A stretch of DNA of 64,000 bases from the NCBI RefSeq assembly GCF_004102725.1, contig NZ_LHQS01000002.1:983984-1047983 (forward strand). Reading direction: 5' to 3'. The notes under the pieces were generated by a model. It worked only from the letters and a program-made list of their open reading frames with translations. It did no database searches and was not told the DNA's origin. Every line of letters starts with the position of its first letter. The stretch's first letter is position 1. A program made the translations under genes and the position numbers. Below, one piece after another: positions 1 through 64,000 of the stretch. The DNA is from Methanoculleus taiwanensis (GTDB taxonomy: Archaea > Halobacteriota > Methanomicrobia > Methanomicrobiales > Methanoculleaceae).

Positions 1-102
1 GACAAACGCACCGCCGATCGCTATCAGGACATTGATGATGAGTGCGGCAACAAGCCCGATAAGCACCCCGACCCAGAAGGTCCGTGGATCCCCTTTTGGC
101 AT
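1..102 (-). CDS. Membrane protein, N-terminal fragment (cut by window edge)
   Basis: Only the first 34 codons are in the window. The reading frame starts with ATG at 102 and runs off the left edge. The visible residues are a short polar start (MPKGDPRTFW) followed by a hydrophobic helix (VGVLIGLVAALIINVLIAIGG), so it begins as a membrane protein with an N-terminal transmembrane segment. A good ribosome binding site (GGAGA) lies just upstream on the minus strand, and a TATA box lies about 80 bases upstream. The family cannot be named from so little sequence. Confidence 0.55.
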   Translation of the reverse strand, partial: MPKGDPRTFWVGVLIGLVAALIINVLIAIGGAFV

Positions 103-462
103 CTATCGTATCTCCCGGTTCTCCACGCGGGTCTGGCTGGATGCCGCTATGAGAACCGAATCTGAATATTCGCAATGAGATATAAAAGTGCGGTTATAAT
201 TGTTGCGGCCGGCGGGTATGGGATCCGGAGAGACGGGCGTGCCCGTCTGCATGGAGGCCGGATCGCTGTACCGGCAGTTCCCGGGTATCGTAACGGATCT
301 TCGCTCATGGAGAGAAGAGAAGCCCCGGCGTTCCGTTATCCCGGACACCGCTTTCTCTGGTACCCACCGGATCTCTCTCCACCTCTCCTGCTGTACATCG
401 GTCTTCACGCCGGCCGGCCGCTGGCTCCATCTGTTCCTTGGCTCCGGGTTCCTGCCCGCCCC
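103..462. other. Intergenic region, no gene recognised
   Basis: About 360 bases separate the left-edge gene from the end of the lipoprotein gene. Apart from the TATA box near 180 I see no conserved coding frame. The open frames here have no recognisable protein and no supporting ribosome binding site. Confidence 0.4.
178..187 (-). promoter_or_regulatory. TATA box for the membrane protein at the left edge
   Basis: On the minus strand the sequence reads TTTATATC. It lies about 80 bases upstream of the ATG at 102, which implies a leader of roughly 50 nt. Confidence 0.45.
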
Positions 463-879
463 TCACTGCTGTGTGCAGTTCAGCTCTGCAGTGAGGTTCC
501 GCCGGGCGTCCCGGACGGCCTGCATCTCCGGGCGGACGGTCTGAATGGCTTCGACGACGCTTGCATCGTCGGGAAGACTCTGCACGGTCCGGTCGAGGTT
601 ATCGTACGCCGCGTTGAGCTCGTCGACCCGGACGCCACCGAGCTCGGAAGCAGAGTTCCTGACGGCCTCCATGGCGGATGCGACCTCATCTCGTGCGTCC
701 CGAATATCTCCCACCGAAGAGGTTGCATTGAGGTCCTGCATGTTCTGAAGTGCTACTCCGAGTGTTTCAAGATCCTGGCAGAGCTGTGCCTCCGCCTCTT
801 CCTCGGTCGGCTGGGTGCACCCTGCAGCGGCACAGACCAGAATGAGGATTCCAGCGATGAAAAATATCCACGTTTTCAT
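463..879 (-). CDS. Small lipoprotein with helical, acidic mature domain
   Basis: The 138-residue product starts at the ATG at 879, which is preceded by a strong GGGAGATAGG ribosome binding site. Residues 1-21 form a signal peptide with a lipobox (AAAGC), so the protein is probably lipid-anchored on the outer face of the membrane. The mature part is polar, rich in Glu, Asp and Ala, and patterned like amphipathic helices (for example SVVEAIQTVRPEMQAVRDA), suggesting a helical bundle or coiled coil. An upstream in-frame start at 975 exists but would put 32 unrelated residues before the signal peptide. No function can be assigned. It is transcribed alone from a TATA box near 940. Confidence 0.8.
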   Translation of the reverse strand: MKTWIFFIAGILILVCAAAGCTQPTEEEAEAQLCQDLETLGVALQNMQDLNATSSVGDIRDARDEVASAMEAVRNSASELGGVRVDELNAAYDNLDRTVQSLPDDASVVEAIQTVRPEMQAVRDARRNLTAELNCTQQ

Positions 880-933
880 ACCTATCTCCCGAGCAGAATG
901 GCTATTACTGCCCGGAGGCGGATAATGGTGACT

Positions 934-944
934 ATTATATAAAA
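934..944 (-). promoter_or_regulatory. TATA box for the lipoprotein gene
   Basis: The minus strand reads CTTTTATATAA, about 60 bases upstream of the ATG at 879. This fits an archaeal TBP site and a leader of about 30-35 nt. Confidence 0.55.
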
Positions 945-1065
945 GTATCTGAATGCCTGTTTTTCGGTGTTCCACCCATCGGGCGAGGGGCGTGCCCGTC
1001 TCCTCACGGACGGGAAGCGCCCCCTCCGGAGGAGCGGATACAAAGGGAGATAAAGCCCTTTCCTA

Positions 1066-1617
1066 TCACCCCGGCATCCGGAACGCGAGGATGATCGCCG
1101 CGATGCCGCCGATGATGGCGAGTCCCGCAAAGAGCAGTATCAGGCCGGCGGCGGCGATGAGCGGGTATGCTATCAGGAGCAGCCCGAAGATGATGCTTAT
1201 GATGCCGAGAATCCCGGTTCCCAGCCCGCCGCCGGAGAAACCCTGTATCAGGTAGACTGCCCCGATGATCAGCCCCTCAACCCCGATGAATATGGCAAGG
1301 ATGGTCGGGATGAGGATTGCGCTGTAGAGGGGATAGGCGAGCACGAGAACTCCTGCAAGGATACCAAGGATACCGATCAGGAGTTTCCAGCCCCGTCCGG
1401 TCGTATCCGTAAAGAGGCTGATGAGCACGACGATACCGTTGAATAACCAGTAGATGCCGAGGAATGTGATGAGCAACGTCAACGTCTGCATGGGGTAGAC
1501 GAAGAAGAGAATGCCGAAGAGGAGCGCAATGATGCCGAGCAGCAGCACGAGCCAGCGGGGCGGCGTAGCAACGGCGCCTGCCCCGGGAGAGCCGGCACTG
1601 AATTTTACGTTAGCCAT
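1066..1617 (-). CDS. HdeD-like (DUF308) membrane protein
   Basis: The 183-residue protein is almost entirely made of transmembrane helices in pairs, with the pattern of the HdeD/DUF308 family: helices separated by short turns, and repeated motifs such as LFGILFFVYPMQTLT followed later by GLLLIAYPLIAAAG. In bacteria HdeD is linked to acid resistance; in archaea the role is unknown. The ATG at 1617 is chosen because the hydrophilic N-terminus MANVKFSAG then leads directly into the first helix, while the longer frame to 1734 adds residues that overlap the promoter. It is divergent from the gene at 1807 and has its own TATA box. Confidence 0.8.
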   Translation of the reverse strand: MANVKFSAGSPGAGAVATPPRWLVLLLGIIALLFGILFFVYPMQTLTLLITFLGIYWLFNGIVVLISLFTDTTGRGWKLLIGILGILAGVLVLAYPLYSAILIPTILAIFIGVEGLIIGAVYLIQGFSGGGLGTGILGIISIIFGLLLIAYPLIAAAGLILLFAGLAIIGGIAAIILAFRMPG

Positions 1618-1647
1618 AACAATACCTGGCAAGAGGTTCGGTGACGC

Positions 1648-1660
1648 TATATAAATATAT
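1648..1660 (-). promoter_or_regulatory. TATA box for the HdeD-like gene
   Basis: An AT-only stretch reads ATATATTTATATA on the minus strand, about 35-40 bases upstream of the ATG at 1617. Confidence 0.55.
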
Positions 1661-1735
1661 CTGCTCTGCACCGACCGAGAAGCGTTAGCCTGTTTGCGGG
1701 CGAAACCGGGATCCCCGGCCGGGACATGCGGCATG

Positions 1736-1745
1736 CTTTTATACT
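1736..1745 (+). promoter_or_regulatory. TATA box for the membrane protein at 1807
   Basis: The plus strand reads CTTTTATACTA, about 65 bases upstream of the ATG at 1807. It would place the transcript start near 1765. Confidence 0.45.
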
Positions 1746-1806
1746 ATCTGCCGTTCCCTATACCTGCGAAAAGAGAATCCGATCGGGGTGTGGACGGTAC
1801 CAGCAC

Positions 1807-2346
1807 ATGAATCTCTCTGGGGTGATCATCTGGCTGCGGCAGGCCGCAGAGGCACTGGCGTTCATCCTGGTACTCTCCGTGCTCCTGCCGCTCCTCTTCG
1901 GCTACGCGGCCGGCATCCCGGTCGGGCGGGTGCTGGCGCTGATCGGTTCGACTGTCGTTCTGCAGGCGAACGGCGCCTTTGCCGGGGCGGGGCTCGGGAT
2001 GGCGCCCTGGGAGATTCTCGTGATCATGACCCTGGTGGAGCTCGGGGCGGTTCTCGGGATCCTGACGATCTGCGATACCTTCGCCATGACATCGGAGCGG
2101 GTTCGCAGGTTCCTCGCAAAGATCGAAGCGAGAATGCGAAAGTTCCCCTGGGCATCGCGGTACGGAGCCGTTTCGCTCATCGTTCTCCCTGCACTGCCGA
2201 TAATCGGCCTCTACACCAGCATCGTGATCGCCTGGCTTCTCCGGTGGAACCGGCTCCAGTCGGTTCTCTTCATCACCATCGGCTGGATCGGGGTGGTCGT
2301 CTTCGTCCTCTTACTCGCATTCGGGTTTATCAGTATCGTCTTCTGA
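1807..2346 (+). CDS. Polytopic membrane protein, small multidrug-export-like
   Basis: The 179-residue protein has about four to five transmembrane helices: near residues 15-40, 45-60, 70-95, 125-150 and 155-179. A central basic stretch (RVRRFLAKIEARMRKF) probably faces the cytoplasm. The layout of a first half with ELGAVLGIL, a basic loop, then YGAVSLIVLPALPIIGLYTS resembles the putative small multi-drug export family (Sm_multidrug_ex), but the match is from memory and weak. The ATG at 1807 is preferred over the frame opening at 1726 because that one overlaps the TATA box. Confidence 0.6.
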   Translation: MNLSGVIIWLRQAAEALAFILVLSVLLPLLFGYAAGIPVGRVLALIGSTVVLQANGAFAGAGLGMAPWEILVIMTLVELGAVLGILTICDTFAMTSERVRRFLAKIEARMRKFPWASRYGAVSLIVLPALPIIGLYTSIVIAWLLRWNRLQSVLFITIGWIGVVVFVLLLAFGFISIVF

Positions 2347-2550
2347 AGGGTGCGGCGGAGGCGTGCGCCATTATCGCCTCACCTGCCGGCGATAGGGTTT
2401 CTCTGTACCATTGTCCGTTATGGACGTTGTGCCGCGGGAGATATCTCCCGATCATCGCTTCGGGGCTTGCAGATAGGGGCAGAACGCCGAATAGCGCCTC
2501 CCCTCTTCTTCCCGTCCTCGAGGGTCGCCGTCACCCCGGCCTGATTGCCC

Positions 2551-5500
2551 CTACACCATCTCATTCCGCCGCAGAAACTCCCGGATCTTTCGGGACTCAA
2601 TCCAGCCCCGGTCGAGGTCCTTGATATACCCGTTGATCCGCCGGACCTGCTCGCGGATCTTCTCCGCCGTCTCCGGATCGTCCATAAGATCCGCCCGGGC
2701 AAGCATGACCTGCAGCGGGTGGCGGACGTGATCGCCGAGGATCGCGAACTGCTCCATGTTCCGCTCGATCCGGTCGTAGGCCTCCCGCCGGATCTCCTCG
2801 ACCTGCTTTCGGTCGGTGACGTCGGAGGAGATGACCGCGAGCCGCTTAACCTGCCCGTCCGCGCTCTGAACCGGGAAGAGGATGACATCAAAGAACCTCC
2901 CCGCATGCTCGTCGGTCATCTGGACGGGTCTTGCTGAGGAGAAGGCCTCGTCAACCCACCTCCTCCGGGATGCGGCCAGATCGGGCGGGAAGAGGTCGTA
3001 CACACACGTTCCGCGGAGTTCTTCCACCGTCCTCCCGACCCGTGCGGCCATCGCCTCGTTCAGGGCAAGAATGGTACCGTCCCGGTCGATAAGTGTCGTG
3101 GCGTCGGGCGTCGCATCGAGGAGCGCACGGAACTGCTCTTCACTCTCCTGCAGGGCAAACTCGGTCTTCTTCCGCTCGGTGATATCGATCGCAACCTCGA
3201 GCCGTACGTCCCGGCCGTCGGGCCACCGGATGATCCGGTCGACGATATCCAGGTGGACGTCGAGAATCGGGTTATAGTACTCCCACCGGTGGGGCTGCGG
3301 TTTCTGCCGCAGGATGATATCGTTGGTGCAGAACGGACATGGCGCCTCAAGGCCCTGGAACTCGCGGTAGCATATCCCGCCGACGACGTTCCTCCCGAGC
3401 ATTTTTGTAAAGAAGGGGTTTGCATACAGGATCTCATGGGTTGTGGGATCCGTGACGTAGACGATCTCCTCAAGGCCGTCGAAGATCGAGAGGAGCTGAT
3501 CGCGCTCGAACTGCAGCATCTCCTCAACCTCTGTCTGTCCGGGTCCCGGCCGTATGGTGACCACATGCATGTCGGGTGCTACTCGGGCCACAGCGTTGCA
3601 TTCCACGCCGATTATGGTGCCGTCCTTCCGGAGGAGCTCGCATTCACCCTGCAGTACGCCTCTTTTCAGGAACCCCTGCCAGAACTCGCGGCCTGCTTCC
3701 CGATCTCTGCAGATAGCAAAAATCGGCCGCTGCAGCAGCTCTTCCCGGGTATACCCGAGCAGGGTACAGGCCGCAGGATTGGCCTCCCGGAGGTATCCGG
3801 CATCGTCCGCGACGAGAACGGCATCTTTCACGAGTTCGACGATCGAGCGGAGATAGCCGCATGCCGTATCATGGCTCCCTGCCGGGTTCCCCTCTCGTGG
3901 CGAGGGGTTCATCCGTACTGCTGCCGCCTCGTCCCGTGGAGCCCTGACCAGGGTGAACCGGAACGCCGCCCCTTCCTCTGGTTTTCCGGGCACCCGATCC
4001 TCGACCCTGACCCTGCCGCCGTAGCGCGTAACAAGCGTCCGGACGATGTAGAGCCCGAGGCCTTCGCCTCTCCCGTGCCCGAGTCCCCGCTCGAACCGGC
4101 GGAAGAGCACCCCTTTCACCTCGTCCGGGATACCGGGGCCGGTGTCTTCGACCGAGACCAGCACCTCGCCGTCCCGTTCCTCCACCCGGACGGTGATCCG
4201 GACGTCCGGGCCGCCGAACTTGACGGCGTTCCCGATCAGGTTCGTAAAAACCATCGAGAGGAGACCGTCCGCGGAGACCACAACCGGCCGGCCGTCATAG
4301 CGGATTGACGCCGCCGGAAACGTTCCGATCTCTTCCCGTATGACGGCGTCGAGGTCCAGCGGCGATAGTTCGGCCGACTCCTGGTGGATCCGGCGGATGG
4401 TTGCGACGTTTCTGAGGATCTCGGTGCTCCGCCAGATACTCTCGTGCAGTTTCTGTGCGTAGGTCTTCGGCTCGCCTTCCAGCAGGTCGAGCAGCAGGTC
4501 GGCATACATCGTGGAGACGTTGTTTGCGTTCCGCACGTCGTGGGTGAGGATATCGAGGTACAGGTTCGCCTCCCGGTGCGCCTCGTCCAGCTCCCGGTTC
4601 ACCCGGGTGAGCTCTTCGGCCTGCTCCCGGAGAGCTGCCTCCGCCTGTTTCCGCTCGGTGATGTCCCGCGCCGCTGCAAAGATGCCGGCCACCCGTCCCT
4701 GCGCGTCCCGGTAGACGGCGGCATTGAAGAGCGCCGGTGTCGTCCACCCGTCGCGGTGCCGGATCTCCATCGGGTAGTCGCGAAGCTCGCTGTCCACAAA
4801 GGCCTTCTGCGATCCCGCACGTGCCCGGTCAGGGTCGGTGGTATACCCGGAAAAATCCGTGCCGATCAGCTCGTCGCGGGAGTAGCCGGTCACCTTCTCG
4901 GTAGCGGCGTTCACGTCGGTGATCCGGCCTTCGGGATCGATGGTGGCGAGCGGATCGATGCTCGCCTCGATAAGAGCCCGGTTGTAATCTTTCACGAGGA
5001 TCAGAGCCTCTTCGGCCTGTTTACGTTCGGTGATATCCCGGTAAACTACCATAATAGAAGGCTGGCCCTGGTAGCGTATAGGGGTCGCCGTGATATCGAC
5101 CCAGATGGTCTGGCCTGCGGTGGTCAGGAGCACCTGTTCGAATACCGGGATAGCTGTGCCCTCCTGCAAGATCTGGCGGATCCGGTCGGCGACGAAATCA
5201 CGGTACTCGGGGTGGACGAACATATAAATCGATCTGCCCACGATCTCTTCAGGCCCTTTCCCACCTGCAATCTGGACACCGGCGGGATTCACGTAAACGA
5301 TGGTGCCGTCATGCCGGTGCACGACGACGGCATCCGGCATGACCTCGACAAGAGAACGGTAGCGCTCCTCGCTCTCCCGGAGGGCGTCCTCAATCTGCTT
5401 GCGGTCGGAGATGTTCTCGACCATGCCGATAGCGGACTCTGGGCTCCCTTCTTCGTTCCTGATGAGGGATACCGTCAGCATTACCCAGATGATCTGCCCG

Positions 5501-6879
5501 TCTCCTCGCACGTAGCGTTTCTCCATCCGGTAGGCGTCGATCTCTCCGGCAACGAGAGACGCTGCGAGCGCCGCATCTTCCGGCAGGTCGTCGGGGTAGG
5601 TGATGTCGGCAAAATGCCTGCCGAGGAGCTGATCCGGACGGTACCCGAGCATCTCCTGGAAGGCCGGGTTGCTATCGATGATAAGTCCGTCAAGCCCCAC
5701 GAGAGCAATACCGATCCCGGCCCTCTCGTAGATGCCGCGGAACCGTTCCTCGCTCTCCCGGAGCGCCCGCTCTCCTGCCGTACGTTCCCGGATATCGATC
5801 CCAATGCCCACCTGGGTATCGTCGGAGAGACGGATGTTTGCCCAGGAGCTCTCGACGAGGGAACCGTCCTTTGCGGTCAATGCAAAATCCCGCCACCCCG
5901 GTTTCAGCGACTGCATGAACCGCCCGACCGTCTCCCGGTACCCGGGGTCGGGATAGCATAGCGCCATGAGATCGCCGCCGGTTGCGTCCTCCTCCGTCCA
6001 GCCCAGCGTCTCCCGGAGAGCCCGGTTGAACCGGAACGTCTTCAGGTTCGGATCATAGATCGCGATCATCACCGGGATCGTATCGATGATCGTCTGCAAG
6101 AGCTCGTGCTTGTGCGCCAGTTCCCGCTCCGCCCGTTTACGGTCGGTGATGTCGCGAGAGACCGTCAGGACCCGCTCGACCCTGCCCGAGGGGCCGGGGA
6201 TCGGGACTGAGATGTACTCGCTGTACTCGATATCCCGTATGACGGCGTGGCGGACCTCTCCCCGCACCCGTCGTCCGGTGGTGAAGACCTCCCTGACCTT
6301 CTCGAAGTACGGGCCTGCCCCCTCCGTCGAAAACCCGAGTTCCTCCCAGGTCTTTCCCGCCATCTCGTGCGGTTCGCGGCCGAGCTGGCGGGCGAACCCC
6401 CTGTCCACGTAGACGTACCGCAGATCCCTGTCCAGGATGTTCACCGTCTCCGGCAGGTAGGAGAGGATGGTTGTGAGCATCTCCTGCTCGCCTTCCGGCC
6501 GGGTGAGTTCCTGCAGCCGGACGAGCTGCACGCGGCCATCCCCCTCGACCCTGCTGGAGAAGTGGATACTCCGCTCTCGGCCTTCTGCGGTCAGGATGGT
6601 GCAGGCAAGGTCGAAGAGATCGGCACGCTCACGGAGCGATGCGGAGATCTTCCCCCTGCACTCCTCTTCGACGATCCGGGGAAGGAGAAACCGGTCTGCG
6701 AACTCCCCGGCGTCGCTGCCGATAAGGGTGTCCCGATCGACCTCGAGACAGTGCTGTAGCGCTCTGTTGATCCAGACGATACGGTTCTCCTGACCGACCA
6801 GCAGCGCGCCCTCATCAAGCAGGTCGAGAATCTGCGAGGCCGGCCAGAGTTCGGCAGAAGCGCCGGGGGACGGGGTCAT
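2551..6879 (-). CDS. Multi-PAS sensor histidine kinase fused to an ATPase-less acceptor module
   Basis: This 1442-residue cytoplasmic sensor has no transmembrane helix. Six PAS domains fill roughly residues 15-750, joined by the usual RDITERKQAEE-type linkers. A kinase core follows: H-box ILTHDVRN with His780, N-box NLIGNAVKFGG near 880, and G-boxes DTGPGIPD and GEGLGLYI. Unusually, the chain continues past the ATPase: three more PAS domains (about 1005-1360; the middle one has a CYREFQG...CPFC cysteine pattern) and a tail of about 75 residues with a second phosphoacceptor-like helix (QFAILGDHVRHPLQV, His1384) but no second ATPase. The same tail ends separate genes at 45648 and 60899, each next to a kinase, so this looks like a fusion of a two-gene module. 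The internal ATG near 3910 has no good ribosome binding site, so one product is likely. The TATA box near 6919 gives a very short leader. Confidence 0.9.
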   Translation of the reverse strand: MTPSPGASAELWPASQILDLLDEGALLVGQENRIVWINRALQHCLEVDRDTLIGSDAGEFADRFLLPRIVEEECRGKISASLRERADLFDLACTILTAEGRERSIHFSSRVEGDGRVQLVRLQELTRPEGEQEMLTTILSYLPETVNILDRDLRYVYVDRGFARQLGREPHEMAGKTWEELGFSTEGAGPYFEKVREVFTTGRRVRGEVRHAVIRDIEYSEYISVPIPGPSGRVERVLTVSRDITDRKRAERELAHKHELLQTIIDTIPVMIAIYDPNLKTFRFNRALRETLGWTEEDATGGDLMALCYPDPGYRETVGRFMQSLKPGWRDFALTAKDGSLVESSWANIRLSDDTQVGIGIDIRERTAGERALRESEERFRGIYERAGIGIALVGLDGLIIDSNPAFQEMLGYRPDQLLGRHFADITYPDDLPEDAALAASLVAGEIDAYRMEKRYVRGDGQIIWVMLTVSLIRNEEGSPESAIGMVENISDRKQIEDALRESEERYRSLVEVMPDAVVVHRHDGTIVYVNPAGVQIAGGKGPEEIVGRSIYMFVHPEYRDFVADRIRQILQEGTAIPVFEQVLLTTAGQTIWVDITATPIRYQGQPSIMVVYRDITERKQAEEALILVKDYNRALIEASIDPLATIDPEGRITDVNAATEKVTGYSRDELIGTDFSGYTTDPDRARAGSQKAFVDSELRDYPMEIRHRDGWTTPALFNAAVYRDAQGRVAGIFAAARDITERKQAEAALREQAEELTRVNRELDEAHREANLYLDILTHDVRNANNVSTMYADLLLDLLEGEPKTYAQKLHESIWRSTEILRNVATIRRIHQESAELSPLDLDAVIREEIGTFPAASIRYDGRPVVVSADGLLSMVFTNLIGNAVKFGGPDVRITVRVEERDGEVLVSVEDTGPGIPDEVKGVLFRRFERGLGHGRGEGLGLYIVRTLVTRYGGRVRVEDRVPGKPEEGAAFRFTLVRAPRDEAAAVRMNPSPREGNPAGSHDTACGYLRSIVELVKDAVLVADDAGYLREANPAACTLLGYTREELLQRPIFAICRDREAGREFWQGFLKRGVLQGECELLRKDGTIIGVECNAVARVAPDMHVVTIRPGPGQTEVEEMLQFERDQLLSIFDGLEEIVYVTDPTTHEILYANPFFTKMLGRNVVGGICYREFQGLEAPCPFCTNDIILRQKPQPHRWEYYNPILDVHLDIVDRIIRWPDGRDVRLEVAIDITERKKTEFALQESEEQFRALLDATPDATTLIDRDGTILALNEAMAARVGRTVEELRGTCVYDLFPPDLAASRRRWVDEAFSSARPVQMTDEHAGRFFDVILFPVQSADGQVKRLAVISSDVTDRKQVEEIRREAYDRIERNMEQFAILGDHVRHPLQVMLARADLMDDPETAEKIREQVRRINGYIKDLDRGWIESRKIREFLRRNEMV

Positions 6880-6913
6880 CGGCAGAACTCCACAAAATTA
6901 CCTGTGGTTATTG

Positions 6914-6924
6914 TTTATTTATAG
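6914..6924 (-). promoter_or_regulatory. TATA box for the large sensor kinase
   Basis: The minus strand reads CTATAAATAAA, about 38 bases upstream of the ATG at 6879. The transcript would have a leader of about 10-15 nt, containing GGAG. Confidence 0.55.
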
Positions 6925-7126
6925 TTGTGGAACGTCCGTTAACCGGGACGGATCTACCCCCGCTCCTGCCTTCGACAATCAGAGATCGGAGGGGTACGGC
7001 ACGTATAGAGTCGTGCTCTTCACGCCCGGTCTTTCCAGCACGGAGATACCGGAAGGTATCCCGGATCACGGTGTACCGGCCCTGCATCCCGCAGGTGTAT
7101 CCCGGTTTTCGGCGTTTCCCGGCCGG

Positions 7127-7594
7127 TCAGTCCTCCTCGCCGATCGGGATCTCGATCCCCTCTTCCCCGGAAACCTTCTTCAGCCGCACGGTCAGCACGC
7201 CGTTCCTGAAGGCGGCCGATGCACCCTCGTCCGTGACGTCTGCGGGAAGGTTTACGGTTCTGGTCATCTCGCCGGAGACCCGCTCCCTGATGACGTAGCC
7301 TTCTCCTGCTTCTTCAGGCACCTCTCTTCGCCGGGCGGTGATCCGCAGCGTCTCCGGGCTGGTGAGCCGTATCGTGACGTCGCTGCTCTTCATCCCCGGG
7401 AGGTCGGCGACGACCACGACCTCGCCCTCGATCTCCCGGACATCGACCGGAATCCCCACGCCCCGGATCACGGGCAGTATCTGCTGCCCGGCTCTCCCGG
7501 CCTCCGCCATCATCTCGTGGAACCGCCTGTGCATCTCGCATATACTTTCGTTAAATGCACATCGACACTCGTATGGTGATTCTTTATCTTCCAT
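7127..7594 (-). CDS. hsp20: Hsp20 / alpha-crystallin small heat-shock protein
   Basis: The 155-residue protein has an N-terminal helical arm (residues 1-50, FNESICEMHRRFHEMM), then an alpha-crystallin domain of about 90 residues beginning VPVDVRE-like (here IPVDVREIEGEVVVVADLPG). It carries the conserved GVLTVRL strand and ends in an I-x-I type motif (IEIPI) that normally docks on neighbouring subunits. It would act as an ATP-independent holdase in the cytoplasm. The ATG at 7594 is chosen over TTG at 7600 because GGGAG then sits 8 bases upstream. A TATA box lies near 7645. It is a single-gene unit divergent from the dikinase at 7760. Confidence 0.92.
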   Translation of the reverse strand: MEDKESPYECRCAFNESICEMHRRFHEMMAEAGRAGQQILPVIRGVGIPVDVREIEGEVVVVADLPGMKSSDVTIRLTSPETLRITARRREVPEEAGEGYVIRERVSGEMTRTVNLPADVTDEGASAAFRNGVLTVRLKKVSGEEGIEIPIGEED

Positions 7595-7640
7595 AGCCAA
7601 AACTCCCGGTTATTCTGCAGCCGTCTCCTACACCCCTGCC

Positions 7641-7648
7641 TATATATG
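7641..7648 (-). promoter_or_regulatory. TATA box for hsp20
   Basis: The minus strand reads CATATATA about 50 bases upstream of the ATG at 7594. It lies in the divergent region shared with the dikinase gene. Confidence 0.5.
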
Positions 7649-7759
7649 TTGTTTCCCATGGCGGGCATCAGGTGCCGGCACGGCGGTCCGCCTCCGGCAA
7701 ACCGTCCCCCCGCTCAGAGCAATGCACATAACTGCGGGGAGGACAAAACCCTGTCAGGC

Positions 7760-10399
7760 ATGGATGGATCCAGCAGTTCCGTCATACTCCTCGGCGAAGG
7801 CGATGCCGATGCCGGCCGGGCAGTGGGAGGCAAGGCGGCATCGTTGCACCGGATGATCCAAAGCGGCCTTCCTGTCCCGCCGGGCTTCGTCCTCGCGGCA
7901 GGTTTCTTTGCGGAGTGGACGGTGTCGCTCAAAAAGACCGATGCCTGGCAGAACCTCCTCGCTGCCGATGAAGAAGAGAGGGACGACGCTACCAGGCGGG
8001 TAGCGGCCGAGTGCGGCACGCTTGCGTTCTCCGAGTCGCAGCGAGAGGATCTTTGCCGGGCGCTGGAGCGGTTGCCGGACGGGCTGTACGCCGTCCGTTC
8101 GTCTGCAGCCGGCGAGGATGCGGCCGATGCGGCATTTGCGGGCATGTACCGCACAAGGCTCGGAGTCCGCAAAGAGCAGCTGGAATCGGCCATCCGGGAC
8201 GTCTTCGCATCACAGTTCGAGCCCCGGGTCTTTCGGTACCGGAGGGAGTTGGGGCTCTCTGTCGGTGATGACGAGATCGCGGTCATCGTACAGCACCTGG
8301 TGGCGGGCAGGGTGTCAGGGGTTGCCTTCTCGGCAAACCCCGAGACCAACTCCCGCTACGAGCTCGTCATCAACGCGAACTGGGGACTCTGCGAAACCAT
8401 CGTGTCGGGACGCGCCACGCCCGACCTCTACGTCGTTGAGAAGTACGGGGACGGGCTCCTCGAAAAACAGCGGGGCGAGAAGCAGATCTCGCTCTTCTTT
8501 TCACCCGACGGGGGCATCGAGGAGCGGGTCGGCTACCGGAGCGGCGAGTGGTCGCTCACCGACGGGGAAGTCCGGCGGGTGCGCGATCTCGTGCGGGAGG
8601 CCGAGGCACTCTTTTGCCATCCGGTCGATCTCGAATGGACGTTCTCGGGCGATGCCTGCTACCTCCTGCAGGCCCGGCCGGTAACGGCGCTCATCCCCCT
8701 CGATGAGAGGCTGCTGACGCCGCCCGGAGAACCCCGCCGTCTCTACATGGACATCACCCTGATAGAGCACGGCATGCAGGGCTCTCTTTCGCCCTTCGGA
8801 TCCTCCTGGCTCGATCGCATCCTGGCGTATACGCTGGAAGACCTGACCGGGGTTAGAGGAATCGGCAGCGACATCAGAGAAGGCCTCGGGCAGACGCTCG
8901 GTGGAAGGATCTACCTCAACATCTCGAACCTCCTCTGGCTGGAGAATCCCCGGGTGATTGCCCTGCAGTTCGAAGGCCTTGACGCATCGGCAGCGGAGGC
9001 GATACGGGCGCTGGACCCCCGTGAGTGGCGCAGCCCGGAGCGGCCGGAGAAGATGAAGCGGATCGTCTCTTCCTCGCTCTGGCGTTCGAAAGACCTGATC
9101 GGGAGGGCGGTGCTGGGTTTCCTCTTCCCCGGCCGCCTGCAGAGGCAGTATGCAGGACGGGTGCAACGGTTCGAGACCGCCCTTGAGGATCTCGAAGCGG
9201 GACTTTTGGATCTGCGGGAGTTCTGCGATGCGTCCGGCCGGCTGGTCGTGCGGCTTGTCAAGGAATCGACGGGAGCCACGCTGATCTGTTCGGAAGGCGC
9301 CCGCCTGCTCCTGCGGCGGATGTTCGCGGACGGGTCACCCGATATCAGGGGGCTGGCAGAACTGCTCGACCGGGCGCATCCGGGCAACGTCACGACGGAG
9401 ATGGGCCGATCCATGCACCGCTTGGCAGAGCAGATCGATCCCGTGCTCTTTTCGGATCTTTCTGCCCTGGCAGAACGCATACGGCGGAACGAGATGCCGG
9501 AACCGTTCATGGAAGCGCTGGAGGAGTTCATGGAGGCCTACGGCTGCCGGGGGCCGCGTGAGATCGACCCGGCCGCGAAAGGATATGCAGGCGACCTGCT
9601 GCTCCTTCTGGCCCAGGCGAGAAACATCCGCCCGGCCGACTGCCGGGAACGGTTCCTTGAGATGCAGGAGAACCGGGAGCGTGCATATGCGGAGCTTCAC
9701 GCCTACTGTAGGGAACGGGGGCGCCTGAAGGCCTGGTACTTCAGGCACCTCTGCAGGGTGCTCGACGCCTTCGGGGGTTTGCGCGAGGATCACAAGTACT
9801 ACCTGGTCGTGGTCACCTCCCGCGTCCGGAAGAGGGCGCTTGAGATCGGCAGGCACCTCGCGGCTGAAGGCCGGATTGAGTCCGTAGAAGACGTTTTCCT
9901 GCTCGGCATAGACGACGTCGGGCACGCCCTTGAGAGCCCCGGTGCGGATCTGCGGGGGAAGATCGAGAGGAACCGGGCGGAGTACGGGCGGGTCGAGAGA
10001 TGCCGTCGCTTTCCCGCGCTCATCGATTCATGGGGCCGTATCCATAAGCCGCCGGCAAGGGAACCGGCGCCCGGGGAACTCCTGGGCTACGGCGTCTCCG
10101 GGGGAACAGCCCGCGGCCCGGTGAAAGTACTCCGCTATCCCGGTGAAAAAGAAGTCCTTCCCGGGGAGATCCTGGTGATCGGGGCAGCAGACCCCGGATG
10201 GACACCGATGTTCATCGCCGCGGGGGGCATCATCCTCGAGGTGGGCGGGCTCCTGCAGCACGGTTCGATCATCGCCCGCGAGTACGGAAAACCCTGTGTG
10301 GTCGGCATCGAGAACGCCACCGCGATACTCTCGGACGGGCAGGTGGTGGAGGTGAACGGCAGCCTCGGAACGGTGAGGATAGACGGTCTGAGCGGGTAA
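7760..10399 (+). CDS. PEP-synthase-like dikinase of rifampicin-phosphotransferase type
   Basis: The 879-residue protein opens with the ATP-grasp half of PEP synthase (GGKAASLHRMIQSGLPVPPGF; YAVRSSAAGEDAADAAFAG). It ends with the swivelling phosphohistidine domain (LLQHGSIIAREYG, His834). It lacks the C-terminal PEP/pyruvate TIM barrel of true PEP synthase; instead a helical middle section of about 450 residues lies between the two. This order, the length of about 870 and the position of the histidine match rifampicin phosphotransferase, which moves the beta phosphate of ATP to a hydroxyl on a small molecule and releases AMP and phosphate. The substrate here is unknown. Start chosen at 7760 because homologues begin just before the GGK motif; GGGAGG lies somewhat far upstream (about 16 bases). 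The next gene, about 100 bases on, is a prenyl synthase fusion with its own promoter. Confidence 0.85.
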   Translation: MDGSSSSVILLGEGDADAGRAVGGKAASLHRMIQSGLPVPPGFVLAAGFFAEWTVSLKKTDAWQNLLAADEEERDDATRRVAAECGTLAFSESQREDLCRALERLPDGLYAVRSSAAGEDAADAAFAGMYRTRLGVRKEQLESAIRDVFASQFEPRVFRYRRELGLSVGDDEIAVIVQHLVAGRVSGVAFSANPETNSRYELVINANWGLCETIVSGRATPDLYVVEKYGDGLLEKQRGEKQISLFFSPDGGIEERVGYRSGEWSLTDGEVRRVRDLVREAEALFCHPVDLEWTFSGDACYLLQARPVTALIPLDERLLTPPGEPRRLYMDITLIEHGMQGSLSPFGSSWLDRILAYTLEDLTGVRGIGSDIREGLGQTLGGRIYLNISNLLWLENPRVIALQFEGLDASAAEAIRALDPREWRSPERPEKMKRIVSSSLWRSKDLIGRAVLGFLFPGRLQRQYAGRVQRFETALEDLEAGLLDLREFCDASGRLVVRLVKESTGATLICSEGARLLLRRMFADGSPDIRGLAELLDRAHPGNVTTEMGRSMHRLAEQIDPVLFSDLSALAERIRRNEMPEPFMEALEEFMEAYGCRGPREIDPAAKGYAGDLLLLLAQARNIRPADCRERFLEMQENRERAYAELHAYCRERGRLKAWYFRHLCRVLDAFGGLREDHKYYLVVVTSRVRKRALEIGRHLAAEGRIESVEDVFLLGIDDVGHALESPGADLRGKIERNRAEYGRVERCRRFPALIDSWGRIHKPPAREPAPGELLGYGVSGGTARGPVKVLRYPGEKEVLPGEILVIGAADPGWTPMFIAAGGIILEVGGLLQHGSIIAREYGKPCVVGIENATAILSDGQVVEVNGSLGTVRIDGLSG

Positions 10400-10456
10400 T
10401 AAATCTCTTCAAATCGTGCTATTTCGCGATCAGGCTTCGTATCGGTCTTTCCCAAA

Positions 10457-10466
10457 CTTTATATGG
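10457..10466 (+). promoter_or_regulatory. TATA box for the lipocalin-prenyl synthase gene
   Basis: CTTTATATGG lies about 25-30 bases before a perfect GGAGGAG ribosome binding site at 10491-10497. This implies a very short leader, and the start codon must lie just after 10497. Confidence 0.55.
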
Positions 10467-10503
10467 CGACATAAGCTGATCTTAACCAAGGGAGGAGAAG
10501 GCC

Positions 10504-12699
10504 GTTACCGAACTGAAATGCGATCAGACGTTCCCCGTTCACCCGTCAGTATTCAATCGCCCCGATGATGAGAGCCGACTGGTCAAGTGGTGGTATATCC
10601 AGGGCTATTTTTCCGGAGAGGACTGCCGGCGGAGGAGTTTTGTCGTCTGCTTCTTCTCACTGCACCTGCCGGGGAACAGCACGCCGGGCTCGATGTACCT
10701 CTGCTCCGTCATCGACCCGGAGACGGGAGAGCACGGCAAAGAGATTCTCCTCGATGAGAACTCGCGTGCCTGGTACCTGGAGAGGCTCGGGGATCTCCCG
10801 GAGACGCTTCGGATCAACCGATGCATCGCAGAGACGATACAGAAAGAGATCGCCGATTACGGGCTCTACCCGCCGTTCTCCTGCCGGGATGCCCCGATGC
10901 GGATCTCGCCGGACGGACTGGCATGGGAGGCTGCATCGCTCTCGTTTGCACCGTCTGCGATATCGGTGGCTTTTCCGGATCCCGGGAGCGGTCAGTCGGT
11001 CTCGCTTCTTTTACAGCCGGAAGTCCCGTTCGTGGATATCCCCGGCCTGCTCCCTGACGGGGAGGGGATCGGCATGGAGTACGTCACCTGCCCCCGTCTT
11101 GTGCTTACGGGGCGCTACGGCGACGAGGCGATCGCGGGGGAGGCATGGTTCGACTGCCAGGCAGGGGGGGATACCTGGTTTGCGAAGAAGAACCGGGACG
11201 GGATATCCGCTCCCCTTGGCTGGGACTGGTGCGGTGTCAACCTCGACGATGGCCGGAGCCTGCTCTTTATGCACAGAAAGGAGATCGAGTCCGGCGAGAC
11301 GGAAGCGAAGTTCTGCATCCTCTTTGAGGGCGATGATGCCCGGTACTTTTCGGATTTCGAGCTCGAACCGCTGCGGTTCTGGGAGAGCGGAAAGACCCAC
11401 ATTCACTACCCGGTCGAATGGGCGTTTACCGTCTCCGATATCGGGTGCCGGCTGGCCTTTTCGCCCGAGATCGATCCGCAGGAGATCGAGCTGATCGGGA
11501 TATCGGGCGGCATCTGGGAAGGGTCGGGGACTGTTGCGGGCGAGATCGGCGGTATGGCCGTGGCGGGGCGGGGGCAGCTCGAGGTCTACGGGTGCGGCTA
11601 CATACGAAACCTCTCCGACTTCCTCGGCCGGTTCCATGAGAAGATCGACACCGGACTGGCCGGGATGTTTCCGAGAGCGATCAACTGCGGATGGTGCGAT
11701 GCCCTCTTCGGCAGGCACCAGCCGATACTGGACTGCACGCCGATGACCGAGACGATTGCAAAGCCGGTATGGGATCTGCTCTCGAGAAACGGGAAGCACT
11801 GGAGGCCTATATTCGGTTTCCTGATAGCCGAGGCGATGGGTGTTCCGATGGACGAAGATGTCGAGCGGCTTTTCATTCTCACCGAACTCCTGCATACCTC
11901 GGCGCTCATCATCGACGACATCGAGGATCAGTCGATCCTCCGGCGGGGGGAGGAGTGCATCCATATCCGCTACGGCATCGATGTCGCCATCAACGCGGCA
12001 AGCACCCTGTACTTCTTCCCGCAGAGCGTCGTGGCCCGTTCCGAGGGGCTGACTGACGGGCAGCGCTACAGAATCCTGATGCTGATGACGGAGACCTCGC
12101 TCAAGGCGCATCTCGGCCAGGCACAGGACATCTACTGGTCGGGCACCATCTCGCGGGAGAATCTTGACCTGTGGCTGGAAAGCAGCCTCGATGCGCAGCT
12201 CCTGCAGATGTACTCCTACAAGACCGCCTCGGCCACCGAAGGGGTCGCTGCGCTCTCGGCAACATTCCTGGACCTCGCCGACGAAAAGAAGGAGGCCTGC
12301 CTTGCGTTCGGAAGGGCGATGGGCGTCGTCTTCCAGATCATAGACGACGTGCTGAACTTCAGCGACTCGCCGGAGTGGCGGAAGGTGCAGGGCGAGGACC
12401 TGAAGGCAGGCAAGCCCACCTACGCGATAATCCGGGCGATATGGATGCTCAATGGGCTGGAGTCGGCGAGGCTGAAGGATATCCTCTGCACTCCGGAGCT
12501 GCGGGAGGACGAAGTGGTTCTTGCCGAGGGGATAGCGCTGGTCAGGAAGTCAGGAGCGGTGGAGAGCTGCACGCAGGAGGCGGTGGAGATGATCGAGGAG
12601 GCCTGGAAGCAGTTCTCCTGTCATATCCCTCCCTCACCGGCAAAACTCATGCTCCGCGTGGTCTGCGCAAACCTGATCCAGATGGCGTATGAAGTCTGA
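10504..12699 (+). CDS. CrtC/AttH-like lipocalin domain fused to a prenyl diphosphate synthase
   Basis: The N-terminal part (about 1-370) resembles the hydroxyneurosporene-synthase/AttH lipocalin fold: WWYIQGYF at the start, GEAWFD...GWDWCGVNLDDGRSL in the middle, and a closing GRGQLEVYGCGYI. The C-terminal part (about 390-731) is a trans-isoprenyl diphosphate synthase with the first aspartate motif DDIEDQSILRRG, a GQAQDIYW motif recalling eukaryotic-type GGPP synthases, and a second motif DDVLN whose last Asp is replaced by Asn. Coding similarity clearly extends upstream of the first ATG (10693), yet between the stop at 10477 and that ATG the frame holds no ATG, GTG or TTG. A perfect GGAGGAG ends 6 bases before a GTT codon at 10504, so I place the start there as a non-standard or mis-sequenced codon. 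It probably makes and modifies an isoprenoid. Confidence 0.8.
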   Translation, partial: VTELKCDQTFPVHPSVFNRPDDESRLVKWWYIQGYFSGEDCRRRSFVVCFFSLHLPGNSTPGSMYLCSVIDPETGEHGKEILLDENSRAWYLERLGDLPETLRINRCIAETIQKEIADYGLYPPFSCRDAPMRISPDGLAWEAASLSFAPSAISVAFPDPGSGQSVSLLLQPEVPFVDIPGLLPDGEGIGMEYVTCPRLVLTGRYGDEAIAGEAWFDCQAGGDTWFAKKNRDGISAPLGWDWCGVNLDDGRSLLFMHRKEIESGETEAKFCILFEGDDARYFSDFELEPLRFWESGKTHIHYPVEWAFTVSDIGCRLAFSPEIDPQEIELIGISGGIWEGSGTVAGEIGGMAVAGRGQLEVYGCGYIRNLSDFLGRFHEKIDTGLAGMFPRAINCGWCDALFGRHQPILDCTPMTETIAKPVWDLLSRNGKHWRPIFGFLIAEAMGVPMDEDVERLFILTELLHTSALIIDDIEDQSILRRGEECIHIRYGIDVAINAASTLYFFPQSVVARSEGLTDGQRYRILMLMTETSLKAHLGQAQDIYWSGTISRENLDLWLESSLDAQLLQMYSYKTASATEGVAALSATFLDLADEKKEACLAFGRAMGVVFQIIDDVLNFSDSPEWRKVQGEDLKAGKPTYAIIRAIWMLNGLESARLKDILCTPELREDEVVLAEGIALVRKSGAVESCTQEAVEMIEEAWKQFSCHIPPSPAKLMLRVVCANLIQMAYEV

Positions 12700-12947
12700 A
12701 GGGCGGGGCGGATCCCGGCCGGTATGCCTGTGGCGGACGGGAAGGCTGCCCGGGTAGCGGAACGGAGTCTCGCAGGCTTTGCTCCTCTTCCAGCGGCCGG
12801 CCTTTTTCGGACTGCAGGGGGTTGATGCGCATACGCCCCTCGCGATCCCGATGGCTCCGGGACGATCGCACACCAGCATGATTCGTTACCCTTATGAGGT
12901 GTGGGGGATCAGATGCCTTTCTGAACCGCGAGGGAGGCCGGTCGACC

Positions 12948-13478
12948 ATGAAAGTAATCGTTCTTTATGCGAGCAGGTACGGATCCACGAAGGAGATTGC
13001 GGAGTTCATCGCCGAAACGTTCCGCCGGCAGGGCGTGGCCGCGGATGCCCGGAGTGTCGGTGCAGCCCCGCGTCTTGACGACTACGACGCCGTCGTGATC
13101 GGCAGCGCCGTCTATATGGGGCACTGGATGGGCGACGCAGTTGAGTTCGTGCGGCAGAACCGCGCCGCTCTCGCAGACCGGCCGGTCTGGCTCTTCTCGA
13201 GCGGCCCCTTACAGCTCGGGCAGGAGGTAACCTCGACGGAGGATCCCGGGCTCGAGCCAAAAGAGATCGGCGAGTTCCGCGAGGCAATCCACCCGCGTGA
13301 CCACCGCGTCTTCTTCGGTGCCCTCGACCCGGCCAAACTTGGTTTCAGCCACCGGCTCATCCGAAAACTGCCGGCCGGGCGGGACCTCCTTCCCGAGGGC
13401 GATTTCCGGAACTGGGACGATATCGAGGCCTGGACCGGCGGCATTCTGCGGGCGCTGGCGGTGCCGGCAGAGTCCTGA
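12948..13478 (+). CDS. Flavodoxin-domain protein, HemG-like
   Basis: The 176-residue protein has the FMN-binding P-loop of flavodoxins at its start (MKVIVLYASRYGSTKEIAEF), followed by YDAVVIGSAVYMGHWMGD and PVWLFSSGPL. These are typical of the flavodoxin-5/protoporphyrinogen oxidase HemG-like family. It should bind FMN and act as a low-potential electron carrier or a small oxidoreductase in the cytoplasm. The ATG at 12948 follows GGGAGG at a good distance; an upstream in-frame opening at 12894 is not supported. Neighbours give no pathway, so the substrate is open. Confidence 0.85.
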   Translation: MKVIVLYASRYGSTKEIAEFIAETFRRQGVAADARSVGAAPRLDDYDAVVIGSAVYMGHWMGDAVEFVRQNRAALADRPVWLFSSGPLQLGQEVTSTEDPGLEPKEIGEFREAIHPRDHRVFFGALDPAKLGFSHRLIRKLPAGRDLLPEGDFRNWDDIEAWTGGILRALAVPAES

Positions 13479-13627
13479 ACGTCGAGCGGAAAAGATCACT
13501 CCGTGCACAGGTCGGCATCGCAGAAGAGTGCATAGTCGGAGAGCTGCTATTTCACGAAGAGGGCATCGGGCGCATTTTCCGATAGGTGTCCTTCCCTCAG
13601 TATCGGGTGGGCAGGTCTCCTGTGCCG

Positions 13628-14062
13628 TCACTCCGGAAAGAGGTGGCTCCGGAGCATCGCCCTGACGAGGTCTCTGAACCGGTTCACGGCCTGCAGGTCA
13701 TTCTGCAGTACCCCATAGACCTCATCGAGGTTCAGTCTCCAGTACACGTGAACCAGAACACTTCTGAATCCTGCAAGATCCGAGAGCTGATCGGCGAGAT
13801 CTTCCGGGATAAGCCCCTCCTCGCAGAGGATTGCAAAACTCTCCCGGTAGGTTTCAGGCCGCCGGGTACTCCGGGCTGCGACCAGATGGTTGGCGATATC
13901 GATCGATGCCTGGACACTGACGAGAAGCGCGTGCAGCACCATATTCCGCCTGTCCCGGTCGGCCTTCAGTTCTGCGAGCGTGATGGCTTGGTACCGCTCC
14001 CAGTCCCCGGTCGCCTCATCGAGTTCCCGCAGATGACCGGTGATCCCCGTATACTGCGTCAT
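13628..14062 (-). CDS. hepT: HepT-like HEPN ribonuclease toxin
   Basis: The 144-residue all-helical protein carries the HEPN active-site motif R-x4-H-x-Y as RSVLVHVYWRLN, near residue 105. In characterised HepT-MntA systems HepT is an RNase toxin, and the motif tyrosine is AMPylated by MntA to silence it. The ATG at 14062 starts one base after the stop of the nucleotidyltransferase gene (TGA-T-ATG), so the two are translationally coupled with the antitoxin first. The frame is intact, with both Arg and His present, so the toxin should be active. Confidence 0.88.
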   Translation of the reverse strand: MTQYTGITGHLRELDEATGDWERYQAITLAELKADRDRRNMVLHALLVSVQASIDIANHLVAARSTRRPETYRESFAILCEEGLIPEDLADQLSDLAGFRSVLVHVYWRLNLDEVYGVLQNDLQAVNRFRDLVRAMLRSHLFPE

Positions 14063-14063
14063 A

Positions 14064-14504
14064 TCAGGCCTTCGTAAGCAGGATTCTGTCGAACCACTCA
14101 AGCGTATCCTTATAGTCGAGGTATCGGGAGAGGATATCGGCCTCGTACCCTACCGTCCTGCCCCGATCGCGGGAGAATACCGGTCTTCCGCTCCGGATGA
14201 CCTCGTGCTGGAATGCAATGGGGGCGGTGTTGAGAATTTTCACGTCGGCCTCGAAGCGGTGGCAAAGCGCCCGCTCAAGCTCCCGCTCGACTCTCCTCGC
14301 GAACCGCATCGCCTGGTAGGGGGAAGGCTCTCCGGCGATCAGAACCGCGACATCCACGTCTGCAAAATCCCCTCTGCAGAACGAACCGAAGACATATCCG
14401 GTCTCTATCCCGGGAAGGCCGGCAAGAACCGCACGGACGGTATCGAGGAGTTGCTCTCTCTCCTCAGATTCCAGTACGTGGCGCCGCCGCATCTCTCCCT
14501 GCAT
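14064..14504 (-). CDS. mntA: MntA-like nucleotidyltransferase antitoxin
   Basis: The 146-residue protein is a minimal nucleotidyltransferase with the GSxxRGDxxDxD signature (GSFCRGDFADVDVAVL). In this family it transfers AMP from ATP to the tyrosine of the HepT HEPN motif and so neutralises the toxin. It precedes hepT by one base. The start at 14504 is chosen because GGAG lies 7 bases upstream; a longer frame begins at 14540 and a third ATG follows at 14492. Expression is probably a single operon with hepT. Confidence 0.87.
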   Translation of the reverse strand: MQGEMRRRHVLESEEREQLLDTVRAVLAGLPGIETGYVFGSFCRGDFADVDVAVLIAGEPSPYQAMRFARRVERELERALCHRFEADVKILNTAPIAFQHEVIRSGRPVFSRDRGRTVGYEADILSRYLDYKDTLEWFDRILLTKA

Positions 14505-14696
14505 CGTCTGCTCCTGGTCTTTACTCTTCCTGCATCGCATATCATTCTTTCTCGGTTGCCCCGTCGATCAGACTGCTTTTTCCAGCATCCAGCTGACCAG
14601 CCCTGCGTTCACGACCATCCCGGAAAGCTGCAGGGATCAAGGCCCCATGGTAATCCGGGGAATCGAGATGGGGTGTAGATAAGTCCCCCTGAAGAT

Positions 14697-15539
14697 TTAC
14701 TTGCGCGTCCCCTCCTCTCCCTCCGGGAAAAAGCCCGATGGCCGGGTCGCGGGATTGGTGACGTACTCGAGGATACGCTCGATCACCTCCGGGTTTCCCG
14801 GCAGGCGGAGGTGGCAGTAGGTGTCGGGCTCCCTGTGCAGCAGCACGGGGTCGAGCGGGAGGATGTCGTAGCCCGCTCCCGGCAGGTACGAGTCGGCGTG
14901 GGGGATGATGCCGTCGCCGGCATACGTCGTCTCCCAGGTTCCGTCCGATGCAAAGACCCAGGTCTTTCCTTCAAACAGCGGGAAGAAACCGGACGCCGCT
15001 GCGTGGTTGGCGCTCATGATCACCCGGTAGCGGATATCGTCCCGTATCCCGGCGGCGCGGAGGGCGGCCACGACCCTGCTTCCCGGCCGGAGGTCCTGGA
15101 CGATCGCGTCCTCCGCAGGACGGTAGCCGTGCGGCACGAAGGTTCCGGCGAGGAGCCGCCTGATACCGGGGCCGTGGACGGGATCGTTGAACAGCTCGGC
15201 CATCGATGAGCCGTTGTTCGGCGGGCCGATGCCGATCAGGTTCCGGACACGCTCTGTTCGGGCACTGCCGTCCATCACCTCGAGCAGGTAGCGGGTGGCG
15301 AGCGTGCCCATCGAGTGGCAGACGATGTCGATAGCGCCCGCGTGGTCGCTCTCCTCCCGCATCGTGCGGATGTAGCCCTGCAGTGCGGCGGCTACGGCAG
15401 GCGCCGACTCGTCCCGCATCCCGGAATGGTCGAACTTCCAGGCGGGGATTCCCCGCTCCTCGAGCCGGAGGGCGAGGCGTTTCCAGACCCCGGGGTGGCT
15501 CTTCCACCCGTGCACGAGGACGACCGGACAGTTATTCAT
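14697..15539 (-). CDS. Lipase-like alpha/beta hydrolase
   Basis: The 280-residue protein has the oxyanion motif CPVVLVHGW at its start and the nucleophile elbow CHSMGT near residue 90, as in triacylglycerol lipases and PGAP1-like esterases. A conserved-looking GIGPPNNGS follows. A candidate Asp lies in the ASDGTWETTY region and a candidate His in ADSYLPGAG or TYCHLRLPG, the latter fitting a catalytic His near the C-terminus. No signal peptide is seen, so it is predicted cytoplasmic. Neither the ATG at 15539 nor that at 15554 has a convincing ribosome binding site. It is separate from the toxin-antitoxin operons on both sides, and its substrate is unknown. Confidence 0.82.
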   Translation of the reverse strand: MNNCPVVLVHGWKSHPGVWKRLALRLEERGIPAWKFDHSGMRDESAPAVAAALQGYIRTMREESDHAGAIDIVCHSMGTLATRYLLEVMDGSARTERVRNLIGIGPPNNGSSMAELFNDPVHGPGIRRLLAGTFVPHGYRPAEDAIVQDLRPGSRVVAALRAAGIRDDIRYRVIMSANHAAASGFFPLFEGKTWVFASDGTWETTYAGDGIIPHADSYLPGAGYDILPLDPVLLHREPDTYCHLRLPGNPEVIERILEYVTNPATRPSGFFPEGEEGTRK

Positions 15540-15690
15540 GCTGCAACGCTGCATTCAGGTTTGCGCCCCCCGGCAGATGTAGTTTTGGCAGGGGCAGGGC
15601 GGCCGATACCGGCCACTCCGGCTCCTCTGGGCGAGACATCCACCGCGTTCGAACTCCTTGCAGGAGCGCAGGCGGTGAAGCTCATGGAGG

Positions 15691-16103
15691 TTACCTGAGG
15701 AGATTCTCAATCCGTCGTATCAGAACCTCAGCCTCGCTTACCGCAAATTCTGCCTCGGTTCTCGAGATTGCTCCGGCGGTATCATAAGACCGAACTATGC
15801 CGCTTGCGACGCATCCGGTCGAATACAAGGGCATCACTCTCATCGAGGAAAAGTTCGGCAAACTTCACCACGGAGATGTGCTGGTTTGCACCGTCAGGAC
15901 GATAGCCTTTTGCAAACATCAGAGCCCGCCCAGCCTGGAGAATTGCATTATAGGCGATACTATATGTCCAATCGCAATCGATCGGGAGAAAGCGTGCGGG
16001 CAGTGTCGATGTCCCGGTGGGCGAGAGCCATCGCATCATCCACGCATTTCCGGTCGGGAGGGAGCCTTCTGATAAGTCCCTGCCTTGCGAGATCGTCAAT
16101 CAT
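15691..16103 (-). pseudogene. HEPN-domain toxin gene broken by two frameshifts
   Basis: Read in three successive frames, the region gives one continuous HEPN protein. From the ATG at 16103, MIDDLARQGLIRRLPPD runs to a TAG near 15967. A +1 base near 15975 moves to the frame DWTYSIAYNAILQAG through RMRRKRHSSV. A second extra base near 15787 moves to YDTAGAISRTEAEFAV, ending with TAA at 15691. The length, 413 bases, equals 137 codons plus 2, which fits two single-base insertions. The intact ancestor would be a 136-residue partner of the nucleotidyltransferase upstream; its ATG overlaps that gene's end by 8 bases. The first shift sits in a short repeat (GATTGCGATTG), a likely slippage site. A sequencing error is the alternative. 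Confidence 0.85.
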
Positions 16104-16662
16104 CGCAGTTTCCGATGATCATGATCTTTCTCTCACTCATTACATTCTTTACGAAAGGATCTCCGTCCTCTCTTCGCCGGGTAAATTCACTGCTGCGCAT
16201 GAGCGAGTAGTTGATCTCCCGCCCGATCGCGCGTTCGCTTGTATGCACGAGCGGGATCAGCGTTTTTTCGTCCACATCGCCCACGATGAAGAGGTCGATA
16301 TCGCTCTTTCCTCCTGCGGTTCCCTGTGCAAATGATCCGTAGATGAACATGCACTCGATAGTCTGCACGAGCGAGAGGTTCTCCCGGATGATCCGTGCGA
16401 CTCCTTCGGTCTTCAGCACGATCTGCTGGAGCTCATGGTAGATGAAGAAATCACGGTCGACACCGAAGTACTGCTGATTCCCCTTTCGCTCCCCGACAAG
16501 AAGACCGAATGACTCCAGATTTGCAAGCTCGCGGCGCACTCCGTTGATATTCTCACCGGTCATGCGGACGATCTCGCGAATGTAGAACTTGCTCTCCGGA
16601 TTGAGCAGAAACAGGGTGAGGAGTTTGACCCGGGTCTTTGAGGAGATGAGCGCCTCCAGCAT
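16096..16662 (-). CDS. Winged-HTH nucleotidyltransferase (antitoxin/regulator)
   Basis: The 188-residue protein joins an ArsR-like winged helix (about 1-65: SSKTRVKLLTLFLLN then GENINGVRRELANLE) to a minimal nucleotidyltransferase domain (about 90-185) with GSFAQGTAGGKSDIDLFIV. This is the archaeal HTH-MNT type that pairs with a HEPN protein. The N-terminal domain makes it a likely autorepressor: two inverted repeats lie directly before its ATG. The downstream HEPN partner is frameshifted, so the antitoxin gene survives without a working toxin. The transcript is probably leaderless, since the TATA-like stretch is about 26 bases upstream of the ATG. Confidence 0.88.
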   Translation of the reverse strand: MLEALISSKTRVKLLTLFLLNPESKFYIREIVRMTGENINGVRRELANLESFGLLVGERKGNQQYFGVDRDFFIYHELQQIVLKTEGVARIIRENLSLVQTIECMFIYGSFAQGTAGGKSDIDLFIVGDVDEKTLIPLVHTSERAIGREINYSLMRSSEFTRRREDGDPFVKNVMSERKIMIIGNCDD

Positions 16663-16700
16663 GAATACATAATGTATTCGTTTGAATAAAAAATGTATTC
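16663..16700. promoter_or_regulatory. Tandem inverted-repeat operators over a leaderless promoter
   Basis: GAATACATAATGTATTC at 16663-16679 is a perfect 8-bp inverted repeat with one central base, and it abuts the start codon at 16662. A second, imperfect copy, GAATAAAAAATGTATTC, lies at 16684-16700, exactly 21 bp (two helical turns) away, and contains the T-rich TATA-like element. The winged-HTH protein encoded immediately downstream is the obvious candidate to bind both. Confidence 0.75.
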
Positions 16701-17030
16701 ATTAACCGGGGGTCCGGTGTGTTCCTTGGCAGATGTAGTTCCTGGGGGGGCAAGCGTCGGAGCATCCCGGCCGGATCTCCGATTCAATCGTGAAGATACC
16801 TCTCGTGCAGAGGGAGATCACGCTCTCGTTCCCCCTCCCAGAGCTGCACCGTCGACACGATCATCCCGATCCGGAATGCGTGTTCGAACCTGATCCCGAG
16901 CTCGCCGAGCGGGCGGAAGAGGTAGATTGCCCCGGTGCGACTGTGAGGTATCGGAGGGATGCCCGAGCCCCCGGGTATTTGGAGTTACGTCCCCGGACGA
17001 AAACAGGATCGGTGATCACTCGATCTTGCA
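16701..17030. other. Gene-poor stretch with a coding-like remnant
   Basis: No intact gene is seen. On the minus strand between about 16790 and 16950 one frame reads AIYLFRPLGELGIRFEHAF then RIGMIVSTVQLWEGERERD. Its codons have the GC-rich third positions of neighbouring genes and it looks like the middle of a protein, but no start, family or full length is recognisable. It may be the relic of a decayed gene beside the broken toxin locus. Confidence 0.3.
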
Positions 17031-18203
17031 TCAGGGCGAACCCTGCCCGTCCGCCAGGTACCGCATCTTCAGCCGGAGGATCCGGGCGCAGGATTCATTG
17101 ATCCGCTCCTCGGAGATCTTCCCCTCTGCGACCAGGTTCTTCACGATCCCGACCGCTTTCTCTGCAACCTCCTCGTCGTAGACCAGGTTGTTTGCAAAGA
17201 GGAAGATGTCGCATCCGGCGTTGATCGAGAGGCAGAGCGACTCTTCAAGGCCGTAGGTGTCGTGGATCGCGCCCATGTCCATCGCGTCCGTGACGACCAC
17301 GCCGTCATACCCGAGCTGCTCGCGGAGAATCCCGGTGACCGTCGCGTGCGAGAGCGTGGCCGGGTAGTCGGGGTCGAGGTGTGCGTTGTAGACGTGGGCG
17401 GTCATGACCATGTCGGGGAGATTCCGGCCGATGAGGTCCCGGTAGGGCAGGAGTTCCTCCTCGGTCCAGGTCGCAGTGACGTCGGTGAACCCTGCGTGGG
17501 TGTCGGCCAGGGCGCTCCCGTGGCCCGGGAAGTGCTTGATCGCCGTCATCACGCCCTCCGCGTGGTGCTCCTCGATGATCCAGCGTGCGTTTTCGGCGAC
17601 CACGCTCGCGTTGTCGGAGAAGCTCCGTCCGAGCCTGCCGATCGCGGGCGAGTCGGCCGTGACGTTCAGGTCGACGACGGGGGCGAAGTTGAGGTTGCAG
17701 CCGCTCTCCCGCACCATCGCGGCAAGGCTCCGTCCCGCCTCCCGGGTGGCGGTCTCGTTGTTCAGCTCGCCGAGCGCCGCGGCGGAGACGGTCGGGGGAT
17801 AGCCGTAGGCCTCCTTGAGCCGGCAGACCGCCCCGCCTTCCTGGTCGACGGCGATGAAGAGCGGGATCTTTTCGGCATAGCCCTGGAGTTCTGCGGTCAG
17901 GGCACGGACCTGGGCCGGATCCCTGATGTTCCGCTCGCTGCTGCCGAGCGCTACGTCGCGGTCGAAGAGGATCACCCCGCCGACCCGCCCGGCCGCGATC
18001 TCGCGGGCGATCTGCGTGTCGGCATCGACGGCGTAGCCGCGAAACCCGACCATGAGCATCTGCCCGATCTTCTCATCGAGGGTGAGCGAGTCCAGTGTTC
18101 GGTTGAGGGTATCCTGCTGAGCCGGTGCGGAGGTGCAGCCCGCAACAGCGGTGGTGAGAACGAGCACGACGACAAGGAGCCTTCCGGGGGAGGGGCGAAC
18201 CAT
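17031..18203 (-). CDS. Glycoside hydrolase family 3 lipoprotein, NagZ-like
   Basis: The 390-residue protein has a signal peptide with lipobox (VAGC) and should be anchored outside the cell. The rest is a single GH3 TIM barrel like bacterial NagZ: DEKIGQMLMVGFRG, AVDQEGGAVCRL, KHFPGHGSALADTH (with the Asp-x-His general acid/base pair of NagZ), and the nucleophile segment VVTDAMDMGAI. It would release beta-linked N-acetylhexosamines or related sugars. Archaea lack murein, so the target may be glycans of surface proteins or of other cells. The start at 18203 puts the signal peptide at the N-terminus. It is divergent from the giant protease gene. Confidence 0.9.
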   Translation of the reverse strand: MVRPSPGRLLVVVLVLTTAVAGCTSAPAQQDTLNRTLDSLTLDEKIGQMLMVGFRGYAVDADTQIAREIAAGRVGGVILFDRDVALGSSERNIRDPAQVRALTAELQGYAEKIPLFIAVDQEGGAVCRLKEAYGYPPTVSAAALGELNNETATREAGRSLAAMVRESGCNLNFAPVVDLNVTADSPAIGRLGRSFSDNASVVAENARWIIEEHHAEGVMTAIKHFPGHGSALADTHAGFTDVTATWTEEELLPYRDLIGRNLPDMVMTAHVYNAHLDPDYPATLSHATVTGILREQLGYDGVVVTDAMDMGAIHDTYGLEESLCLSINAGCDIFLFANNLVYDEEVAEKAVGIVKNLVAEGKISEERINESCARILRLKMRYLADGQGSP

Positions 18204-18300
18204 ACTATTCTCTGAAACCCGCCGGAATAAATGGGTGTCTGCCGGTGCGGCGGGTGCTGTTCTCCCCGCAACGCTCACCGGGCAGCTGCCGTGTACGCAT

Positions 18301-18310
18301 CTATATATAC
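18301..18310 (+). promoter_or_regulatory. TATA box for the giant secreted protease
   Basis: CTATATATAC is followed by CTTCCTG. Almost the same string, CTATATACCTTCTGG, precedes the beta-helix gene at 26169. Both are more than 200 bases upstream of their start codons. Confidence 0.6.
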
Positions 18311-18381
18311 CTTCCTGAAAAATATCCTGTATCGTATTTCAGTATCCCTGATTGTGCGCCCATAAGGAGACCGGGACGCCA

Positions 18382-18489
18382 GCAAGCGTATGGGGTGCAC
18401 GGCGATGGTAATCCATACGTCTGCGATTTTTTTGCGACCGCCATGAGAACCATACGCCCCGTAGTGGCGGGTAACGGCGCCGTTCTCAT
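18382..18489 (+). promoter_or_regulatory. Structured leader with terminator-like hairpin and alternative pairing
   Basis: GCAAGCGTATGG (18382-18393) can pair with CCATACGTCTGC (18413-18424) with one mismatch, and seven T residues follow at 18427-18433. A second CCATACG at 18450-18456 could pair with the same left arm. It sits at the edge of another hairpin, ATGAGAAC (18443-18450) with GTTCTCAT (18482-18489). The protease ATG follows at 18522. This has the shape of an attenuator, but no known riboswitch class is recognised. Confidence 0.4.
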
Positions 18490-18521
18490 ATCAGGGTGCA
18501 TTGAACCTGCGGGTGATTCCG

Positions 18522-21500
18522 ATGAAGCTTATCTATCTTGCGATCCTGACTCTCCTCCTCTTCTGCAGCGGCGTCTCTGCGATGCTGCCGGGTGAGAACG
18601 AAACGTTCGCCGAACCTGCTCTGACCACGGCAGTCGGGGACAACTCCTCCGTCGCGCCGGAACCCCTTGACCCTCCGATAGATCCGTGTGAGGAGCAGGA
18701 GGACCTCCCGCAGCCCGACGATACCCCCATCGCCGTACCCTTCTGCACCGGGGATACACCGGAGTACGCCCTTCTCCCGGCAGGCATGGAAGACCGCCCC
18801 CTCTATGCACCGGACAGCATCATCGTCCAGTTCCAGCCCGGGGTGGCGGAGGATATCTCTCTGATGGCGGTGACCGCCGATCGGGTTCATGCTCGCCACG
18901 GAACATACCTCCGGCAGGACTTTTCAGAAAAAGGCCTTGCCGGCCTGCAGGTGGTCGGCCTTCCGGAGGATCTCAGCGTGCCTGATGCGGTCGCGACCTA
19001 CCGGCAGGATCCGGCCGTCCTCTACGCCGAGCCGAACTACTACTGCTACCCGGACCGGATACCCGATGACCTGTACTTCTCCTACCTCTGGGGGCTCCGG
19101 AACACCGGGCAGACCGTCGGCGGCCAGGCCGGCACCGCCGGTGCGGACATCGCCGCTCCTGGCGCCTGGGATATCACCACGGGCTCAAAAGAGGTCGTCG
19201 TCGCGGTCCTCGACTCCGGGGTGTACCAGCAGCACCTCGACCTCGTCGATAACTTCTGGCGCAACCCTGGTGAAACGGCAGACGGGAGCGATACGGACGG
19301 CAACGGCTACGTCGACGATCTCTACGGCTGGGACTTCTACGACAACGACAACGACCCGGACGATCTGAACGGGCACGGGACGCACTGTGCGGGGACGATC
19401 GCCGCGGCCGGGAACAACGACCTGGGCGTCGCCGGGGTGATGTGGACGGCGAAGATCATGCCGCTGCGGTTCAGCGGCCCGAACGGTGTCGGCACCATCG
19501 CCGGTGCGATCAACGCGATCACCTATGCGAAGAATAACGGTGCCCACATCATCAGCAACTCGTGGGGGACGCCGGGCTACTCGGAGTCGCTGAAACAGGC
19601 CATCGACGCGTTCGACGGCGTCGTTACCTGTTCAGCCGGAAATGACGCCTCGGATAACGACGCTTCGCCGCGGTATCCGGGCTCTTTCAACAGCTCGCAT
19701 ATCATCGCGGTCGCCTCGACCGACAACCGGGATGCCCTCTCCTCCTTCTCAAACTACGGCGCAACCACGGTAGACCTCGCCGCGCCCGGCACCAACATCT
19801 ATAGTACCTTCATCTACTTCGACCGGGAGGAGCGGTTCGCCGACACGATGGCCACCCTGAACAACTGGTCGACGTCAGGTACGTGGGGCCTGAATACGAC
19901 CGTATACCAGTCATCGCCCGGATCGGCATCCGACAACCCCTTCGGGAACACGACGCCGGTCGGAGAGTCCTGGCTGCTTATGGCGAACAACGTGACGCTC
20001 GGCGACTACTGCCTTCCGGAGCTCACGTTCTGGTGCAACTACTCCCTCACCGCCGGGAATAACCAGCTCGCCATCTACGCCTCGTCCCCGACGGTGGCCA
20101 ATACGTACTACCCTATCGGAGCACGCAGGGGGAGTTCGAACGGCGGATGGACGAAGATTTTCATCTCGTCATCCACCATACTCACAGCATACAAGAATAA
20201 CGGGTTTACAGCGATACCGAAGGATCTGAAGTTTGCACTCATACTTATGAGGGATAACACCACGGCGCCCGACTACGTGTACGTCGATGACGTCTCGGTC
20301 ACCGAGGTGACGCAGGTCCTCCCCAATTACGGATATATGAGCGGCACCTCGATGGCCACCCCGCACGTCGCCGGGCTTGCCGGCCTCCTGAAGGCCTACA
20401 ACACGTCCCTGACAACATCGCAGGTGCGGGGCGTCATCCTCGCAACCGTCGATCCGCTCCCGGCTCTTGCGGGCAGGACCGCGACCGGCGGGCGGATCAA
20501 CGCCACGAAGGCGCTTTCGGCGGTGTACCTCAACGCCAGCCTCACCGCAAACCGGACGAGCGGCACCGTGCCGCTGACGGTCGGGTTCAACGACACCTCT
20601 ACCGGGATGAACTATACGTGCCTGTGGTCGTTCGGGGACGGGAATACCTCGGTCGAGCAGAACCCGGTCTTCACCTACACGACGAACGGCACGTACACCG
20701 TGAACCTGACGATCACGAACGCCTACGGGGCGAACACCACCTCGCGGGCAAACCTCGTCACCGTCACCGCACCGGACGAACCGACGCCGACGCCGACCGC
20801 CACGCCGACGGCGACCCCCACCCCGACGCCGACCGTCACCCCGACGGTCACCCCCACCCCGACGCCGACTCACAGTCCGCCGCACACCTGGGTCACCTAT
20901 CTCGGCACCGAGACCGTCCGCCTTGCCTGGCCTGACAGCAGCCCGCTGAAGGGCACCTCGCATGACGGCGGCTATTACGTCTACCGTGACGGCACCGGGA
21001 GGGTCTGGCAGGATGCCGGAACCAGTCTTGTCGATTATAAAGTGCCCGGCAGCCAGCACACCTATGAGGTCTTCTGCTACAACAAGACCTCACAGAAACT
21101 GGAGTGTCCGCTCGGCGGTCCGGTAACGGTCGGTTTCGGCCGGACGGTCGGCGGCGACCTGCCGACCGAGACCTCCATCTTTGATGTCTGGGATGCAGAC
21201 GGCGGCACGCTGACGCTCTTTGACGACACCCGGCTCACCGATCTGGCGGGCTCCCGGCTTGAGATACGCGACGCCACCCTCGTGGCCGAGAACGGCACCT
21301 GTATCACCGGCCCGGGCTCGCTCATCCTGCAGGATACCACTCTTTCGGGCGTCCTCGTGGACATCTCGCGGGGAGGCTCAGACAATAAAGCGCTGAGCAC
21401 CTACGGCACCATCAACACGGACAGCCCGATCATCGTGCAGGACAGCGACCTCCTGCTTCTGGACATCGCTTCGACATCCTCGCTCGACGTGACCGGGGAG

Positions 21501-24500
21501 AGGAACCGGATCCAGTCCTGCACCGGTATGATCACGGTAACCGGGAACGGTACCTATGTCGGCGGCTGCAGTGGGGAGGGATACGCCGGGATCTCCGTGA
21601 AAGGAGAGAATGCCGTTATCGAGGACAATGTACTGCAGAACATCTGGCACACCCTGTACGACGAACGCTACGGCATCTGGCTCAGCGACGGGTCAGGGAG
21701 CATCATCCGGAACAACACCGTCACGAACGTCACCGCGTGGTCAACCTGGGGCGACGGCATCAGGCTCGGCACAGCGAACGGGAACCCGGTCGAGAATATC
21801 ACCATCGAGGATAACCGGATAGACGGGGTTACGGGCGTCGGCATACGGCTGCTCGTCGACACCGAACTCCTCACGATCCAGGGCAATGCGATCCGGAACA
21901 CGACGCATCACGGGATCTATGCAGAGCGTGAATCCACCACGCCGGCCACCCCCCGCTTCTTTGAGATCTGCGGGAACACAATTGATACCACGGGGACGTA
22001 CTGTATCTACCTCGCCGGGAGCAACGGCTACATCGAGAACAACACCCTTGCGAACGTCAACGCTGCAATCCGGCTGCACGGCAACGGATTTACCGTCTGC
22101 AACAACAGCGCCACCGCGATCAGCGGTGCATACGGGCTCTCCGGCGCGGAAGCCGCGATCGCGGTCTACGGAAACGATACGGTCATCAGCGGAAATGCGG
22201 TAGCGGAGTATACCGGCGTCCAGAACAGCGGGCTGCAGTACGGTATCCGGATCGAGGGTGAGTACGGCCTCCTCCGGAACAACACGGTGGAGCGGTACTT
22301 CTCAGGACTGGATATCATCGGTACCAACCATACCGTGACCGGAAACGTCCTTCGGACAATCTCCGGCACCCCGATGAATCACCACGTCGTCAACTTCTCA
22401 GCCGACGCCTCGCTCTTCGCCGAAAACACCATCATCAACACCACCCAGCCGTCGTGGGCGCGTGGCGTGGTCTACGTCGCCGGGGTGGGAGAGAATACCT
22501 TCCAAAACAACCTGATCGACTCCGGCAAAAACGGATTCTACTGCACAAAGATCAAGAACGGCACGGTCATCGAGGAGAATGCCATTACAAACGTAACGGT
22601 AAGCGGCATGTATCTGTACCAGGTGTACGGCGGCGATGCGGCCACCGGCGAGGGCTACTCGGATCTGCAGGTGCTGAACAACACCATCGCCGGCAAGAAC
22701 CAGCAATGGAGCAGCGCCGTCTCGATCGACCGGGTCGACGGGATCCGGGTATCCGGGAACGCAATCCGGGACTTCGTCTCCGGCATCGAGACGTATCAGT
22801 TGACGAAGGACACCATAATCTCAGAAAACACCGTCGAGCGGGGGTCGCAAGCCCTCTCCCTGAAGGGGACGGGCGATTGGATATGCGAAAATACCTTCTG
22901 CAACTACACCACCCAGGGAGTCTACCTCGAAAACCCCGTCGGCACGCTCCTTCGGAACAACACCATCCTGAACGCCGGAAAGAGCGTTCTCCCCGCCATC
23001 CGGGTGAACACCTACGCAGCGGACGCATTTGCGATCGAGCGAAACACCATCGGCAACATGACCCACCGGACGACCTTCTCCATCACGGGGAGCAGCAACG
23101 GTCTTGTAATAAAACCGGTCCTGACCCCTCCGGCACCCCCGAAGTACCCCGACTACCCCTTGAACCGGGCGCCGATCGGCCAGTGGATCGATATCAACAC
23201 CTACAACGCTGTCCGGAGCGACCCCTTCCGGTTCAACCTCACCTTCCACTACGCACCGGAGGACCTCGTCGGGGTCGGCGCCGAGAGCCTCTCGGTGTGG
23301 CGGCATAACACCAGCGGCTGGAACGCCGGGGGCGGCGACGCCGCGTGGAACAAAACCCGATGGCTCGACACCACCGCTCACGAGGTCGGCGTGCAGGTCA
23401 CCAGTCTGCCGCCGTATACGGCGGATGCGGTCGTCTTCGCACCGCTCGGGAACATGCCGGTGCACAACCTCAACCTCGAGCGGGACTACGGGACGATCAC
23501 CGAGGCGCTCGCCGACGAAGACCTCGCGGGCGGCCACACCATCGTCGTCGATTCCGGCTACGCCGGGCAGGAGAACCTGAAGATCGGAAAGTCCATCAGC
23601 CTGCTCGCAACCTCAGGCCTTCCTTCGGACGTACGCGTGACCGCACAGGATCCGACAAAGCCGGTCGTCGATCTGATCGGTGAGGGGTCGACGGTTGCCG
23701 GGTTCGTCTTCGAGGGTGCGACATCATCGCAGGGCGTCCTCGTCGACGGCGGCACGAAGATCACGATCCGGGACTGCACCGTCCGGGGCAACCGGGAAGG
23801 AGTGGTCGTCCAGCCGTTCAGCGCCTATACCGAGTTGAAATCGACGAACTGCAGCATACTCGGGACGACCGTCACCGGAAACATCCAGGGGGGCGTCCTG
23901 ATCGTCGAGGGCTCCGGGCATACCGTTCAGAACTGTATCCTCTCGGATCCCCATCTCGGGATTGGGCTTGAGAACGCGACAGAGAGCCGCATCTCCGGAA
24001 ACACCTTCACCGGCTGCGATGAGAAGGGCATCTGGATCATCGGGGGCGAGAAGAGCACGGTCACCCGCAACACGCTTGCCGGCGGAGAGCAGGGAATCCT
24101 CCTCGACCGGACCTGCGAGAGCATTCTTCAGGAGAATACGGTTGCAGATGCGACCGAAGCCGGGATCACCCTCCTTGAGTCGCACCAAACGACCCTCACC
24201 GCCGAGAACGTCTCGGCCTCACCGGTCGGCATTCTCCTCGACGGTGCGGACGACAACACCCTCACCGGCTGCATGGTCACCGGTGCCCCGGACGGGCGGG
24301 AGACGACCGGCATTCTGATTCGCGAGTCCGATCGAAGCACCCTTACCGGCTGCCGGATCGCGAACATCACCTCGCAGAATCACGCGGTGACGGGGATCCG
24401 CCTTACCGGGAGTTCGACGGCGGCCACGATCACCGATACGGTCATCGCATCGGTCACCGCCCCGAAGATCGCCGGCGCCGTCATCGGGTCGGGGAGCCAG

Positions 24501-25718
24501 GGGACGGGCATCGCCAACCTGACGGTGCGCGACCTCGCCGGCGGCGGGTCAGGGGTGGTCGGGGTTGCCATCGAACCGAATACGGGCGGTGCCCGGATCG
24601 ACCGCTCGGCGATGACGGACCTCCGTGCGACCGGGAACGTCACGGCGATAGCCGCCGATCGTGCCGCCGCCGCTGCCGTCAGGATGACCGCGATCGACCG
24701 GATCAACTCGACCGGCGGGGAGGCGTTCGGAGTCCTCGTCAACGCCAGCACCGGGATGATCCTTGAGAATCTCACCGTCACCCGGGTAACCGGCACCGGA
24801 GACCGTGCCGCTGTCGCGCTCCTCTCGAGCGACAATGCCACTCTCGGGTTCTTCGAGGTCGGCGATGCGCACCCCGTCCTCTGCAACCTCACCGCAACCG
24901 GTTCGATCCGGATCAGCGGTGTGGACGCTCCCCCGACAGCTCCCGACGGGATGCAGGCGATCGGGAGGTTCGTTGCGATCAGCAACACCACTCCCGCAGA
25001 GGCTGCGATCAAGATGTACTATACCGCTGCAGATCTCGACGGCGTCACTCCGTCGTCGCTCCGTATCTGGCGGCATGCAGACGCCTGGTCGCGGGTACAG
25101 GGGATGAACGGGGTAGATACGGAGAACCGGTTCGTCTATGCGACGGCGAGCGAGTTCGGCGTCTTCGCACCGCTCCAGGAACCGGTCATCGTGCCGCTCG
25201 TTACCAGTCCCGCGGCGGCGCCGGCGGTCATCCCGACCGATACCGACGGCACCCCGGGAGTGGGCGAGACCGCAGAGCTCTCCGTGAAGGTTACCGGGGG
25301 GAGCATCGCATCGGTGACGGTGAACCTCTCCGGGCTCGGCGGGCCCGCGGCGGCAGCGATGGCAGATGCCGGGAACGGCGTCTGGACGGCGAGCACGGCC
25401 GGCACCCTCCCGTCGCCGTTCGGTGACGGCGCCTACCTGCCGGTGCTCCTGCCCGTGAACGCGACGAGCACGGACGGCGTCAGCAACACCACGGTCTCCA
25501 TCCCGCTCACGGTAGTGAAGAACGGCGACGCCAACGGGAACAACCGGGTCACGCTCTACGACGCCGTCTACACCGCTCGGCACGTCCTCGAAATGGAGGG
25601 CTACCCGATGACCGAGAGCGTCGGCATGGTCGCGGGCGGCGATACGCTCTCGCTCCACGACGCGATGTGCCTCGCAAAGCACCTGCTCGGCATTCCCGGA
25701 TTTGCAGAGCTGCACTGA
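18522..25718 (+). CDS. Giant secreted subtilisin-like protease with PKD, beta-helix and dockerin regions
   Basis: The protein has 2398 residues. A signal peptide (1-20) leads to an inhibitor-like propeptide (about 90-180), then an S8 protease with Asp231 (VLDSGV), His285 (NGHGTHCAGT) and Ser610 (SGTSMATPHVAG). About 170 residues resembling a beta-sandwich are inserted between the Asn region and Ser610 (about 430-600). Next come a PKD domain (about 675-755, SFGDGNTS), a Thr-Pro linker, a beta-sandwich stretch, and two long right-handed beta-helix regions with NosD-like repeats (GNxIxN). A shared module with GGGDAAWNKTRWLD separates the two helices. The C-terminus is dockerin-like (GDANGNNRVTLYDAV). 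It is probably cell-surface or extracellular and may bind polysaccharide. ATG at 18522 follows GGTGA; TTG at 18501 is an unlikely alternative. Confidence 0.93.
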   Translation: MKLIYLAILTLLLFCSGVSAMLPGENETFAEPALTTAVGDNSSVAPEPLDPPIDPCEEQEDLPQPDDTPIAVPFCTGDTPEYALLPAGMEDRPLYAPDSIIVQFQPGVAEDISLMAVTADRVHARHGTYLRQDFSEKGLAGLQVVGLPEDLSVPDAVATYRQDPAVLYAEPNYYCYPDRIPDDLYFSYLWGLRNTGQTVGGQAGTAGADIAAPGAWDITTGSKEVVVAVLDSGVYQQHLDLVDNFWRNPGETADGSDTDGNGYVDDLYGWDFYDNDNDPDDLNGHGTHCAGTIAAAGNNDLGVAGVMWTAKIMPLRFSGPNGVGTIAGAINAITYAKNNGAHIISNSWGTPGYSESLKQAIDAFDGVVTCSAGNDASDNDASPRYPGSFNSSHIIAVASTDNRDALSSFSNYGATTVDLAAPGTNIYSTFIYFDREERFADTMATLNNWSTSGTWGLNTTVYQSSPGSASDNPFGNTTPVGESWLLMANNVTLGDYCLPELTFWCNYSLTAGNNQLAIYASSPTVANTYYPIGARRGSSNGGWTKIFISSSTILTAYKNNGFTAIPKDLKFALILMRDNTTAPDYVYVDDVSVTEVTQVLPNYGYMSGTSMATPHVAGLAGLLKAYNTSLTTSQVRGVILATVDPLPALAGRTATGGRINATKALSAVYLNASLTANRTSGTVPLTVGFNDTSTGMNYTCLWSFGDGNTSVEQNPVFTYTTNGTYTVNLTITNAYGANTTSRANLVTVTAPDEPTPTPTATPTATPTPTPTVTPTVTPTPTPTHSPPHTWVTYLGTETVRLAWPDSSPLKGTSHDGGYYVYRDGTGRVWQDAGTSLVDYKVPGSQHTYEVFCYNKTSQKLECPLGGPVTVGFGRTVGGDLPTETSIFDVWDADGGTLTLFDDTRLTDLAGSRLEIRDATLVAENGTCITGPGSLILQDTTLSGVLVDISRGGSDNKALSTYGTINTDSPIIVQDSDLLLLDIASTSSLDVTGERNRIQSCTGMITVTGNGTYVGGCSGEGYAGISVKGENAVIEDNVLQNIWHTLYDERYGIWLSDGSGSIIRNNTVTNVTAWSTWGDGIRLGTANGNPVENITIEDNRIDGVTGVGIRLLVDTELLTIQGNAIRNTTHHGIYAERESTTPATPRFFEICGNTIDTTGTYCIYLAGSNGYIENNTLANVNAAIRLHGNGFTVCNNSATAISGAYGLSGAEAAIAVYGNDTVISGNAVAEYTGVQNSGLQYGIRIEGEYGLLRNNTVERYFSGLDIIGTNHTVTGNVLRTISGTPMNHHVVNFSADASLFAENTIINTTQPSWARGVVYVAGVGENTFQNNLIDSGKNGFYCTKIKNGTVIEENAITNVTVSGMYLYQVYGGDAATGEGYSDLQVLNNTIAGKNQQWSSAVSIDRVDGIRVSGNAIRDFVSGIETYQLTKDTIISENTVERGSQALSLKGTGDWICENTFCNYTTQGVYLENPVGTLLRNNTILNAGKSVLPAIRVNTYAADAFAIERNTIGNMTHRTTFSITGSSNGLVIKPVLTPPAPPKYPDYPLNRAPIGQWIDINTYNAVRSDPFRFNLTFHYAPEDLVGVGAESLSVWRHNTSGWNAGGGDAAWNKTRWLDTTAHEVGVQVTSLPPYTADAVVFAPLGNMPVHNLNLERDYGTITEALADEDLAGGHTIVVDSGYAGQENLKIGKSISLLATSGLPSDVRVTAQDPTKPVVDLIGEGSTVAGFVFEGATSSQGVLVDGGTKITIRDCTVRGNREGVVVQPFSAYTELKSTNCSILGTTVTGNIQGGVLIVEGSGHTVQNCILSDPHLGIGLENATESRISGNTFTGCDEKGIWIIGGEKSTVTRNTLAGGEQGILLDRTCESILQENTVADATEAGITLLESHQTTLTAENVSASPVGILLDGADDNTLTGCMVTGAPDGRETTGILIRESDRSTLTGCRIANITSQNHAVTGIRLTGSSTAATITDTVIASVTAPKIAGAVIGSGSQGTGIANLTVRDLAGGGSGVVGVAIEPNTGGARIDRSAMTDLRATGNVTAIAADRAAAAAVRMTAIDRINSTGGEAFGVLVNASTGMILENLTVTRVTGTGDRAAVALLSSDNATLGFFEVGDAHPVLCNLTATGSIRISGVDAPPTAPDGMQAIGRFVAISNTTPAEAAIKMYYTAADLDGVTPSSLRIWRHADAWSRVQGMNGVDTENRFVYATASEFGVFAPLQEPVIVPLVTSPAAAPAVIPTDTDGTPGVGETAELSVKVTGGSIASVTVNLSGLGGPAAAAMADAGNGVWTASTAGTLPSPFGDGAYLPVLLPVNATSTDGVSNTTVSIPLTVVKNGDANGNNRVTLYDAVYTARHVLEMEGYPMTESVGMVAGGDTLSLHDAMCLAKHLLGIPGFAELH
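20779..20871 (+). repeat. Thr-Pro linker repeat inside the protease gene
   Basis: About 90 bases of CCGACG/CCGACC/CCCACC triplet-pair units encode an alternating Thr-Pro linker between the PKD domain and the following beta-sandwich. It is coding, in frame, and prone to length change by slippage. Confidence 0.8.
25544..25718 (+). repeat. Dockerin-coding 3' end, copy 1 of a near-identical pair
   Basis: These 175 bases match 29051-29225 with six mismatches counted by eye. Only one mismatch lies in the last 125 bases. It encodes the C-terminal dockerin-like half ending in GIPGFAELH. Confidence 0.9.
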
Positions 25719-25730
25719 CGGGAAGGCTCT

Positions 25731-25739
25731 CTCTTTTTG
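25731..25739 (+). terminator. T-tract terminator after the giant protease
   Basis: CTCTTTTTG lies 13 bases after the stop codon. Archaeal RNA polymerase commonly terminates at such T-runs; a similar but longer run follows the paralogous gene at 29225. Confidence 0.4.
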
Positions 25740-25957
25740 CCGTGGCGGCCGGTGGCGCCTCCCGGTCGAGCGGGCGGGATGTGGGTTTCCCCCGGTATCG
25801 CACGAAGGCTCCGGGAAGCCCCTCGCTCCGTCCTGACCGCGGCCGACCTGGGCCGGCACCTCAATCGCCGGATAGATCTGCCTGGTTCCGGAATGGGGGA
25901 TTTTAACCGCAATTTTTCAAAAAAAGGCCGTCCACCTGTTTCTGGTGAGGTCGATAC

Positions 25958-25965
25958 CTATATAC
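25958..25965 (+). promoter_or_regulatory. TATA box for the beta-helix/dockerin gene
   Basis: CTATATAC is followed by CTTCTGG, matching the box of the protease gene at 18301. It is 211 bases upstream of the start codon. Confidence 0.55.
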
Positions 25966-26168
25966 CTTCTGGAATAATTTAATAAATTATACCGGAGCTT
26001 TGCTCCCGGAGCACGCGAGTGCCGGTGCTTGCATCTTCTGCCAACCGGGAGTATGGGCGGGCATTGAGAGGGGTACATCGTGATACGTGGAAGAAGGCTG
26101 CCGGACGCCGGACGTGAACGAATTGCCTTTACTCGCTTCTCTCTTTCAGTTTGTAGGTGGTGTTTACC

Positions 26169-29100
26169 GTGAAGATTCGCGTTGCAATGGTGGTGTTCCT
26201 TCTTTTCTTCTCCTGCGGTATCGTCCCGGGAGCTCTGGCAGAGGAGGAGAACAACTCTCTTACGCAGTATGAGAACATTACAGCAGGAGATGCCCCTCCT
26301 GCCGGCACGGACGGCCTGAGCGGCTATCCGGATGGCGAAGAGTCGTTTGCTGAAGAACAGGACGCCGGTCTCACGATAGAACCGGACACCCCGTACCTGG
26401 GTCCTCTGGACGTCCGCTACGTCGGTGCCGATCGGATTGTTTTCAGGTGGAGTCCGCTGACCGGATGCTGGTATCGCGTATATCGAGCCGGAGACTACGT
26501 CGGGCTAGTTGGAGAATCAGGCGAGTGCAAATATATCTACACCTGCCCTGCTGGCGATCGCAATGTTGCGGCTGAGTACACGGTTGTTGCCCTCGACGTA
26601 ATGTACCAGGAAACCGGATACTACGCACAGGAGATCGCTTCCGGCAGAGCCTTTGGAGACCTCGCCGAATTAGAATCCGACGATGCCTGGACAGGCGGGT
26701 CCGTCATGCTGATCGACGACGTCGACCTCGGAGGCTATTCGCTCACGATCGGGAATACGGCAGTGACGGGCAGCGTTGACGCCGATACCGGTATGGCGAC
26801 GGCGATCCGCGGCAACGGCGAGATCCGGGCGAACAACACTGCGTTTCGGGACGCAGACCTGTTTGTACAGACCCCGGTGGATAATTTTTCCAGTCTGGAC
26901 AATATCAGCGCATCGAATAGTTATATCTCCATAACCGGAAACCAGACGTGCGTTACGGATAGCCTGTTCACCGGTGAGAGAGGAATCCTGCGCCTGAACG
27001 GGGATCTCATCTTCGTCAGGGGCAATAGTTTCACGGATATCGGCAACGGGCTTGAGCTGGACGGTTTTTGTTGCGCAGTATCGGAGAACCGGTTTTCCAG
27101 GCTGAACGGCACTGCATCGGCGGCCGGTGTTGCAATCACCATGAACGGTGTCGGAGGAGGCGTCTCCAACAACACCATCGAGGAGTTCAAGAGGGCGATG
27201 GAGATCACCGGGAGCGTCCGTGTCTCCGACAACGTTATCAGAAATATCACCAGCGATAAGACGGGAGCATCGGTCGTCCTGCTCTATAACGCGGAAGGAT
27301 CTGTTTTTGAGAGGAATACCATCGTCGATACCGATCAGCCGAAAGCACAGGCGGTTCTCTATCTGACGGACACCGGGGAGGTCACCATCCAGAATAACAC
27401 CATCACGGGCGGCATTCAGGGGGTGAAACTCTCGAATACGAAAGGCGAGAATGTCATCGAGAACAATACGCTCACGGATATGACGTATTACGGTATCAGC
27501 CTGCAGAATGCCGCTCCCGCTGATGATGGTACCGAGCAGGCCAACGCGATCACGGGCAACGTCATCACGGGCGCAGGTCTCATCGCCGAGACGGCCGGAT
27601 ACGGGATACTGATCGAAAATTATCACGAAACGATCGTATCGGACAACTTCGTTATGGATTTCTATGACGGGCTTGTCATACGGGCGTCCAACGACACCTG
27701 GGTCTTCTCGAATACGCTTGTCCCGACCACCGGACACGGCGTCGCCATCTACAGAGAGCAGACCGTCTACCCCTTCTCGGAAGGGGCAGAGAGTAACTAC
27801 GTGTGGGAGAATATGATCGCGGGCGGGAACACCGGGATCCTGGTTGAGGGGAGCGACTCTCAGATCCGTGACAATACGGTGACCGGGTATACCGGCACCG
27901 GGATTCAGATCGAGTACGGCGATCAGAACCTCGTCCGGGATAACCTCCTCATGAGCAGAGCACAGGAGAATCCGGTCGACATCCGGATCGGTACCCGGCC
28001 GGACACCTTCCCCGACAACCTCGTTCTGGAGAGCAATACCCTGGCGAGGGACGTGCTCGGGAAGAACATGACGACGTTCTCCCTCGCCGACCTCTCCGAG
28101 GGAGTCACTATCCGGGCGGTCAATTCCCCTCCGAAACCCCCGGAAAAACCGGATTACTCCTTCAACAGAACCGATATCGGCCAGTGGCTCTCTATCCGGA
28201 GCGGCAATTTCACCAATCAGGAGAACGTCTCGCTGAACCTGACCTTCCACTACGAACCGGGCGAACTCAAAGGTGTCGGCGAGCGGAGCCTCATTGTCTG
28301 GCGGTATAACGGCACCCGCTGGGATATCGGGGGTGGTGATGCTGCGTGGAACAAAACCCGGTGGCTCGACAACGCCACCCATGAGGTAGGGGTGCAGGTA
28401 ATACACCTCGTCCCGTGGGACGACGGCACGGCCATCTTCGCCCCGCTCGGCGAACCGCTCCGGGCCGACTTCACTGCGGAGCCTGCCAACGGCACGGCAC
28501 CACTCACGGTGCGGTTCACCGATCTTTCGGAGGGCGGGCCGACCGGGTGGTCATGGTCGTTCGGTGACGGTGCGGCCTCGACCGAGCAGAACCCGGTGCA
28601 TACCTACACGGCGGCAGGGAGCTATACGGTGAACCTGACGGTCACCGCCTCCGGCGGCAGCGACACGCTGGTGCGGGCGGACTGCATCACCGTCACCGCT
28701 CCCCCGCTCGTCAGCAGTCCCGCGGCGGTACCCGCGGTCATCCCGACCGATACCGACGGCACCCCCGGGGCGGGCGAGACTGCCGTGGTCTCCGTGAAGG
28801 TTACCGGGACGGCCGTTGCAACCGTAACGGTAAATCTCTCGCGGATAGGCGGGTCTGCTACGGCACCGATGACGGATGCCGGAAACGGCGTCTGGACGGC
28901 GAGCACGGTCGGTACCATTCCATCGGCGTTTGAGAACGGTGCCTACCGGCCGACGCCCCTCCCCGTGAACGCCACCGATGCACACGGCAGCAACACCACG
29001 GCCTCGATCCCGCTCACCGTGGTGAAGAACGGCGACGCGAACCAGGACTACCGGGTCACGCTCTACGACGCGGTCTACACCGCCCGGCACGTCCTCGGGG

Positions 29101-29225
29101 TGGAGGGCTACCCGATGACCGAGAGCGTCGGCATGGTCGCGGGCGGCGATACGCTCTCGCTCCACGACGCGATGTACCTCGCAAAGCACCTGCTCGGCAT
29201 TCCCGGATTTGCAGAGCTGCACTGA
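26169..29225 (+). CDS. Secreted beta-helix/PKD protein with dockerin-like C-terminus
   Basis: The 1018-residue protein begins at GTG 26169, preceded by AGGTGGTG at a good distance. It has a signal peptide (VKIRVAMVVFLLFFSCGIVPGALA), an FN3-like stretch, and a right-handed beta-helix (about 190-650) with NosD-like repeats such as GNVITGAG and RDNTVTGYTGTGIQ. Next come the module with GGGDAAWNKTRWLD also found in the protease, a PKD domain (WSFGDGAASTEQNPVHTYT), a beta-sandwich, and a dockerin-like end (GDANQDYRVTLYDAV...GIPGFAELH). It lacks a protease domain. The last 175 bases are almost identical to those of the protease gene, pointing to recent gene conversion or duplication. It probably acts at the surface in carbohydrate binding or processing. 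Confidence 0.92.
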   Translation: MKIRVAMVVFLLFFSCGIVPGALAEEENNSLTQYENITAGDAPPAGTDGLSGYPDGEESFAEEQDAGLTIEPDTPYLGPLDVRYVGADRIVFRWSPLTGCWYRVYRAGDYVGLVGESGECKYIYTCPAGDRNVAAEYTVVALDVMYQETGYYAQEIASGRAFGDLAELESDDAWTGGSVMLIDDVDLGGYSLTIGNTAVTGSVDADTGMATAIRGNGEIRANNTAFRDADLFVQTPVDNFSSLDNISASNSYISITGNQTCVTDSLFTGERGILRLNGDLIFVRGNSFTDIGNGLELDGFCCAVSENRFSRLNGTASAAGVAITMNGVGGGVSNNTIEEFKRAMEITGSVRVSDNVIRNITSDKTGASVVLLYNAEGSVFERNTIVDTDQPKAQAVLYLTDTGEVTIQNNTITGGIQGVKLSNTKGENVIENNTLTDMTYYGISLQNAAPADDGTEQANAITGNVITGAGLIAETAGYGILIENYHETIVSDNFVMDFYDGLVIRASNDTWVFSNTLVPTTGHGVAIYREQTVYPFSEGAESNYVWENMIAGGNTGILVEGSDSQIRDNTVTGYTGTGIQIEYGDQNLVRDNLLMSRAQENPVDIRIGTRPDTFPDNLVLESNTLARDVLGKNMTTFSLADLSEGVTIRAVNSPPKPPEKPDYSFNRTDIGQWLSIRSGNFTNQENVSLNLTFHYEPGELKGVGERSLIVWRYNGTRWDIGGGDAAWNKTRWLDNATHEVGVQVIHLVPWDDGTAIFAPLGEPLRADFTAEPANGTAPLTVRFTDLSEGGPTGWSWSFGDGAASTEQNPVHTYTAAGSYTVNLTVTASGGSDTLVRADCITVTAPPLVSSPAAVPAVIPTDTDGTPGAGETAVVSVKVTGTAVATVTVNLSRIGGSATAPMTDAGNGVWTASTVGTIPSAFENGAYRPTPLPVNATDAHGSNTTASIPLTVVKNGDANQDYRVTLYDAVYTARHVLGVEGYPMTESVGMVAGGDTLSLHDAMYLAKHLLGIPGFAELH
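29051..29225 (+). repeat. Dockerin-coding 3' end, copy 2 of a near-identical pair
   Basis: This segment is the partner of 25544-25718, in the same orientation and exactly 3507 bases downstream. Six mismatches were counted by eye. Confidence 0.9.
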
Positions 29226-29233
29226 CGATACGA

Positions 29234-29245
29234 TTTTCTTTTTTT
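29234..29245 (+). terminator. T-tract terminator after the beta-helix gene
   Basis: TTTTCTTTTTTT starts 8 bases after the stop codon at 29225 and is a good candidate for an archaeal terminator. Confidence 0.5.
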
Positions 29246-29425
29246 GCCGTACCGCCGGAATACGCATTCCTAACACTCCACGATGTGGCCGCAGCGCGGG
29301 TTTCGTCCGAGAACCACCGGGAAGGGGTTTGGCGGCATGACCGCGGCGGCGCATAACCTGACCGGTGTTTGGTCGCCTGGCCTGAACAAGGCCTGGTCAA
29401 AGATGTAATCGACGGGGTATTCCGT

Positions 29426-29441
29426 GATGCTATATAGCATC
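29426..29441 (+). promoter_or_regulatory. Palindrome over the TATA box of the hydrolase gene
   Basis: GATGCTATATAGCATC is a perfect 16-bp palindrome whose centre is the TATA box. It lies about 40 bases before the ATG at 29474, so a protein bound here would block TBP. Confidence 0.5.
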
Positions 29442-29473
29442 GCATGCAACCGGTACGAATCGGGATACTGCTT

Positions 29474-30361
29474 ATGACACCTCCCCTCTCCGGCCGCCGG
29501 CACATGCTCCGCCGGGTCGTCCTTCTGGTGCTGATCGCCGTGCTGGCGGTGTACCTCGTTCTGCCGATGGCGCTCGGCATCTTCGCCGTCCTGCCGACCC
29601 GGGAACCGGTCGGTGCACCGCCGGACGGGTTCGGAGAGATCACGCTCACGACCGGCGACGGCGTCGCCCTGAAAGCGTGGTATGCACCCCCTGACAACGG
29701 CGCCGCGATCATCCTCCTTCACGGGGCGGGCAGTTCACGGGAGGCGGTGCGGAGTTACGCTGCAATGCTCGTCCGTCACGGCTACGGCGTGCTTGCGCCT
29801 GACCTGCGGGGGCATGGCGGGAGCGACGGTGCGACCAATCGGTTCGGGTGGCAGGGAACCTGCGACGTTGGAGCCGCCGTCACGTTCCTGGAGGCACAGG
29901 ACGGGGTCGAGACGATCGGGGGCATGGGGCTGTCGCTCGGTGGTGAGGTGCTCCTCGGTGCGGCGTCGGCATACCCGCAGGTCACGGCGATCGTTGCCGA
30001 CGGTGCGACCCAGCGTTCTCCTGAGGAGCTCTCTGCGCTGGAGTCGGAGCGGCCGCTCTACCGCAGTTTCGTCACCCGGGTTATGTACACAACCGTGCAG
30101 GCCGTCAGCGGAATAAAACCTCCCAAGCCGCTCCTGGATTCGATGTTCGAGGCAGATTCGACCGAATTCCTGCTGATCGCAGGCGGTGCCGTGCCCAGGG
30201 AAGTCGCGTTCGGCGAAGTGTTTGCAGAGACCGTCGGCGAGCGTGTGAGGTTATGGGTCGCACCGGATGCCGGGCACACGGGCGCATTCGGCCGCTACCC
30301 CGAGGAATACGAGCAGAGGGTGATCGCGTTCTTCGATGCCACCCCGGGTGCGGGAGAGTAA
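29474..30361 (+). CDS. Membrane-anchored alpha/beta hydrolase
   Basis: The 295-residue protein has an N-terminal transmembrane anchor (VVLLVLIAVLAVYLVLPMALG) and then an alpha/beta-hydrolase domain of the dienelactone hydrolase/YqkD type. It shows the oxyanion motif ILLHGAGSS, the segment APDLRGHGGSDG, the nucleophile GLSLGGE near residue 160, and a terminal APDAGHTGAF with the catalytic His. It should hydrolyse an ester at the membrane; the substrate is unknown. The start at 29474 fits the TATA box in the palindrome at 29426; the earlier ATG at 29444 would lie before the expected transcript start. Another possible start is 29504. Confidence 0.85.
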   Translation: MTPPLSGRRHMLRRVVLLVLIAVLAVYLVLPMALGIFAVLPTREPVGAPPDGFGEITLTTGDGVALKAWYAPPDNGAAIILLHGAGSSREAVRSYAAMLVRHGYGVLAPDLRGHGGSDGATNRFGWQGTCDVGAAVTFLEAQDGVETIGGMGLSLGGEVLLGAASAYPQVTAIVADGATQRSPEELSALESERPLYRSFVTRVMYTTVQAVSGIKPPKPLLDSMFEADSTEFLLIAGGAVPREVAFGEVFAETVGERVRLWVAPDAGHTGAFGRYPEEYEQRVIAFFDATPGAGE

Positions 30362-30424
30362 CCGGCATCGGCATGCCGGGTCTCCCGGACGCAAACGCAA
30401 AAGCAATTATTCCCACCGACGAGA

Positions 30425-31747
30425 ATGGTACGATTAATGCCCGCCGCACCCGTCCGCCACCCGGCACCCACTTTCGACGTCTTCAATGTCTATTTCGAGC
30501 GGATCTACGACCCGACGATGCACATCCTCTTCGCGTTCGACGGCGAGCTCGACGAGGCGGTGATGCGGGAGGCGACAGAGCGGCTGATCGCCCAGAACCC
30601 CTATCTCCGGTCACGATTCGCGGTGGTGGACGGCCTTCCCGTCTGGGAGGAGATCCCGGGAGAGCAGTGGGCGGGGGCGTTCTCCCTCGTCCCGGCCGGC
30701 GAGGATGAGAGCGAACCCCTCACCGTCCCCCCGGCACCGCTCGACGTCCGTTCAGGCCCGCAGGTGCGGGTCACGCTCTACCGGCGGCGGGACGGCGACC
30801 TGCTGGCCGTCACCTGCCACCACGGCTTCTGCGACGCTCACGGTGCCGAGACCATCGCACGGCAGCTCTTTGCGGTATACCGGGGTATCCTGGAGGATCC
30901 GGCGTTTCTACCGGCTCCCACGGATGCCTACGACCGGAGCACGGATCGGATCCTTGCGCTCTATTCGGAGGAGGAGCGCAAGCAGGCGCAGGGCGAGGAA
31001 GAGCCTTTCGTCGACCGGTGGCGTTTCCCGGTCGAAGCGGTCGGGCGGGGGACGCCCCGCATCGCGTACCGGACGCTTTCTCCCGAGCGCCTCCAGGCCG
31101 CAAAAGCGTTCGGGAGGAGGCACGGAGCCACGGTGAACGACATCATCATCGGTGCGTTTTTCCTCGCCCTCATGAGGATCTGCCGCGACCCGTCCGATTC
31201 CGGGGCACCCCGCTCGATCCTGACCTCGGCGGACCTTCGCAGCAGGTACCTCGACCGCCCGGAGGCGTGCCCGCCGATGAACCTCTCCGTCGCCTTCGAG
31301 GTTTCCCTCTCGATCCCGGATGGTGCGGAGCTTGCGGATCTCGTCGGCCGGGTGACGGCGGTGATGGCCCGCCACAAGGCAGGGAGCCTCGGCCTTGCGT
31401 CCATTCTCTTCTACGAAGCGATCATGGCGGGCGGGGTGCCGGCGGTGGAGGCGTTCTTCGACGGGATGATGGAACGGTATCAGGAATCCGGCCAGAAAAA
31501 CCCGGTCTTCTCGAACCTCGGGATCATCGACCCCGACGACTACCTGCCCGTTCCCGGGAAGAGCGGCAGAGCCCTCGACCTTCGGGACGTCCGCTACCTC
31601 CCCTGCGTCTGCTGGCCGTACGGGTTCCTGATGACGGCCGCGACCTTCCGGGGCCGCATGACGCTCACGGCGGCGTACGAGGAAGGGCCGTACGCGGCGG
31701 CCACTGTGGAGCGGTTCCTCGGGTACGTGGACGAGTACCTCCCGTGA
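30425..31747 (+). CDS. Stand-alone condensation-domain acyltransferase
   Basis: The 440-residue protein has the fold and motif of NRPS condensation domains and PapA/alcohol acetyltransferases. The HHxxxDxxG signature appears as HHGFCDAHG near residue 137, and a C-terminal lobe follows with LTSADLRSRYL and NPVFSNLGIID. Enzymes of this kind join an acyl or aminoacyl donor to an amine or hydroxyl. No adenylation or carrier domain is nearby, so it probably uses CoA or a carrier protein made elsewhere. It lies 63 bases after the hydrolase and could share its transcript. Start is ATG 30425, or 30437 as an alternative; neither has a strong ribosome binding site. It ends 4 bases from the convergent Fe-S gene. 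Confidence 0.85.
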   Translation: MVRLMPAAPVRHPAPTFDVFNVYFERIYDPTMHILFAFDGELDEAVMREATERLIAQNPYLRSRFAVVDGLPVWEEIPGEQWAGAFSLVPAGEDESEPLTVPPAPLDVRSGPQVRVTLYRRRDGDLLAVTCHHGFCDAHGAETIARQLFAVYRGILEDPAFLPAPTDAYDRSTDRILALYSEEERKQAQGEEEPFVDRWRFPVEAVGRGTPRIAYRTLSPERLQAAKAFGRRHGATVNDIIIGAFFLALMRICRDPSDSGAPRSILTSADLRSRYLDRPEACPPMNLSVAFEVSLSIPDGAELADLVGRVTAVMARHKAGSLGLASILFYEAIMAGGVPAVEAFFDGMMERYQESGQKNPVFSNLGIIDPDDYLPVPGKSGRALDLRDVRYLPCVCWPYGFLMTAATFRGRMTLTAAYEEGPYAAATVERFLGYVDEYLP

Positions 31748-31751
31748 GCCC

Positions 31752-32588
31752 TCATCTCCGGCGCCGGGCCATGCCCCCTTCGACGACCTCGCCCTGGAGC
31801 GTTACGGTATACTCCCTGACCGGGATCTCCTTTCCCGAGCGTTGCATGGCCTGATCGAGGATAGAGCGCACCCCGCTGCAACAGGGAACCTCCATGTGCA
31901 GCACCGTGACCGATCGGATCGTATGCTGCGAGAGGATCGCCGCAAGTTTCGCGATATACTCCTCGATATCCGCATCCAGTTTCGGGCAGAAGATGATCGC
32001 TACCTTACCCCGCAGAAACTCGCGGTGGAACTCCGCGTAGGCGAAAGGAACACAGTCGCCGGAGATGAGGAGGTCGGCGTCGTCGAAGTACGCGGCAGCG
32101 GGGTTTTGGAGCCGGAGCTGGATCGGCCACTGCCGGAGCTCCGACGCTACCCGTGTGACCTGCTCTCCGGTACGCGGGCCGGCGATGCTCCGTGCCGCGG
32201 AGCCCGGGCACGCCGCCGGGGCGCTCGCGGCGGTGTGTTCGGGGATGGGAATGTTGTTTTCGTGCAGGTATTCGAGCGCCTGGCGGTACAGACCCTCCTC
32301 CCCGTGGCCGAGGAGGTGCTCGAGGTGCGCTCGTATGACCGCCTCGCCCTGGGGGACGATCCTGCCCATCACGGCTTTTTCGTCGTACGGCACGGCTTCA
32401 CGCTCGACGACGGCGATCGCCCCCTCCGGGCAGGTCCCGATACAGGCGCCGAGACCGTCGCAGAAGAGGTCGCTGACAAGCCGTGCCTTTCCGTCGATGA
32501 TCTGCAGCGCTCCTTCCGGGCAGTCCGGGATGCAGACGCCGCACCCGGTGCATCTCTCCTCGTCTATCTCGATTATCTTTCGTTTCAT
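31752..32588 (-). CDS. Two-[4Fe-4S] ferredoxin-like protein with C-terminal VPCC redox domain
   Basis: The 278-residue protein begins with two [4Fe-4S] motifs, CTGCGVCIPDCP and a variant CDGLGACIGTCP (one cysteine of the usual CxxCxxC is spaced differently). A central ACPGSAARS and a C-terminal domain with IIFCPKLDAD and VLHMEVPCCSGV follow. This arrangement is a widespread family in anaerobes with no assigned reaction. The paired cysteines suggest a thiol or cluster-based redox role in the cytoplasm. The start is well supported by GGAGGAGAT before the ATG. It is convergent with the condensation-domain gene. Confidence 0.82.
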   Translation of the reverse strand: MKRKIIEIDEERCTGCGVCIPDCPEGALQIIDGKARLVSDLFCDGLGACIGTCPEGAIAVVEREAVPYDEKAVMGRIVPQGEAVIRAHLEHLLGHGEEGLYRQALEYLHENNIPIPEHTAASAPAACPGSAARSIAGPRTGEQVTRVASELRQWPIQLRLQNPAAAYFDDADLLISGDCVPFAYAEFHREFLRGKVAIIFCPKLDADIEEYIAKLAAILSQHTIRSVTVLHMEVPCCSGVRSILDQAMQRSGKEIPVREYTVTLQGEVVEGGMARRRR

Positions 32589-32850
32589 CGGAGATCTCCT
32601 CCTGCAGCTCCTCGCCCGCCATCAATGCCTTCTCATACCTGCCCCGTGCCCGAAAACCGTTTCCAGCCCCGAGGAATCGGAGAGAGCCCTTCACCGGAGA
32701 GCCGGTGGCGATGCTCCGGACGCTCCATTCCCGGTAGAGCGTGCAGTCACTGCGGGTTGGTATCAAGGCCTTTCTCCGCTCAGGTATGTAGTTTTGCCGG
32801 CGGAGGTGCACGTACGTCCGCCCTCCCTCGCTTGAGCCCCGACCCCGGGA
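32589..32850. other. Intergenic stretch upstream of the Fe-S gene
   Basis: No gene recognised. A minus-strand frame (SDCTLYREWSVRSIATG; FRARGRYEKALMAGEEL) is open upstream of the Fe-S gene but has no start signal or family I know. A short string, CAGGTATGTAGTTTTGCC (32781-32798), resembles elements at 15572 and 16728. Confidence 0.3.
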
Positions 32851-33111
32851 TCATGGCGGTGACGGCGGTTTTGATACCGAAAACGCACGATCGAGACCGG
32901 CACTCCCGGAACGATCAGGTTCGTGGCAAGCCCGATCCCCGTCCCTGCTCAAGCAGGATCCGGATACCACCCCGGTCTGCCGATACACTGCGATAACCTG
33001 GCAGATCCGTTGCCTGCTGACGTGATGCCACTCCGCAAGGTCACGAACAGGCCGGCCTCGCTTCCGCTGACGAATGATACCCCGGCTATCGCGGTCGGAG
33101 AGCGTGCTCAC
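32851..33111 (-). pseudogene. Remnant of a transposase-type helix-turn-helix
   Basis: From a GTG at 33111 the frame reads VSTLSDRDSRGIIRQ, then GRPVRDLAEWHHVSRQRIC and QVIAVYRQTG. This matches the N-terminal homeodomain-like HTH of archaeal IS481-type integrases, in which a pattern such as R-x-I-R-Q..GRs..DlA...VS.rRV.Q....Y..TG is typical. After about 50 residues the similarity stops, and the frame ends without a catalytic DDE domain, so it is truncated or frameshifted. It may be a relic of an insertion sequence; a small DNA-binding protein is the alternative. Confidence 0.5.
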
Positions 33112-33229
33112 ACCCGGATATAAATCTGGTGGCAAATGATTTCGGGATACTACACCGGCGGCAGCCGTGAGCAATCATTAATTATAAGAATTCCGGGGGG
33201 GTGTATCGCTGTGGAGCGTGAGAGGCCGC
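33112..33229. promoter_or_regulatory. Promoter region of the Mg2+ ATPase
   Basis: TTAATTATAAG at 33178-33188 is a TATA box about 45 bases before the ATG at 33230. GAGAGG just before that ATG serves as ribosome binding site. Confidence 0.45.
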
Positions 33230-35824
33230 ATGGGAAGCGATCGAGCGCAGAAGGAATCGATGAAGGAGGATGAGGAATCCCCGGAATTCCACGCGATTCC
33301 TATCGAAACCCTGCTGGCGGGGCTCAAAACGTCGGCTGCCGGGCTCACGTCGGAGGATGCACGGCAGCGGCACGAGGTCTACGGCTACAACGACATCTCC
33401 CGGATCGAGCGGCAGCCGATTGTTATCCAGTATCTCGCACACTTCAAAAACCTCCTCGTGGTGATCCTCCTCATCGCCGCACTCGTCTCCGCGTTCGTCG
33501 GACAGGTTCTGAGCGCGGCTATTATCGGGGTCATCATCGTCGCGAGCGTCACGCTGGACTTTTTCCAGCAGTACAACGCGGAAAACGCCGCAGACCTGCT
33601 CAGGCAGAAGATTTCGACCCTGGCAACGGTCACGAGAGACGGAAAGCGGCAGGACGTCCGTATCACCGAGCTGGTGCCGGGGGATATCATCTCCCTCAGT
33701 GCGGGCGATGTCGTTCCTGCTGATGCCCGGGTGCTCGAAGCCTGGGATTTTTTTGTGAACCAGTCCGTGCTGACCGGCGAGCCGTATCCTGTTGAAAAGG
33801 CTGCCGTGCCGGAAGGGACCGAAGCGCCGGTTATCGAAGCTGCGGATTACATCTTTCTGGGTACGTCGGTCGTCAGCGGGACCGCCGCCGCGGTTGTCAC
33901 CAGGATCGGTTCCGGGACCGAGTTCGGCAGGATTGCCCGGACGCTGGTTCAGCGTCCGCCCGAGACGGAGTTCGAGCGGGGTCTGAAGCAGTTCAGCTAC
34001 CTGATGACGCGGTTCGTGTTCTTTCTCGTGATCTTCGTCTTCTTTATCAACGCGCTCTTGAAACACAACGTCCTCGAAGCGCTTCTGTTCTCCATCGCCC
34101 TTGCCGTGGGCATGACCCCCGAACTCCTGCCGATGATCCTCTCGCTGAACCTCTCCCAGGGCTCGATCGCGATGTCGAAGAAAGGAGCGATCGTCAAGCA
34201 TCCGGAATCGATCCAGAACATCGGGAGTATGGATCTGCTCTGCACCGATAAGACCGGAACCCTCACCGAAAACACGATTGCGCTCGTCAAGCATCTCGAT
34301 CTCGAAGGGAACGACAGCGAGAAGGTCCTGGTGTATTCGTACCTGAACAGCGCCTTCCAGACCGGACTCAAAAGCCCGCTCGACGAAGCGATCATCAGGT
34401 ACCGGCAGGTCGAGATCGCGGGCTACCGTAAAATCGACGAAATTCCCTTCGATTTTATCCGGAGACGGTTGTCGATCGCCGTGACGGACGAATCCCGGAC
34501 GATGCTCATTACCAAGGGTGCGCCCGAAGAGATTCTTCAGGTCTGTTCGTCGGCCGAGCAGCACGACGGCAGGATCGGGCCGCTGGACGACGATGTGCGA
34601 GAGCGGGTAAACCGCCTGTACCGCTCGCTCAGTGCGGACGGGTTCCGGACCCTCGCCGTCGGGTATCGTCCTCTTCCGGGGGAGGTCGCCGCCGTCTCTG
34701 TCGATGACGAAACCGACATGGTTCTCCTCGGGCTCATCGGTTTCATCGATCCGCCCAAGGAAAGTGCCCGTGAGTCCGTTCAGATGCTGCTAGCGGCCGG
34801 AATCGAACTGAAGATCCTCACCGGGGACAACGAGCTCGTAACGCGAAAGATCTGCGCATCTATCGGACTCGACATAAAAGGCGTTCTCACGGGCGGCGAG
34901 ATCACGCACATGGATGATGAGGCTCTGGCACGAGTGGTGGAAGATGCGACCGTCTTCGCTCGCACCAATCCCATCCAGAAAGACCGGGTAATGAACGCTC
35001 TTCGGCGGAACGGCCATGTCGTCGGTTTCATCGGCGACGGGATCAACGACGCTCCGTCCATCCGATCGGCGGATGTCGGCATCTCGGTCGATACCGCCGT
35101 CGATATCGCGAAAGAGTCGGCGGATATCATTCTGCTCGAACATGACCTGCGCGTGCTCTACGACGGCGTGCTGGAGGGCAGGAAGACCTTCGGGAATACG
35201 ATGAAGTATATCCTGATGGGAACCAGCTCGAACTTCGGCAATATGTTCAGTGTCGCCGGAGCGTCGTTGTTTCTCCCGTTTCTCCCCATGCTGCCGATCC
35301 AGATCCTGCTCAACAACCTCCTCTACTCGTCATCGCAGTTCGCCATCCCCACCGACAACGTCGACGCCGAGTACATCGCGACGCCGAAGACGTGGAATAT
35401 GCAGTTCATTCAAAAATTTATCCTGGTATTCGGCCCTATCAGTTCGGTCTTCGATTATATCACGTTCTTCATCCTCCTCTCTCTCTTCAACGCCGACGCA
35501 CCGCTCTTTCAGACCGCATGGTTCATCGAATCGATCTGCACCCAGACACTCGTGGTATTCGTGATCAGAACACGTATAACGCCATTCTATGCCAGCAGAC
35601 CCAGCCGTCTCCTGCTGGGGAGCATGGCGCTGATCGTCGTCGTCGCCTGTATCATCCCCTTTACCGTCATCGGAAGCATCTTCGGGTTTGTCCATCCGCC
35701 GATCTCGTTCTTCGCCGTCCTGGCCGGGCTCGTCGTCGGATACCTTATCGTTACGGACGTTGCGAAACGGTGGTTCTACCGGCGGTATGCGCACCTCTTC
35801 GAAAAAGGCGTATCACGGCGCTGA
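33230..35824 (+). CDS. mgtA: Mg2+-transporting P-type ATPase (type IIIB)
   Basis: The 864-residue protein has the P-type ATPase order: cytoplasmic N-terminus, two helices (VVILLIAALVSAFVGQVL), actuator domain with LTGEPYPVEK in place of TGES, two helices, the phosphorylation motif CTDKTGTLTEN, a nucleotide-binding domain, the hinge GFIGDGINDAPSIRSADVG, and six C-terminal helices. The NLLYSSSQFAIPTDNVD region and the overall length are typical of MgtA/MgtB. It would import Mg2+ down the membrane potential with ATP use. The ATG at 33230 is preferred over GTG 33218; ATG 33260 is also possible. No PhoPQ-like leader is recognised. Confidence 0.92.
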   Translation: MGSDRAQKESMKEDEESPEFHAIPIETLLAGLKTSAAGLTSEDARQRHEVYGYNDISRIERQPIVIQYLAHFKNLLVVILLIAALVSAFVGQVLSAAIIGVIIVASVTLDFFQQYNAENAADLLRQKISTLATVTRDGKRQDVRITELVPGDIISLSAGDVVPADARVLEAWDFFVNQSVLTGEPYPVEKAAVPEGTEAPVIEAADYIFLGTSVVSGTAAAVVTRIGSGTEFGRIARTLVQRPPETEFERGLKQFSYLMTRFVFFLVIFVFFINALLKHNVLEALLFSIALAVGMTPELLPMILSLNLSQGSIAMSKKGAIVKHPESIQNIGSMDLLCTDKTGTLTENTIALVKHLDLEGNDSEKVLVYSYLNSAFQTGLKSPLDEAIIRYRQVEIAGYRKIDEIPFDFIRRRLSIAVTDESRTMLITKGAPEEILQVCSSAEQHDGRIGPLDDDVRERVNRLYRSLSADGFRTLAVGYRPLPGEVAAVSVDDETDMVLLGLIGFIDPPKESARESVQMLLAAGIELKILTGDNELVTRKICASIGLDIKGVLTGGEITHMDDEALARVVEDATVFARTNPIQKDRVMNALRRNGHVVGFIGDGINDAPSIRSADVGISVDTAVDIAKESADIILLEHDLRVLYDGVLEGRKTFGNTMKYILMGTSSNFGNMFSVAGASLFLPFLPMLPIQILLNNLLYSSSQFAIPTDNVDAEYIATPKTWNMQFIQKFILVFGPISSVFDYITFFILLSLFNADAPLFQTAWFIESICTQTLVVFVIRTRITPFYASRPSRLLLGSMALIVVVACIIPFTVIGSIFGFVHPPISFFAVLAGLVVGYLIVTDVAKRWFYRRYAHLFEKGVSRR

Positions 35825-36544
35825 ATGCTGCTATCCTGCCGGGAACATTCCGGGAAGGGAATGGCGTCTATGGCGGCATCGCAACCGCACGGGAGATGGT
35901 CGGCGAAGCGATCGAGATGCCCGATAACAGCGGATACGTAACGGCACCCGCCGTGCCGGAGTTCTCCTTGGGGCGTGAGCGACCGTGGCGCTCGCCGAGA
36001 CCGCGTACGTCGGCCTTCTCGAACGGCTGCTGACCGCGTCGTACCAGCAGTGGTACGTGGTCATGGGCATCGCACTGATCTCTCGCAGCAGGTGACGGCA
36101 GATGCGAGCGGAATGGCTGTCGCCGGGCACAAAGGGGTGTTCCCGGTGCTCCGGGAGCGGCTTGGTGCCGCGAGTATCGGTATCTTCGGTCAGACTGCCG
36201 GGGAGTCGTCCCGGTTGCGGATAACCGCTCTCTGCCGTTCGTTCCGGGTCGGGGAGCTTGACAGGCCGGCGCACGTAGCTATATATACTCTCTCCGCTAC
36301 CACGCCGCAGTGTAAGAACACCGATCCCGTGGGGTCATTTACCATCCACCGCCTGCAGGCAGAGTATCGCTTTTGAGAACGGCCACCGGGATCTGCGCAT
36401 CCGGTGCAGTGAGTTCTCCGGGAACCAGTGCTTTCACCCCCACCCGTCACCGAAGACCGCACGCGGGATCGTGGTCGCATGCAGGAGGACTCTCCTTTCG
36501 GTAGAGAGGCGGAGAACCGGCAACAGTCGAGGAAGGTGAAACGT
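35825..36544. other. Long intergenic region with decayed coding sequence and a long leader
   Basis: No intact gene is seen. From 35829 one plus frame reads GTFREGNGVYGGIATARE then MVGEAIEMPDNSGYVTAP. Another frame near 35985 reads ALAETAYVGLLERLLTAS then YQQWYVVMGIALIS before a stop. Both look like pieces of proteins cut by frameshifts. A TATA box at 36279-36288 starts the leader of the propeller gene; CACCGG...CCGGTG near 36384-36407 can form a hairpin in that leader. Confidence 0.35.
36279..36288 (+). promoter_or_regulatory. TATA box for the secreted propeller gene
   Basis: CTATATATAC is the same 10-mer as at 18301, placed 266 bases before the start codon at 36545. Confidence 0.5.
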
Positions 36545-37744
36545 ATGAGAATGGTATCTTTCAGGGCGATGACCGGCGCCATCATCGTCATCGCCGTCAT
36601 TTGTGCGACGGGACTCGCTTCGGCACAGCCGTTTCCGCCGCCAACGATGCAGCCCCAGCAGCCGCAGAATGATTCTGCGGGTGCCGCGATGCAGGTTTCA
36701 AGCGGCCAGGGGGATAAGCTCTTCCCTGCGATCTCCGGAGAGCGTATCGTCTGGTTCGATAACGAATCATTCTCGGTGCAGCTCTACGACATATCGTCGG
36801 GAAACACCTCGATCATATCCGATCAGGCTTCAGTTCCTCTCCTGCTGTCGTACCAGCTTGCCGTCGCCGGGAATAACGTCGTCTGGTCGGGGATCAACAC
36901 GGAGACGGAAGGCATTAATGTCTACCTCTACGACACCGCTTCGGGCAGCCTGCAGCAGGTGACAAACGGCTCGGGGATGCATGTCTATCCGGGTGCATCA
37001 GAGGAGAATCTCATCTGGACGAATCTGTCGAACGGATCGAGCGACGTATATTTCTATGAGATTGCGAGTGATACCGTCATGCCCGTGGTGATCGATCCGT
37101 ACTTCCAGGCCTGGACCGATATCGGCGGTGATACCATGGCATGGGCGGATAACGAAACTGAGGACGGGGATACCGATATTGCAGTAGCGTTCCTCGATCA
37201 GCGGGATATAAGCCTCTGGGGGCGGTCCGGTGACGACCTCGTGCCCGATGTCTCGAGCGACGGCAGTCGCGTCGCCTGGATCAGTGTCCTCGAGAACCGG
37301 ACCGCCGTCTACCTCTACGACGTGGCGACGGATAACGCAACACGCATAACCGGAGCATCCGCACGGCCGACGGCGGTCGCGGTCGATGGGAACCTCGTGA
37401 TCTACTCGGATCTGCGGAACGGAAACCTCGACATCTACAGGTACGACATCAGTACCGGAACGGAGACGCAGGTCACGGAAGATCCGTATGCCCAGGCCTT
37501 CCCGGACGTCTCCGACGGAGAGATGGTCTGGATGGGCAACACGACCGGCCAGTGGGAGATCTATCGTGCCTCCGCCGGCGGCCAGCAGGCACCGCAGGGA
37601 CAGAATCAGAGCGGGCAACCCGGCATGACCCCGTCGCCGACGATGACAATCCCGAGCTCCGGCCTCCCCGAACCGCTCCCGACCGGCGCGATGCCCGGCC
37701 TCATGCCCCCGGCAACGCCGAACTACACCCCTCAAATGGGGTGA
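36545..37744 (+). CDS. Secreted TolB-like beta-propeller protein
   Basis: The 399-residue protein has a signal peptide (FRAMTGAIIVIAVICATGLASA), a Pro/Gln-rich stretch, then about six repeated blades with the pattern of TolB/WD40-like propellers (ERIVWFDNES...QLYDISSGNTS; NLVIYSDLRNGNLDIYRYD). A Pro-rich low-complexity C-terminus has no visible anchor. Such proteins bind peptides or glycans outside the cell; no enzymatic residues are evident. The ATG at 36545 follows AGGTGA at ideal distance; the longer frame to 36428 has no signal. The next gene starts 39 bases on and is probably in the same operon. Confidence 0.85.
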   Translation: MRMVSFRAMTGAIIVIAVICATGLASAQPFPPPTMQPQQPQNDSAGAAMQVSSGQGDKLFPAISGERIVWFDNESFSVQLYDISSGNTSIISDQASVPLLLSYQLAVAGNNVVWSGINTETEGINVYLYDTASGSLQQVTNGSGMHVYPGASEENLIWTNLSNGSSDVYFYEIASDTVMPVVIDPYFQAWTDIGGDTMAWADNETEDGDTDIAVAFLDQRDISLWGRSGDDLVPDVSSDGSRVAWISVLENRTAVYLYDVATDNATRITGASARPTAVAVDGNLVIYSDLRNGNLDIYRYDISTGTETQVTEDPYAQAFPDVSDGEMVWMGNTTGQWEIYRASAGGQQAPQGQNQSGQPGMTPSPTMTIPSSGLPEPLPTGAMPGLMPPATPNYTPQMG

Positions 37745-37783
37745 TGAACCGCTAATCGAACGTATCCCCGGGGGAGCCTGCCT

Positions 37784-38926
37784 GTGAACAAGATGAGGTA
37801 TCGAGTATATATGGCACTCACCGTGAGTATTCTCATGCTGCTGGCTATCGCCGCACCCGCGAGCGGCGGCGGCACCGGGGAGCCGGAGGGCGTGGCGGTT
37901 GCCGCCAACGTGACCTACCTGACGGCATGCCCGCTCGCGTTTTACAATACCATCGTCGGGAAAGAGTGCCCTATGCTCTCGTTCAACCTCTCGAACGCCG
38001 GGAGCAGTCCCCGGAGTATACGGGCGTTCTCGGAGTACCAGGGTCTCAGTTACCGCTCGGTCAATACCGGCACCGTCAGTCCGGGCTCCTCCACTCTCGT
38101 CAACCAGACACCGTCGCTGCTGCGGAATAGAACCGCGAATATCTCGACCATTACGACGGTGAACCTTCACTATGGTGTCGAGGTCTACGACGGAACCGGG
38201 TGGCGCCTCCTTGAGGAGCAGACGGTGCCGGTCGACGTCTTCCCCGAAGACATTATGATCTGGGAGGCGATGGACTCAGAAGGCAACCGCGTTCCCCTAT
38301 ATGAGTTCGTCGGGGTCTTCGTGACGCCGAACTCCCCGGCCGTCCGCGAACTGCTCGCGACAGCCGGCCGCTACGCCGACCCGGCGTACGACTCGCGGTA
38401 CAGCACCTACCTGCTTGAGCACTCGCTCGAAGGCTACCAGTACCCGGGGGATTCGATCTACGAGTACCGGAACTATACGGCGCTGCAGGTGAAGGCCGTC
38501 TATAATGCGCTGAAGTACGGCTACAACATCACGTATATCAACACCGCAACCGCCGTCGGCGGGCCGGACGGATACTATCTCCAGCGGATAAACCCGCCCG
38601 AGGAATCGATCCGCCTTGAGACTGCGAACTGCGCCGACGGGGCGGTTCTCATCGCTTCGGCACTCGAAGCCGTCGGCATCAGGCCCTACATCGTCACCTT
38701 CCCGGATCACGTCTTCGTTGCATGGGGGACGGACGACACCGGAAAGTACATCGACGCTCTCGAGACGACGATGCTCGGAACATCCGATTTTGAGGATGCG
38801 TACGCGGTTGGGAATGCGGAACTCCTCGAGTACTGGGAGCTTATCAACAACAGCGAGTTCGAGGACGATTATCTCATAGTCGACATAGGGGAGGTGCGGG
38901 AGCTCGGGGTTCTGCCGATGCGGTAG
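37784..38926 (+). CDS. Secreted transglutaminase-like (papain-fold) protein
   Basis: The 380-residue protein starts at GTG 37784, with GGGGAG 8 bases upstream. A signal peptide (residues 1-27) is followed by a beta-sandwich domain (about 40-150) and a transglutaminase-like core with a probable catalytic triad: Cys283 in ANCADGAVL, His309 in PDHVFVAW and Asp324 in KYIDALE. In prokaryotes this fold is usually a cysteine protease or amidase acting on surface proteins. It lies 39 bases after the propeller gene, suggesting they work together outside the cell. No C-terminal anchor is seen. Confidence 0.86.
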   Translation: MNKMRYRVYMALTVSILMLLAIAAPASGGGTGEPEGVAVAANVTYLTACPLAFYNTIVGKECPMLSFNLSNAGSSPRSIRAFSEYQGLSYRSVNTGTVSPGSSTLVNQTPSLLRNRTANISTITTVNLHYGVEVYDGTGWRLLEEQTVPVDVFPEDIMIWEAMDSEGNRVPLYEFVGVFVTPNSPAVRELLATAGRYADPAYDSRYSTYLLEHSLEGYQYPGDSIYEYRNYTALQVKAVYNALKYGYNITYINTATAVGGPDGYYLQRINPPEESIRLETANCADGAVLIASALEAVGIRPYIVTFPDHVFVAWGTDDTGKYIDALETTMLGTSDFEDAYAVGNAELLEYWELINNSEFEDDYLIVDIGEVRELGVLPMR

Positions 38927-39117
38927 GCTCCGAAACGCTTGCCTTTTTGCTCGGGCACACGGTTCGTCCATGCGGACAGTCTCAACCGACCCTCCGGCCT
39001 GTCCGCCGGGGCTGATGCGGCGGGAAGGCAACAAAGCCGCCCCGTACATGCCGGAAGGAGCTGGCGGCGTTTCTTCGGGCACCCGGGGTGCTGCGAAGGT
39101 TTTGCGGATAGACCTCC
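38927..39117. other. Intergenic stretch with a T-tract terminator
   Basis: A run of five T (38944-38948) just after the transglutaminase-like gene may end its transcript. The rest has no recognisable gene. Confidence 0.35.
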
Positions 39118-39243
39118 GTGATCCGCCGGACGATGCGGGGTGCAGCGGCACAGGGGCGAGTCCGGGTGGAGGGGAGGGTGCCGGGCCACCCCGGGCAGGG
39201 CGCGGTGTTCACGATCACGCTGCCGGAGGGTGCCTGCGGGTGA
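39118..39243 (+). pseudogene. C-terminal fragment of a histidine-kinase ATPase domain
   Basis: Starting at 39118 the frame reads VIRRTMRGAAAQGRVRVE, then GRVPGHPGQGAVFTITLP, and stops with TGA at 39243. This is the last 40 residues of an HATPase domain: compare TRYGGRVRVEDRVPGKPEEG in the kinase at 2551-6879. A TAG at 39109 lies just upstream in the same frame and no kinase precedes it, so it is the tail of a lost sensor kinase. A T-run at 39269-39277 follows, as expected of a former gene end. Confidence 0.7.
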
Positions 39244-39583
39244 GCCGGGAGTCTGCATCCTGAGGTTCCTTTTTTTCATCTCTTTTCGGCAATTGCGGCT
39301 CAGTACTGAAAATCGATGTGATTCTTAAGAATACAGGTGATGGTATCGGAAATGCTCTGGTATTTCGCAATTATAAGCCCCGGTAACAGCGATTCTGTTC
39401 CGGGGCTCTCTCCTGCAATAATGCCGCATATGGGGCGTATATTTTGATTGATGCCCTCTATGTTTAGCAATACCGAATGGAAAAGGATATGTACGAAGAG
39501 GAATTTAGAATAATAATATTCATATCTCCAGAATGTCCACGCATTCATAAGAACTTTTGAATTTTCGGATGAGGTGGCATTTT
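39244..39583. other. AT-rich gene-poor stretch with a strong hairpin
   Basis: This region has lower GC than its surroundings. AGCCCCGG at 39376-39383 plus AACAG at 39385-39389 pair with CTGTT at 39395-39399 plus CCGGGGCT at 39400-39407. That gives 13 base pairs with one bulged T and a 5-base loop. It could be part of a small RNA, a terminator or a mobile-element end. A short frame at 39477 (MEKDMYEEEFRIIIF, 23 residues) is too short to support as a gene. Confidence 0.4.
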
Positions 39584-39925
39584 ATGGAGTCGTTCAAACA
39601 GGAAATTTATGAATTTATTGCATCTTCGGGCGACGTCTCGTTTGTAGAACTCCATGACAGGTTCGGCGAGCGGTTTACCGGAGAATATACGATGTTCTCG
39701 TCCCCCAACTCCAAGATCGTCCTCTGGGATGACGTCTCCGGGGAGTTTATCGGGGCGATCGGTGAACTGATGGTTGAAGGGAAGATCGGGATACGGTACG
39801 ACTCTGAGATCTACTCGCTCTACGCGGAGCGTGGTGTTGCGCTCCCCTACCCGCTCGCAAAAAACCCCACCCGCGATGTGTATGCCCAGTTTCACTGGCT
39901 GCCGGTGATCATGAGCGCGAAATAG
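39584..39925 (+). CDS. Conserved-looking small protein, probable winged helix
   Basis: The 113-residue protein starts at ATG 39584 with GAGGTGG 6 bases upstream. Its first half (FKQEIYEFIASSGDVSFVEL, then DRFGERFTG) and second half (IGAIGELMVEGKIGIRYDSE) have the helix-turn-helix-then-wing pattern of small winged-helix regulators. No family was recognised with certainty. It is monocistronic and convergent with the methyltransferase gene. Confidence 0.7.
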   Translation: MESFKQEIYEFIASSGDVSFVELHDRFGERFTGEYTMFSSPNSKIVLWDDVSGEFIGAIGELMVEGKIGIRYDSEIYSLYAERGVALPYPLAKNPTRDVYAQFHWLPVIMSAK

Positions 39926-40015
39926 AACCGTTCGGAGCCCCTTTTCCGATACTTCTCATCATCTGCACCTCACCTCTTTTCAGAGAACGGCACCGGCTCG
40001 TGCGGAGTTGCGGCT

Positions 40016-41614
40016 TTACTCCTTTACCATATGGAAGATCGTCTCGGCATACGGCCGGCGGTCGCGTTCGGTCCGGTTGAGCACGGGTCGCCGGTACTCG
40101 TTGACGATGGCAAGCCCGCTCTCGGTGGCGATAGCCGGATAGAGGTTGAACCGATCGTTCGCGACGACGAAGAAGTTCCCGTCGTCCCTGACGTAGCGGC
40201 TTACATTCGAGAGAACACGGCCGACCCCATCCACGTACTGCTGCCGCGCCGCACTCCCGGTACCGGAGGAGAGCGCCCCTATCTCCTCGGCATCCCGGCG
40301 CCGAATCCCGAAGAGCTCGTAGGCATAGGCGTGCTGCTCGTGGTAATCGATCTGGCCGACGTAGGGCGGCGAGGTGAAGACCCCGTCTATCCTTTTCTTT
40401 GCGATACGGGCGGCAAAATCCGGGTTCTCCGCACGAACCGCGTCCGGGATGCCGATCGTGCGTGAGTCGCCGTGCAGAACCGCGACCTCGACCTCCTGCC
40501 GCAGTGCGGCGAACGCCTCGAGGCGGTCGAGCGTATCACGGGTATTCTTCCGGAGGTGCCGAAGGATGCTGCCGACCGGCGTGCAGAGCTTCTTGTGCTT
40601 ATAGCAGTAGTACGGCCCGACCTGCCGCTCTTTCAGGGTTCCAAGGTCGTAGTGAGTCGTCGCACGGCATGCCCGGGCGGTGCGGCTCAAGACGATCCGC
40701 ATCAGCGTCCTGGTATCCTCGTCCGGCACCTCGTCGATCAGCCGGAGGTAGCAGGCCATCTCCTGCCGGATCCTCGGGTTGAACCATTCCGCGAGAAAAA
40801 CCGCCATCCCGTCCTCGTCGATGAGGCGGGCATCGTCCCGCGTTTCGTTCTTCGCAAAGAACGAAGCATTCTCGCGGAAGAACCGCTCCAGCATCTCTTC
40901 CCCGTACGCCCGCTCCTCCTCCGGTTTCCCGTGGACGCTCCGCTTGAAACCGGGGCTCGGGAAGTGGGCTTTGTTGAACTGGGCGAGCTTCTTCTTCAGC
41001 TGCCGGTCGTAGTCGTCGTCGAAGTTCCTGCATGAGAAGGCCGTCGTCCCGGCAAGTGCCTCCTCGAGGGAGCGGTTGATCCGGGCCGGATTGCCGTGCG
41101 TGAACTTTGCACGGACGATCATGCAGTTGAATCCGGAGATATCGATCCCGACGGCATGTATCCCCATCTCCGCTGCCTGTATCAGGGTCGTCCCGCTCCC
41201 CATGAACGGGTCGAGAACGGTATCATCCTTCCGGAAGAAGACGCCGGTCTTAAACGCATCGGTGCGGTCGTCGAGGAAGTACTCCACAAGCTGCGGGATG
41301 AACTTGCCCTTGTAAGGGTGCAGGCGGTGGACGTGCTTTGTGGTCTCGGACTCGGTGCAGCGGTCGAAAGAGAGATCCCAGTTCAGGTCGTCCCCGAGTT
41401 TCTCCCGCCACGCGATCTCCCGTGCCCGGTTCTCCTCGTAGTAGGCGGCAAGCTCGTCGAGATCGACACGGACGCCGCCTGCGGCGGTATCCGTATGCTT
41501 CCTGACCTTCCCGTACTGGAGCAGATAACTGATATTGGATCGGGTTATCGTTTTATCCATGTACGCGGAAGCCCACGCTGCGGCTTCTCCGAGTGTGACC
41601 AGGCGTTCTTGCAT
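40016..41614 (-). CDS. DNA methyltransferase, alpha-type motif order (N4-cytosine or N6-adenine)
   Basis: The 532-residue protein begins with a small HTH-like module (VTLGEAAAWASAYMDKT...NISYLLQYGKVRK). The methyltransferase motifs follow: HPYKGKFIPQL (motif X), DPFMGSGTTLIQA (SAM-binding motif I), a long target-recognition section, and TSPPYVGQIDY (catalytic motif IV, SPPY). The order I-target region-IV is that of alpha-class enzymes; SPPY is most often N4-cytosine. No restriction endonuclease is adjacent, so it looks like an orphan. The start may be ATG 41614, after GGAGGT at a rather long spacing, or GTG 41638. Confidence 0.87.
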   Translation of the reverse strand: MQERLVTLGEAAAWASAYMDKTITRSNISYLLQYGKVRKHTDTAAGGVRVDLDELAAYYEENRAREIAWREKLGDDLNWDLSFDRCTESETTKHVHRLHPYKGKFIPQLVEYFLDDRTDAFKTGVFFRKDDTVLDPFMGSGTTLIQAAEMGIHAVGIDISGFNCMIVRAKFTHGNPARINRSLEEALAGTTAFSCRNFDDDYDRQLKKKLAQFNKAHFPSPGFKRSVHGKPEEERAYGEEMLERFFRENASFFAKNETRDDARLIDEDGMAVFLAEWFNPRIRQEMACYLRLIDEVPDEDTRTLMRIVLSRTARACRATTHYDLGTLKERQVGPYYCYKHKKLCTPVGSILRHLRKNTRDTLDRLEAFAALRQEVEVAVLHGDSRTIGIPDAVRAENPDFAARIAKKRIDGVFTSPPYVGQIDYHEQHAYAYELFGIRRRDAEEIGALSSGTGSAARQQYVDGVGRVLSNVSRYVRDDGNFFVVANDRFNLYPAIATESGLAIVNEYRRPVLNRTERDRRPYAETIFHMVKE

Positions 41615-41989
41615 GACGTTGCGGGCGACCTCCGGCACGGGCGGTTCTGCTGAAGAGTAGTCGGCGCTCTGCAGGGTTTATGATTACGGTATGGTTACGG
41701 CCTCTGAATGGGGGGCGGTCAGCGGCCGCCGCGCAGGAAGATTCGGCCGATCTCACGGAGAGATTCCGCACGAAACACGGCTGACCCGGCTTTTCTCCTT
41801 TACGGTCTCTCCAGACGGCTCTGTTCTGCCGGTGCGCCGCACTCTCTGCCGGAAAGGATCGCAGATGATCGGCATCCCCCGCGGAGATCACTTTATATAA
41901 CATTTCTCTCCCTGATTCTCCCAAAAGGGTATACGTGAGGATCTCCAGAAAACCGATCGTCACGGTACGAACGAGGCGATAACGGAGCG
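41615..41989. other. Divergent intergenic region between methyltransferase and kinase
   Basis: It contains a TATA box for the kinase (41892-41900) and no recognisable gene. The short open frames here are incidental. Confidence 0.4.
41892..41900 (+). promoter_or_regulatory. TATA box for the GAF/PAS kinase
   Basis: TTTATATAA lies about 98 bases before the ATG at 41990, giving a leader of about 70 nt. Confidence 0.6.
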
Positions 41990-44900
41990 ATGCATGTCAG
42001 TGAGCTAAGTGCGGAAATACGAGCTGAAGTATTCGATATACTGAGCGGTGCGGAGGAGGAGCCATGCATCGCCACTCAGGAGACGGAGGTGCTCTGGATC
42101 AACCCGGCTATGGAACGTCTTGCGGGCATCTCCGCCGGGGACGCCAGAGGAAGCGATCTGCTGCAGTTCGTCGCCGCCCGGGTGCTGCCGCAGGCGGATG
42201 AAGCGTGCACCGATGCGGTCATCTCGTCAATCCGAAACCGCACCGACGAGCACGAGATAACGTGCCGGGTAGCCGGGCCGGCGGGTGAAGCGTGGTACGC
42301 ATATACGAGCAGGCAGCTTGGGAAAGGCGCTCTCGCGGGCATCCGGATACACCGGTTCAGAGAGATCACGCGGGAGGAGAAAGCAGCGAGAGAACACGAA
42401 CGGTGTTTCGGTGATCTGGCGTTCCTCTCCAGAGCCGCAACCGGACTTGCCGGACTGCCGCCGGATGCGGATATCTTCGCCGCCATCGGCAGCTACCTCC
42501 ACGAGCTCGCGCCCGACTCGATCGTCATCGTGAGCGCTGCCGATGCCCGGGCCGGAACCCTGACGCCTCGCGCCATCTTCGGGATGGAGTACTGCCTTCC
42601 CGAGGTCGCCACGCTCCTCGGTCGGGATATTACCGGGATCACGCTCAACCTGCCCCGGACTATCCGGGATATCATGGTTCGCGGCGAGATCGAGGAGATC
42701 GAGGGGGGACTTGAAGCGGTGGCGCTCTGGCAGATTCCGCTGGACGCCTGCCGGAAGCTCGAGGAGGCCGGTGGGCTCGGGGCGATGTACTGCATCCCGT
42801 TCACCTGGAAAGGGGAGGTCTTCGGCACCGCCGTCATCCTCACCCGCCGGGAGGGAGCGCCGGTTCACCTCGGGTCTCTCGATACCTTCAAGAATCTGGC
42901 GGCTATCGCCGTGCAGCGTCACCAGGCCGAAAACGAGCTGCGCCGGAGCGAAGAGACGTTTCGGGCGCTTATCGAGAAGACCTCCGACTTCATCCTCATC
43001 CTCGACGAACAGATGAAGATCCGGTTCGCAAGCCCGCCCATCGAGCGGATTGACGGAATATCGCCGGAAATGCTGGTGGGGAGGAGTGCGTTTGAGATGA
43101 TGCTGCCCGAAGAGGTGCCCCGGGCAGAGGAGATCATAGCGGATCTGGTGCAGAGACCGGGAGGCAGCGTGCCGTTCGAAGTCCGGTTCAGGGGAATGCG
43201 GGGCATGCACGTGATAGAGGCGGTTATCACAAACCTCCTCGACGACCCCCGTATCCGGGGGATTGTGGTAAACGCACGGGACATTACGAGACGAAAACGG
43301 GCGGAAGAGGCTCTACAGCGGGCGGAACGGGATAAAGCGCTGATCCTGAACTCGACGGCCGAGATGTTCGCCTACTACGACACAGATCTCCGGGTGCTCT
43401 GGGTCAACCAGGCTGCCGCCGCATTCATCGGCAGGAGACCTGAAGACCTGGTCGGGCATTTCTGCTACGAGATCTGGCACGGCCGTACGGGCGTCTGCCA
43501 GGGGTGCCCGGTGATCCTTGCCCGGGAGACCGGAAAGCCCCACGAAACGGAGATCACCACGCCTGACGGGAGGGTGTTCTTCCTCCGTGGGTATCCCGTG
43601 CTCGATGAGGAGGGGACGGTTATCGGGCTCATCGAGTTCGGGCAGGATATCACCGACCGAAAGCGGGCAGAGCAGGAACTGCGGATCAAGGATCTGGCCA
43701 TAGCATCCTCGCTGAACGCCATCACCCTCACCGATCCCGCGCAGAAGGTGCTCTACGTCAATCAGGCCGTCCTCGACCTCTGGGGGTATGCCGCGCCTGA
43801 AGACGTCCTCGGAAGACCGGTCTCCATCTTCTGGGCAGATCCGGGGGATCCGGAGATGGTGACGGATGCCCTGCGCAGGGAGGGGCGCTGGTCCGGTGAG
43901 TTGCCGGCCCGGCGAAGGGACGGTACGGTATTCCCCGTGCAGGTCAGCGTCGTTCAGGTCACCGCCGAGGACGGCACGCCTCGCATCAGCGTGGGCTCAG
44001 CGATCGACATCACCGAGCAGAAACAGGCAAAAGAGGCGCTTGAAGCAGCAAACGCCTACAACCGGAGTCTCATCGAGGCCAATCTCGACCCGCTCGTCAC
44101 CATCGGCTCCGACGGCAGGATCACCGACGTGAATACCGCCACCGAGCAGGTGACCGGGTATACACGCGACGAGCTGATCGGGACGGATTTTTCCGATTAC
44201 TTCACCGATCCCGCAGGGGCGAGGGCAGGATACCGGAAAGTCTTTGCGGAGGGGCAGGTGCGGGACTACCCGCTGGAGATCCGGCACCGCGACGGATCGA
44301 CGACCCCGGTGCTCTATAATGCCACCGTCTACCGCGACGAAGAAGGGACGGTCACCGGCGTCTTTGCGGCGGCACGGGACATCACGGAACGAATCCGGGC
44401 GGAAAAGGCAATACAGCGCCGCAGTACTGAGATCTCAATGCTGAACCGGTTGATCCGCGTCTCGGCATCGGCTCTTACGCTCGACGAGCTCCTCGAGTCT
44501 GCACTCACCACATCCCTCGCCCTCTTCAGCTTCGACGTCGGTGCTATCTACCTGCTCGACCGGGAACGAAACAGCGCAAAGCTCATGCGTTACCGGGGTG
44601 CGGAGCGGGCGCCGGGGCTCAAGACCGTCAACGTCCTGCACCACCCCTTCGATGATATCTTCGTTGCCGGCAGGTTCCGGAGCATCTCTGCCGGGCCGGC
44701 GATCGGTGAGGCGGAGGAGGAGGTTCTGGCTGCGTTCGGGGTCTCCTCGCTCACCTGGATCCCGCTCGTGGCCGAGTCAAGGGTCGTCGGGGCGATGGCC
44801 CTCGGGAGTGTTGCGGGCAGGCAGGCATTCCCGGACGTCCGGTGGCTCATGGAGGCGATCAGCAGGGAGATCGGGGCGGGGATTCTGCGTGCGATACTGT

Positions 44901-45568
44901 ATAAACAGCGGGAGGCGGCAAACCAGGAAGCCAACCTGTACCTTGACATTCTCACGCACGACATCCGGAACGTCAACACCGTCGCCACCATGTATACCGA
45001 CCTGCTCGTGGATATCCTCGAAGGAGACCCGAAGACGTATGTCCTGAAGATGAAGGGCAGTATCGAGAAGAGCACGGAGATCCTGGCGAATGTCGCCACG
45101 ATCCGTAAAATCCATGTAGAACGTGCTCCGCTGAAACCGATCGACCTTCACGGGGTCGTCCTTGCCGAGCAGAAGAACTTCCCCGATACCGCGATCACCT
45201 ATGAGAACACCGCTTACACGGTTCAGGCAGACGATCTCCTCCCCGAAGTCTTCAATAACCTCATCGGGAATGCCGTCAAGTTCGGCGGCCCTGACGTCGC
45301 CGTTACCATATCCGCCGAGAGATCCGGCGACAGCGTCATCGTCACCGTGGCCGATACCGGCCCCGGCATTCCCGATGACCTGAAGGAGGGAATCTTCCAC
45401 CGGTTCGAGCGGGGGCAGACCCGGGCGCGGGGGGAGGGGCTCGGACTCTACATCTGCCGCAAACTCATGGAGCGTTACGGCGGGAGTATCTGGGCAGAAG
45501 ACCGGGTGCCCGGCCGGTCGGAGAAGGGTGCGGCATTCCGGTTTACCCTCAAGGAGGTCAGGGAGTGA
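41990..45568 (+). CDS. PAS/GAF sensor histidine kinase, first gene of a two-gene module
   Basis: The 1192-residue cytoplasmic sensor has PAS (about 15-125), GAF (about 140-305), four PAS domains (about 320-790; the second has CYEIWHGRTGVCQGC, a possible metal or redox site), a second GAF (about 805-970), then the kinase core. The H-box is ILTHDIRN with His990, and the ATPase has an intact N-box NNLIGNAVKFGG, DTGPGIPDD and GEGLGLYICRKLM. No transmembrane helix is present, so the signal is internal. The next gene, 79 bases on, is a PAS protein ending in an ATPase-less acceptor-like helix. Together they mirror the single fused protein at 2551-6879. No response regulator is nearby. Confidence 0.92.
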   Translation: MHVSELSAEIRAEVFDILSGAEEEPCIATQETEVLWINPAMERLAGISAGDARGSDLLQFVAARVLPQADEACTDAVISSIRNRTDEHEITCRVAGPAGEAWYAYTSRQLGKGALAGIRIHRFREITREEKAAREHERCFGDLAFLSRAATGLAGLPPDADIFAAIGSYLHELAPDSIVIVSAADARAGTLTPRAIFGMEYCLPEVATLLGRDITGITLNLPRTIRDIMVRGEIEEIEGGLEAVALWQIPLDACRKLEEAGGLGAMYCIPFTWKGEVFGTAVILTRREGAPVHLGSLDTFKNLAAIAVQRHQAENELRRSEETFRALIEKTSDFILILDEQMKIRFASPPIERIDGISPEMLVGRSAFEMMLPEEVPRAEEIIADLVQRPGGSVPFEVRFRGMRGMHVIEAVITNLLDDPRIRGIVVNARDITRRKRAEEALQRAERDKALILNSTAEMFAYYDTDLRVLWVNQAAAAFIGRRPEDLVGHFCYEIWHGRTGVCQGCPVILARETGKPHETEITTPDGRVFFLRGYPVLDEEGTVIGLIEFGQDITDRKRAEQELRIKDLAIASSLNAITLTDPAQKVLYVNQAVLDLWGYAAPEDVLGRPVSIFWADPGDPEMVTDALRREGRWSGELPARRRDGTVFPVQVSVVQVTAEDGTPRISVGSAIDITEQKQAKEALEAANAYNRSLIEANLDPLVTIGSDGRITDVNTATEQVTGYTRDELIGTDFSDYFTDPAGARAGYRKVFAEGQVRDYPLEIRHRDGSTTPVLYNATVYRDEEGTVTGVFAAARDITERIRAEKAIQRRSTEISMLNRLIRVSASALTLDELLESALTTSLALFSFDVGAIYLLDRERNSAKLMRYRGAERAPGLKTVNVLHHPFDDIFVAGRFRSISAGPAIGEAEEEVLAAFGVSSLTWIPLVAESRVVGAMALGSVAGRQAFPDVRWLMEAISREIGAGILRAILYKQREAANQEANLYLDILTHDIRNVNTVATMYTDLLVDILEGDPKTYVLKMKGSIEKSTEILANVATIRKIHVERAPLKPIDLHGVVLAEQKNFPDTAITYENTAYTVQADDLLPEVFNNLIGNAVKFGGPDVAVTISAERSGDSVIVTVADTGPGIPDDLKEGIFHRFERGQTRARGEGLGLYICRKLMERYGGSIWAEDRVPGRSEKGAAFRFTLKEVRE

Positions 45569-45647
45569 TCGGGGCAGGCGCTCCTGACCGGAAGCAGCAG
45601 ATCGGAGATGAACACGCACAGCAGGCAACTTCCCTCTACACGGAACA

Positions 45648-48188
45648 ATGACGTCCATACAACAGATCGAAGAGCAGCATGCGTTCACGGTCTTTGACGA
45701 GGAAGCCGACGGCATCCTCGTGCTGGATGGAGACCGAACGGTGGTCTGGCTCAACAGGACGCTTCAGAATCTCCTGGACGTACGTCTGGAGGGTGCCAGA
45801 GGAGAGAGCGTTTCGGTCTTCATCCGGAAGTACGTGGCACCGCTGTCGCCGGACACGGCAGCCCTGAAGGAGGTCGCTTCGGACCTGCAGAACAACAGGA
45901 GTGTCCACCGGCTGCCGGTACCTCTCCGGGCGGGCACCGGGAGCCTTCGCTGGTTCTCGATCGCGTATGAACGGAACGGAGCGTCTGCCGGAACCGACCG
46001 CAGGATTCTCCGTTTCCACGACAGCACCGAAGATATGACCGCCCGGTTCTTCCGGGCATCCATCGACCACTCGCCGGTCTTCGTCTTCGCGCAGGATACG
46101 AATCTCCGGTACATCTGGTCGTTCAATCAGCAGTTCGGTTTCTCCGAAGCGTCGGTCGTCGGAAAGACGGATTACGACCTCTTCTCGCCCGCCGACGCGG
46201 AACGGCTGACGTTGCTGAAGAACCGGGTGCTTGAGACCGGCGACGTGGTCAGGGAGGAGGTGCCGTTCACGATCGGCGGAACGGAGCACTTCAGCGACGT
46301 GACGCTGGAACCCCTCCGGGATGCCGGCGGGAGAATCGTCGGGGTATCGGGCACGTCGTTCGACGTCACCGACCAGGTGCGGGCCAGGGAGCAGTGCCGG
46401 TCGAGCACGGAGAGCTTAAACCTCCTGCTCAGAAACGCCCGCGACGTTATCTACCGCATCGACCTCGTCCCGGAACGCCGGTACTCCTACGTCAGCCCTG
46501 CTGTAGCGGCAGTTACCGGCTACACGCCCGAAGAGCACTATAGGGATCCCGATATCGGCAGGAAGATGGTTCATCCCGACGATCTGCCGCTCCTTGACGC
46601 GTCTATCCGGGGAGAGACCCCGCAGGATCGGCCGCTCACCCTCCGGTGGATCAGGAAAGACGGAACGGTGATCTGGACGGAACAGCAGAACGTCCCCGTC
46701 TACAACGAGAAAGGGGCGCTCGTTGCCGTCGAAGGCATCGCCCGGGACATCACGGAGCGCAAGCAGATGGAGGAGGCGCTGCGGGAGAGTGAAGAGCGGT
46801 ATCGTCTCTTCCTTCAGAACTTCCAGGGGATTGCGTTCCGCGCCGACCTCGACTTCGTGCCGATCTTCTGCTACGGTGCGGTGGAGGCCATCACCGGCTG
46901 TTCGGAAGAGGAGTTCTGCAGGGACCGGCAACTCTGGTACCGGATGATCCATCCCGACGACCGTCCGCGCCTTGCCGAGTCCTCAACGAAGCTGCGCACC
47001 GTCCCCGGTTATGCGACCGAGCGGGAATACCGGATCATCAGAAAGGACGGGGAGATCCGGTGGATCCGCGAGATGATCCAGAACGTTACCGGAAGCCGGG
47101 GAGTCCCGGTTCACGTGCAGGGGGCGGTCTACGATATTACCGAACAGAAGCAGGTGGAGCGGGAACTCCGCGAGAGCGAGGAGCGGTTCCGGCGCATCTT
47201 CGAAGAGTCGGGGATCGGCATACTGGTCGTCGACCAGAGCGGCAGGATCGTCAGGAGCAACCCGGCCTTCCAGGCGATGCTGGGATATGGCGAGGAAGAG
47301 CTGACCGGTATGCACATCCGCGATATCACCTACCCGGACGATCTGCCGGCGACCCTCGCGCTCTATGAGAGGATGGCCGCTGGAGGAAGGAAGCGTGAGA
47401 AACTGGAAAAGCGGTATGTCACAAAGGACGGCCGGATCATCTGGGGGCGTAAGACCGTCACCCACCTTCGGAACCCGGAAGGAGAATCCCTGCGCTCCAT
47501 CAGCCTTGTGGAGGATATCACCGGACGAAAACTGGTTGAAAAAGCGCTCCGCGAGAGCGAGGAGCGCTTCCGGAGCATATTCGAGGAGTCTCCCATCGGC
47601 ATAGAGTACTATGATGCGGACGGCCGCCTGATCGACATCAACCCCGCGGCGCTTCGCATCTTCGGTGTCCGGGATCCACGTGACGTCAGAGGGTTCGACC
47701 TCTTTGCAGACCCCAATTATCCGGAAGAGGAACGCCGGAACGTAAAGCAGGGTGCGGCGGTGCACTTCACGACGGAGTACGACTTCGATCTGGTCACGGA
47801 GCGCGGGCTCTACCGGACATCGCACGCAGGCCGGCGGTATCTGGACGTCCTCGTCACCGGGATACAGCGGGAAGGCGAGAGCCGTCTCGACGGGTATGTC
47901 GCGCTGGTCTCGGAGATCACCGACCGGGTACGGGCAGAAAACCTGCGGAAGAAGGCATACGAACAGATCGAGCAGAACATCGAGCAGTTTGCTATCCTCG
48001 GCGATCACGTCCGCCAGCCCCTGCAGGTGATCCTCGGCATCGTCGACCTGGAAGGCGACGGAAGAGCGGAGATGGAGACCATCCGCACCCAGGTTCACCG
48101 GATCAACACTATCATCAAGCAACTTGACCAGGGATGGATCGAGTCGAGGCAGATCCGGGAGTTCCTCCGGCGGCACGAACTGACATGA
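45648..48188 (+). CDS. Multi-PAS protein ending in an ATPase-less phosphoacceptor-like helix pair
   Basis: The 846-residue protein has six PAS domains (about 15-765, for example FRRIFEESGIGILVVDQSG) and then a tail of about 75 residues. That tail has an H-box-like helix, QFAILGDHVRQPLQV (His787), and a second helix ending LDQGWIESRQIREFLRR. It stops there, so there is no ATP-binding domain. The same tail ends the proteins at 60899 and 2551 and the partial gene at 63889. It follows a complete kinase by 79 bases and is probably co-transcribed. The likely role is a substrate, partner or phosphatase for that kinase, or a dimer partner; this is inferred. The ATG at 45648 has only a weak ribosome binding site. 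Confidence 0.88.
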   Translation: MTSIQQIEEQHAFTVFDEEADGILVLDGDRTVVWLNRTLQNLLDVRLEGARGESVSVFIRKYVAPLSPDTAALKEVASDLQNNRSVHRLPVPLRAGTGSLRWFSIAYERNGASAGTDRRILRFHDSTEDMTARFFRASIDHSPVFVFAQDTNLRYIWSFNQQFGFSEASVVGKTDYDLFSPADAERLTLLKNRVLETGDVVREEVPFTIGGTEHFSDVTLEPLRDAGGRIVGVSGTSFDVTDQVRAREQCRSSTESLNLLLRNARDVIYRIDLVPERRYSYVSPAVAAVTGYTPEEHYRDPDIGRKMVHPDDLPLLDASIRGETPQDRPLTLRWIRKDGTVIWTEQQNVPVYNEKGALVAVEGIARDITERKQMEEALRESEERYRLFLQNFQGIAFRADLDFVPIFCYGAVEAITGCSEEEFCRDRQLWYRMIHPDDRPRLAESSTKLRTVPGYATEREYRIIRKDGEIRWIREMIQNVTGSRGVPVHVQGAVYDITEQKQVERELRESEERFRRIFEESGIGILVVDQSGRIVRSNPAFQAMLGYGEEELTGMHIRDITYPDDLPATLALYERMAAGGRKREKLEKRYVTKDGRIIWGRKTVTHLRNPEGESLRSISLVEDITGRKLVEKALRESEERFRSIFEESPIGIEYYDADGRLIDINPAALRIFGVRDPRDVRGFDLFADPNYPEEERRNVKQGAAVHFTTEYDFDLVTERGLYRTSHAGRRYLDVLVTGIQREGESRLDGYVALVSEITDRVRAENLRKKAYEQIEQNIEQFAILGDHVRQPLQVILGIVDLEGDGRAEMETIRTQVHRINTIIKQLDQGWIESRQIREFLRRHELT

Positions 48189-48205
48189 TGCCGGAACCGG
48201 AACTG

Positions 48206-48213
48206 TTTTATCT
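48206..48213 (+). promoter_or_regulatory. TATA-like box for the SpoIIAA-like gene
   Basis: TTTTATCT lies about 25 bases before the ATG at 48235. GGAGGGG lies between the two. Confidence 0.35.
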
Positions 48214-48234
48214 CCCCCTTCAGAGGAGGGGTTC

Positions 48235-48609
48235 ATGACCGTGGCGTTGACCGGGCAGGAGGGGAAAACTCTCGGGTTTCTGCTCCGGGGCAGGCTCACC
48301 GAAGCCGATTACACCGAAGTCCTGCTTCCGGCGCTTGATGCGGCGATCGACCAGCACGAGGAGATCCGCGTCCTGCTGCAGGTGAAGGATTTCGAGGGCT
48401 GGACCGTCGGGGGCGCATGGGAAGACCTGACGAACTGGCCGAAATGGCGGCAGATCGAGCGGATGGCCGTCGTAACCGACGAGTCGTGGGATACGGTGAT
48501 GACCTGGATGATGAAGGTTTTTGCAGGCCTCACCGATATGGATCTGCAGTTCTTCAGGGAAGAGCGACTCGCCGAGGCGTGGGACTGGCTGCATCGGCCG
48601 GAGGCGTAG
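48235..48609 (+). CDS. SpoIIAA-like (STAS-fold) protein
   Basis: The 124-residue protein matches the SpoIIAA-like family (DUF3478): LGFLLRGRLTEADYTEVLLPALDAA, a central LLQVKDFEGWTVGGAWEDL, then RMAVVTDESWDTVM and a terminal amphipathic helix. The family has a STAS-like fold and has been linked to membrane or lipid-binding roles; its function is not settled. The start is supported by GGAGGGG. It is convergent with recQ, the stops being 16 bases apart, and follows the kinase module by 46 bases, so it might be co-transcribed with it. Confidence 0.85.
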   Translation: MTVALTGQEGKTLGFLLRGRLTEADYTEVLLPALDAAIDQHEEIRVLLQVKDFEGWTVGGAWEDLTNWPKWRQIERMAVVTDESWDTVMTWMMKVFAGLTDMDLQFFREERLAEAWDWLHRPEA

Positions 48610-48625
48610 AGCGATCCGGTCGTTA

Positions 48626-50422
48626 CTACTCCCGGCTGATCCCGTTTTCGGTGCAGTAGCGGTCGATCGCCCTGATGAACTGCTTCCCGTAACGCTGCAG
48701 TTTCCCCTCGGAGACGCCGTATACCGTCAGGAATGCACGCTCCGTCCGGGGACGCCGCGCCGCCATCTCCCGGAGGCTTTTATCCTGGAAGATGACGTAC
48801 GGCGGCACCCGTTCGAGGTCGGCAACCATCTTGCGGAGCTGGCGGAGTTTAAAAAAGAGCCTGGAGTCGTACTCTTCCCCGGCAGAATCGGTTTCTTCCG
48901 GCGGGGACCCGGCGATTTTAATGGGTTTTTTGCCGCTGAGAACGCTCCGGCTCGTCTCGTTGAGGGTAAGCACCGGGTAGCGGCCGCCGGTGGAGGTGAC
49001 AACGCCTTTTCGCACCATCTCCTGCAGAACGGTCTGCCACTGGTCACGGGTATACCCGCCCCCCGACCCGTATGCAGGGATGGCATCGTGCCCGTTCGCG
49101 ATGATCCGCCCGCTCTTTGAGCCGCAGAGCACGTCTGCGATATACGAGGCTCCGAACCGCTCGCCGGTCTGCCGGATGCACTCGATGATCGTCTTTCCCG
49201 CCTCGGTAGCGTCGAAGACCTCTGCGGGCGTCTCGCAGCGGTCGCAGGTGCCGCATCGCTCCGCCGGGTAGGTCTCGCCGAAGTAGCGGAGGAGGAACTT
49301 TCTCCGGCACTCCGTGGACTCGCAGTAGTCGAGCATCTTCCCGGCCTTCCGGTAGGCCACGTCTTTCTGCGCGGGTTCGCCGCACTCCTTCTCGATGAGG
49401 TATTTGATCGTCCGGTAGTCGCCGCGGCTGTAGAAGAGGATGCAGTCGCTCGGCTCGCCGTCTCTCCCGGCCCTGCCGGTCTCCTGGTAGTACGACTCGA
49501 TATCCTTCGGGAGATCGGCGTGGATCACGAACCGCACGTCGGGCTTGTCGATCCCCATCCCGAAGGCGACGGTGGCGCAGACGATATCGACGTCGCCCCG
49601 GATGAACTGCTCCTGGTGCACGGCTCTGACGACGTCCGGAAGCCCGGCATGGTAGGGAACCGCCCGGTAACCCTTCTCCGCAAGTTTCTCGGCGAGCTCC
49701 TCCGTCGATTTCTGGGAGAAGCAGTAGATGATCCCGGCCTCCTCGCGGTGATCGGCGAGGTACTTCAGCAGGGTCGGAAAGACGTTCCTCTTCGGGAGGA
49801 CGCGGTAGCGGAGGTTCTCGCGGTTGAAACTCCCGGTGAACCCGGCAGGAGAGCGAAGGTTGAGCTGCCTGACGATATCCTCCTGGACGGCGGGGGTGGC
49901 GGTCGCGGTGAGCGCGACGATCGGGACGCGCGGGAACTGTTCGCGCAACTCCCGGAGCCGCCGGTACTCGGGCCTGAACTGGTGCCCCCACATCGATATG
50001 CAGTGCGCCTCGTCGACGGCGATGAGCCGGAGGTCGGAGCGTTTCAGCAGCGAGAGAAAACCGCTCGTCACCGCCCGCTCCGGAGAGACGTAGAGCAGCC
50101 GGAGCGTGCCTGAAGTTATCGCCCGTTCGGCGGCGGTTCGCTCGCCGTAGGTCAGGGTGCTGTTCAAGGTGGCGGCGGGGATGCCGTTCGCCGTGAGGGC
50201 GTCGACCTGATCTTTCATCAGGGCGATGAGGGGCGATACCACGACCGCAAGGCCGCCGAGCATCAGGGCGGGGAGCTGGTAGCAGAGCGACTTCCCGCCC
50301 CCGGTCGCCATGACGGCGACGACGTCCCTCCCGGCGAGAACCGCGTCGATGATCTCCTCCTGGAGGGGGCGGAACGTCGTATAGCCAAAGTATCTCTCGA
50401 GCATCTCGGTTTTTGCATTCAT
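48626..50422 (-). CDS. recQ: ATP-dependent DNA helicase RecQ
   Basis: The 598-residue protein is a full-length RecQ: residues 1-340 carry the SF2 motifs TTFRPLQEEII (motif 0), ATGGGKSLCYQ (Walker A), DEAHCISMWGH (motif II), TATATP and QETGRAGRDG (motif VI). A zinc-binding region (four Cys in ECRRKF...CGTCDRC), a winged-helix RQC domain, and a C-terminal HRDC domain (ALFFKLR-like RLFFKLRQLRKMVAD...GKQFIRAI) follow. It unwinds DNA 3' to 5' in recombination repair. ATG 50422 places motif 0 at about residue 18, as in E. coli RecQ. The longer frame to 50716 overlaps the divergent small gene and is not supported. Confidence 0.95.
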   Translation of the reverse strand: MNAKTEMLERYFGYTTFRPLQEEIIDAVLAGRDVVAVMATGGGKSLCYQLPALMLGGLAVVVSPLIALMKDQVDALTANGIPAATLNSTLTYGERTAAERAITSGTLRLLYVSPERAVTSGFLSLLKRSDLRLIAVDEAHCISMWGHQFRPEYRRLRELREQFPRVPIVALTATATPAVQEDIVRQLNLRSPAGFTGSFNRENLRYRVLPKRNVFPTLLKYLADHREEAGIIYCFSQKSTEELAEKLAEKGYRAVPYHAGLPDVVRAVHQEQFIRGDVDIVCATVAFGMGIDKPDVRFVIHADLPKDIESYYQETGRAGRDGEPSDCILFYSRGDYRTIKYLIEKECGEPAQKDVAYRKAGKMLDYCESTECRRKFLLRYFGETYPAERCGTCDRCETPAEVFDATEAGKTIIECIRQTGERFGASYIADVLCGSKSGRIIANGHDAIPAYGSGGGYTRDQWQTVLQEMVRKGVVTSTGGRYPVLTLNETSRSVLSGKKPIKIAGSPPEETDSAGEEYDSRLFFKLRQLRKMVADLERVPPYVIFQDKSLREMAARRPRTERAFLTVYGVSEGKLQRYGKQFIRAIDRYCTENGISRE

Positions 50423-50546
50423 CGCAGGTTCCCGCTCCGCACGCCGCCCCGGGCAATCGTGAAAAGAAGGTTGCACCGGCGGACTGAAAGCGTTTCTTCT
50501 TCTGAGCCGGAAGACCGGCAGGCATATCCGGCACGCCGTTCCTGCA

Positions 50547-50735
50547 ATGGGTATGAAGAACATCGAGATGTCGGTCGAAGGGAACGTTCTCACGATCCGC
50601 GTCGATCTCGCAAAGGAGTTCGGCGTCTCAAAGAGCGGCAAATCTATCACGATAGCTTCCACCGAAGGCAACATATCGGTTCCCGAACACGAGGAGATCA
50701 AGATCGGGCTCAACATCTACCGGAAGAAGGAGTGA
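50547..50735 (+). CDS. Small conserved hypothetical protein
   Basis: The 62-residue protein (MGMKNIEMSVEGNVLTIRVD ...) has beta-strands and a Gly-Val-Ser-Lys-Ser-Gly-Lys turn, VSKSGKSITIASTEGN. Similar 60-residue proteins are, as I recall, common in archaea and bacteria, with no known function. It starts at ATG 50547, or 50553. It is divergent from recQ and its last 19 bases overlap the convergent SHOCT gene. Confidence 0.7.
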   Translation: MGMKNIEMSVEGNVLTIRVDLAKEFGVSKSGKSITIASTEGNISVPEHEEIKIGLNIYRKKE

Positions 50736-51082
50736 CCGTCGGCCTCTTCCTCATCGAGGTCTTCGTGCAGCGCCCGGTACTCGGCCGCGGAGATCTCGCC
50801 TTCCGCATACCACCGCTCGAGCAGGTTGCAGGCTTCTTCCCGTGACTCGGCACCGCCCCGGCGCTCTGTCCGGCGGACGACCAGGTAGAGGAAGAAGAAC
50901 AGCAACCCGATCGTCGGGATGGCGACGGGGAAGAACCAGAAGAGCCCCTGCATTCCCCGTGCGTTCGCGTCGCGGTAGACCAGCATCCCGAGGATCAGCA
51001 TCATCGCCCACCCGGCGAGGAGCACCGTCGGCACGAACGCGAGAACCTCGGGGCTGCCGGGAGTAGCGTCCGGCATGGTCAT
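50717..51082 (-). CDS. Membrane protein with C-terminal SHOCT domain
   Basis: The 121-residue protein has two transmembrane helices (about 13-35 and 45-67, FWFFPVAIPTIGLLFFFLYLV). A short cytoplasmic tail with a SHOCT-like motif, ACNLLERWYAEGEISAAEYRAL, follows. SHOCT pieces are about 30 residues long and often end small membrane proteins; they are thought to aid oligomerisation. Two ATGs, 51082 and 51076, are possible. There is no ribosome binding site but a TATA-like AAGATTTAGT about 25 bases upstream, so the mRNA may be leaderless. Confidence 0.8.
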   Translation of the reverse strand: MTMPDATPGSPEVLAFVPTVLLAGWAMMLILGMLVYRDANARGMQGLFWFFPVAIPTIGLLFFFLYLVVRRTERRGGAESREEACNLLERWYAEGEISAAEYRALHEDLDEEEADGHSFFR

Positions 51083-51121
51083 GGGTGAGGGGACGGCGGT
51101 ACTAAATCTTTTCCGTCCGGC

Positions 51122-52768
51122 TCACCACTCGCCCCGGGCGATCGGCATCCGCCAGCCCGTTCCGAATGCACGGTCGGTCACCTTCAGCCCCGGTGGAGCC
51201 TGCTTGCGCTTGAACTCGGCGGTTCTGACCATCCGAAGCACTGTGCGGACGAGCCCCTCCGGAAACCCTGCTTCGACGATCTCGGCGGCCGACTCGTGCC
51301 GGTCGATGTGGCGGAAGAGGATGGCGTCGAGGATCTCGTAGGGCGGCAGGGTGTCCCGGTCGGTCTGGCCGGGGCGGAGCTCCGCCGAAGGCGGCTTATC
51401 GATGATCGCTTCGGGGATGACGGGGCGGCCTTCCCGGCCGTTAAGCCAGCTTGCGATGCGGTAGACCATCCCCTTCGGGACGTCGGCTATTACCGCAAGG
51501 CCGCCGGCCATATCGCCGTAGATGGTGGTGTATCCCACCGAGATCTCGGATTTGTTCCCGGTGGAGAGGAGGAGGGAGCCGAACTTGTTCGCTATGGCCA
51601 TCAGCAGCACCGCCCGTATCCGTGCCTGCATGTTCTCCTCGGTGATATCGGGAGGGAGGCCGGCGAAGACCTCCGCCAGGAGATCGTCGAACGCCACCAT
51701 CGGCTGGCGGATCGGAAGAAGAGCGGTGCGGATCCCGAGGTTCGCAGCGAGTACCTCTGCATCTTCGACGCTCCCGGCACTCGAGTACGGCGAGGGCATC
51801 ATGACGCCGAGGACGTTCTCCGCTCCCACCGCCTCGGCGGCGACGGCGGCCACCAGAGACGAGTCGATGCCGCCCGAGAGCCCGAGGTGCACGGAGGTAA
51901 AGCCGGTCTTCCTGGTGTAGTCCCGGGTGCCGAGCACCAGCGCCCGCCAGATCTCCGATTCGGGTGCAAAATCGTCGGTGGCAATGGTGCCCGGAGCGGG
52001 GCTGGCGAGATCGACCGTCGCCAGATCCTCGGCGAACCCCGCCGCTCGTGCGATCAGCCTCCCGGCGGCATCGAACGCCGAGCTCCTGCCGTCGAAGATC
52101 AGGTCGTCGTTGCCGCCGACCTGGTTGACGTACACCAGGGGGACGGCGTGTTCTTTCGCGATCCGGGAGAGCATCCGCTCTCTGACTTCCTGCTTGCCGG
52201 CGGTGAAGGGCGAAGCGGAGATATTGACGATGCACTCCGCCCCGGCGCCGACGAGCTCCGCGACCGGGTCGGTATGGTAGCGCCGCCGGTTCCGATAGTC
52301 TGCGTCGTTCCAGATATCCTCGCAGATCGAGATGCCGATACGGCGGTCGCCGAGCCTGAGGATCTGCGCTCCCCGGGCGGGCTCGAAGTAGCGGTCCTCG
52401 TCAAAGACGTCGTAGGTCGGAAGCAGCGTCTTGTGAAACGTCTCGCAGACCCGGCCGCCGTACAGGAGGGCGGCCGCGTTATAGAGCGGGCGGCCGGCGG
52501 CCTCCGGATTCCGCTCCGGGACGCCGACCAGGACCGGCGGGGCGTCCGCGAGATCTTCGGCAAGCCCGTCGAGCACTTCCGAGGCGCGTGCCACGAACCG
52601 GTCTGTCAGGAGGAGATCGCGGGGGGGATAGCCGGAGAGCGCGAGCTCCGGGGCGACGATGAGAGCGGGTCGCTGCAGGCACGCTTTCCGGACGGCTGCT
52701 CTGATCCTTTCGGCGTTTCCATCGAGATCGCCGACGGTCGTGTTGATCTGGAGAAGTGTCAGTCGCAT
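51122..52768 (-). CDS. nadE: Glutamine-dependent NAD+ synthetase
   Basis: The 548-residue protein has an N-terminal nitrilase-type glutaminase domain (about 1-255). Its catalytic Glu is in APELALSGYPP, its Lys in HKTLLPTYDVF and its Cys in ISICEDIW. A C-terminal NAD synthetase domain (about 270-548) has the ATP-pyrophosphatase loop LGLSGGIDSSL and the segments STGNKSE and YGDMAGG. It makes NAD+ from deamido-NAD+, glutamine and ATP, with ammonia channelled between the domains. The ATG at 52768 gives the standard N-terminus MRLTLLQINTTVGD. Monocistronic as far as I can see. Confidence 0.95.
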   Translation of the reverse strand: MRLTLLQINTTVGDLDGNAERIRAAVRKACLQRPALIVAPELALSGYPPRDLLLTDRFVARASEVLDGLAEDLADAPPVLVGVPERNPEAAGRPLYNAAALLYGGRVCETFHKTLLPTYDVFDEDRYFEPARGAQILRLGDRRIGISICEDIWNDADYRNRRRYHTDPVAELVGAGAECIVNISASPFTAGKQEVRERMLSRIAKEHAVPLVYVNQVGGNDDLIFDGRSSAFDAAGRLIARAAGFAEDLATVDLASPAPGTIATDDFAPESEIWRALVLGTRDYTRKTGFTSVHLGLSGGIDSSLVAAVAAEAVGAENVLGVMMPSPYSSAGSVEDAEVLAANLGIRTALLPIRQPMVAFDDLLAEVFAGLPPDITEENMQARIRAVLLMAIANKFGSLLLSTGNKSEISVGYTTIYGDMAGGLAVIADVPKGMVYRIASWLNGREGRPVIPEAIIDKPPSAELRPGQTDRDTLPPYEILDAILFRHIDRHESAAEIVEAGFPEGLVRTVLRMVRTAEFKRKQAPPGLKVTDRAFGTGWRMPIARGEW

Positions 52769-52936
52769 GGGGGCTATGGCTCCCGTGAGGATACCCGGGG
52801 TTCCTCGCTGTACTGATCGATGTCTCGGGGAGACTGTTTATGCCTTTGCATCTCCGGGGCGGGAGCGGTGCAGGATACGGCACCGGTCGGAAATGGCTAT
52901 GGTGCCGTGAGAGGGGTCTTTCCACCGGTGATATGA

Positions 52937-52944
52937 CTATATAG
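52937..52944 (+). promoter_or_regulatory. TATA box for the antiporter gene
   Basis: CTATATAG lies about 100 bases before the ATG at 53040, giving a leader of about 70 nt. Confidence 0.5.
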
Positions 52945-53039
52945 AAGCCACTCCGAGATCATACGCGATAACGCAGATACCCGGGAGATATCCCCGGGTA
53001 AGAAGGCGACGTGCAGTCGATTATCCCGGAGTCGCGACC

Positions 53040-55025
53040 ATGGTACTTGATATTCTCACCCTCGTCACCGTCATCCTCTTAGTATCCATCTCCGTACTCT
53101 TCATCTGCCAGCGGTTCAACATCCCGAGCATCGTCGGATTCCTCCTCATCGGAATGGTATCGGGGCCTTTCGGGCTCGGCCTGATCAGCGATATCGAAAC
53201 GGTGCAGGTGCTGGCCGAAGGCGGCATCATCCTCCTGCTCTTTACGATCGGCCTTGAGTTCTCCTTCGAAAAGCTCCTCGAAGCCAGACGGACGATCGTG
53301 GTCGGCGGCCTCCTCCAGGTTCTGATAACCATCGGCGTCGTTGCGGTCGCCTCGTTGGCTCTGGGTCTTTCCTGGGGCGAATCGGTCTTCCTCGGGTTCC
53401 TCGTCGCACTCTCGAGCACCGCCATCGTCATGAAGGTCTTCCAGGAACGGGGCGAACTTGAGAGCCTTCCCGGACGGGCGGCGCTCGGGATCCTGATCTT
53501 TCAGGACCTCGTCATCATCCCGATGATCCTCGTGACCCCGTTCCTCGCGGGAACCGCCGCCACCGACCCCGAAGGGCTTCTGCAGATGGCGGTCTACGGC
53601 GTGATCGTGCTCCTCGTGATCTTCGTCGGCGGACGCTGGTTCGTCCCGAAGGTTCTCTTCCACGCCGCCCGCCGGTCGAGCCGCGAGCTCTTCCTCTTTA
53701 CCGTGGCGGCGACGGTCTTCTCGATCGCCTGGCTCACCTCGAGCGCCGGCCTCTCGCTCGCCCTCGGTGCGTTCTTTGCAGGCCTGATCGTCGGCGAGTC
53801 CGAGTACAACATCGAGGCGCTGAGCAGCATCGTGCCGTTCCGTGACGTGCTGACGGGGCTCTTCTTCATCTCGATCGGGATGCTGCTCAACACCGTTCAG
53901 GTGATCACCCATCCGGTCGAGGTGCTGCTCGTCGTTGCGGCTATCTTCGGTGTCAAGGCCCTCTGCACCTCGCTCTCGGCGATCGCCCTCGCCCTTCCCA
54001 TGCGTTCGGTGATCGTGGTAGGCCTTGCACTCAGCCAGATCGGGGAGTTCTCGTTCATACTCATCGAGACCGGCCTTGAGGCCGGCGTCATCGGCAGCCG
54101 GATCTACCAGATCTTCCTTGCTGCTGCCATCATCACCATGACGGCGACACCGTTCCTGATAGGCGCCGCCCCGCGGGTGGGGGACATTCTGCAGGAGCGG
54201 GTTCCCGGGGCGCTCCGCACCGGAAAACTGCTTGCCGAACCGGAGCAGAAGCGGCGATCTGACCACCTGCTCCTCGTCGGCTTCGGCCTGACCGGGCGGA
54301 GCGTCGCCCAGGCGGCGCGGGTCGCCGGTATACCCTTTACCGTCATCGAGTGCAATCCGGCAACGGTTCGGGAGGAGAAACGCCGTAATGTCGATATCCT
54401 CTACGGCGACGCTACGAACCGCGAGGTTCTCGAGCATGCTGATATCGGGCAGGCACGCGTGCTGGTCGTGGCCGTCTCCGACCGGTCGGCGATCGGCAGG
54501 GTGATCCGCACGGCACGGAGGCTGAACCCGTCGATCTACGTCATCGCCAGGACACGGTTCATGGCCGAGGTGACGCCGCTGATCGATCTCGGCGCCGATG
54601 AGGTGATCAGCGAGGAGTACGAGACCTCCATCGAGATCTTTACCCGGGTGCTTGCCAAGTACTTCATCCCCCACGACGAGATCGAGCATCTCGTTGCCGA
54701 GCTCCGGGGTGGCGGATACAAGATGCTTCGCCGGCCGTCCTCCTTCGAGCGATCGCTCGACGATCTCAAGCTCTGCGCTCCCGAACTCGCTATCTACACC
54801 GTCCGGGTCGCACCGGGTTCCGTGATGGCCGGTAAGACCCTCGCCGAGCTGAACCTGCGGCGAAACTACGGTGTAACCGTCCTGGTCATCCGCAGGGAGA
54901 GTGGTGTGGTTCCCATTCCCGGAGGAGAGGTTCCCATCGGGGAGGGTGACCTGCTCGTCATTCTCGCATCGGCCTCTGCTATGGACACGGTCGTCCCGCT
55001 CTTCAGGCCGTCTCCCGCGACCTGA
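53040..55025 (+). CDS. KefB-type monovalent cation:proton antiporter with TrkA domains
   Basis: The 661-residue protein has about 12 transmembrane helices of the CPA2 exchanger family (residues 1-375), with the motifs GFLLIGMVSGPFGLG, LLLFTIGLEFSFEKLL and ALGAFFAGLIVGES. A RCK/TrkA-N domain (about 400-520, LLLVGFGLTGRSVAQAA, Rossmann GxGxxG-like) and a TrkA-C domain (about 570-655, GKTLAELNLRRNYGVTVLVI) follow. It should exchange K+ or Na+ for H+ under control of a bound nucleotide. The start is ATG 53040 with GGAG upstream. Confidence 0.92.
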   Translation: MVLDILTLVTVILLVSISVLFICQRFNIPSIVGFLLIGMVSGPFGLGLISDIETVQVLAEGGIILLLFTIGLEFSFEKLLEARRTIVVGGLLQVLITIGVVAVASLALGLSWGESVFLGFLVALSSTAIVMKVFQERGELESLPGRAALGILIFQDLVIIPMILVTPFLAGTAATDPEGLLQMAVYGVIVLLVIFVGGRWFVPKVLFHAARRSSRELFLFTVAATVFSIAWLTSSAGLSLALGAFFAGLIVGESEYNIEALSSIVPFRDVLTGLFFISIGMLLNTVQVITHPVEVLLVVAAIFGVKALCTSLSAIALALPMRSVIVVGLALSQIGEFSFILIETGLEAGVIGSRIYQIFLAAAIITMTATPFLIGAAPRVGDILQERVPGALRTGKLLAEPEQKRRSDHLLLVGFGLTGRSVAQAARVAGIPFTVIECNPATVREEKRRNVDILYGDATNREVLEHADIGQARVLVVAVSDRSAIGRVIRTARRLNPSIYVIARTRFMAEVTPLIDLGADEVISEEYETSIEIFTRVLAKYFIPHDEIEHLVAELRGGGYKMLRRPSSFERSLDDLKLCAPELAIYTVRVAPGSVMAGKTLAELNLRRNYGVTVLVIRRESGVVPIPGGEVPIGEGDLLVILASASAMDTVVPLFRPSPAT

Positions 55026-55062
55026 CGGGAGGGTGTGCCGACACGCGCCGGCATTCCTCACC

Positions 55063-55071
55063 TTTTATATG
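55063..55071 (+). promoter_or_regulatory. TATA box, leaderless promoter of the phosphoribosyltransferase
   Basis: TTTTATATG is about 28-30 bases before the ATG at 55095, so transcription should start at or next to the start codon. Confidence 0.55.
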
Positions 55072-55094
55072 CTGCCTCCCCCATCCCATCCGCA

Positions 55095-55835
55095 ATGATC
55101 CCCGAAACATTCACCTGTGATCTCGTCGCCTGGGATTATGCCGTTCGCCTCTCCCGTGCCCTTGCAGCGAAGATCAGAGCCTCGGGGTACCGCCCGGAGA
55201 TGGTGATCGCCATCGGACGCGGCGGCTATGTCCCGGCCCGCATCGTCTGCGACACTCTCCTCCTGAATGCCCTGACCAGCATCAAGATCGAGCACTGGGG
55301 GATCGCGGCTTCAAAGGGGAGGGAAGCGTCGATCCGTTATCCGCTCGCGGTCGACGTCCGCGGCCTCAACGTCCTGATCATCGACGACATCACCGATACC
55401 GGGTCGACCCTCCGGCTCGCGGCCGGGTATGTGGAGCAGTTCGAGCCGCAGGAGATCAGGAGCGGAGTGCTCCAGCACAAGCGCACCTCCGCGTTCAGCC
55501 CGGATTATTATGCCGAGTACCTTGCTGACTGGAAGTGGGTGATCTATCCCTGGGCAGCCCATGAAGACCTTGTGGGCTTCACGGAGAAGGTCATCTCCGG
55601 ACAGGCTCTTACCCTCGCGGAGATCCGGGCGGCGCTCTCCTGCCGGTATGCGATCGCGGTCGACGATGAGGAGGTCACGGAAGCCCTGGCCGACCTGCTG
55701 GCGCTCGGGAAGGTGGTGGAGGAAGGGTCGCGCTATCGCCGGGAAGCACCCGACCTCCGTCGGGCCGCACGGCACCGCTCTTCCCGTCGGCGAGGACGAC
55801 CTGCGGCGGAAAACCACGGCACTCTTCAGCGATGA
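55095..55835 (+). CDS. Phosphoribosyltransferase with possible C-terminal frameshift
   Basis: The 246-residue protein is a type I PRTase: the PRPP loop reads VLIIDDITDTGSTL (about residue 98), and the N-terminal MVIAIGRGGYVPARI matches hypoxanthine/xanthine-guanine salvage enzymes. A helical C-terminal part (EEVTEALADLLALGKVVEEG) resembles a small winged helix. After SRYRRE the sequence becomes Arg-rich and unlike a protein end. The +1 frame here reads GPHGTALPVGEDDLRRKTT with good codon use and stops at 55869, just 4 bases before the next ATG. A frameshift, or a sequence error, near 55745-55770 may therefore have replaced the original end. Transcribed from a leaderless promoter, probably together with the next gene. 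Confidence 0.85.
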   Translation: MIPETFTCDLVAWDYAVRLSRALAAKIRASGYRPEMVIAIGRGGYVPARIVCDTLLLNALTSIKIEHWGIAASKGREASIRYPLAVDVRGLNVLIIDDITDTGSTLRLAAGYVEQFEPQEIRSGVLQHKRTSAFSPDYYAEYLADWKWVIYPWAAHEDLVGFTEKVISGQALTLAEIRAALSCRYAIAVDDEEVTEALADLLALGKVVEEGSRYRREAPDLRRAARHRSSRRRGRPAAENHGTLQR

Positions 55836-55873
55836 GGATCCTGCTGTTGTCCCGGAGAACGCCTGGTAGCGCT

Positions 55874-58048
55874 ATGCCGCCGGAGATGACGGATCGGAAC
55901 GAAGCAGAGATCCCGATGTTCGGGACGTTCAAAGGCGTGCTGGTACCGACGCTCCTGACGATCCTCGGCGTCATCATGTACCTGCGCCTCGGCTGGGTCG
56001 TCGGGAACGTCGGCCTTGTAGGCGCCTGGTCGATCGTCTTCATAGCGTTCGGGATCACGACCGCCACGGCGTTCTCGATCTCGTCGATCGTCAGCAACGT
56101 CCGGATAGGTGCGGGAGGAGCGTATGCCATCATCACCCGGTCGCTCGGGCTTGAGATCGGCGGCAGTGTCGGTGTGCCGCTCTACCTCGCGCTTACCCTT
56201 TCGATGGCGCTGTACATCTTCGGGTTCCGGGAGGGGCTCCAGTATCTCCTGCCGCAGGCGCCGGCGCTCATTATTGATTTTGGTGTCTTTGCGGTTCTGT
56301 TCGTCATTGTCTTCATCAGCACCGAGTTCGCGTTCCGTATCCAGTATGCGGTCCTCGCCGTCATCATCGCCTCGCTCCTCTCGGTCGCCGCCGCCGGGCT
56401 TTCGGCCCTGCCGCCGCTCACGTTCACCGAGCCTGCACCGCCGCTCTCCTACTGGGTCGTCTTTGCGGTCTTCTTCCCGGCGGCGACAGGGATTATGGCG
56501 GGCGCGAATATGTCGGGCGAACTCAGGAGCCCGCGGGAGAGCATCCCGGTGGGGACACTTGCGGCGATCGCCATCAGCCTCGCCGTCTACCTCTGGCTTG
56601 CCCTGTGGCTGGCAGGCTCCGCGACGCCGGACGAGCTCGTCTCCGATTTCACCATCCTGATCCGGACGTCGGCGTTCGGTTGGCTCGTCCTGGCCGGGCT
56701 CCTCGCTGCGACCTTCTCCTCCGCCTTAAACTCGCTCGTGGGGGCTTCCCGGGTCCTCCACGCCATGGGAGAGCACAACATCCTCCCCGGGAGCAGCTGG
56801 ATCACCCGGCGCTCCGTTGCCGGGGTTCCGCGAAACGCCCTCCTGCTGACCGGGCTGATTGTGGTCGCGGCGCTCCTGCTCCGCGATCTCAACGCGGTCG
56901 CCCCGCTGATCACGATGTTCTTCCTGATCACCTACGCCATGATCAATATCGTCACCCTGCTGGAGCAGAGCCTGGGTCTCGTGAGCTTCCGCCCGCGCCT
57001 GACCATCCCGCGGGCGGTTCCGTTCGCAGGGGCGGCCGGCTGCCTCTTTGCCATGTTCGTCATCAACCCGCTCTTCAGCCTCCTTGCCGTCGTCCTCGTC
57101 GGAGTCTTCTACTACATCCTGATGCAGCGGCACTTAAACGACGCACCGCCGTACGGCGACGTCAGAAGCAGTCTCTTCGTAGCGCTGGCGGAGTGGGCGG
57201 CAAAGAAGGCACAGACACTCCCCGAGTCCCGGAGCCGGGCGTGGAGGCCGAAACTGCTCATTCCGACCGAAAACCCGGAAGAGCTGCGGGGCGTCTCGGA
57301 GTTTATCCGCGACCTCACCCTCCCGGGCGGCTCGGTCAGTATCCTCGGGGTGGATCGTGGACGTGCGGGGGTGCAGCTTGAGACGCGCATCCCGCATCTT
57401 GCCGGGGAATTCCGGAAGGACGGCCTCTTTGCAGACTGGACCATTGTTCAGGCCAGGACATTCGCCGAAGGGGTGGCGATCAGCATACAGGCACTCAAAA
57501 GGACGATATTCCCGCCGAACATCGTCTTCCTCCGGATGCCGGGATCGGCGGAGCAGGAGGAGGAGACCGTAACGATCGTCCGCAGAGCCGGCGAGAGCAG
57601 CATGGGTACCATCCTCTACGCCGCCCACCATGAGGCAGGATTCGGGCGCCGCAGGAGGATCAACCTCTGGGTGCCGGCGGCCTGCACGGCGTGGACGCCC
57701 GGAGAGAAACTGCCGAACTGCGATCTCGCCATTCTGGTCGCCTATAAACTCGCGATCAACTGGGGCGCGGTCGTCACCTTCATCACAACGGTCGAAGACC
57801 CCGCCGGAGTCCCCGCCGTGCGCGAGAGCCTTTCGGCACTCCTCGAGCAGGTACGCATTCCGCACGCTGAACTCCTGGTGGTGAACCGCCGCTACGAGGA
57901 GTATCTCGGCAGCGAACCGCAGGCAGATCTGACCGTCTTCAGCCTCTCATCGAAGCCCGACTTTGCGGCGGTCCGGACGATCGTGGAGAAGACCCGGTCT
58001 ACCTGCCTCTTCTGCCGTGACTCGACGCTGGAGAGCGCGTTGATATGA
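55874..58048 (+). CDS. Cation-chloride cotransporter family (SLC12-like) permease
   Basis: The 724-residue protein has about 12 transmembrane helices with the APC/SLC12 pattern. It starts FGTFKGVLVPTLLTILGVIMYLRLGW, which is the first helix of NKCC-type carriers, and continues with NVRIGAGGAYAIITRSLGLE and AATGIMAGANMSGELRSPR. A soluble C-terminal domain (about 490-724) resembles the universal-stress-like regulatory tail of this family. It probably couples Na+, K+ and Cl- or amino-acid transport. The start at 55874 lies just after the phosphoribosyltransferase region, suggesting one operon; ATG 55886 is possible. Confidence 0.9.
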   Translation: MPPEMTDRNEAEIPMFGTFKGVLVPTLLTILGVIMYLRLGWVVGNVGLVGAWSIVFIAFGITTATAFSISSIVSNVRIGAGGAYAIITRSLGLEIGGSVGVPLYLALTLSMALYIFGFREGLQYLLPQAPALIIDFGVFAVLFVIVFISTEFAFRIQYAVLAVIIASLLSVAAAGLSALPPLTFTEPAPPLSYWVVFAVFFPAATGIMAGANMSGELRSPRESIPVGTLAAIAISLAVYLWLALWLAGSATPDELVSDFTILIRTSAFGWLVLAGLLAATFSSALNSLVGASRVLHAMGEHNILPGSSWITRRSVAGVPRNALLLTGLIVVAALLLRDLNAVAPLITMFFLITYAMINIVTLLEQSLGLVSFRPRLTIPRAVPFAGAAGCLFAMFVINPLFSLLAVVLVGVFYYILMQRHLNDAPPYGDVRSSLFVALAEWAAKKAQTLPESRSRAWRPKLLIPTENPEELRGVSEFIRDLTLPGGSVSILGVDRGRAGVQLETRIPHLAGEFRKDGLFADWTIVQARTFAEGVAISIQALKRTIFPPNIVFLRMPGSAEQEEETVTIVRRAGESSMGTILYAAHHEAGFGRRRRINLWVPAACTAWTPGEKLPNCDLAILVAYKLAINWGAVVTFITTVEDPAGVPAVRESLSALLEQVRIPHAELLVVNRRYEEYLGSEPQADLTVFSLSSKPDFAAVRTIVEKTRSTCLFCRDSTLESALI

Positions 58049-58059
58049 CTCCGCCCGGT

Positions 58060-58245
58060 TCACAGCAGGAACGCCCAGGCCGAGTACGAGACGATCACCA
58101 TCACGACGAGGATCACGACGGAGATCTTATACAGACAGTGGGTGCAGATGCCGAATATTCCGCTGCATTCCTCGCAGCAGGGTTCCGAACAGATCCTGCA
58201 GACCAATGAAGTTTCGCTATCAGGGTGACGCGAGCAGGGTGCCAT
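58060..58245 (-). CDS. Small Cys-rich zinc-ribbon membrane protein
   Basis: The 61-residue protein has six or seven cysteines and a histidine in its first 37 residues (CSRHPDSETSLVCRICSEP, then CCEECSGIFGICTHC), like a B-box or zinc ribbon. A single C-terminal transmembrane helix follows (ISVVILVVMVIVSYSAWAFLL). It would be tail-anchored with the metal site in the cytoplasm. It is convergent with the permease, the stops being 11 bases apart. No ribosome binding site is obvious, so the start is uncertain. Confidence 0.72.
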   Translation of the reverse strand: MAPCSRHPDSETSLVCRICSEPCCEECSGIFGICTHCLYKISVVILVVMVIVSYSAWAFLL

Positions 58246-58569
58246 TGCTGACAGGTGGATCCGGGGATGCTATGAATCTATCTGATGAACTGCTCTTTCC
58301 GGGATCCGGGACTGTAAACTGCCTGGAGTCCGGCCTGAACGGTCATCCCCCGGTACGTGGGCGGGAGAACCGTATCACGGATCTCTCCCGTGAGGCGGCA
58401 GATCCCGAAATGGATGGGACTGTCGCGGATATTCCCTGCAGGAACCGTGGTTATTCCGGGAAATACCTCGCGCGCCTGATCACCATAATTCTCTTATCGG
58501 ATGGCATATTATTTAATTACCGTAATATAATTGAGTGAATAATTGAAATACGGGGGGTTAGCCGATACC
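58246..58569. other. Intergenic region with AT-rich promoter of the kinase
   Basis: No gene is recognised. The last 60 bases are AT-rich (TATTATTTAATTACCG, then TAATATAATTG near 58523-58533), the likely promoter of the kinase at 58570. Confidence 0.4.
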
Positions 58570-60939
58570 ATGAACTATACCGAGACACTTGATTTCGATC
58601 CTCTGCAGGCCTTCTCGATCCTTGGCGAGCCGAGCATCGGCATCCTCGTGCTGGATCGCGACCGGAACGTGCTCTGGTGCAATGATGCCGTACGGGATAT
58701 CATCGGCATTCCTCCCGATACCGCCATCGGGAAGAATGCCCTGCAGATCATCGACACCTACCTGCTGCCGCGATTGCAGGACCCTGCATGTGCTCATTGC
58801 CTGCGAAACCTCCTGCATGCCGAGACGGAGCCCCCGCCGTGCGGGTGCCTGATTCATACGGCTTCCGGCGAGACCTGCCTGCTCTCGTGTTCCTGCCAGT
58901 ATATCCCGACAGGACCGTTTCAGGATATGATCGTCATCCGGTTCCGGGACATCTGCCGGCAGGAGTCATTCACCAGGGTTCATGCCCACAAAGCCCATCT
59001 CACGCTCCTCTCCGAGATATCCCGCCTGTTCGAGACCGAGGGCCTCTCGGCGGGCGAGATACTCACGGCGATCGCCGGGCTGTTGCCGACCGCTCTGCGC
59101 TATCCCGACCAGGCATACGCCAGAATAGTGCTCGGCGATACGGTTCACGGCCGGGACGTTCCTGAAACACCCTGGAGACTGACGGCCGATCTCATCGTTC
59201 ACGGTAACCGGGACGGGGTGGTCGAGGTGGGCTACACGAAGCAACCTCCCGGAGAGGCGGGCGAAGTATTCCTCCGGGAAGAGTCGGTCTTCCTGCACCT
59301 GGCCGCCGGGATGATCGGCCGGCTGCTCGGCCGGCTGCAGACGGCAGAGGTGCTCGAACGGCAGACTGCCCTGCTCGATCTCACGCACGATGCCGTTACC
59401 GTCTGGGGCATGGACGGGCGGATCACCTTCTGGAACCGGGCTGCCGAAGAGGAGTACGGATGGCGCGGCGACGAAGCACTGGGGCAGGTGACGCACGATC
59501 TCCTGCAGACGCACTTTCCGACCTCGCTTGAATCCAGTATCGCCGAACTCGTCCGTACGGGGCACTGGGAGGGCGAACTTGTAAAGTTCCGCCGTGACGG
59601 ATCACGCGTCGTCGTTGCGACCAGATGGGCGCTCCAGCGGGGGAGCGACGGAAAACCTCTCTCAATCCTCGAGATCAACAGCGACATCACCGGGAGAAAA
59701 TGTGCGGAAGCGGAGATAAGGATGCGCAACAGCCAGCTCGCCGTGCTCAATCAGATCATCACGGTCTCAGCTTCGGCACTCTCGTTCGACGAGCTGATGG
59801 AGGCGTCGCTCTCAAAGACCATGGAGCTCCTGGACTTCGATCTCGGCGTTGCGTACCTGCTCGACAGTGAGCGCACCCGGGCGCTCCCGAAATACCGCCG
59901 GGGAACGCCCGCATCCCTGCACCATCGCCAGCGCTTTGTCAGTATCCACAACTGGCCGTATAACTTCGTCTTCATCGCCGGTCAGGCACGATACTTCGAG
60001 CAGCAGGAGCAACTGGGCTCGATGGAAGCGGAGCTCCTCCGCGAATACGGCGTCCGTGCGCTTGCCGCCATCCCGCTCGTCGCCGAGTCGGTCGTCGTCG
60101 GGGCGATCTTCGTCGGAAGCAGGGAGAAAGAGTCGTTCTCCCTCCCGGAAAAGAACCTGCTCGAAGCGATAGGCAAGGAGATCGGAGCCGGCGTACTGCG
60201 GAGTATGCTGCATAAAAAGCTCGAGGCCGCCAACCGCGAAGCGAACCTCTACATCGACATCCTGACCCACGACATCAGGAACGCCGAGAACGTCGCAAGT
60301 CTCTACTCCGACCTCCTCGTCGAGATGCTCGAAGGCTCCGCCGCCGAGTACGCCGATAAAGTCCGGACGAATATTATGAAAGGGACGGAGATCATCAAGC
60401 ACGTCTCCACGATCAGGAAGGTTCACCAGGAACCCGTTCTCCTCCGGCCGGTCCACCTCGACTCCGTCGCCAGAGACGAACTCCGGGATATTCCGAACGT
60501 CACCTTACAGTTCCGCGGCTCGGTTCCCGAGGTCTGGGCGGACGAGTTTCTCGGGGAGCTCTTTAAAAGCCTCGTCGGCAGCCGCATACGGTACATCGGT
60601 CCCGATGCTGCTATCACCGTGACGGTGGAGGAGTCGTCGGACGAAGTGCTGGTCTCGGTGGAGGATTCCGGGCCGGGTGTGCCGGACGAGGTGAAAGAGG
60701 ATATATTCCACCGGTTTGAGCCGGAGAAAGGCCTGGGTACCGGCACCTATCTCGGGCTCTACGCTGCACGGCTGATCGTCGAGCGCTACGACGGCCGCAT
60801 CTGGGTGGAAGATCGGGTCGAGGGAAGTCCCGAACTCGGGGCGGCATTCCGGTTCACGCTGAGAGCCGTCCTTCCGGAAGACCGTAACCTGCCGGGGTAT
60901 GAGGAGACCCTTCCTGGAGAAGAGTCCCGTGGTGGATGA
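58570..60939 (+). CDS. PAS/GAF histidine kinase with degenerate ATPase N-box
   Basis: The 789-residue protein has a Cys-rich PAS domain (about 10-125; PACAHCLRN, PPCGCLIH), a GAF-like region (about 130-260), PAS (about 265-375) and GAF (about 390-555). The phosphoacceptor helix is ILTHDIRN with His567. The ATPase domain keeps DSGPGVPDE and a G2-like GTYLGLYAARLI. The N-box, however, reads FKSLVGSRIRYIG where the other kinases here have NNLIGNAVKFGG. Both asparagines are lost (Ser671 replaces the Mg2+-binding one), so ATP use is doubtful. ATG 58570 is preferred over TTG 58543. The next gene overlaps its end by 41 bases or, with a GTG start at 60929, by 11. Confidence 0.88.
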   Translation: MNYTETLDFDPLQAFSILGEPSIGILVLDRDRNVLWCNDAVRDIIGIPPDTAIGKNALQIIDTYLLPRLQDPACAHCLRNLLHAETEPPPCGCLIHTASGETCLLSCSCQYIPTGPFQDMIVIRFRDICRQESFTRVHAHKAHLTLLSEISRLFETEGLSAGEILTAIAGLLPTALRYPDQAYARIVLGDTVHGRDVPETPWRLTADLIVHGNRDGVVEVGYTKQPPGEAGEVFLREESVFLHLAAGMIGRLLGRLQTAEVLERQTALLDLTHDAVTVWGMDGRITFWNRAAEEEYGWRGDEALGQVTHDLLQTHFPTSLESSIAELVRTGHWEGELVKFRRDGSRVVVATRWALQRGSDGKPLSILEINSDITGRKCAEAEIRMRNSQLAVLNQIITVSASALSFDELMEASLSKTMELLDFDLGVAYLLDSERTRALPKYRRGTPASLHHRQRFVSIHNWPYNFVFIAGQARYFEQQEQLGSMEAELLREYGVRALAAIPLVAESVVVGAIFVGSREKESFSLPEKNLLEAIGKEIGAGVLRSMLHKKLEAANREANLYIDILTHDIRNAENVASLYSDLLVEMLEGSAAEYADKVRTNIMKGTEIIKHVSTIRKVHQEPVLLRPVHLDSVARDELRDIPNVTLQFRGSVPEVWADEFLGELFKSLVGSRIRYIGPDAAITVTVEESSDEVLVSVEDSGPGVPDEVKEDIFHRFEPEKGLGTGTYLGLYAARLIVERYDGRIWVEDRVEGSPELGAAFRFTLRAVLPEDRNLPGYEETLPGEESRGG

Positions 60940-62185
60940 GGTTTTGGATCGAACGCTCCTGACGGGGGATGCCGACAGAGAGCGAGCGGGATATCCTGAT
61001 ACTCCGGTGCTGCGGGTCGCGAAAGACGGCGAGGTGCTCGGCGCGAACGAGGCGGCACTCCCGCTGCTTGCCCACTGGAATCTCCTCATCGGGGATCGGC
61101 TCCCGGGTCGGTGGATCGGCGTGGTCGATCTCGTCTTGAGGAGCGGGGAGAAGGAGCGGATCGGTATCCTGACCGGGACGAAGGCCTGCTCGCTTACGTT
61201 CACCCCGGTCGGCGACGGTGAGGGCGTCACCATCTCCTTTCAGGAGGCCGCCGGGAGCAGAGGTGCCGGGGAACTCTGCAGCATGGGAAGCGGCGTCGCC
61301 ACCTTCGAGGCGCGTGACGACGGCAGGTACTTTGTCGTCACGTCGCTCAACCCCGCGGCAGGCCGGGCGGGCGGCAGTTCGCCGGGTGCAGAGTTCCCCG
61401 GGTTCGTCGATACGCTCCGGCGGGTCTGGAGGACGGGCAGTCCCGAACAGATCCCGATGCGGTGCTCCCGGGCAGGCCAGCCGGTCGTCTGGGGCGAGAT
61501 CTACGTAAACCGCCTCCCTTCGGGGTATCTCGTCGCCGTCTTTGACGACAGAACGGCACAAAAAAGGATAGAGACCTCCCTCATCGAGAGCGAAGAGAAG
61601 TTCCGGGGCATCACCCAGCGCAGCTTCGATATGATCTTCACCGCCGACCCGGCCGGGGTGATCACCTATGCTTCGCCTGCGGTGCACCGCATCCTCGGAT
61701 GCGAGCCCGCCGCGATCACCGGCAGGAGGTGCCGGGAGTACATCGCCCGTCACAACCGTTCCGCATTCTCCCGTGCAACCGGGCAGCTGCTTGCAGGGAA
61801 GGATGTGGAAGGACTGATCCTCGAATGTGTGCGGGACGACGGCTCTCCCGTCTTCGTGGAGATCAACGCATCCCCCATCGTCAGGAACGGCGTTGTCACG
61901 GGTATCCAGGGGGTCGGGAGAGACGTCACCGAACGGATCGCCGCGGAAGATCTGAAGAAACAGGCCTACGACCAGATCGACCGCAACATCGAGCAGTTCG
62001 CGATCCTCGGCGACCATATCCGCCAGCCGCTCCAGGTGATCCTCGGCATTGCGGATATCATCGGTGACGAGAAGAGCGAGATCCTTGCCCAGCAGGTACG
62101 GAGGATCAACAATATCATCAGGCAGCTCGACCAGGGCTGGATCGAGTCACGAAAGGTGCAGGAGTTTCTTCGGCGGTGCGGCTGA
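60899..62185 (+). CDS. PAS protein ending in an ATPase-less phosphoacceptor-like helix pair
   Basis: The 428-residue protein has a divergent PAS-like N-terminal region, a clear PAS domain (about 235-355, FRGITQRSFDMIFTADPAG), and the tail of about 75 residues with QFAILGDHIRQPLQV (His373) and LDQGWIESRKVQEFLRR. No ATPase domain follows. The gene overlaps the end of the kinase at 58570, which signals translational coupling. GTG 60929, preceded by GGAGAAGAG, is a likely alternative start. It is the second example of this kinase-plus-tail arrangement. It probably serves as partner or phosphoacceptor for its neighbour. Confidence 0.86.
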   Translation: MRRPFLEKSPVVDEVLDRTLLTGDADRERAGYPDTPVLRVAKDGEVLGANEAALPLLAHWNLLIGDRLPGRWIGVVDLVLRSGEKERIGILTGTKACSLTFTPVGDGEGVTISFQEAAGSRGAGELCSMGSGVATFEARDDGRYFVVTSLNPAAGRAGGSSPGAEFPGFVDTLRRVWRTGSPEQIPMRCSRAGQPVVWGEIYVNRLPSGYLVAVFDDRTAQKRIETSLIESEEKFRGITQRSFDMIFTADPAGVITYASPAVHRILGCEPAAITGRRCREYIARHNRSAFSRATGQLLAGKDVEGLILECVRDDGSPVFVEINASPIVRNGVVTGIQGVGRDVTERIAAEDLKKQAYDQIDRNIEQFAILGDHIRQPLQVILGIADIIGDEKSEILAQQVRRINNIIRQLDQGWIESRKVQEFLRRCG

Positions 62186-62238
62186 CGGCCGGGGGTCTGC
62201 ACGGCCGATCTCCGGGAGGCTATCCGTCGACAACAATC

Positions 62239-62246
62239 TATAAATC
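62239..62246 (+). promoter_or_regulatory. TATA box, near-leaderless promoter
   Basis: TATAAATC lies 32 bases before the ATG at 62271, and no ribosome binding site lies between. Confidence 0.55.
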
Positions 62247-62270
62247 GTTTCCCGCAAATCACCTGCCCGT

Positions 62271-62630
62271 ATGGCGACCCGGAGACAGATCGAGGCTACG
62301 CGTGAGAACCTGAAGCGAGCACAGGATTCCCTGCACGAGATGAATCACTGCGAGAATGCTCCCGGCGAACCGACCTGCAGCACGGAGGTGGATCGCCCGC
62401 GGAGTGACCGGTTCCGGGCGCAGGCGCGGCTCTCCGTGGCGGAGCCGGAGCGGCTCACGTCGGCGCAGCGGGAGGCACGGCGCGAGAATATCAAGAAGGC
62501 TCAGAGAGCCCGCAGTTATGAATCCTGGACGAAGAAGGAGCTCTACGAGCGGGCGACGGAGCTCGGTATCGCCGGCCGCTCGCAGATGGCGAAAGGCGAG
62601 CTGATCGTGGCGCTGCGGGCGAGACAGTAG
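62271..62630 (+). CDS. Small basic protein with Rho-N/SAP-like C-terminal motif
   Basis: The 119-residue protein is rich in Arg, Lys and Glu. The N-terminal half is predicted helical and disordered. The C-terminal 40 residues (WTKKELYERATELGIAGRSQ, then KGELIVALR) match the helix-extended-helix of Rho-termination N-domains and SAP domains, which bind nucleic acids. It also contains a short repeat-like pair, ATRENLKRAQ and ARRENIKKAQ. The transcript is probably leaderless from the TATA box at 62239. Its target is unknown. Confidence 0.78.
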   Translation: MATRRQIEATRENLKRAQDSLHEMNHCENAPGEPTCSTEVDRPRSDRFRAQARLSVAEPERLTSAQREARRENIKKAQRARSYESWTKKELYERATELGIAGRSQMAKGELIVALRARQ

Positions 62631-62678
62631 CGCTGCCGTTCCGGGTCTCGAACCGCCCGTATCCCCGGGGAGTCGGGT

Positions 62679-63317
62679 CTATCGATTTTTTCTGAAGAGT
62701 GCCTCAATCTCGACCCTCGGGTAGTCGTTCCCCCGGATCCGCATCTGCCACCGGTGGGTCTGCACCGAGACCGGAGTCAGCATGGAGAAGAGGGCGGCGG
62801 TCTCTTCAGAGGTGAAGTAGTGGGTCAGAATGGCGTCGCCGCGGCGGTAGGTATGCTCCTCGACCTCTGTCCCCTTCCCGGCCCGCATATCCTCCGTCGA
62901 AAAAGCCCGGAAGAAGAGGAGACCGCCGTCCCGCAGTACGCGGGAGGTCTCGGCAGCAATCCGCGCCCGGTCGTCTGCGAGCAGGTGGCCGGCGATATGG
63001 AAGAGGAATACGGCATCGAAGCTGCCGTCCCGGAGAGGGAGCGAGCGGGCGTCGGCGACGAGCAGGTGGATGCCGGTCGTTCCGAACCGGGCGTGGCTCA
63101 TCCGCACGGCGGTCGGCGAGATGTCGAGCGCCGTCACGCTCCAGCGCTTCTCCGCCATCGCCGCGAGTGTCTTGCCGTCCCCGCACCCGAGCTCGAGGAC
63201 ACACGAGCCCGGCGGCAGCTCCGGGAGGCGGCCGGTGACGCCGCCCCAGAGCCTGCCCCGGCGTGCGTAGTCGTTCTCCCACGAGGGAGGGGCTGTATCC
63301 ACGGATCCAGGTTGCAC
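62679..63317 (-). CDS. SAM-dependent methyltransferase (class I)
   Basis: The 212-residue protein has the Rossmann methyltransferase motifs: VLELGCGDGKTLAAM (motif I), ALDISPTAV (acidic residue binding the ribose), LLVADARSLPLRDGSFDAVFLFH (motif II/IV), and VLRDGGLLFFRAF (post-motif). It is of the Methyltransf_11/UbiE-like type acting on small molecules; the substrate is unknown. The start is GTG 63317, or a second GTG at 63302. It ends 10 bases downstream of msrB and could share its transcript. Confidence 0.85.
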   Translation of the reverse strand: MQPGSVDTAPPSWENDYARRGRLWGGVTGRLPELPPGSCVLELGCGDGKTLAAMAEKRWSVTALDISPTAVRMSHARFGTTGIHLLVADARSLPLRDGSFDAVFLFHIAGHLLADDRARIAAETSRVLRDGGLLFFRAFSTEDMRAGKGTEVEEHTYRRGDAILTHYFTSEETAALFSMLTPVSVQTHRWQMRIRGNDYPRVEIEALFRKNR

Positions 63318-63327
63318 CGGATCCGGG

Positions 63328-63807
63328 TTAAAGGGTTCGCGTATCGGGCACGAACTGCAGGGATGCCGAGTTCATGCAGTACCGTTTGTACGTCGGCGGC
63401 GGGCCGTCGTCGAAGACATGCCCGAGGTGGGCGTCGCATCGCCGGCAGAGCACCTCGGTCCGGGTCATGAAGAAGCTCCTGTCGGTCTCCGTGGCGACGT
63501 TCAGCTCGGAGACCGGCTTCGAGAAACTCGGCCACCCCGTCCCCGACTCGAACTTCGCCTCGGACGAAAAGAGGTCGGTCGAGCAGCAGACGCACTGGTA
63601 GAGCCCCTTCTCTTTGCAGTTCCAGTACTGTCCGGTGAACGCCGTCTCGGTGCCTGCCTGCCGGGCGACGTGGAACTGCTGCGGCGTGAGCAGTTCCCGC
63701 CACTCTTCCTCTGTCTTTCTTATCTTCTCGACCAGTTCCACCGAATCGGCCCTGGCATTGTAGATCCTGACGAGCTCCTGCTCCCCTGTGGATACCGTAT
63801 GGTTCAT
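63328..63807 (-). CDS. msrB: Peptide methionine (R)-S-oxide reductase MsrB
   Basis: The 159-residue protein has the MsrB order: EEWRELLTPQQFHVAR at the start, a zinc site from YQCVCC and VLCRRCDAH, FESGTGWPSF in the substrate pocket, HLGHVFDDGP, and the catalytic Cys in RYCMNSASL. It reduces the R form of methionine sulfoxide in damaged proteins. The ATG at 63807 is preceded by GGGAGG at ideal spacing; the longer frame to 63870 overlaps the TATA box. It is likely the first gene of an operon with the methyltransferase. Confidence 0.95.
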   Translation of the reverse strand: MNHTVSTGEQELVRIYNARADSVELVEKIRKTEEEWRELLTPQQFHVARQAGTETAFTGQYWNCKEKGLYQCVCCSTDLFSSEAKFESGTGWPSFSKPVSELNVATETDRSFFMTRTEVLCRRCDAHLGHVFDDGPPPTYKRYCMNSASLQFVPDTRTL

Positions 63808-63843
63808 CGTCCTGCCTCCCGTAACCGAAGCAGACCTGCCGAA

Positions 63844-63852
63844 GATATAAAG
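63844..63852 (-). promoter_or_regulatory. TATA box for msrB
   Basis: The minus strand reads CTTTATATC about 40 bases before the ATG at 63807. Confidence 0.55.
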
Positions 63853-63888
63853 ATATTCCTCCACCCGCACCGGGATGGCGGTGTTCCG

Positions 63889-64000
63889 TTACCGCTGGCC
63901 GTAGTGTTTCCGGAGGAACCGTCGCACCTTCTCGGACTCGACCCAGCCCCGGTCGAGCCGGTCGATGGTGCCGTTGATGAGCGCCGCCTGCTCGAGGATC
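63889..64000 (-). CDS. C-terminal end of a fourth kinase-tail protein (cut by window edge)
   Basis: The last 37 codons of a minus-strand gene read LEQAALINGTIDRLDRGWVE, then SEKVRRFLRKHYGQR, and stop with TAA at 63891-63889. This matches the end of the ATPase-less tail in the proteins at 2551, 45648 and 60899 (compare LDRGWIESRKIREFLRR). The sensor part and any acceptor histidine lie outside the window. Confidence 0.75.
   Translation of the reverse strand, partial: ILEQAALINGTIDRLDRGWVESEKVRRFLRKHYGQR

Follow-up and report, generated by a model that had tools for sequence, protein, structure and literature searches.

Archaea of this group encode many histidine kinases and few receiver domains. 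In the present genome, 49 HATPase matches stand against 18 receiver-domain matches, and none of the latter falls within the window, the stretch of 64,000 nucleotides (64 kb) that was analysed here; the absence of nearby response regulators noted in the original prediction was thus upheld. The window holds a histidine kinase gene followed by a gene for a PAS protein that ends in a domain resembling the DHp half of a kinase core, with no ATPase after it. Such a tail is a concrete candidate partner for the kinases of these organisms. The locus raises the question of whether the second protein is phosphorylated by the first, for which His787 in the tail had been proposed as the acceptor, or whether it communicates with the kinase in another way.

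The gene pair and its HisKA-related tail

The first gene (positions 41990–45568, + strand) encodes, according to the ORF list and Pfam, a sensor histidine kinase of 1192 amino acids with five PAS domains, one GAF domain, a THDIRN-class DHp domain and a HATPase_c domain (residues 1083–1189, positions 45236–45556, + strand; E = 1e-24). Its H-box reads LTHDIRN, in which the codon of the phosphoacceptor His990 occupies positions 44957–44959 (+ strand), and the N, G1 and G2 boxes are present, so that the earlier description of a complete kinase with an intact ATPase is confirmed. The second gene (45648–48188, + strand) follows head to tail after a gap of about 80 bp and encodes a protein of 846 amino acids. 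Six PAS domains span its residues 16–763 (45693–47936, + strand), and a DHp-like tail, a two-helix hairpin, forms its extreme C-terminus (residues 765–846, 47940–48185, + strand). The Pfam scan gave no HATPase_c match in this protein; the domain scans thus recovered both the six PAS domains and the ATPase-less end that had been read from the open reading frames, and the two tail motifs quoted at that time, His787 included, are present. The pair of kinase and tail gene is kept in all seven orthologous loci (the window itself and six relatives), among which the tail protein varies in length from 589 to 981 amino acids. Scans for promoters and terminators gave no signal above shuffled controls. 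The next gene downstream, which starts about 50 bp past the tail gene, encodes a SpoIIAA-like protein of 124 amino acids (48235–48609, + strand), and its membership of the unit is uncertain; it was considered as a fixed accessory gene and dropped, as it does not recur beside tail genes.

The kinase–tail arrangement occurs three times in the window. Besides the pair described above, a single protein of 1442 amino acids (2551–6879, − strand) combines PAS repeats, a DHp domain, HATPase_c (residues 874–977), more PAS domains and a tail (residues 1362–1441), and a second kinase with PAS, GAF, a THDIRN H-box and HATPase_c (58543–60939, + strand) lies upstream of another tail gene, encoding a PAS protein of 428 amino acids (60899–62185, + strand), the two ORFs overlapping by about 40 bp. 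A fourth tail gene (349 amino acids) lies only in part in the window (63904–64000, − strand) and extends beyond its edge. Orthologous-looking fusions of kinase, PAS and tail were also seen in three relatives. Elsewhere in the window, positions 18501–25718 (+ strand) encode a 2405-residue protein with a subtilase domain, PKD domains and right-handed beta-helix/NosD repeats, which is likely to be a large surface protein.

Judged by profile matches and predicted structure, the tail is a real and expanded domain, a DHp-type hairpin related to HisKA. HisKA (PF00512) was the only family matched by the window tail, with E = 0.0024 in the whole protein (residues 779–833) and 2e-5 when the tail was scanned alone. 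The score of the isolated window tail is 25.0 bits against a family cut-off of 26.9, several other copies from the same genome lie above this cut-off (up to 33.7 bits), and 80 of 81 diverse tail members match the family, the best at 2.6e-10; Pfam scans of the tails returned no HPt family. AlphaFold2 predicted the monomeric tail as an antiparallel hairpin of two helices (2–51 and 56–93; pLDDT 91.9), in line with the helical hairpin anticipated from the sequence, and when the last PAS domain was included, one continuous helix (129–172) was predicted to run from the last PAS strand into the first tail helix. The model gave only weak Foldseek matches to solved DHp domains, the best being the DHp domain of CpxA (E = 0.29).

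A search of the genome turned up the 80-residue tail in 19 full copies, a number far above chance expectation, plus one fragment, the 18 copies other than that of the window pair being 46–71% identical to it. The full copies end their protein or nearly so, and all keep NIEQFAILxDHIRxPLQVI and LDxGWxESxxIRxFL. The second of these belongs to a family signature lying beyond the HisKA model at the C-terminal end of helix 2, LDQGWIESRQIREFLRR in the window copy (48123–48173, + strand), within which LDxGWxES, R and F are nearly invariant across the family. Matches at E ≤ 0.001 were found in 136 of 393 genomes across the phylum. Strong matches occur almost exclusively in Methanomicrobiales and in a second family, probably the Archaeoglobaceae, which together have hundreds of copies. 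A plasmid search with the tail as query gave no match. No HATPase_c follows the tail: nearly every copy sits at the C-terminal end of its protein or close to it, and in the four fusions the ATPase precedes the tail. Descent of the tail from the THDIRN class of its partner kinases was considered and dropped, since profile comparison scores DHp domains of the HELRTPL type higher. Recoding was likewise weighed for in-frame TGA codons in the tail genes of some relatives; for L252, the one that was checked, the TGA is the normal stop, the ORF ending at 1731 and the match running one codon beyond.

Asp and His around the acceptor position

The original proposal depended on which residue of the tail occupies the position that takes the phosphate in HisKA kinases. 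This is position 11 of the HisKA model, where every bona fide kinase listed from the genome has His (HELRTPL, HDILNQ and HDINN types). All tails of the genome have Asp at this position and His at position 12, replaced once by Gln. In a PDB sequence search, the tail Asp fell without gaps over the acceptor His of EnvZ (His243). Alignment by profile to local DHp domains of three classes again placed the Asp at position 0, and when positions 0 and +1 were excluded and the register was judged from the flanks alone, the register with Asp at 0 exceeded that with His at 0 by 20–30 bits in all three classes. By these alignments, Asp786 (48003–48005, + strand), not His787 (48006–48008, + strand), holds the phosphoacceptor position of the window tail, His787 taking the +1 position that is acidic in kinases, and the His-Asp ('HD') of a normal H-box appears in the tails inverted to Asp-His ('DH'). 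Because the ungapped HisKA register puts Asp786 at the acceptor position, His787 would not be the phosphoacceptor.

The conservation of the two residues differs in the same sense. Asp occupies position 0 in 191 of 191 distinct tails, and in 108 of 108 when redundancy is reduced to 80%; Pro at +5 (191) and Ala at −4 (189) are similarly constant. The +1 position has His in 151 of the 191 (75 of the 108), with Lys, Gln, Gly, Glu, Arg or another residue in the remaining 40; Glu accounts for only seven. In the second family just 11 of 38 tails have His at +1, the substitutes being Lys, Gln, Gly, Arg and Glu. These counts bear directly on the explanation in which the adjoining kinase phosphorylates His787 and the tail serves as a phosphoacceptor or HPt-like relay. 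The homology to HisKA, the kinase genes that adjoin tails and the retention of the His by the majority of Methanomicrobiales copies (among those from Methanoculleus and its kin, 80 of 82) speak for it, and such a function was suggested by Galperin et al. (2018; PMC5847659). Nevertheless, the His lies one residue beyond the acceptor position, the residue after it is not acidic, and it is replaced in 27 of 38 second-family tails, whereas the neighbouring Asp never varies. We regard phosphorylation of His787 as very improbable. The H-box-like dimerization domain of the original prediction thus stands as far as the HisKA match and the hairpin are concerned, but its His sits at +1 and is not generally conserved across homologues.

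Since an invariant Asp replaces the acceptor His, signalling by contact with partner proteins, and not by phosphate, is probable. The reading that we favour for the window protein is that of a PAS sensor with a phosphoacceptor-dead DHp output that acts by contact, to which we assign a probability of roughly 0.5.

Kinase and receiver neighbours and the proposed mode of action

The gene company of the tails was surveyed in 152 distinct tail genes with enough flanking sequence, which form 67 orthologue-like clusters. Kinases and receivers were the most recurrent neighbours. A same-strand kinase adjoins 36 of the 152 genes and 15 of the 67 clusters, against a background of 18 in 782 genes (2.3%; P = 2e-9 on clusters), and a receiver gene adjoins seven tail genes in five clusters. 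The tail is fused behind a kinase in four proteins of one cluster, and an N-terminal receiver domain is found in six tail proteins of six clusters within this sample. In Methanomicrobiales, the kinases upstream of tails are mostly of the THDIRN class. PAS proteins with neither tail nor ATPase, of which 10 were found and two are kinase-adjacent, are too few to serve as an adjacency control, so a dependence of kinase adjacency on the tail, as opposed to PAS genes in general, cannot be shown. Tail genes thus lie beside kinases more often than background genes do, but for about 76% of them no kinase adjoins. Many tail proteins must consequently act in trans or otherwise, and because some tails are, in addition, found beside or inside receiver proteins, the tail is not a dedicated kinase substrate.

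Two further observations were made on these neighbourhoods. At one locus (G000 C1 518116–520283, L030), the tail gene adjoins a kinase ORF of only 158 amino acids with H-box and ATPase, which is possibly truncated or frameshifted. An iron-containing alcohol dehydrogenase-like gene lies directly beside tail genes, mostly upstream, in five clusters (e.g. L259 3953–5107), and a functional link between the two is possible.

In ten tail proteins, a receiver domain, PAS domains and the tail follow one another in a single chain, so that the tail is the output end of response-regulator-like proteins. In the second family, an overlap of 8–26 bp joins tail genes to a stand-alone receiver gene (L285 5157–7125, L286 3315–5988, L288 5338–8512, and also L291 and L293), which suggests translational coupling.

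Within the motif H-E/D-x-x-T/N of HisKA domains, phosphate goes to the His, the kinase reaction alone depends on the acid at +1, and the phosphatase reaction alone depends on the Thr or Asn at +4. Work on CrdS showed that kinase activity disappears when either the His or the +1 acid is lost, that the N375Q change at +4 leaves no measurable phosphatase activity, and that H371A retains most of it (PMC3510030). Asn stands at +4 in all 38 tails of the second family, in 39 of 50 from other Methanomicrobiales and in nine of ten receiver-fused tails. Together with the receiver genes that adjoin five of the 67 clusters, this distribution would fit a family of receiver phosphatases or phosphate sinks, kinase-minus and phosphatase-plus DHp domains that work through the +4 Asn; the CrdS phosphatase needs this Asn and largely not the His, and phosphatase activity was also among the proposals of Galperin et al. 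(2018; PMC5847659). In nearly all Methanoculleus-like copies, however, the +4 residue is Gln, His or Leu. That of the window copy is Gln790 (48015–48017, + strand), which corresponds to the change that abolished the CrdS phosphatase; the window, moreover, has no receiver gene. Among Methanoculleus-like loci, all 34 kinase-linked tails are of the Gln, His or Leu type and none of the eight Asn-type tails is kinase-linked, an association that is borderline (P = 0.05), is confounded by clade and can serve as a lead. For the family, we consider a phosphatase or sink function rather unlikely. For the window copy, the combination of Asp at 0, His at +1 and Gln790 at +4 would, by the precedent of CrdS, render it dead for both the kinase and the phosphatase reaction.

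A more modest role also has to be weighed, in which the tail merely caps PAS proteins as a dimerization or packing element and Asp786 is structural, for example as partner of an Asp-Arg i/i+3 salt bridge before a Pro kink. Arg at +3 (188 of 191) and Pro at +5 (191 of 191) come close to the Asp in their conservation, and two-component genes are lacking beside the majority of tail genes. A simple cap sits poorly, however, with the over-representation of kinases and receivers beside tails and in fusions with them, and with the conserved LDxGWxES...IRxFL signature outside the HisKA model, and we judge it rather improbable.

Returning to a phosphoacceptor-dead output acting by contact, the following steps can be proposed. 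The tail would dimerize as a four-helix bundle, as assumed from its family, and the state of the six PAS domains (or, in other copies, of a receiver domain) would pass down the continuous helix into it. The tail would then most likely contact the co-encoded kinase, either by forming a heterodimer or by touching the DHp or ATPase domain of the latter; the heterodimer of the original prediction may thus be one form of the complex. The kinase would thereby be tuned by the tail protein with no phosphate carried, the signal presumably running in this direction. In receiver-linked relatives, the tail might pass its state to receivers, and Asn-type copies may bind or dephosphorylate them. A two-protein sensor made of kinase and tail protein is plausible because the tail is a DHp-type hairpin, the pair is conserved in 7/7 loci and the window contains a natural kinase–PAS–tail fusion. 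Extended to all copies, this gives a tentative picture, less likely than not, of a large archaeal family of Asp-His DHp domains that serve as phosphate-free and ATPase-free outputs, in which receiver-linked copies would keep the phosphatase Asn (kinase-minus, phosphatase-plus) and kinase-linked copies, having lost this Asn as well, would be pure allosteric partners of orphan kinases.

Relation to known signalling proteins

Archaeal proteins of a 'HisKA, no HATPase' type, mainly from Archaeoglobi and Methanomicrobia, were described by Galperin et al. (2018), who counted seven each in A. fulgidus, M. marisnigri and M. petrolearia, noted that a His is conserved in them and proposed that they act as phosphoacceptors or phosphatases (PMC5847659). 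Judged by the description in that paper, the tail family is very probably this group: both comprise PAS/GAF sensors with a C-terminal HisKA-like domain and no HATPase. The present genome has 19 copies rather than seven, and fusions to and pairing with kinases and receivers come in addition. A His is common in the tails, but one residue off the acceptor position and missing in 40 of 191. The class has therefore been known since 2018, and what is new is the exchange of Asp and His; the literature searched was not found to describe the corrected register, the constancy of the Asp, the variability of the His or the statistics on linkage. This would correct the assumption of a phosphorylatable His in such proteins and draws attention to Asp786, not only to His787.

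Several known systems share features with the tail. The HisKA kinases EnvZ and HK853 have the same DHp hairpin and an H-box that aligns without gaps, but they carry His at 0, an acid at +1, Thr or Asn at +4 and a CA domain, whereas the window tail has Asp, His and Gln at these positions and no CA domain. RdmS/MsmS of Methanosarcina (MA_type 2) have lost the H-box and kept an ATP-hydrolysing CA domain (PMC11784639); they too are methanogen signalling proteins that miss one half of the kinase core, and the tail represents the reverse loss. DivL of Caulobacter contains PAS repeats, has its acceptor His replaced (Tyr550) and controls the CckA kinase pathway while acting without kinase activity (PMC4211667). 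The acceptor His is replaced in the tail as well, by Asp rather than Tyr, but DivL retains an ATPase (CA) domain, and because this domain is missing from the tail protein, the latter is not of the DivL type by its sequence features. RocA of group A Streptococcus is a pseudokinase that works through a true kinase, CovS, reportedly via its membrane segments (PMC7028121); it is a membrane protein, and its likeness to the tail is one of function. DivL and RocA offer the best parallels to the tail in functional terms.
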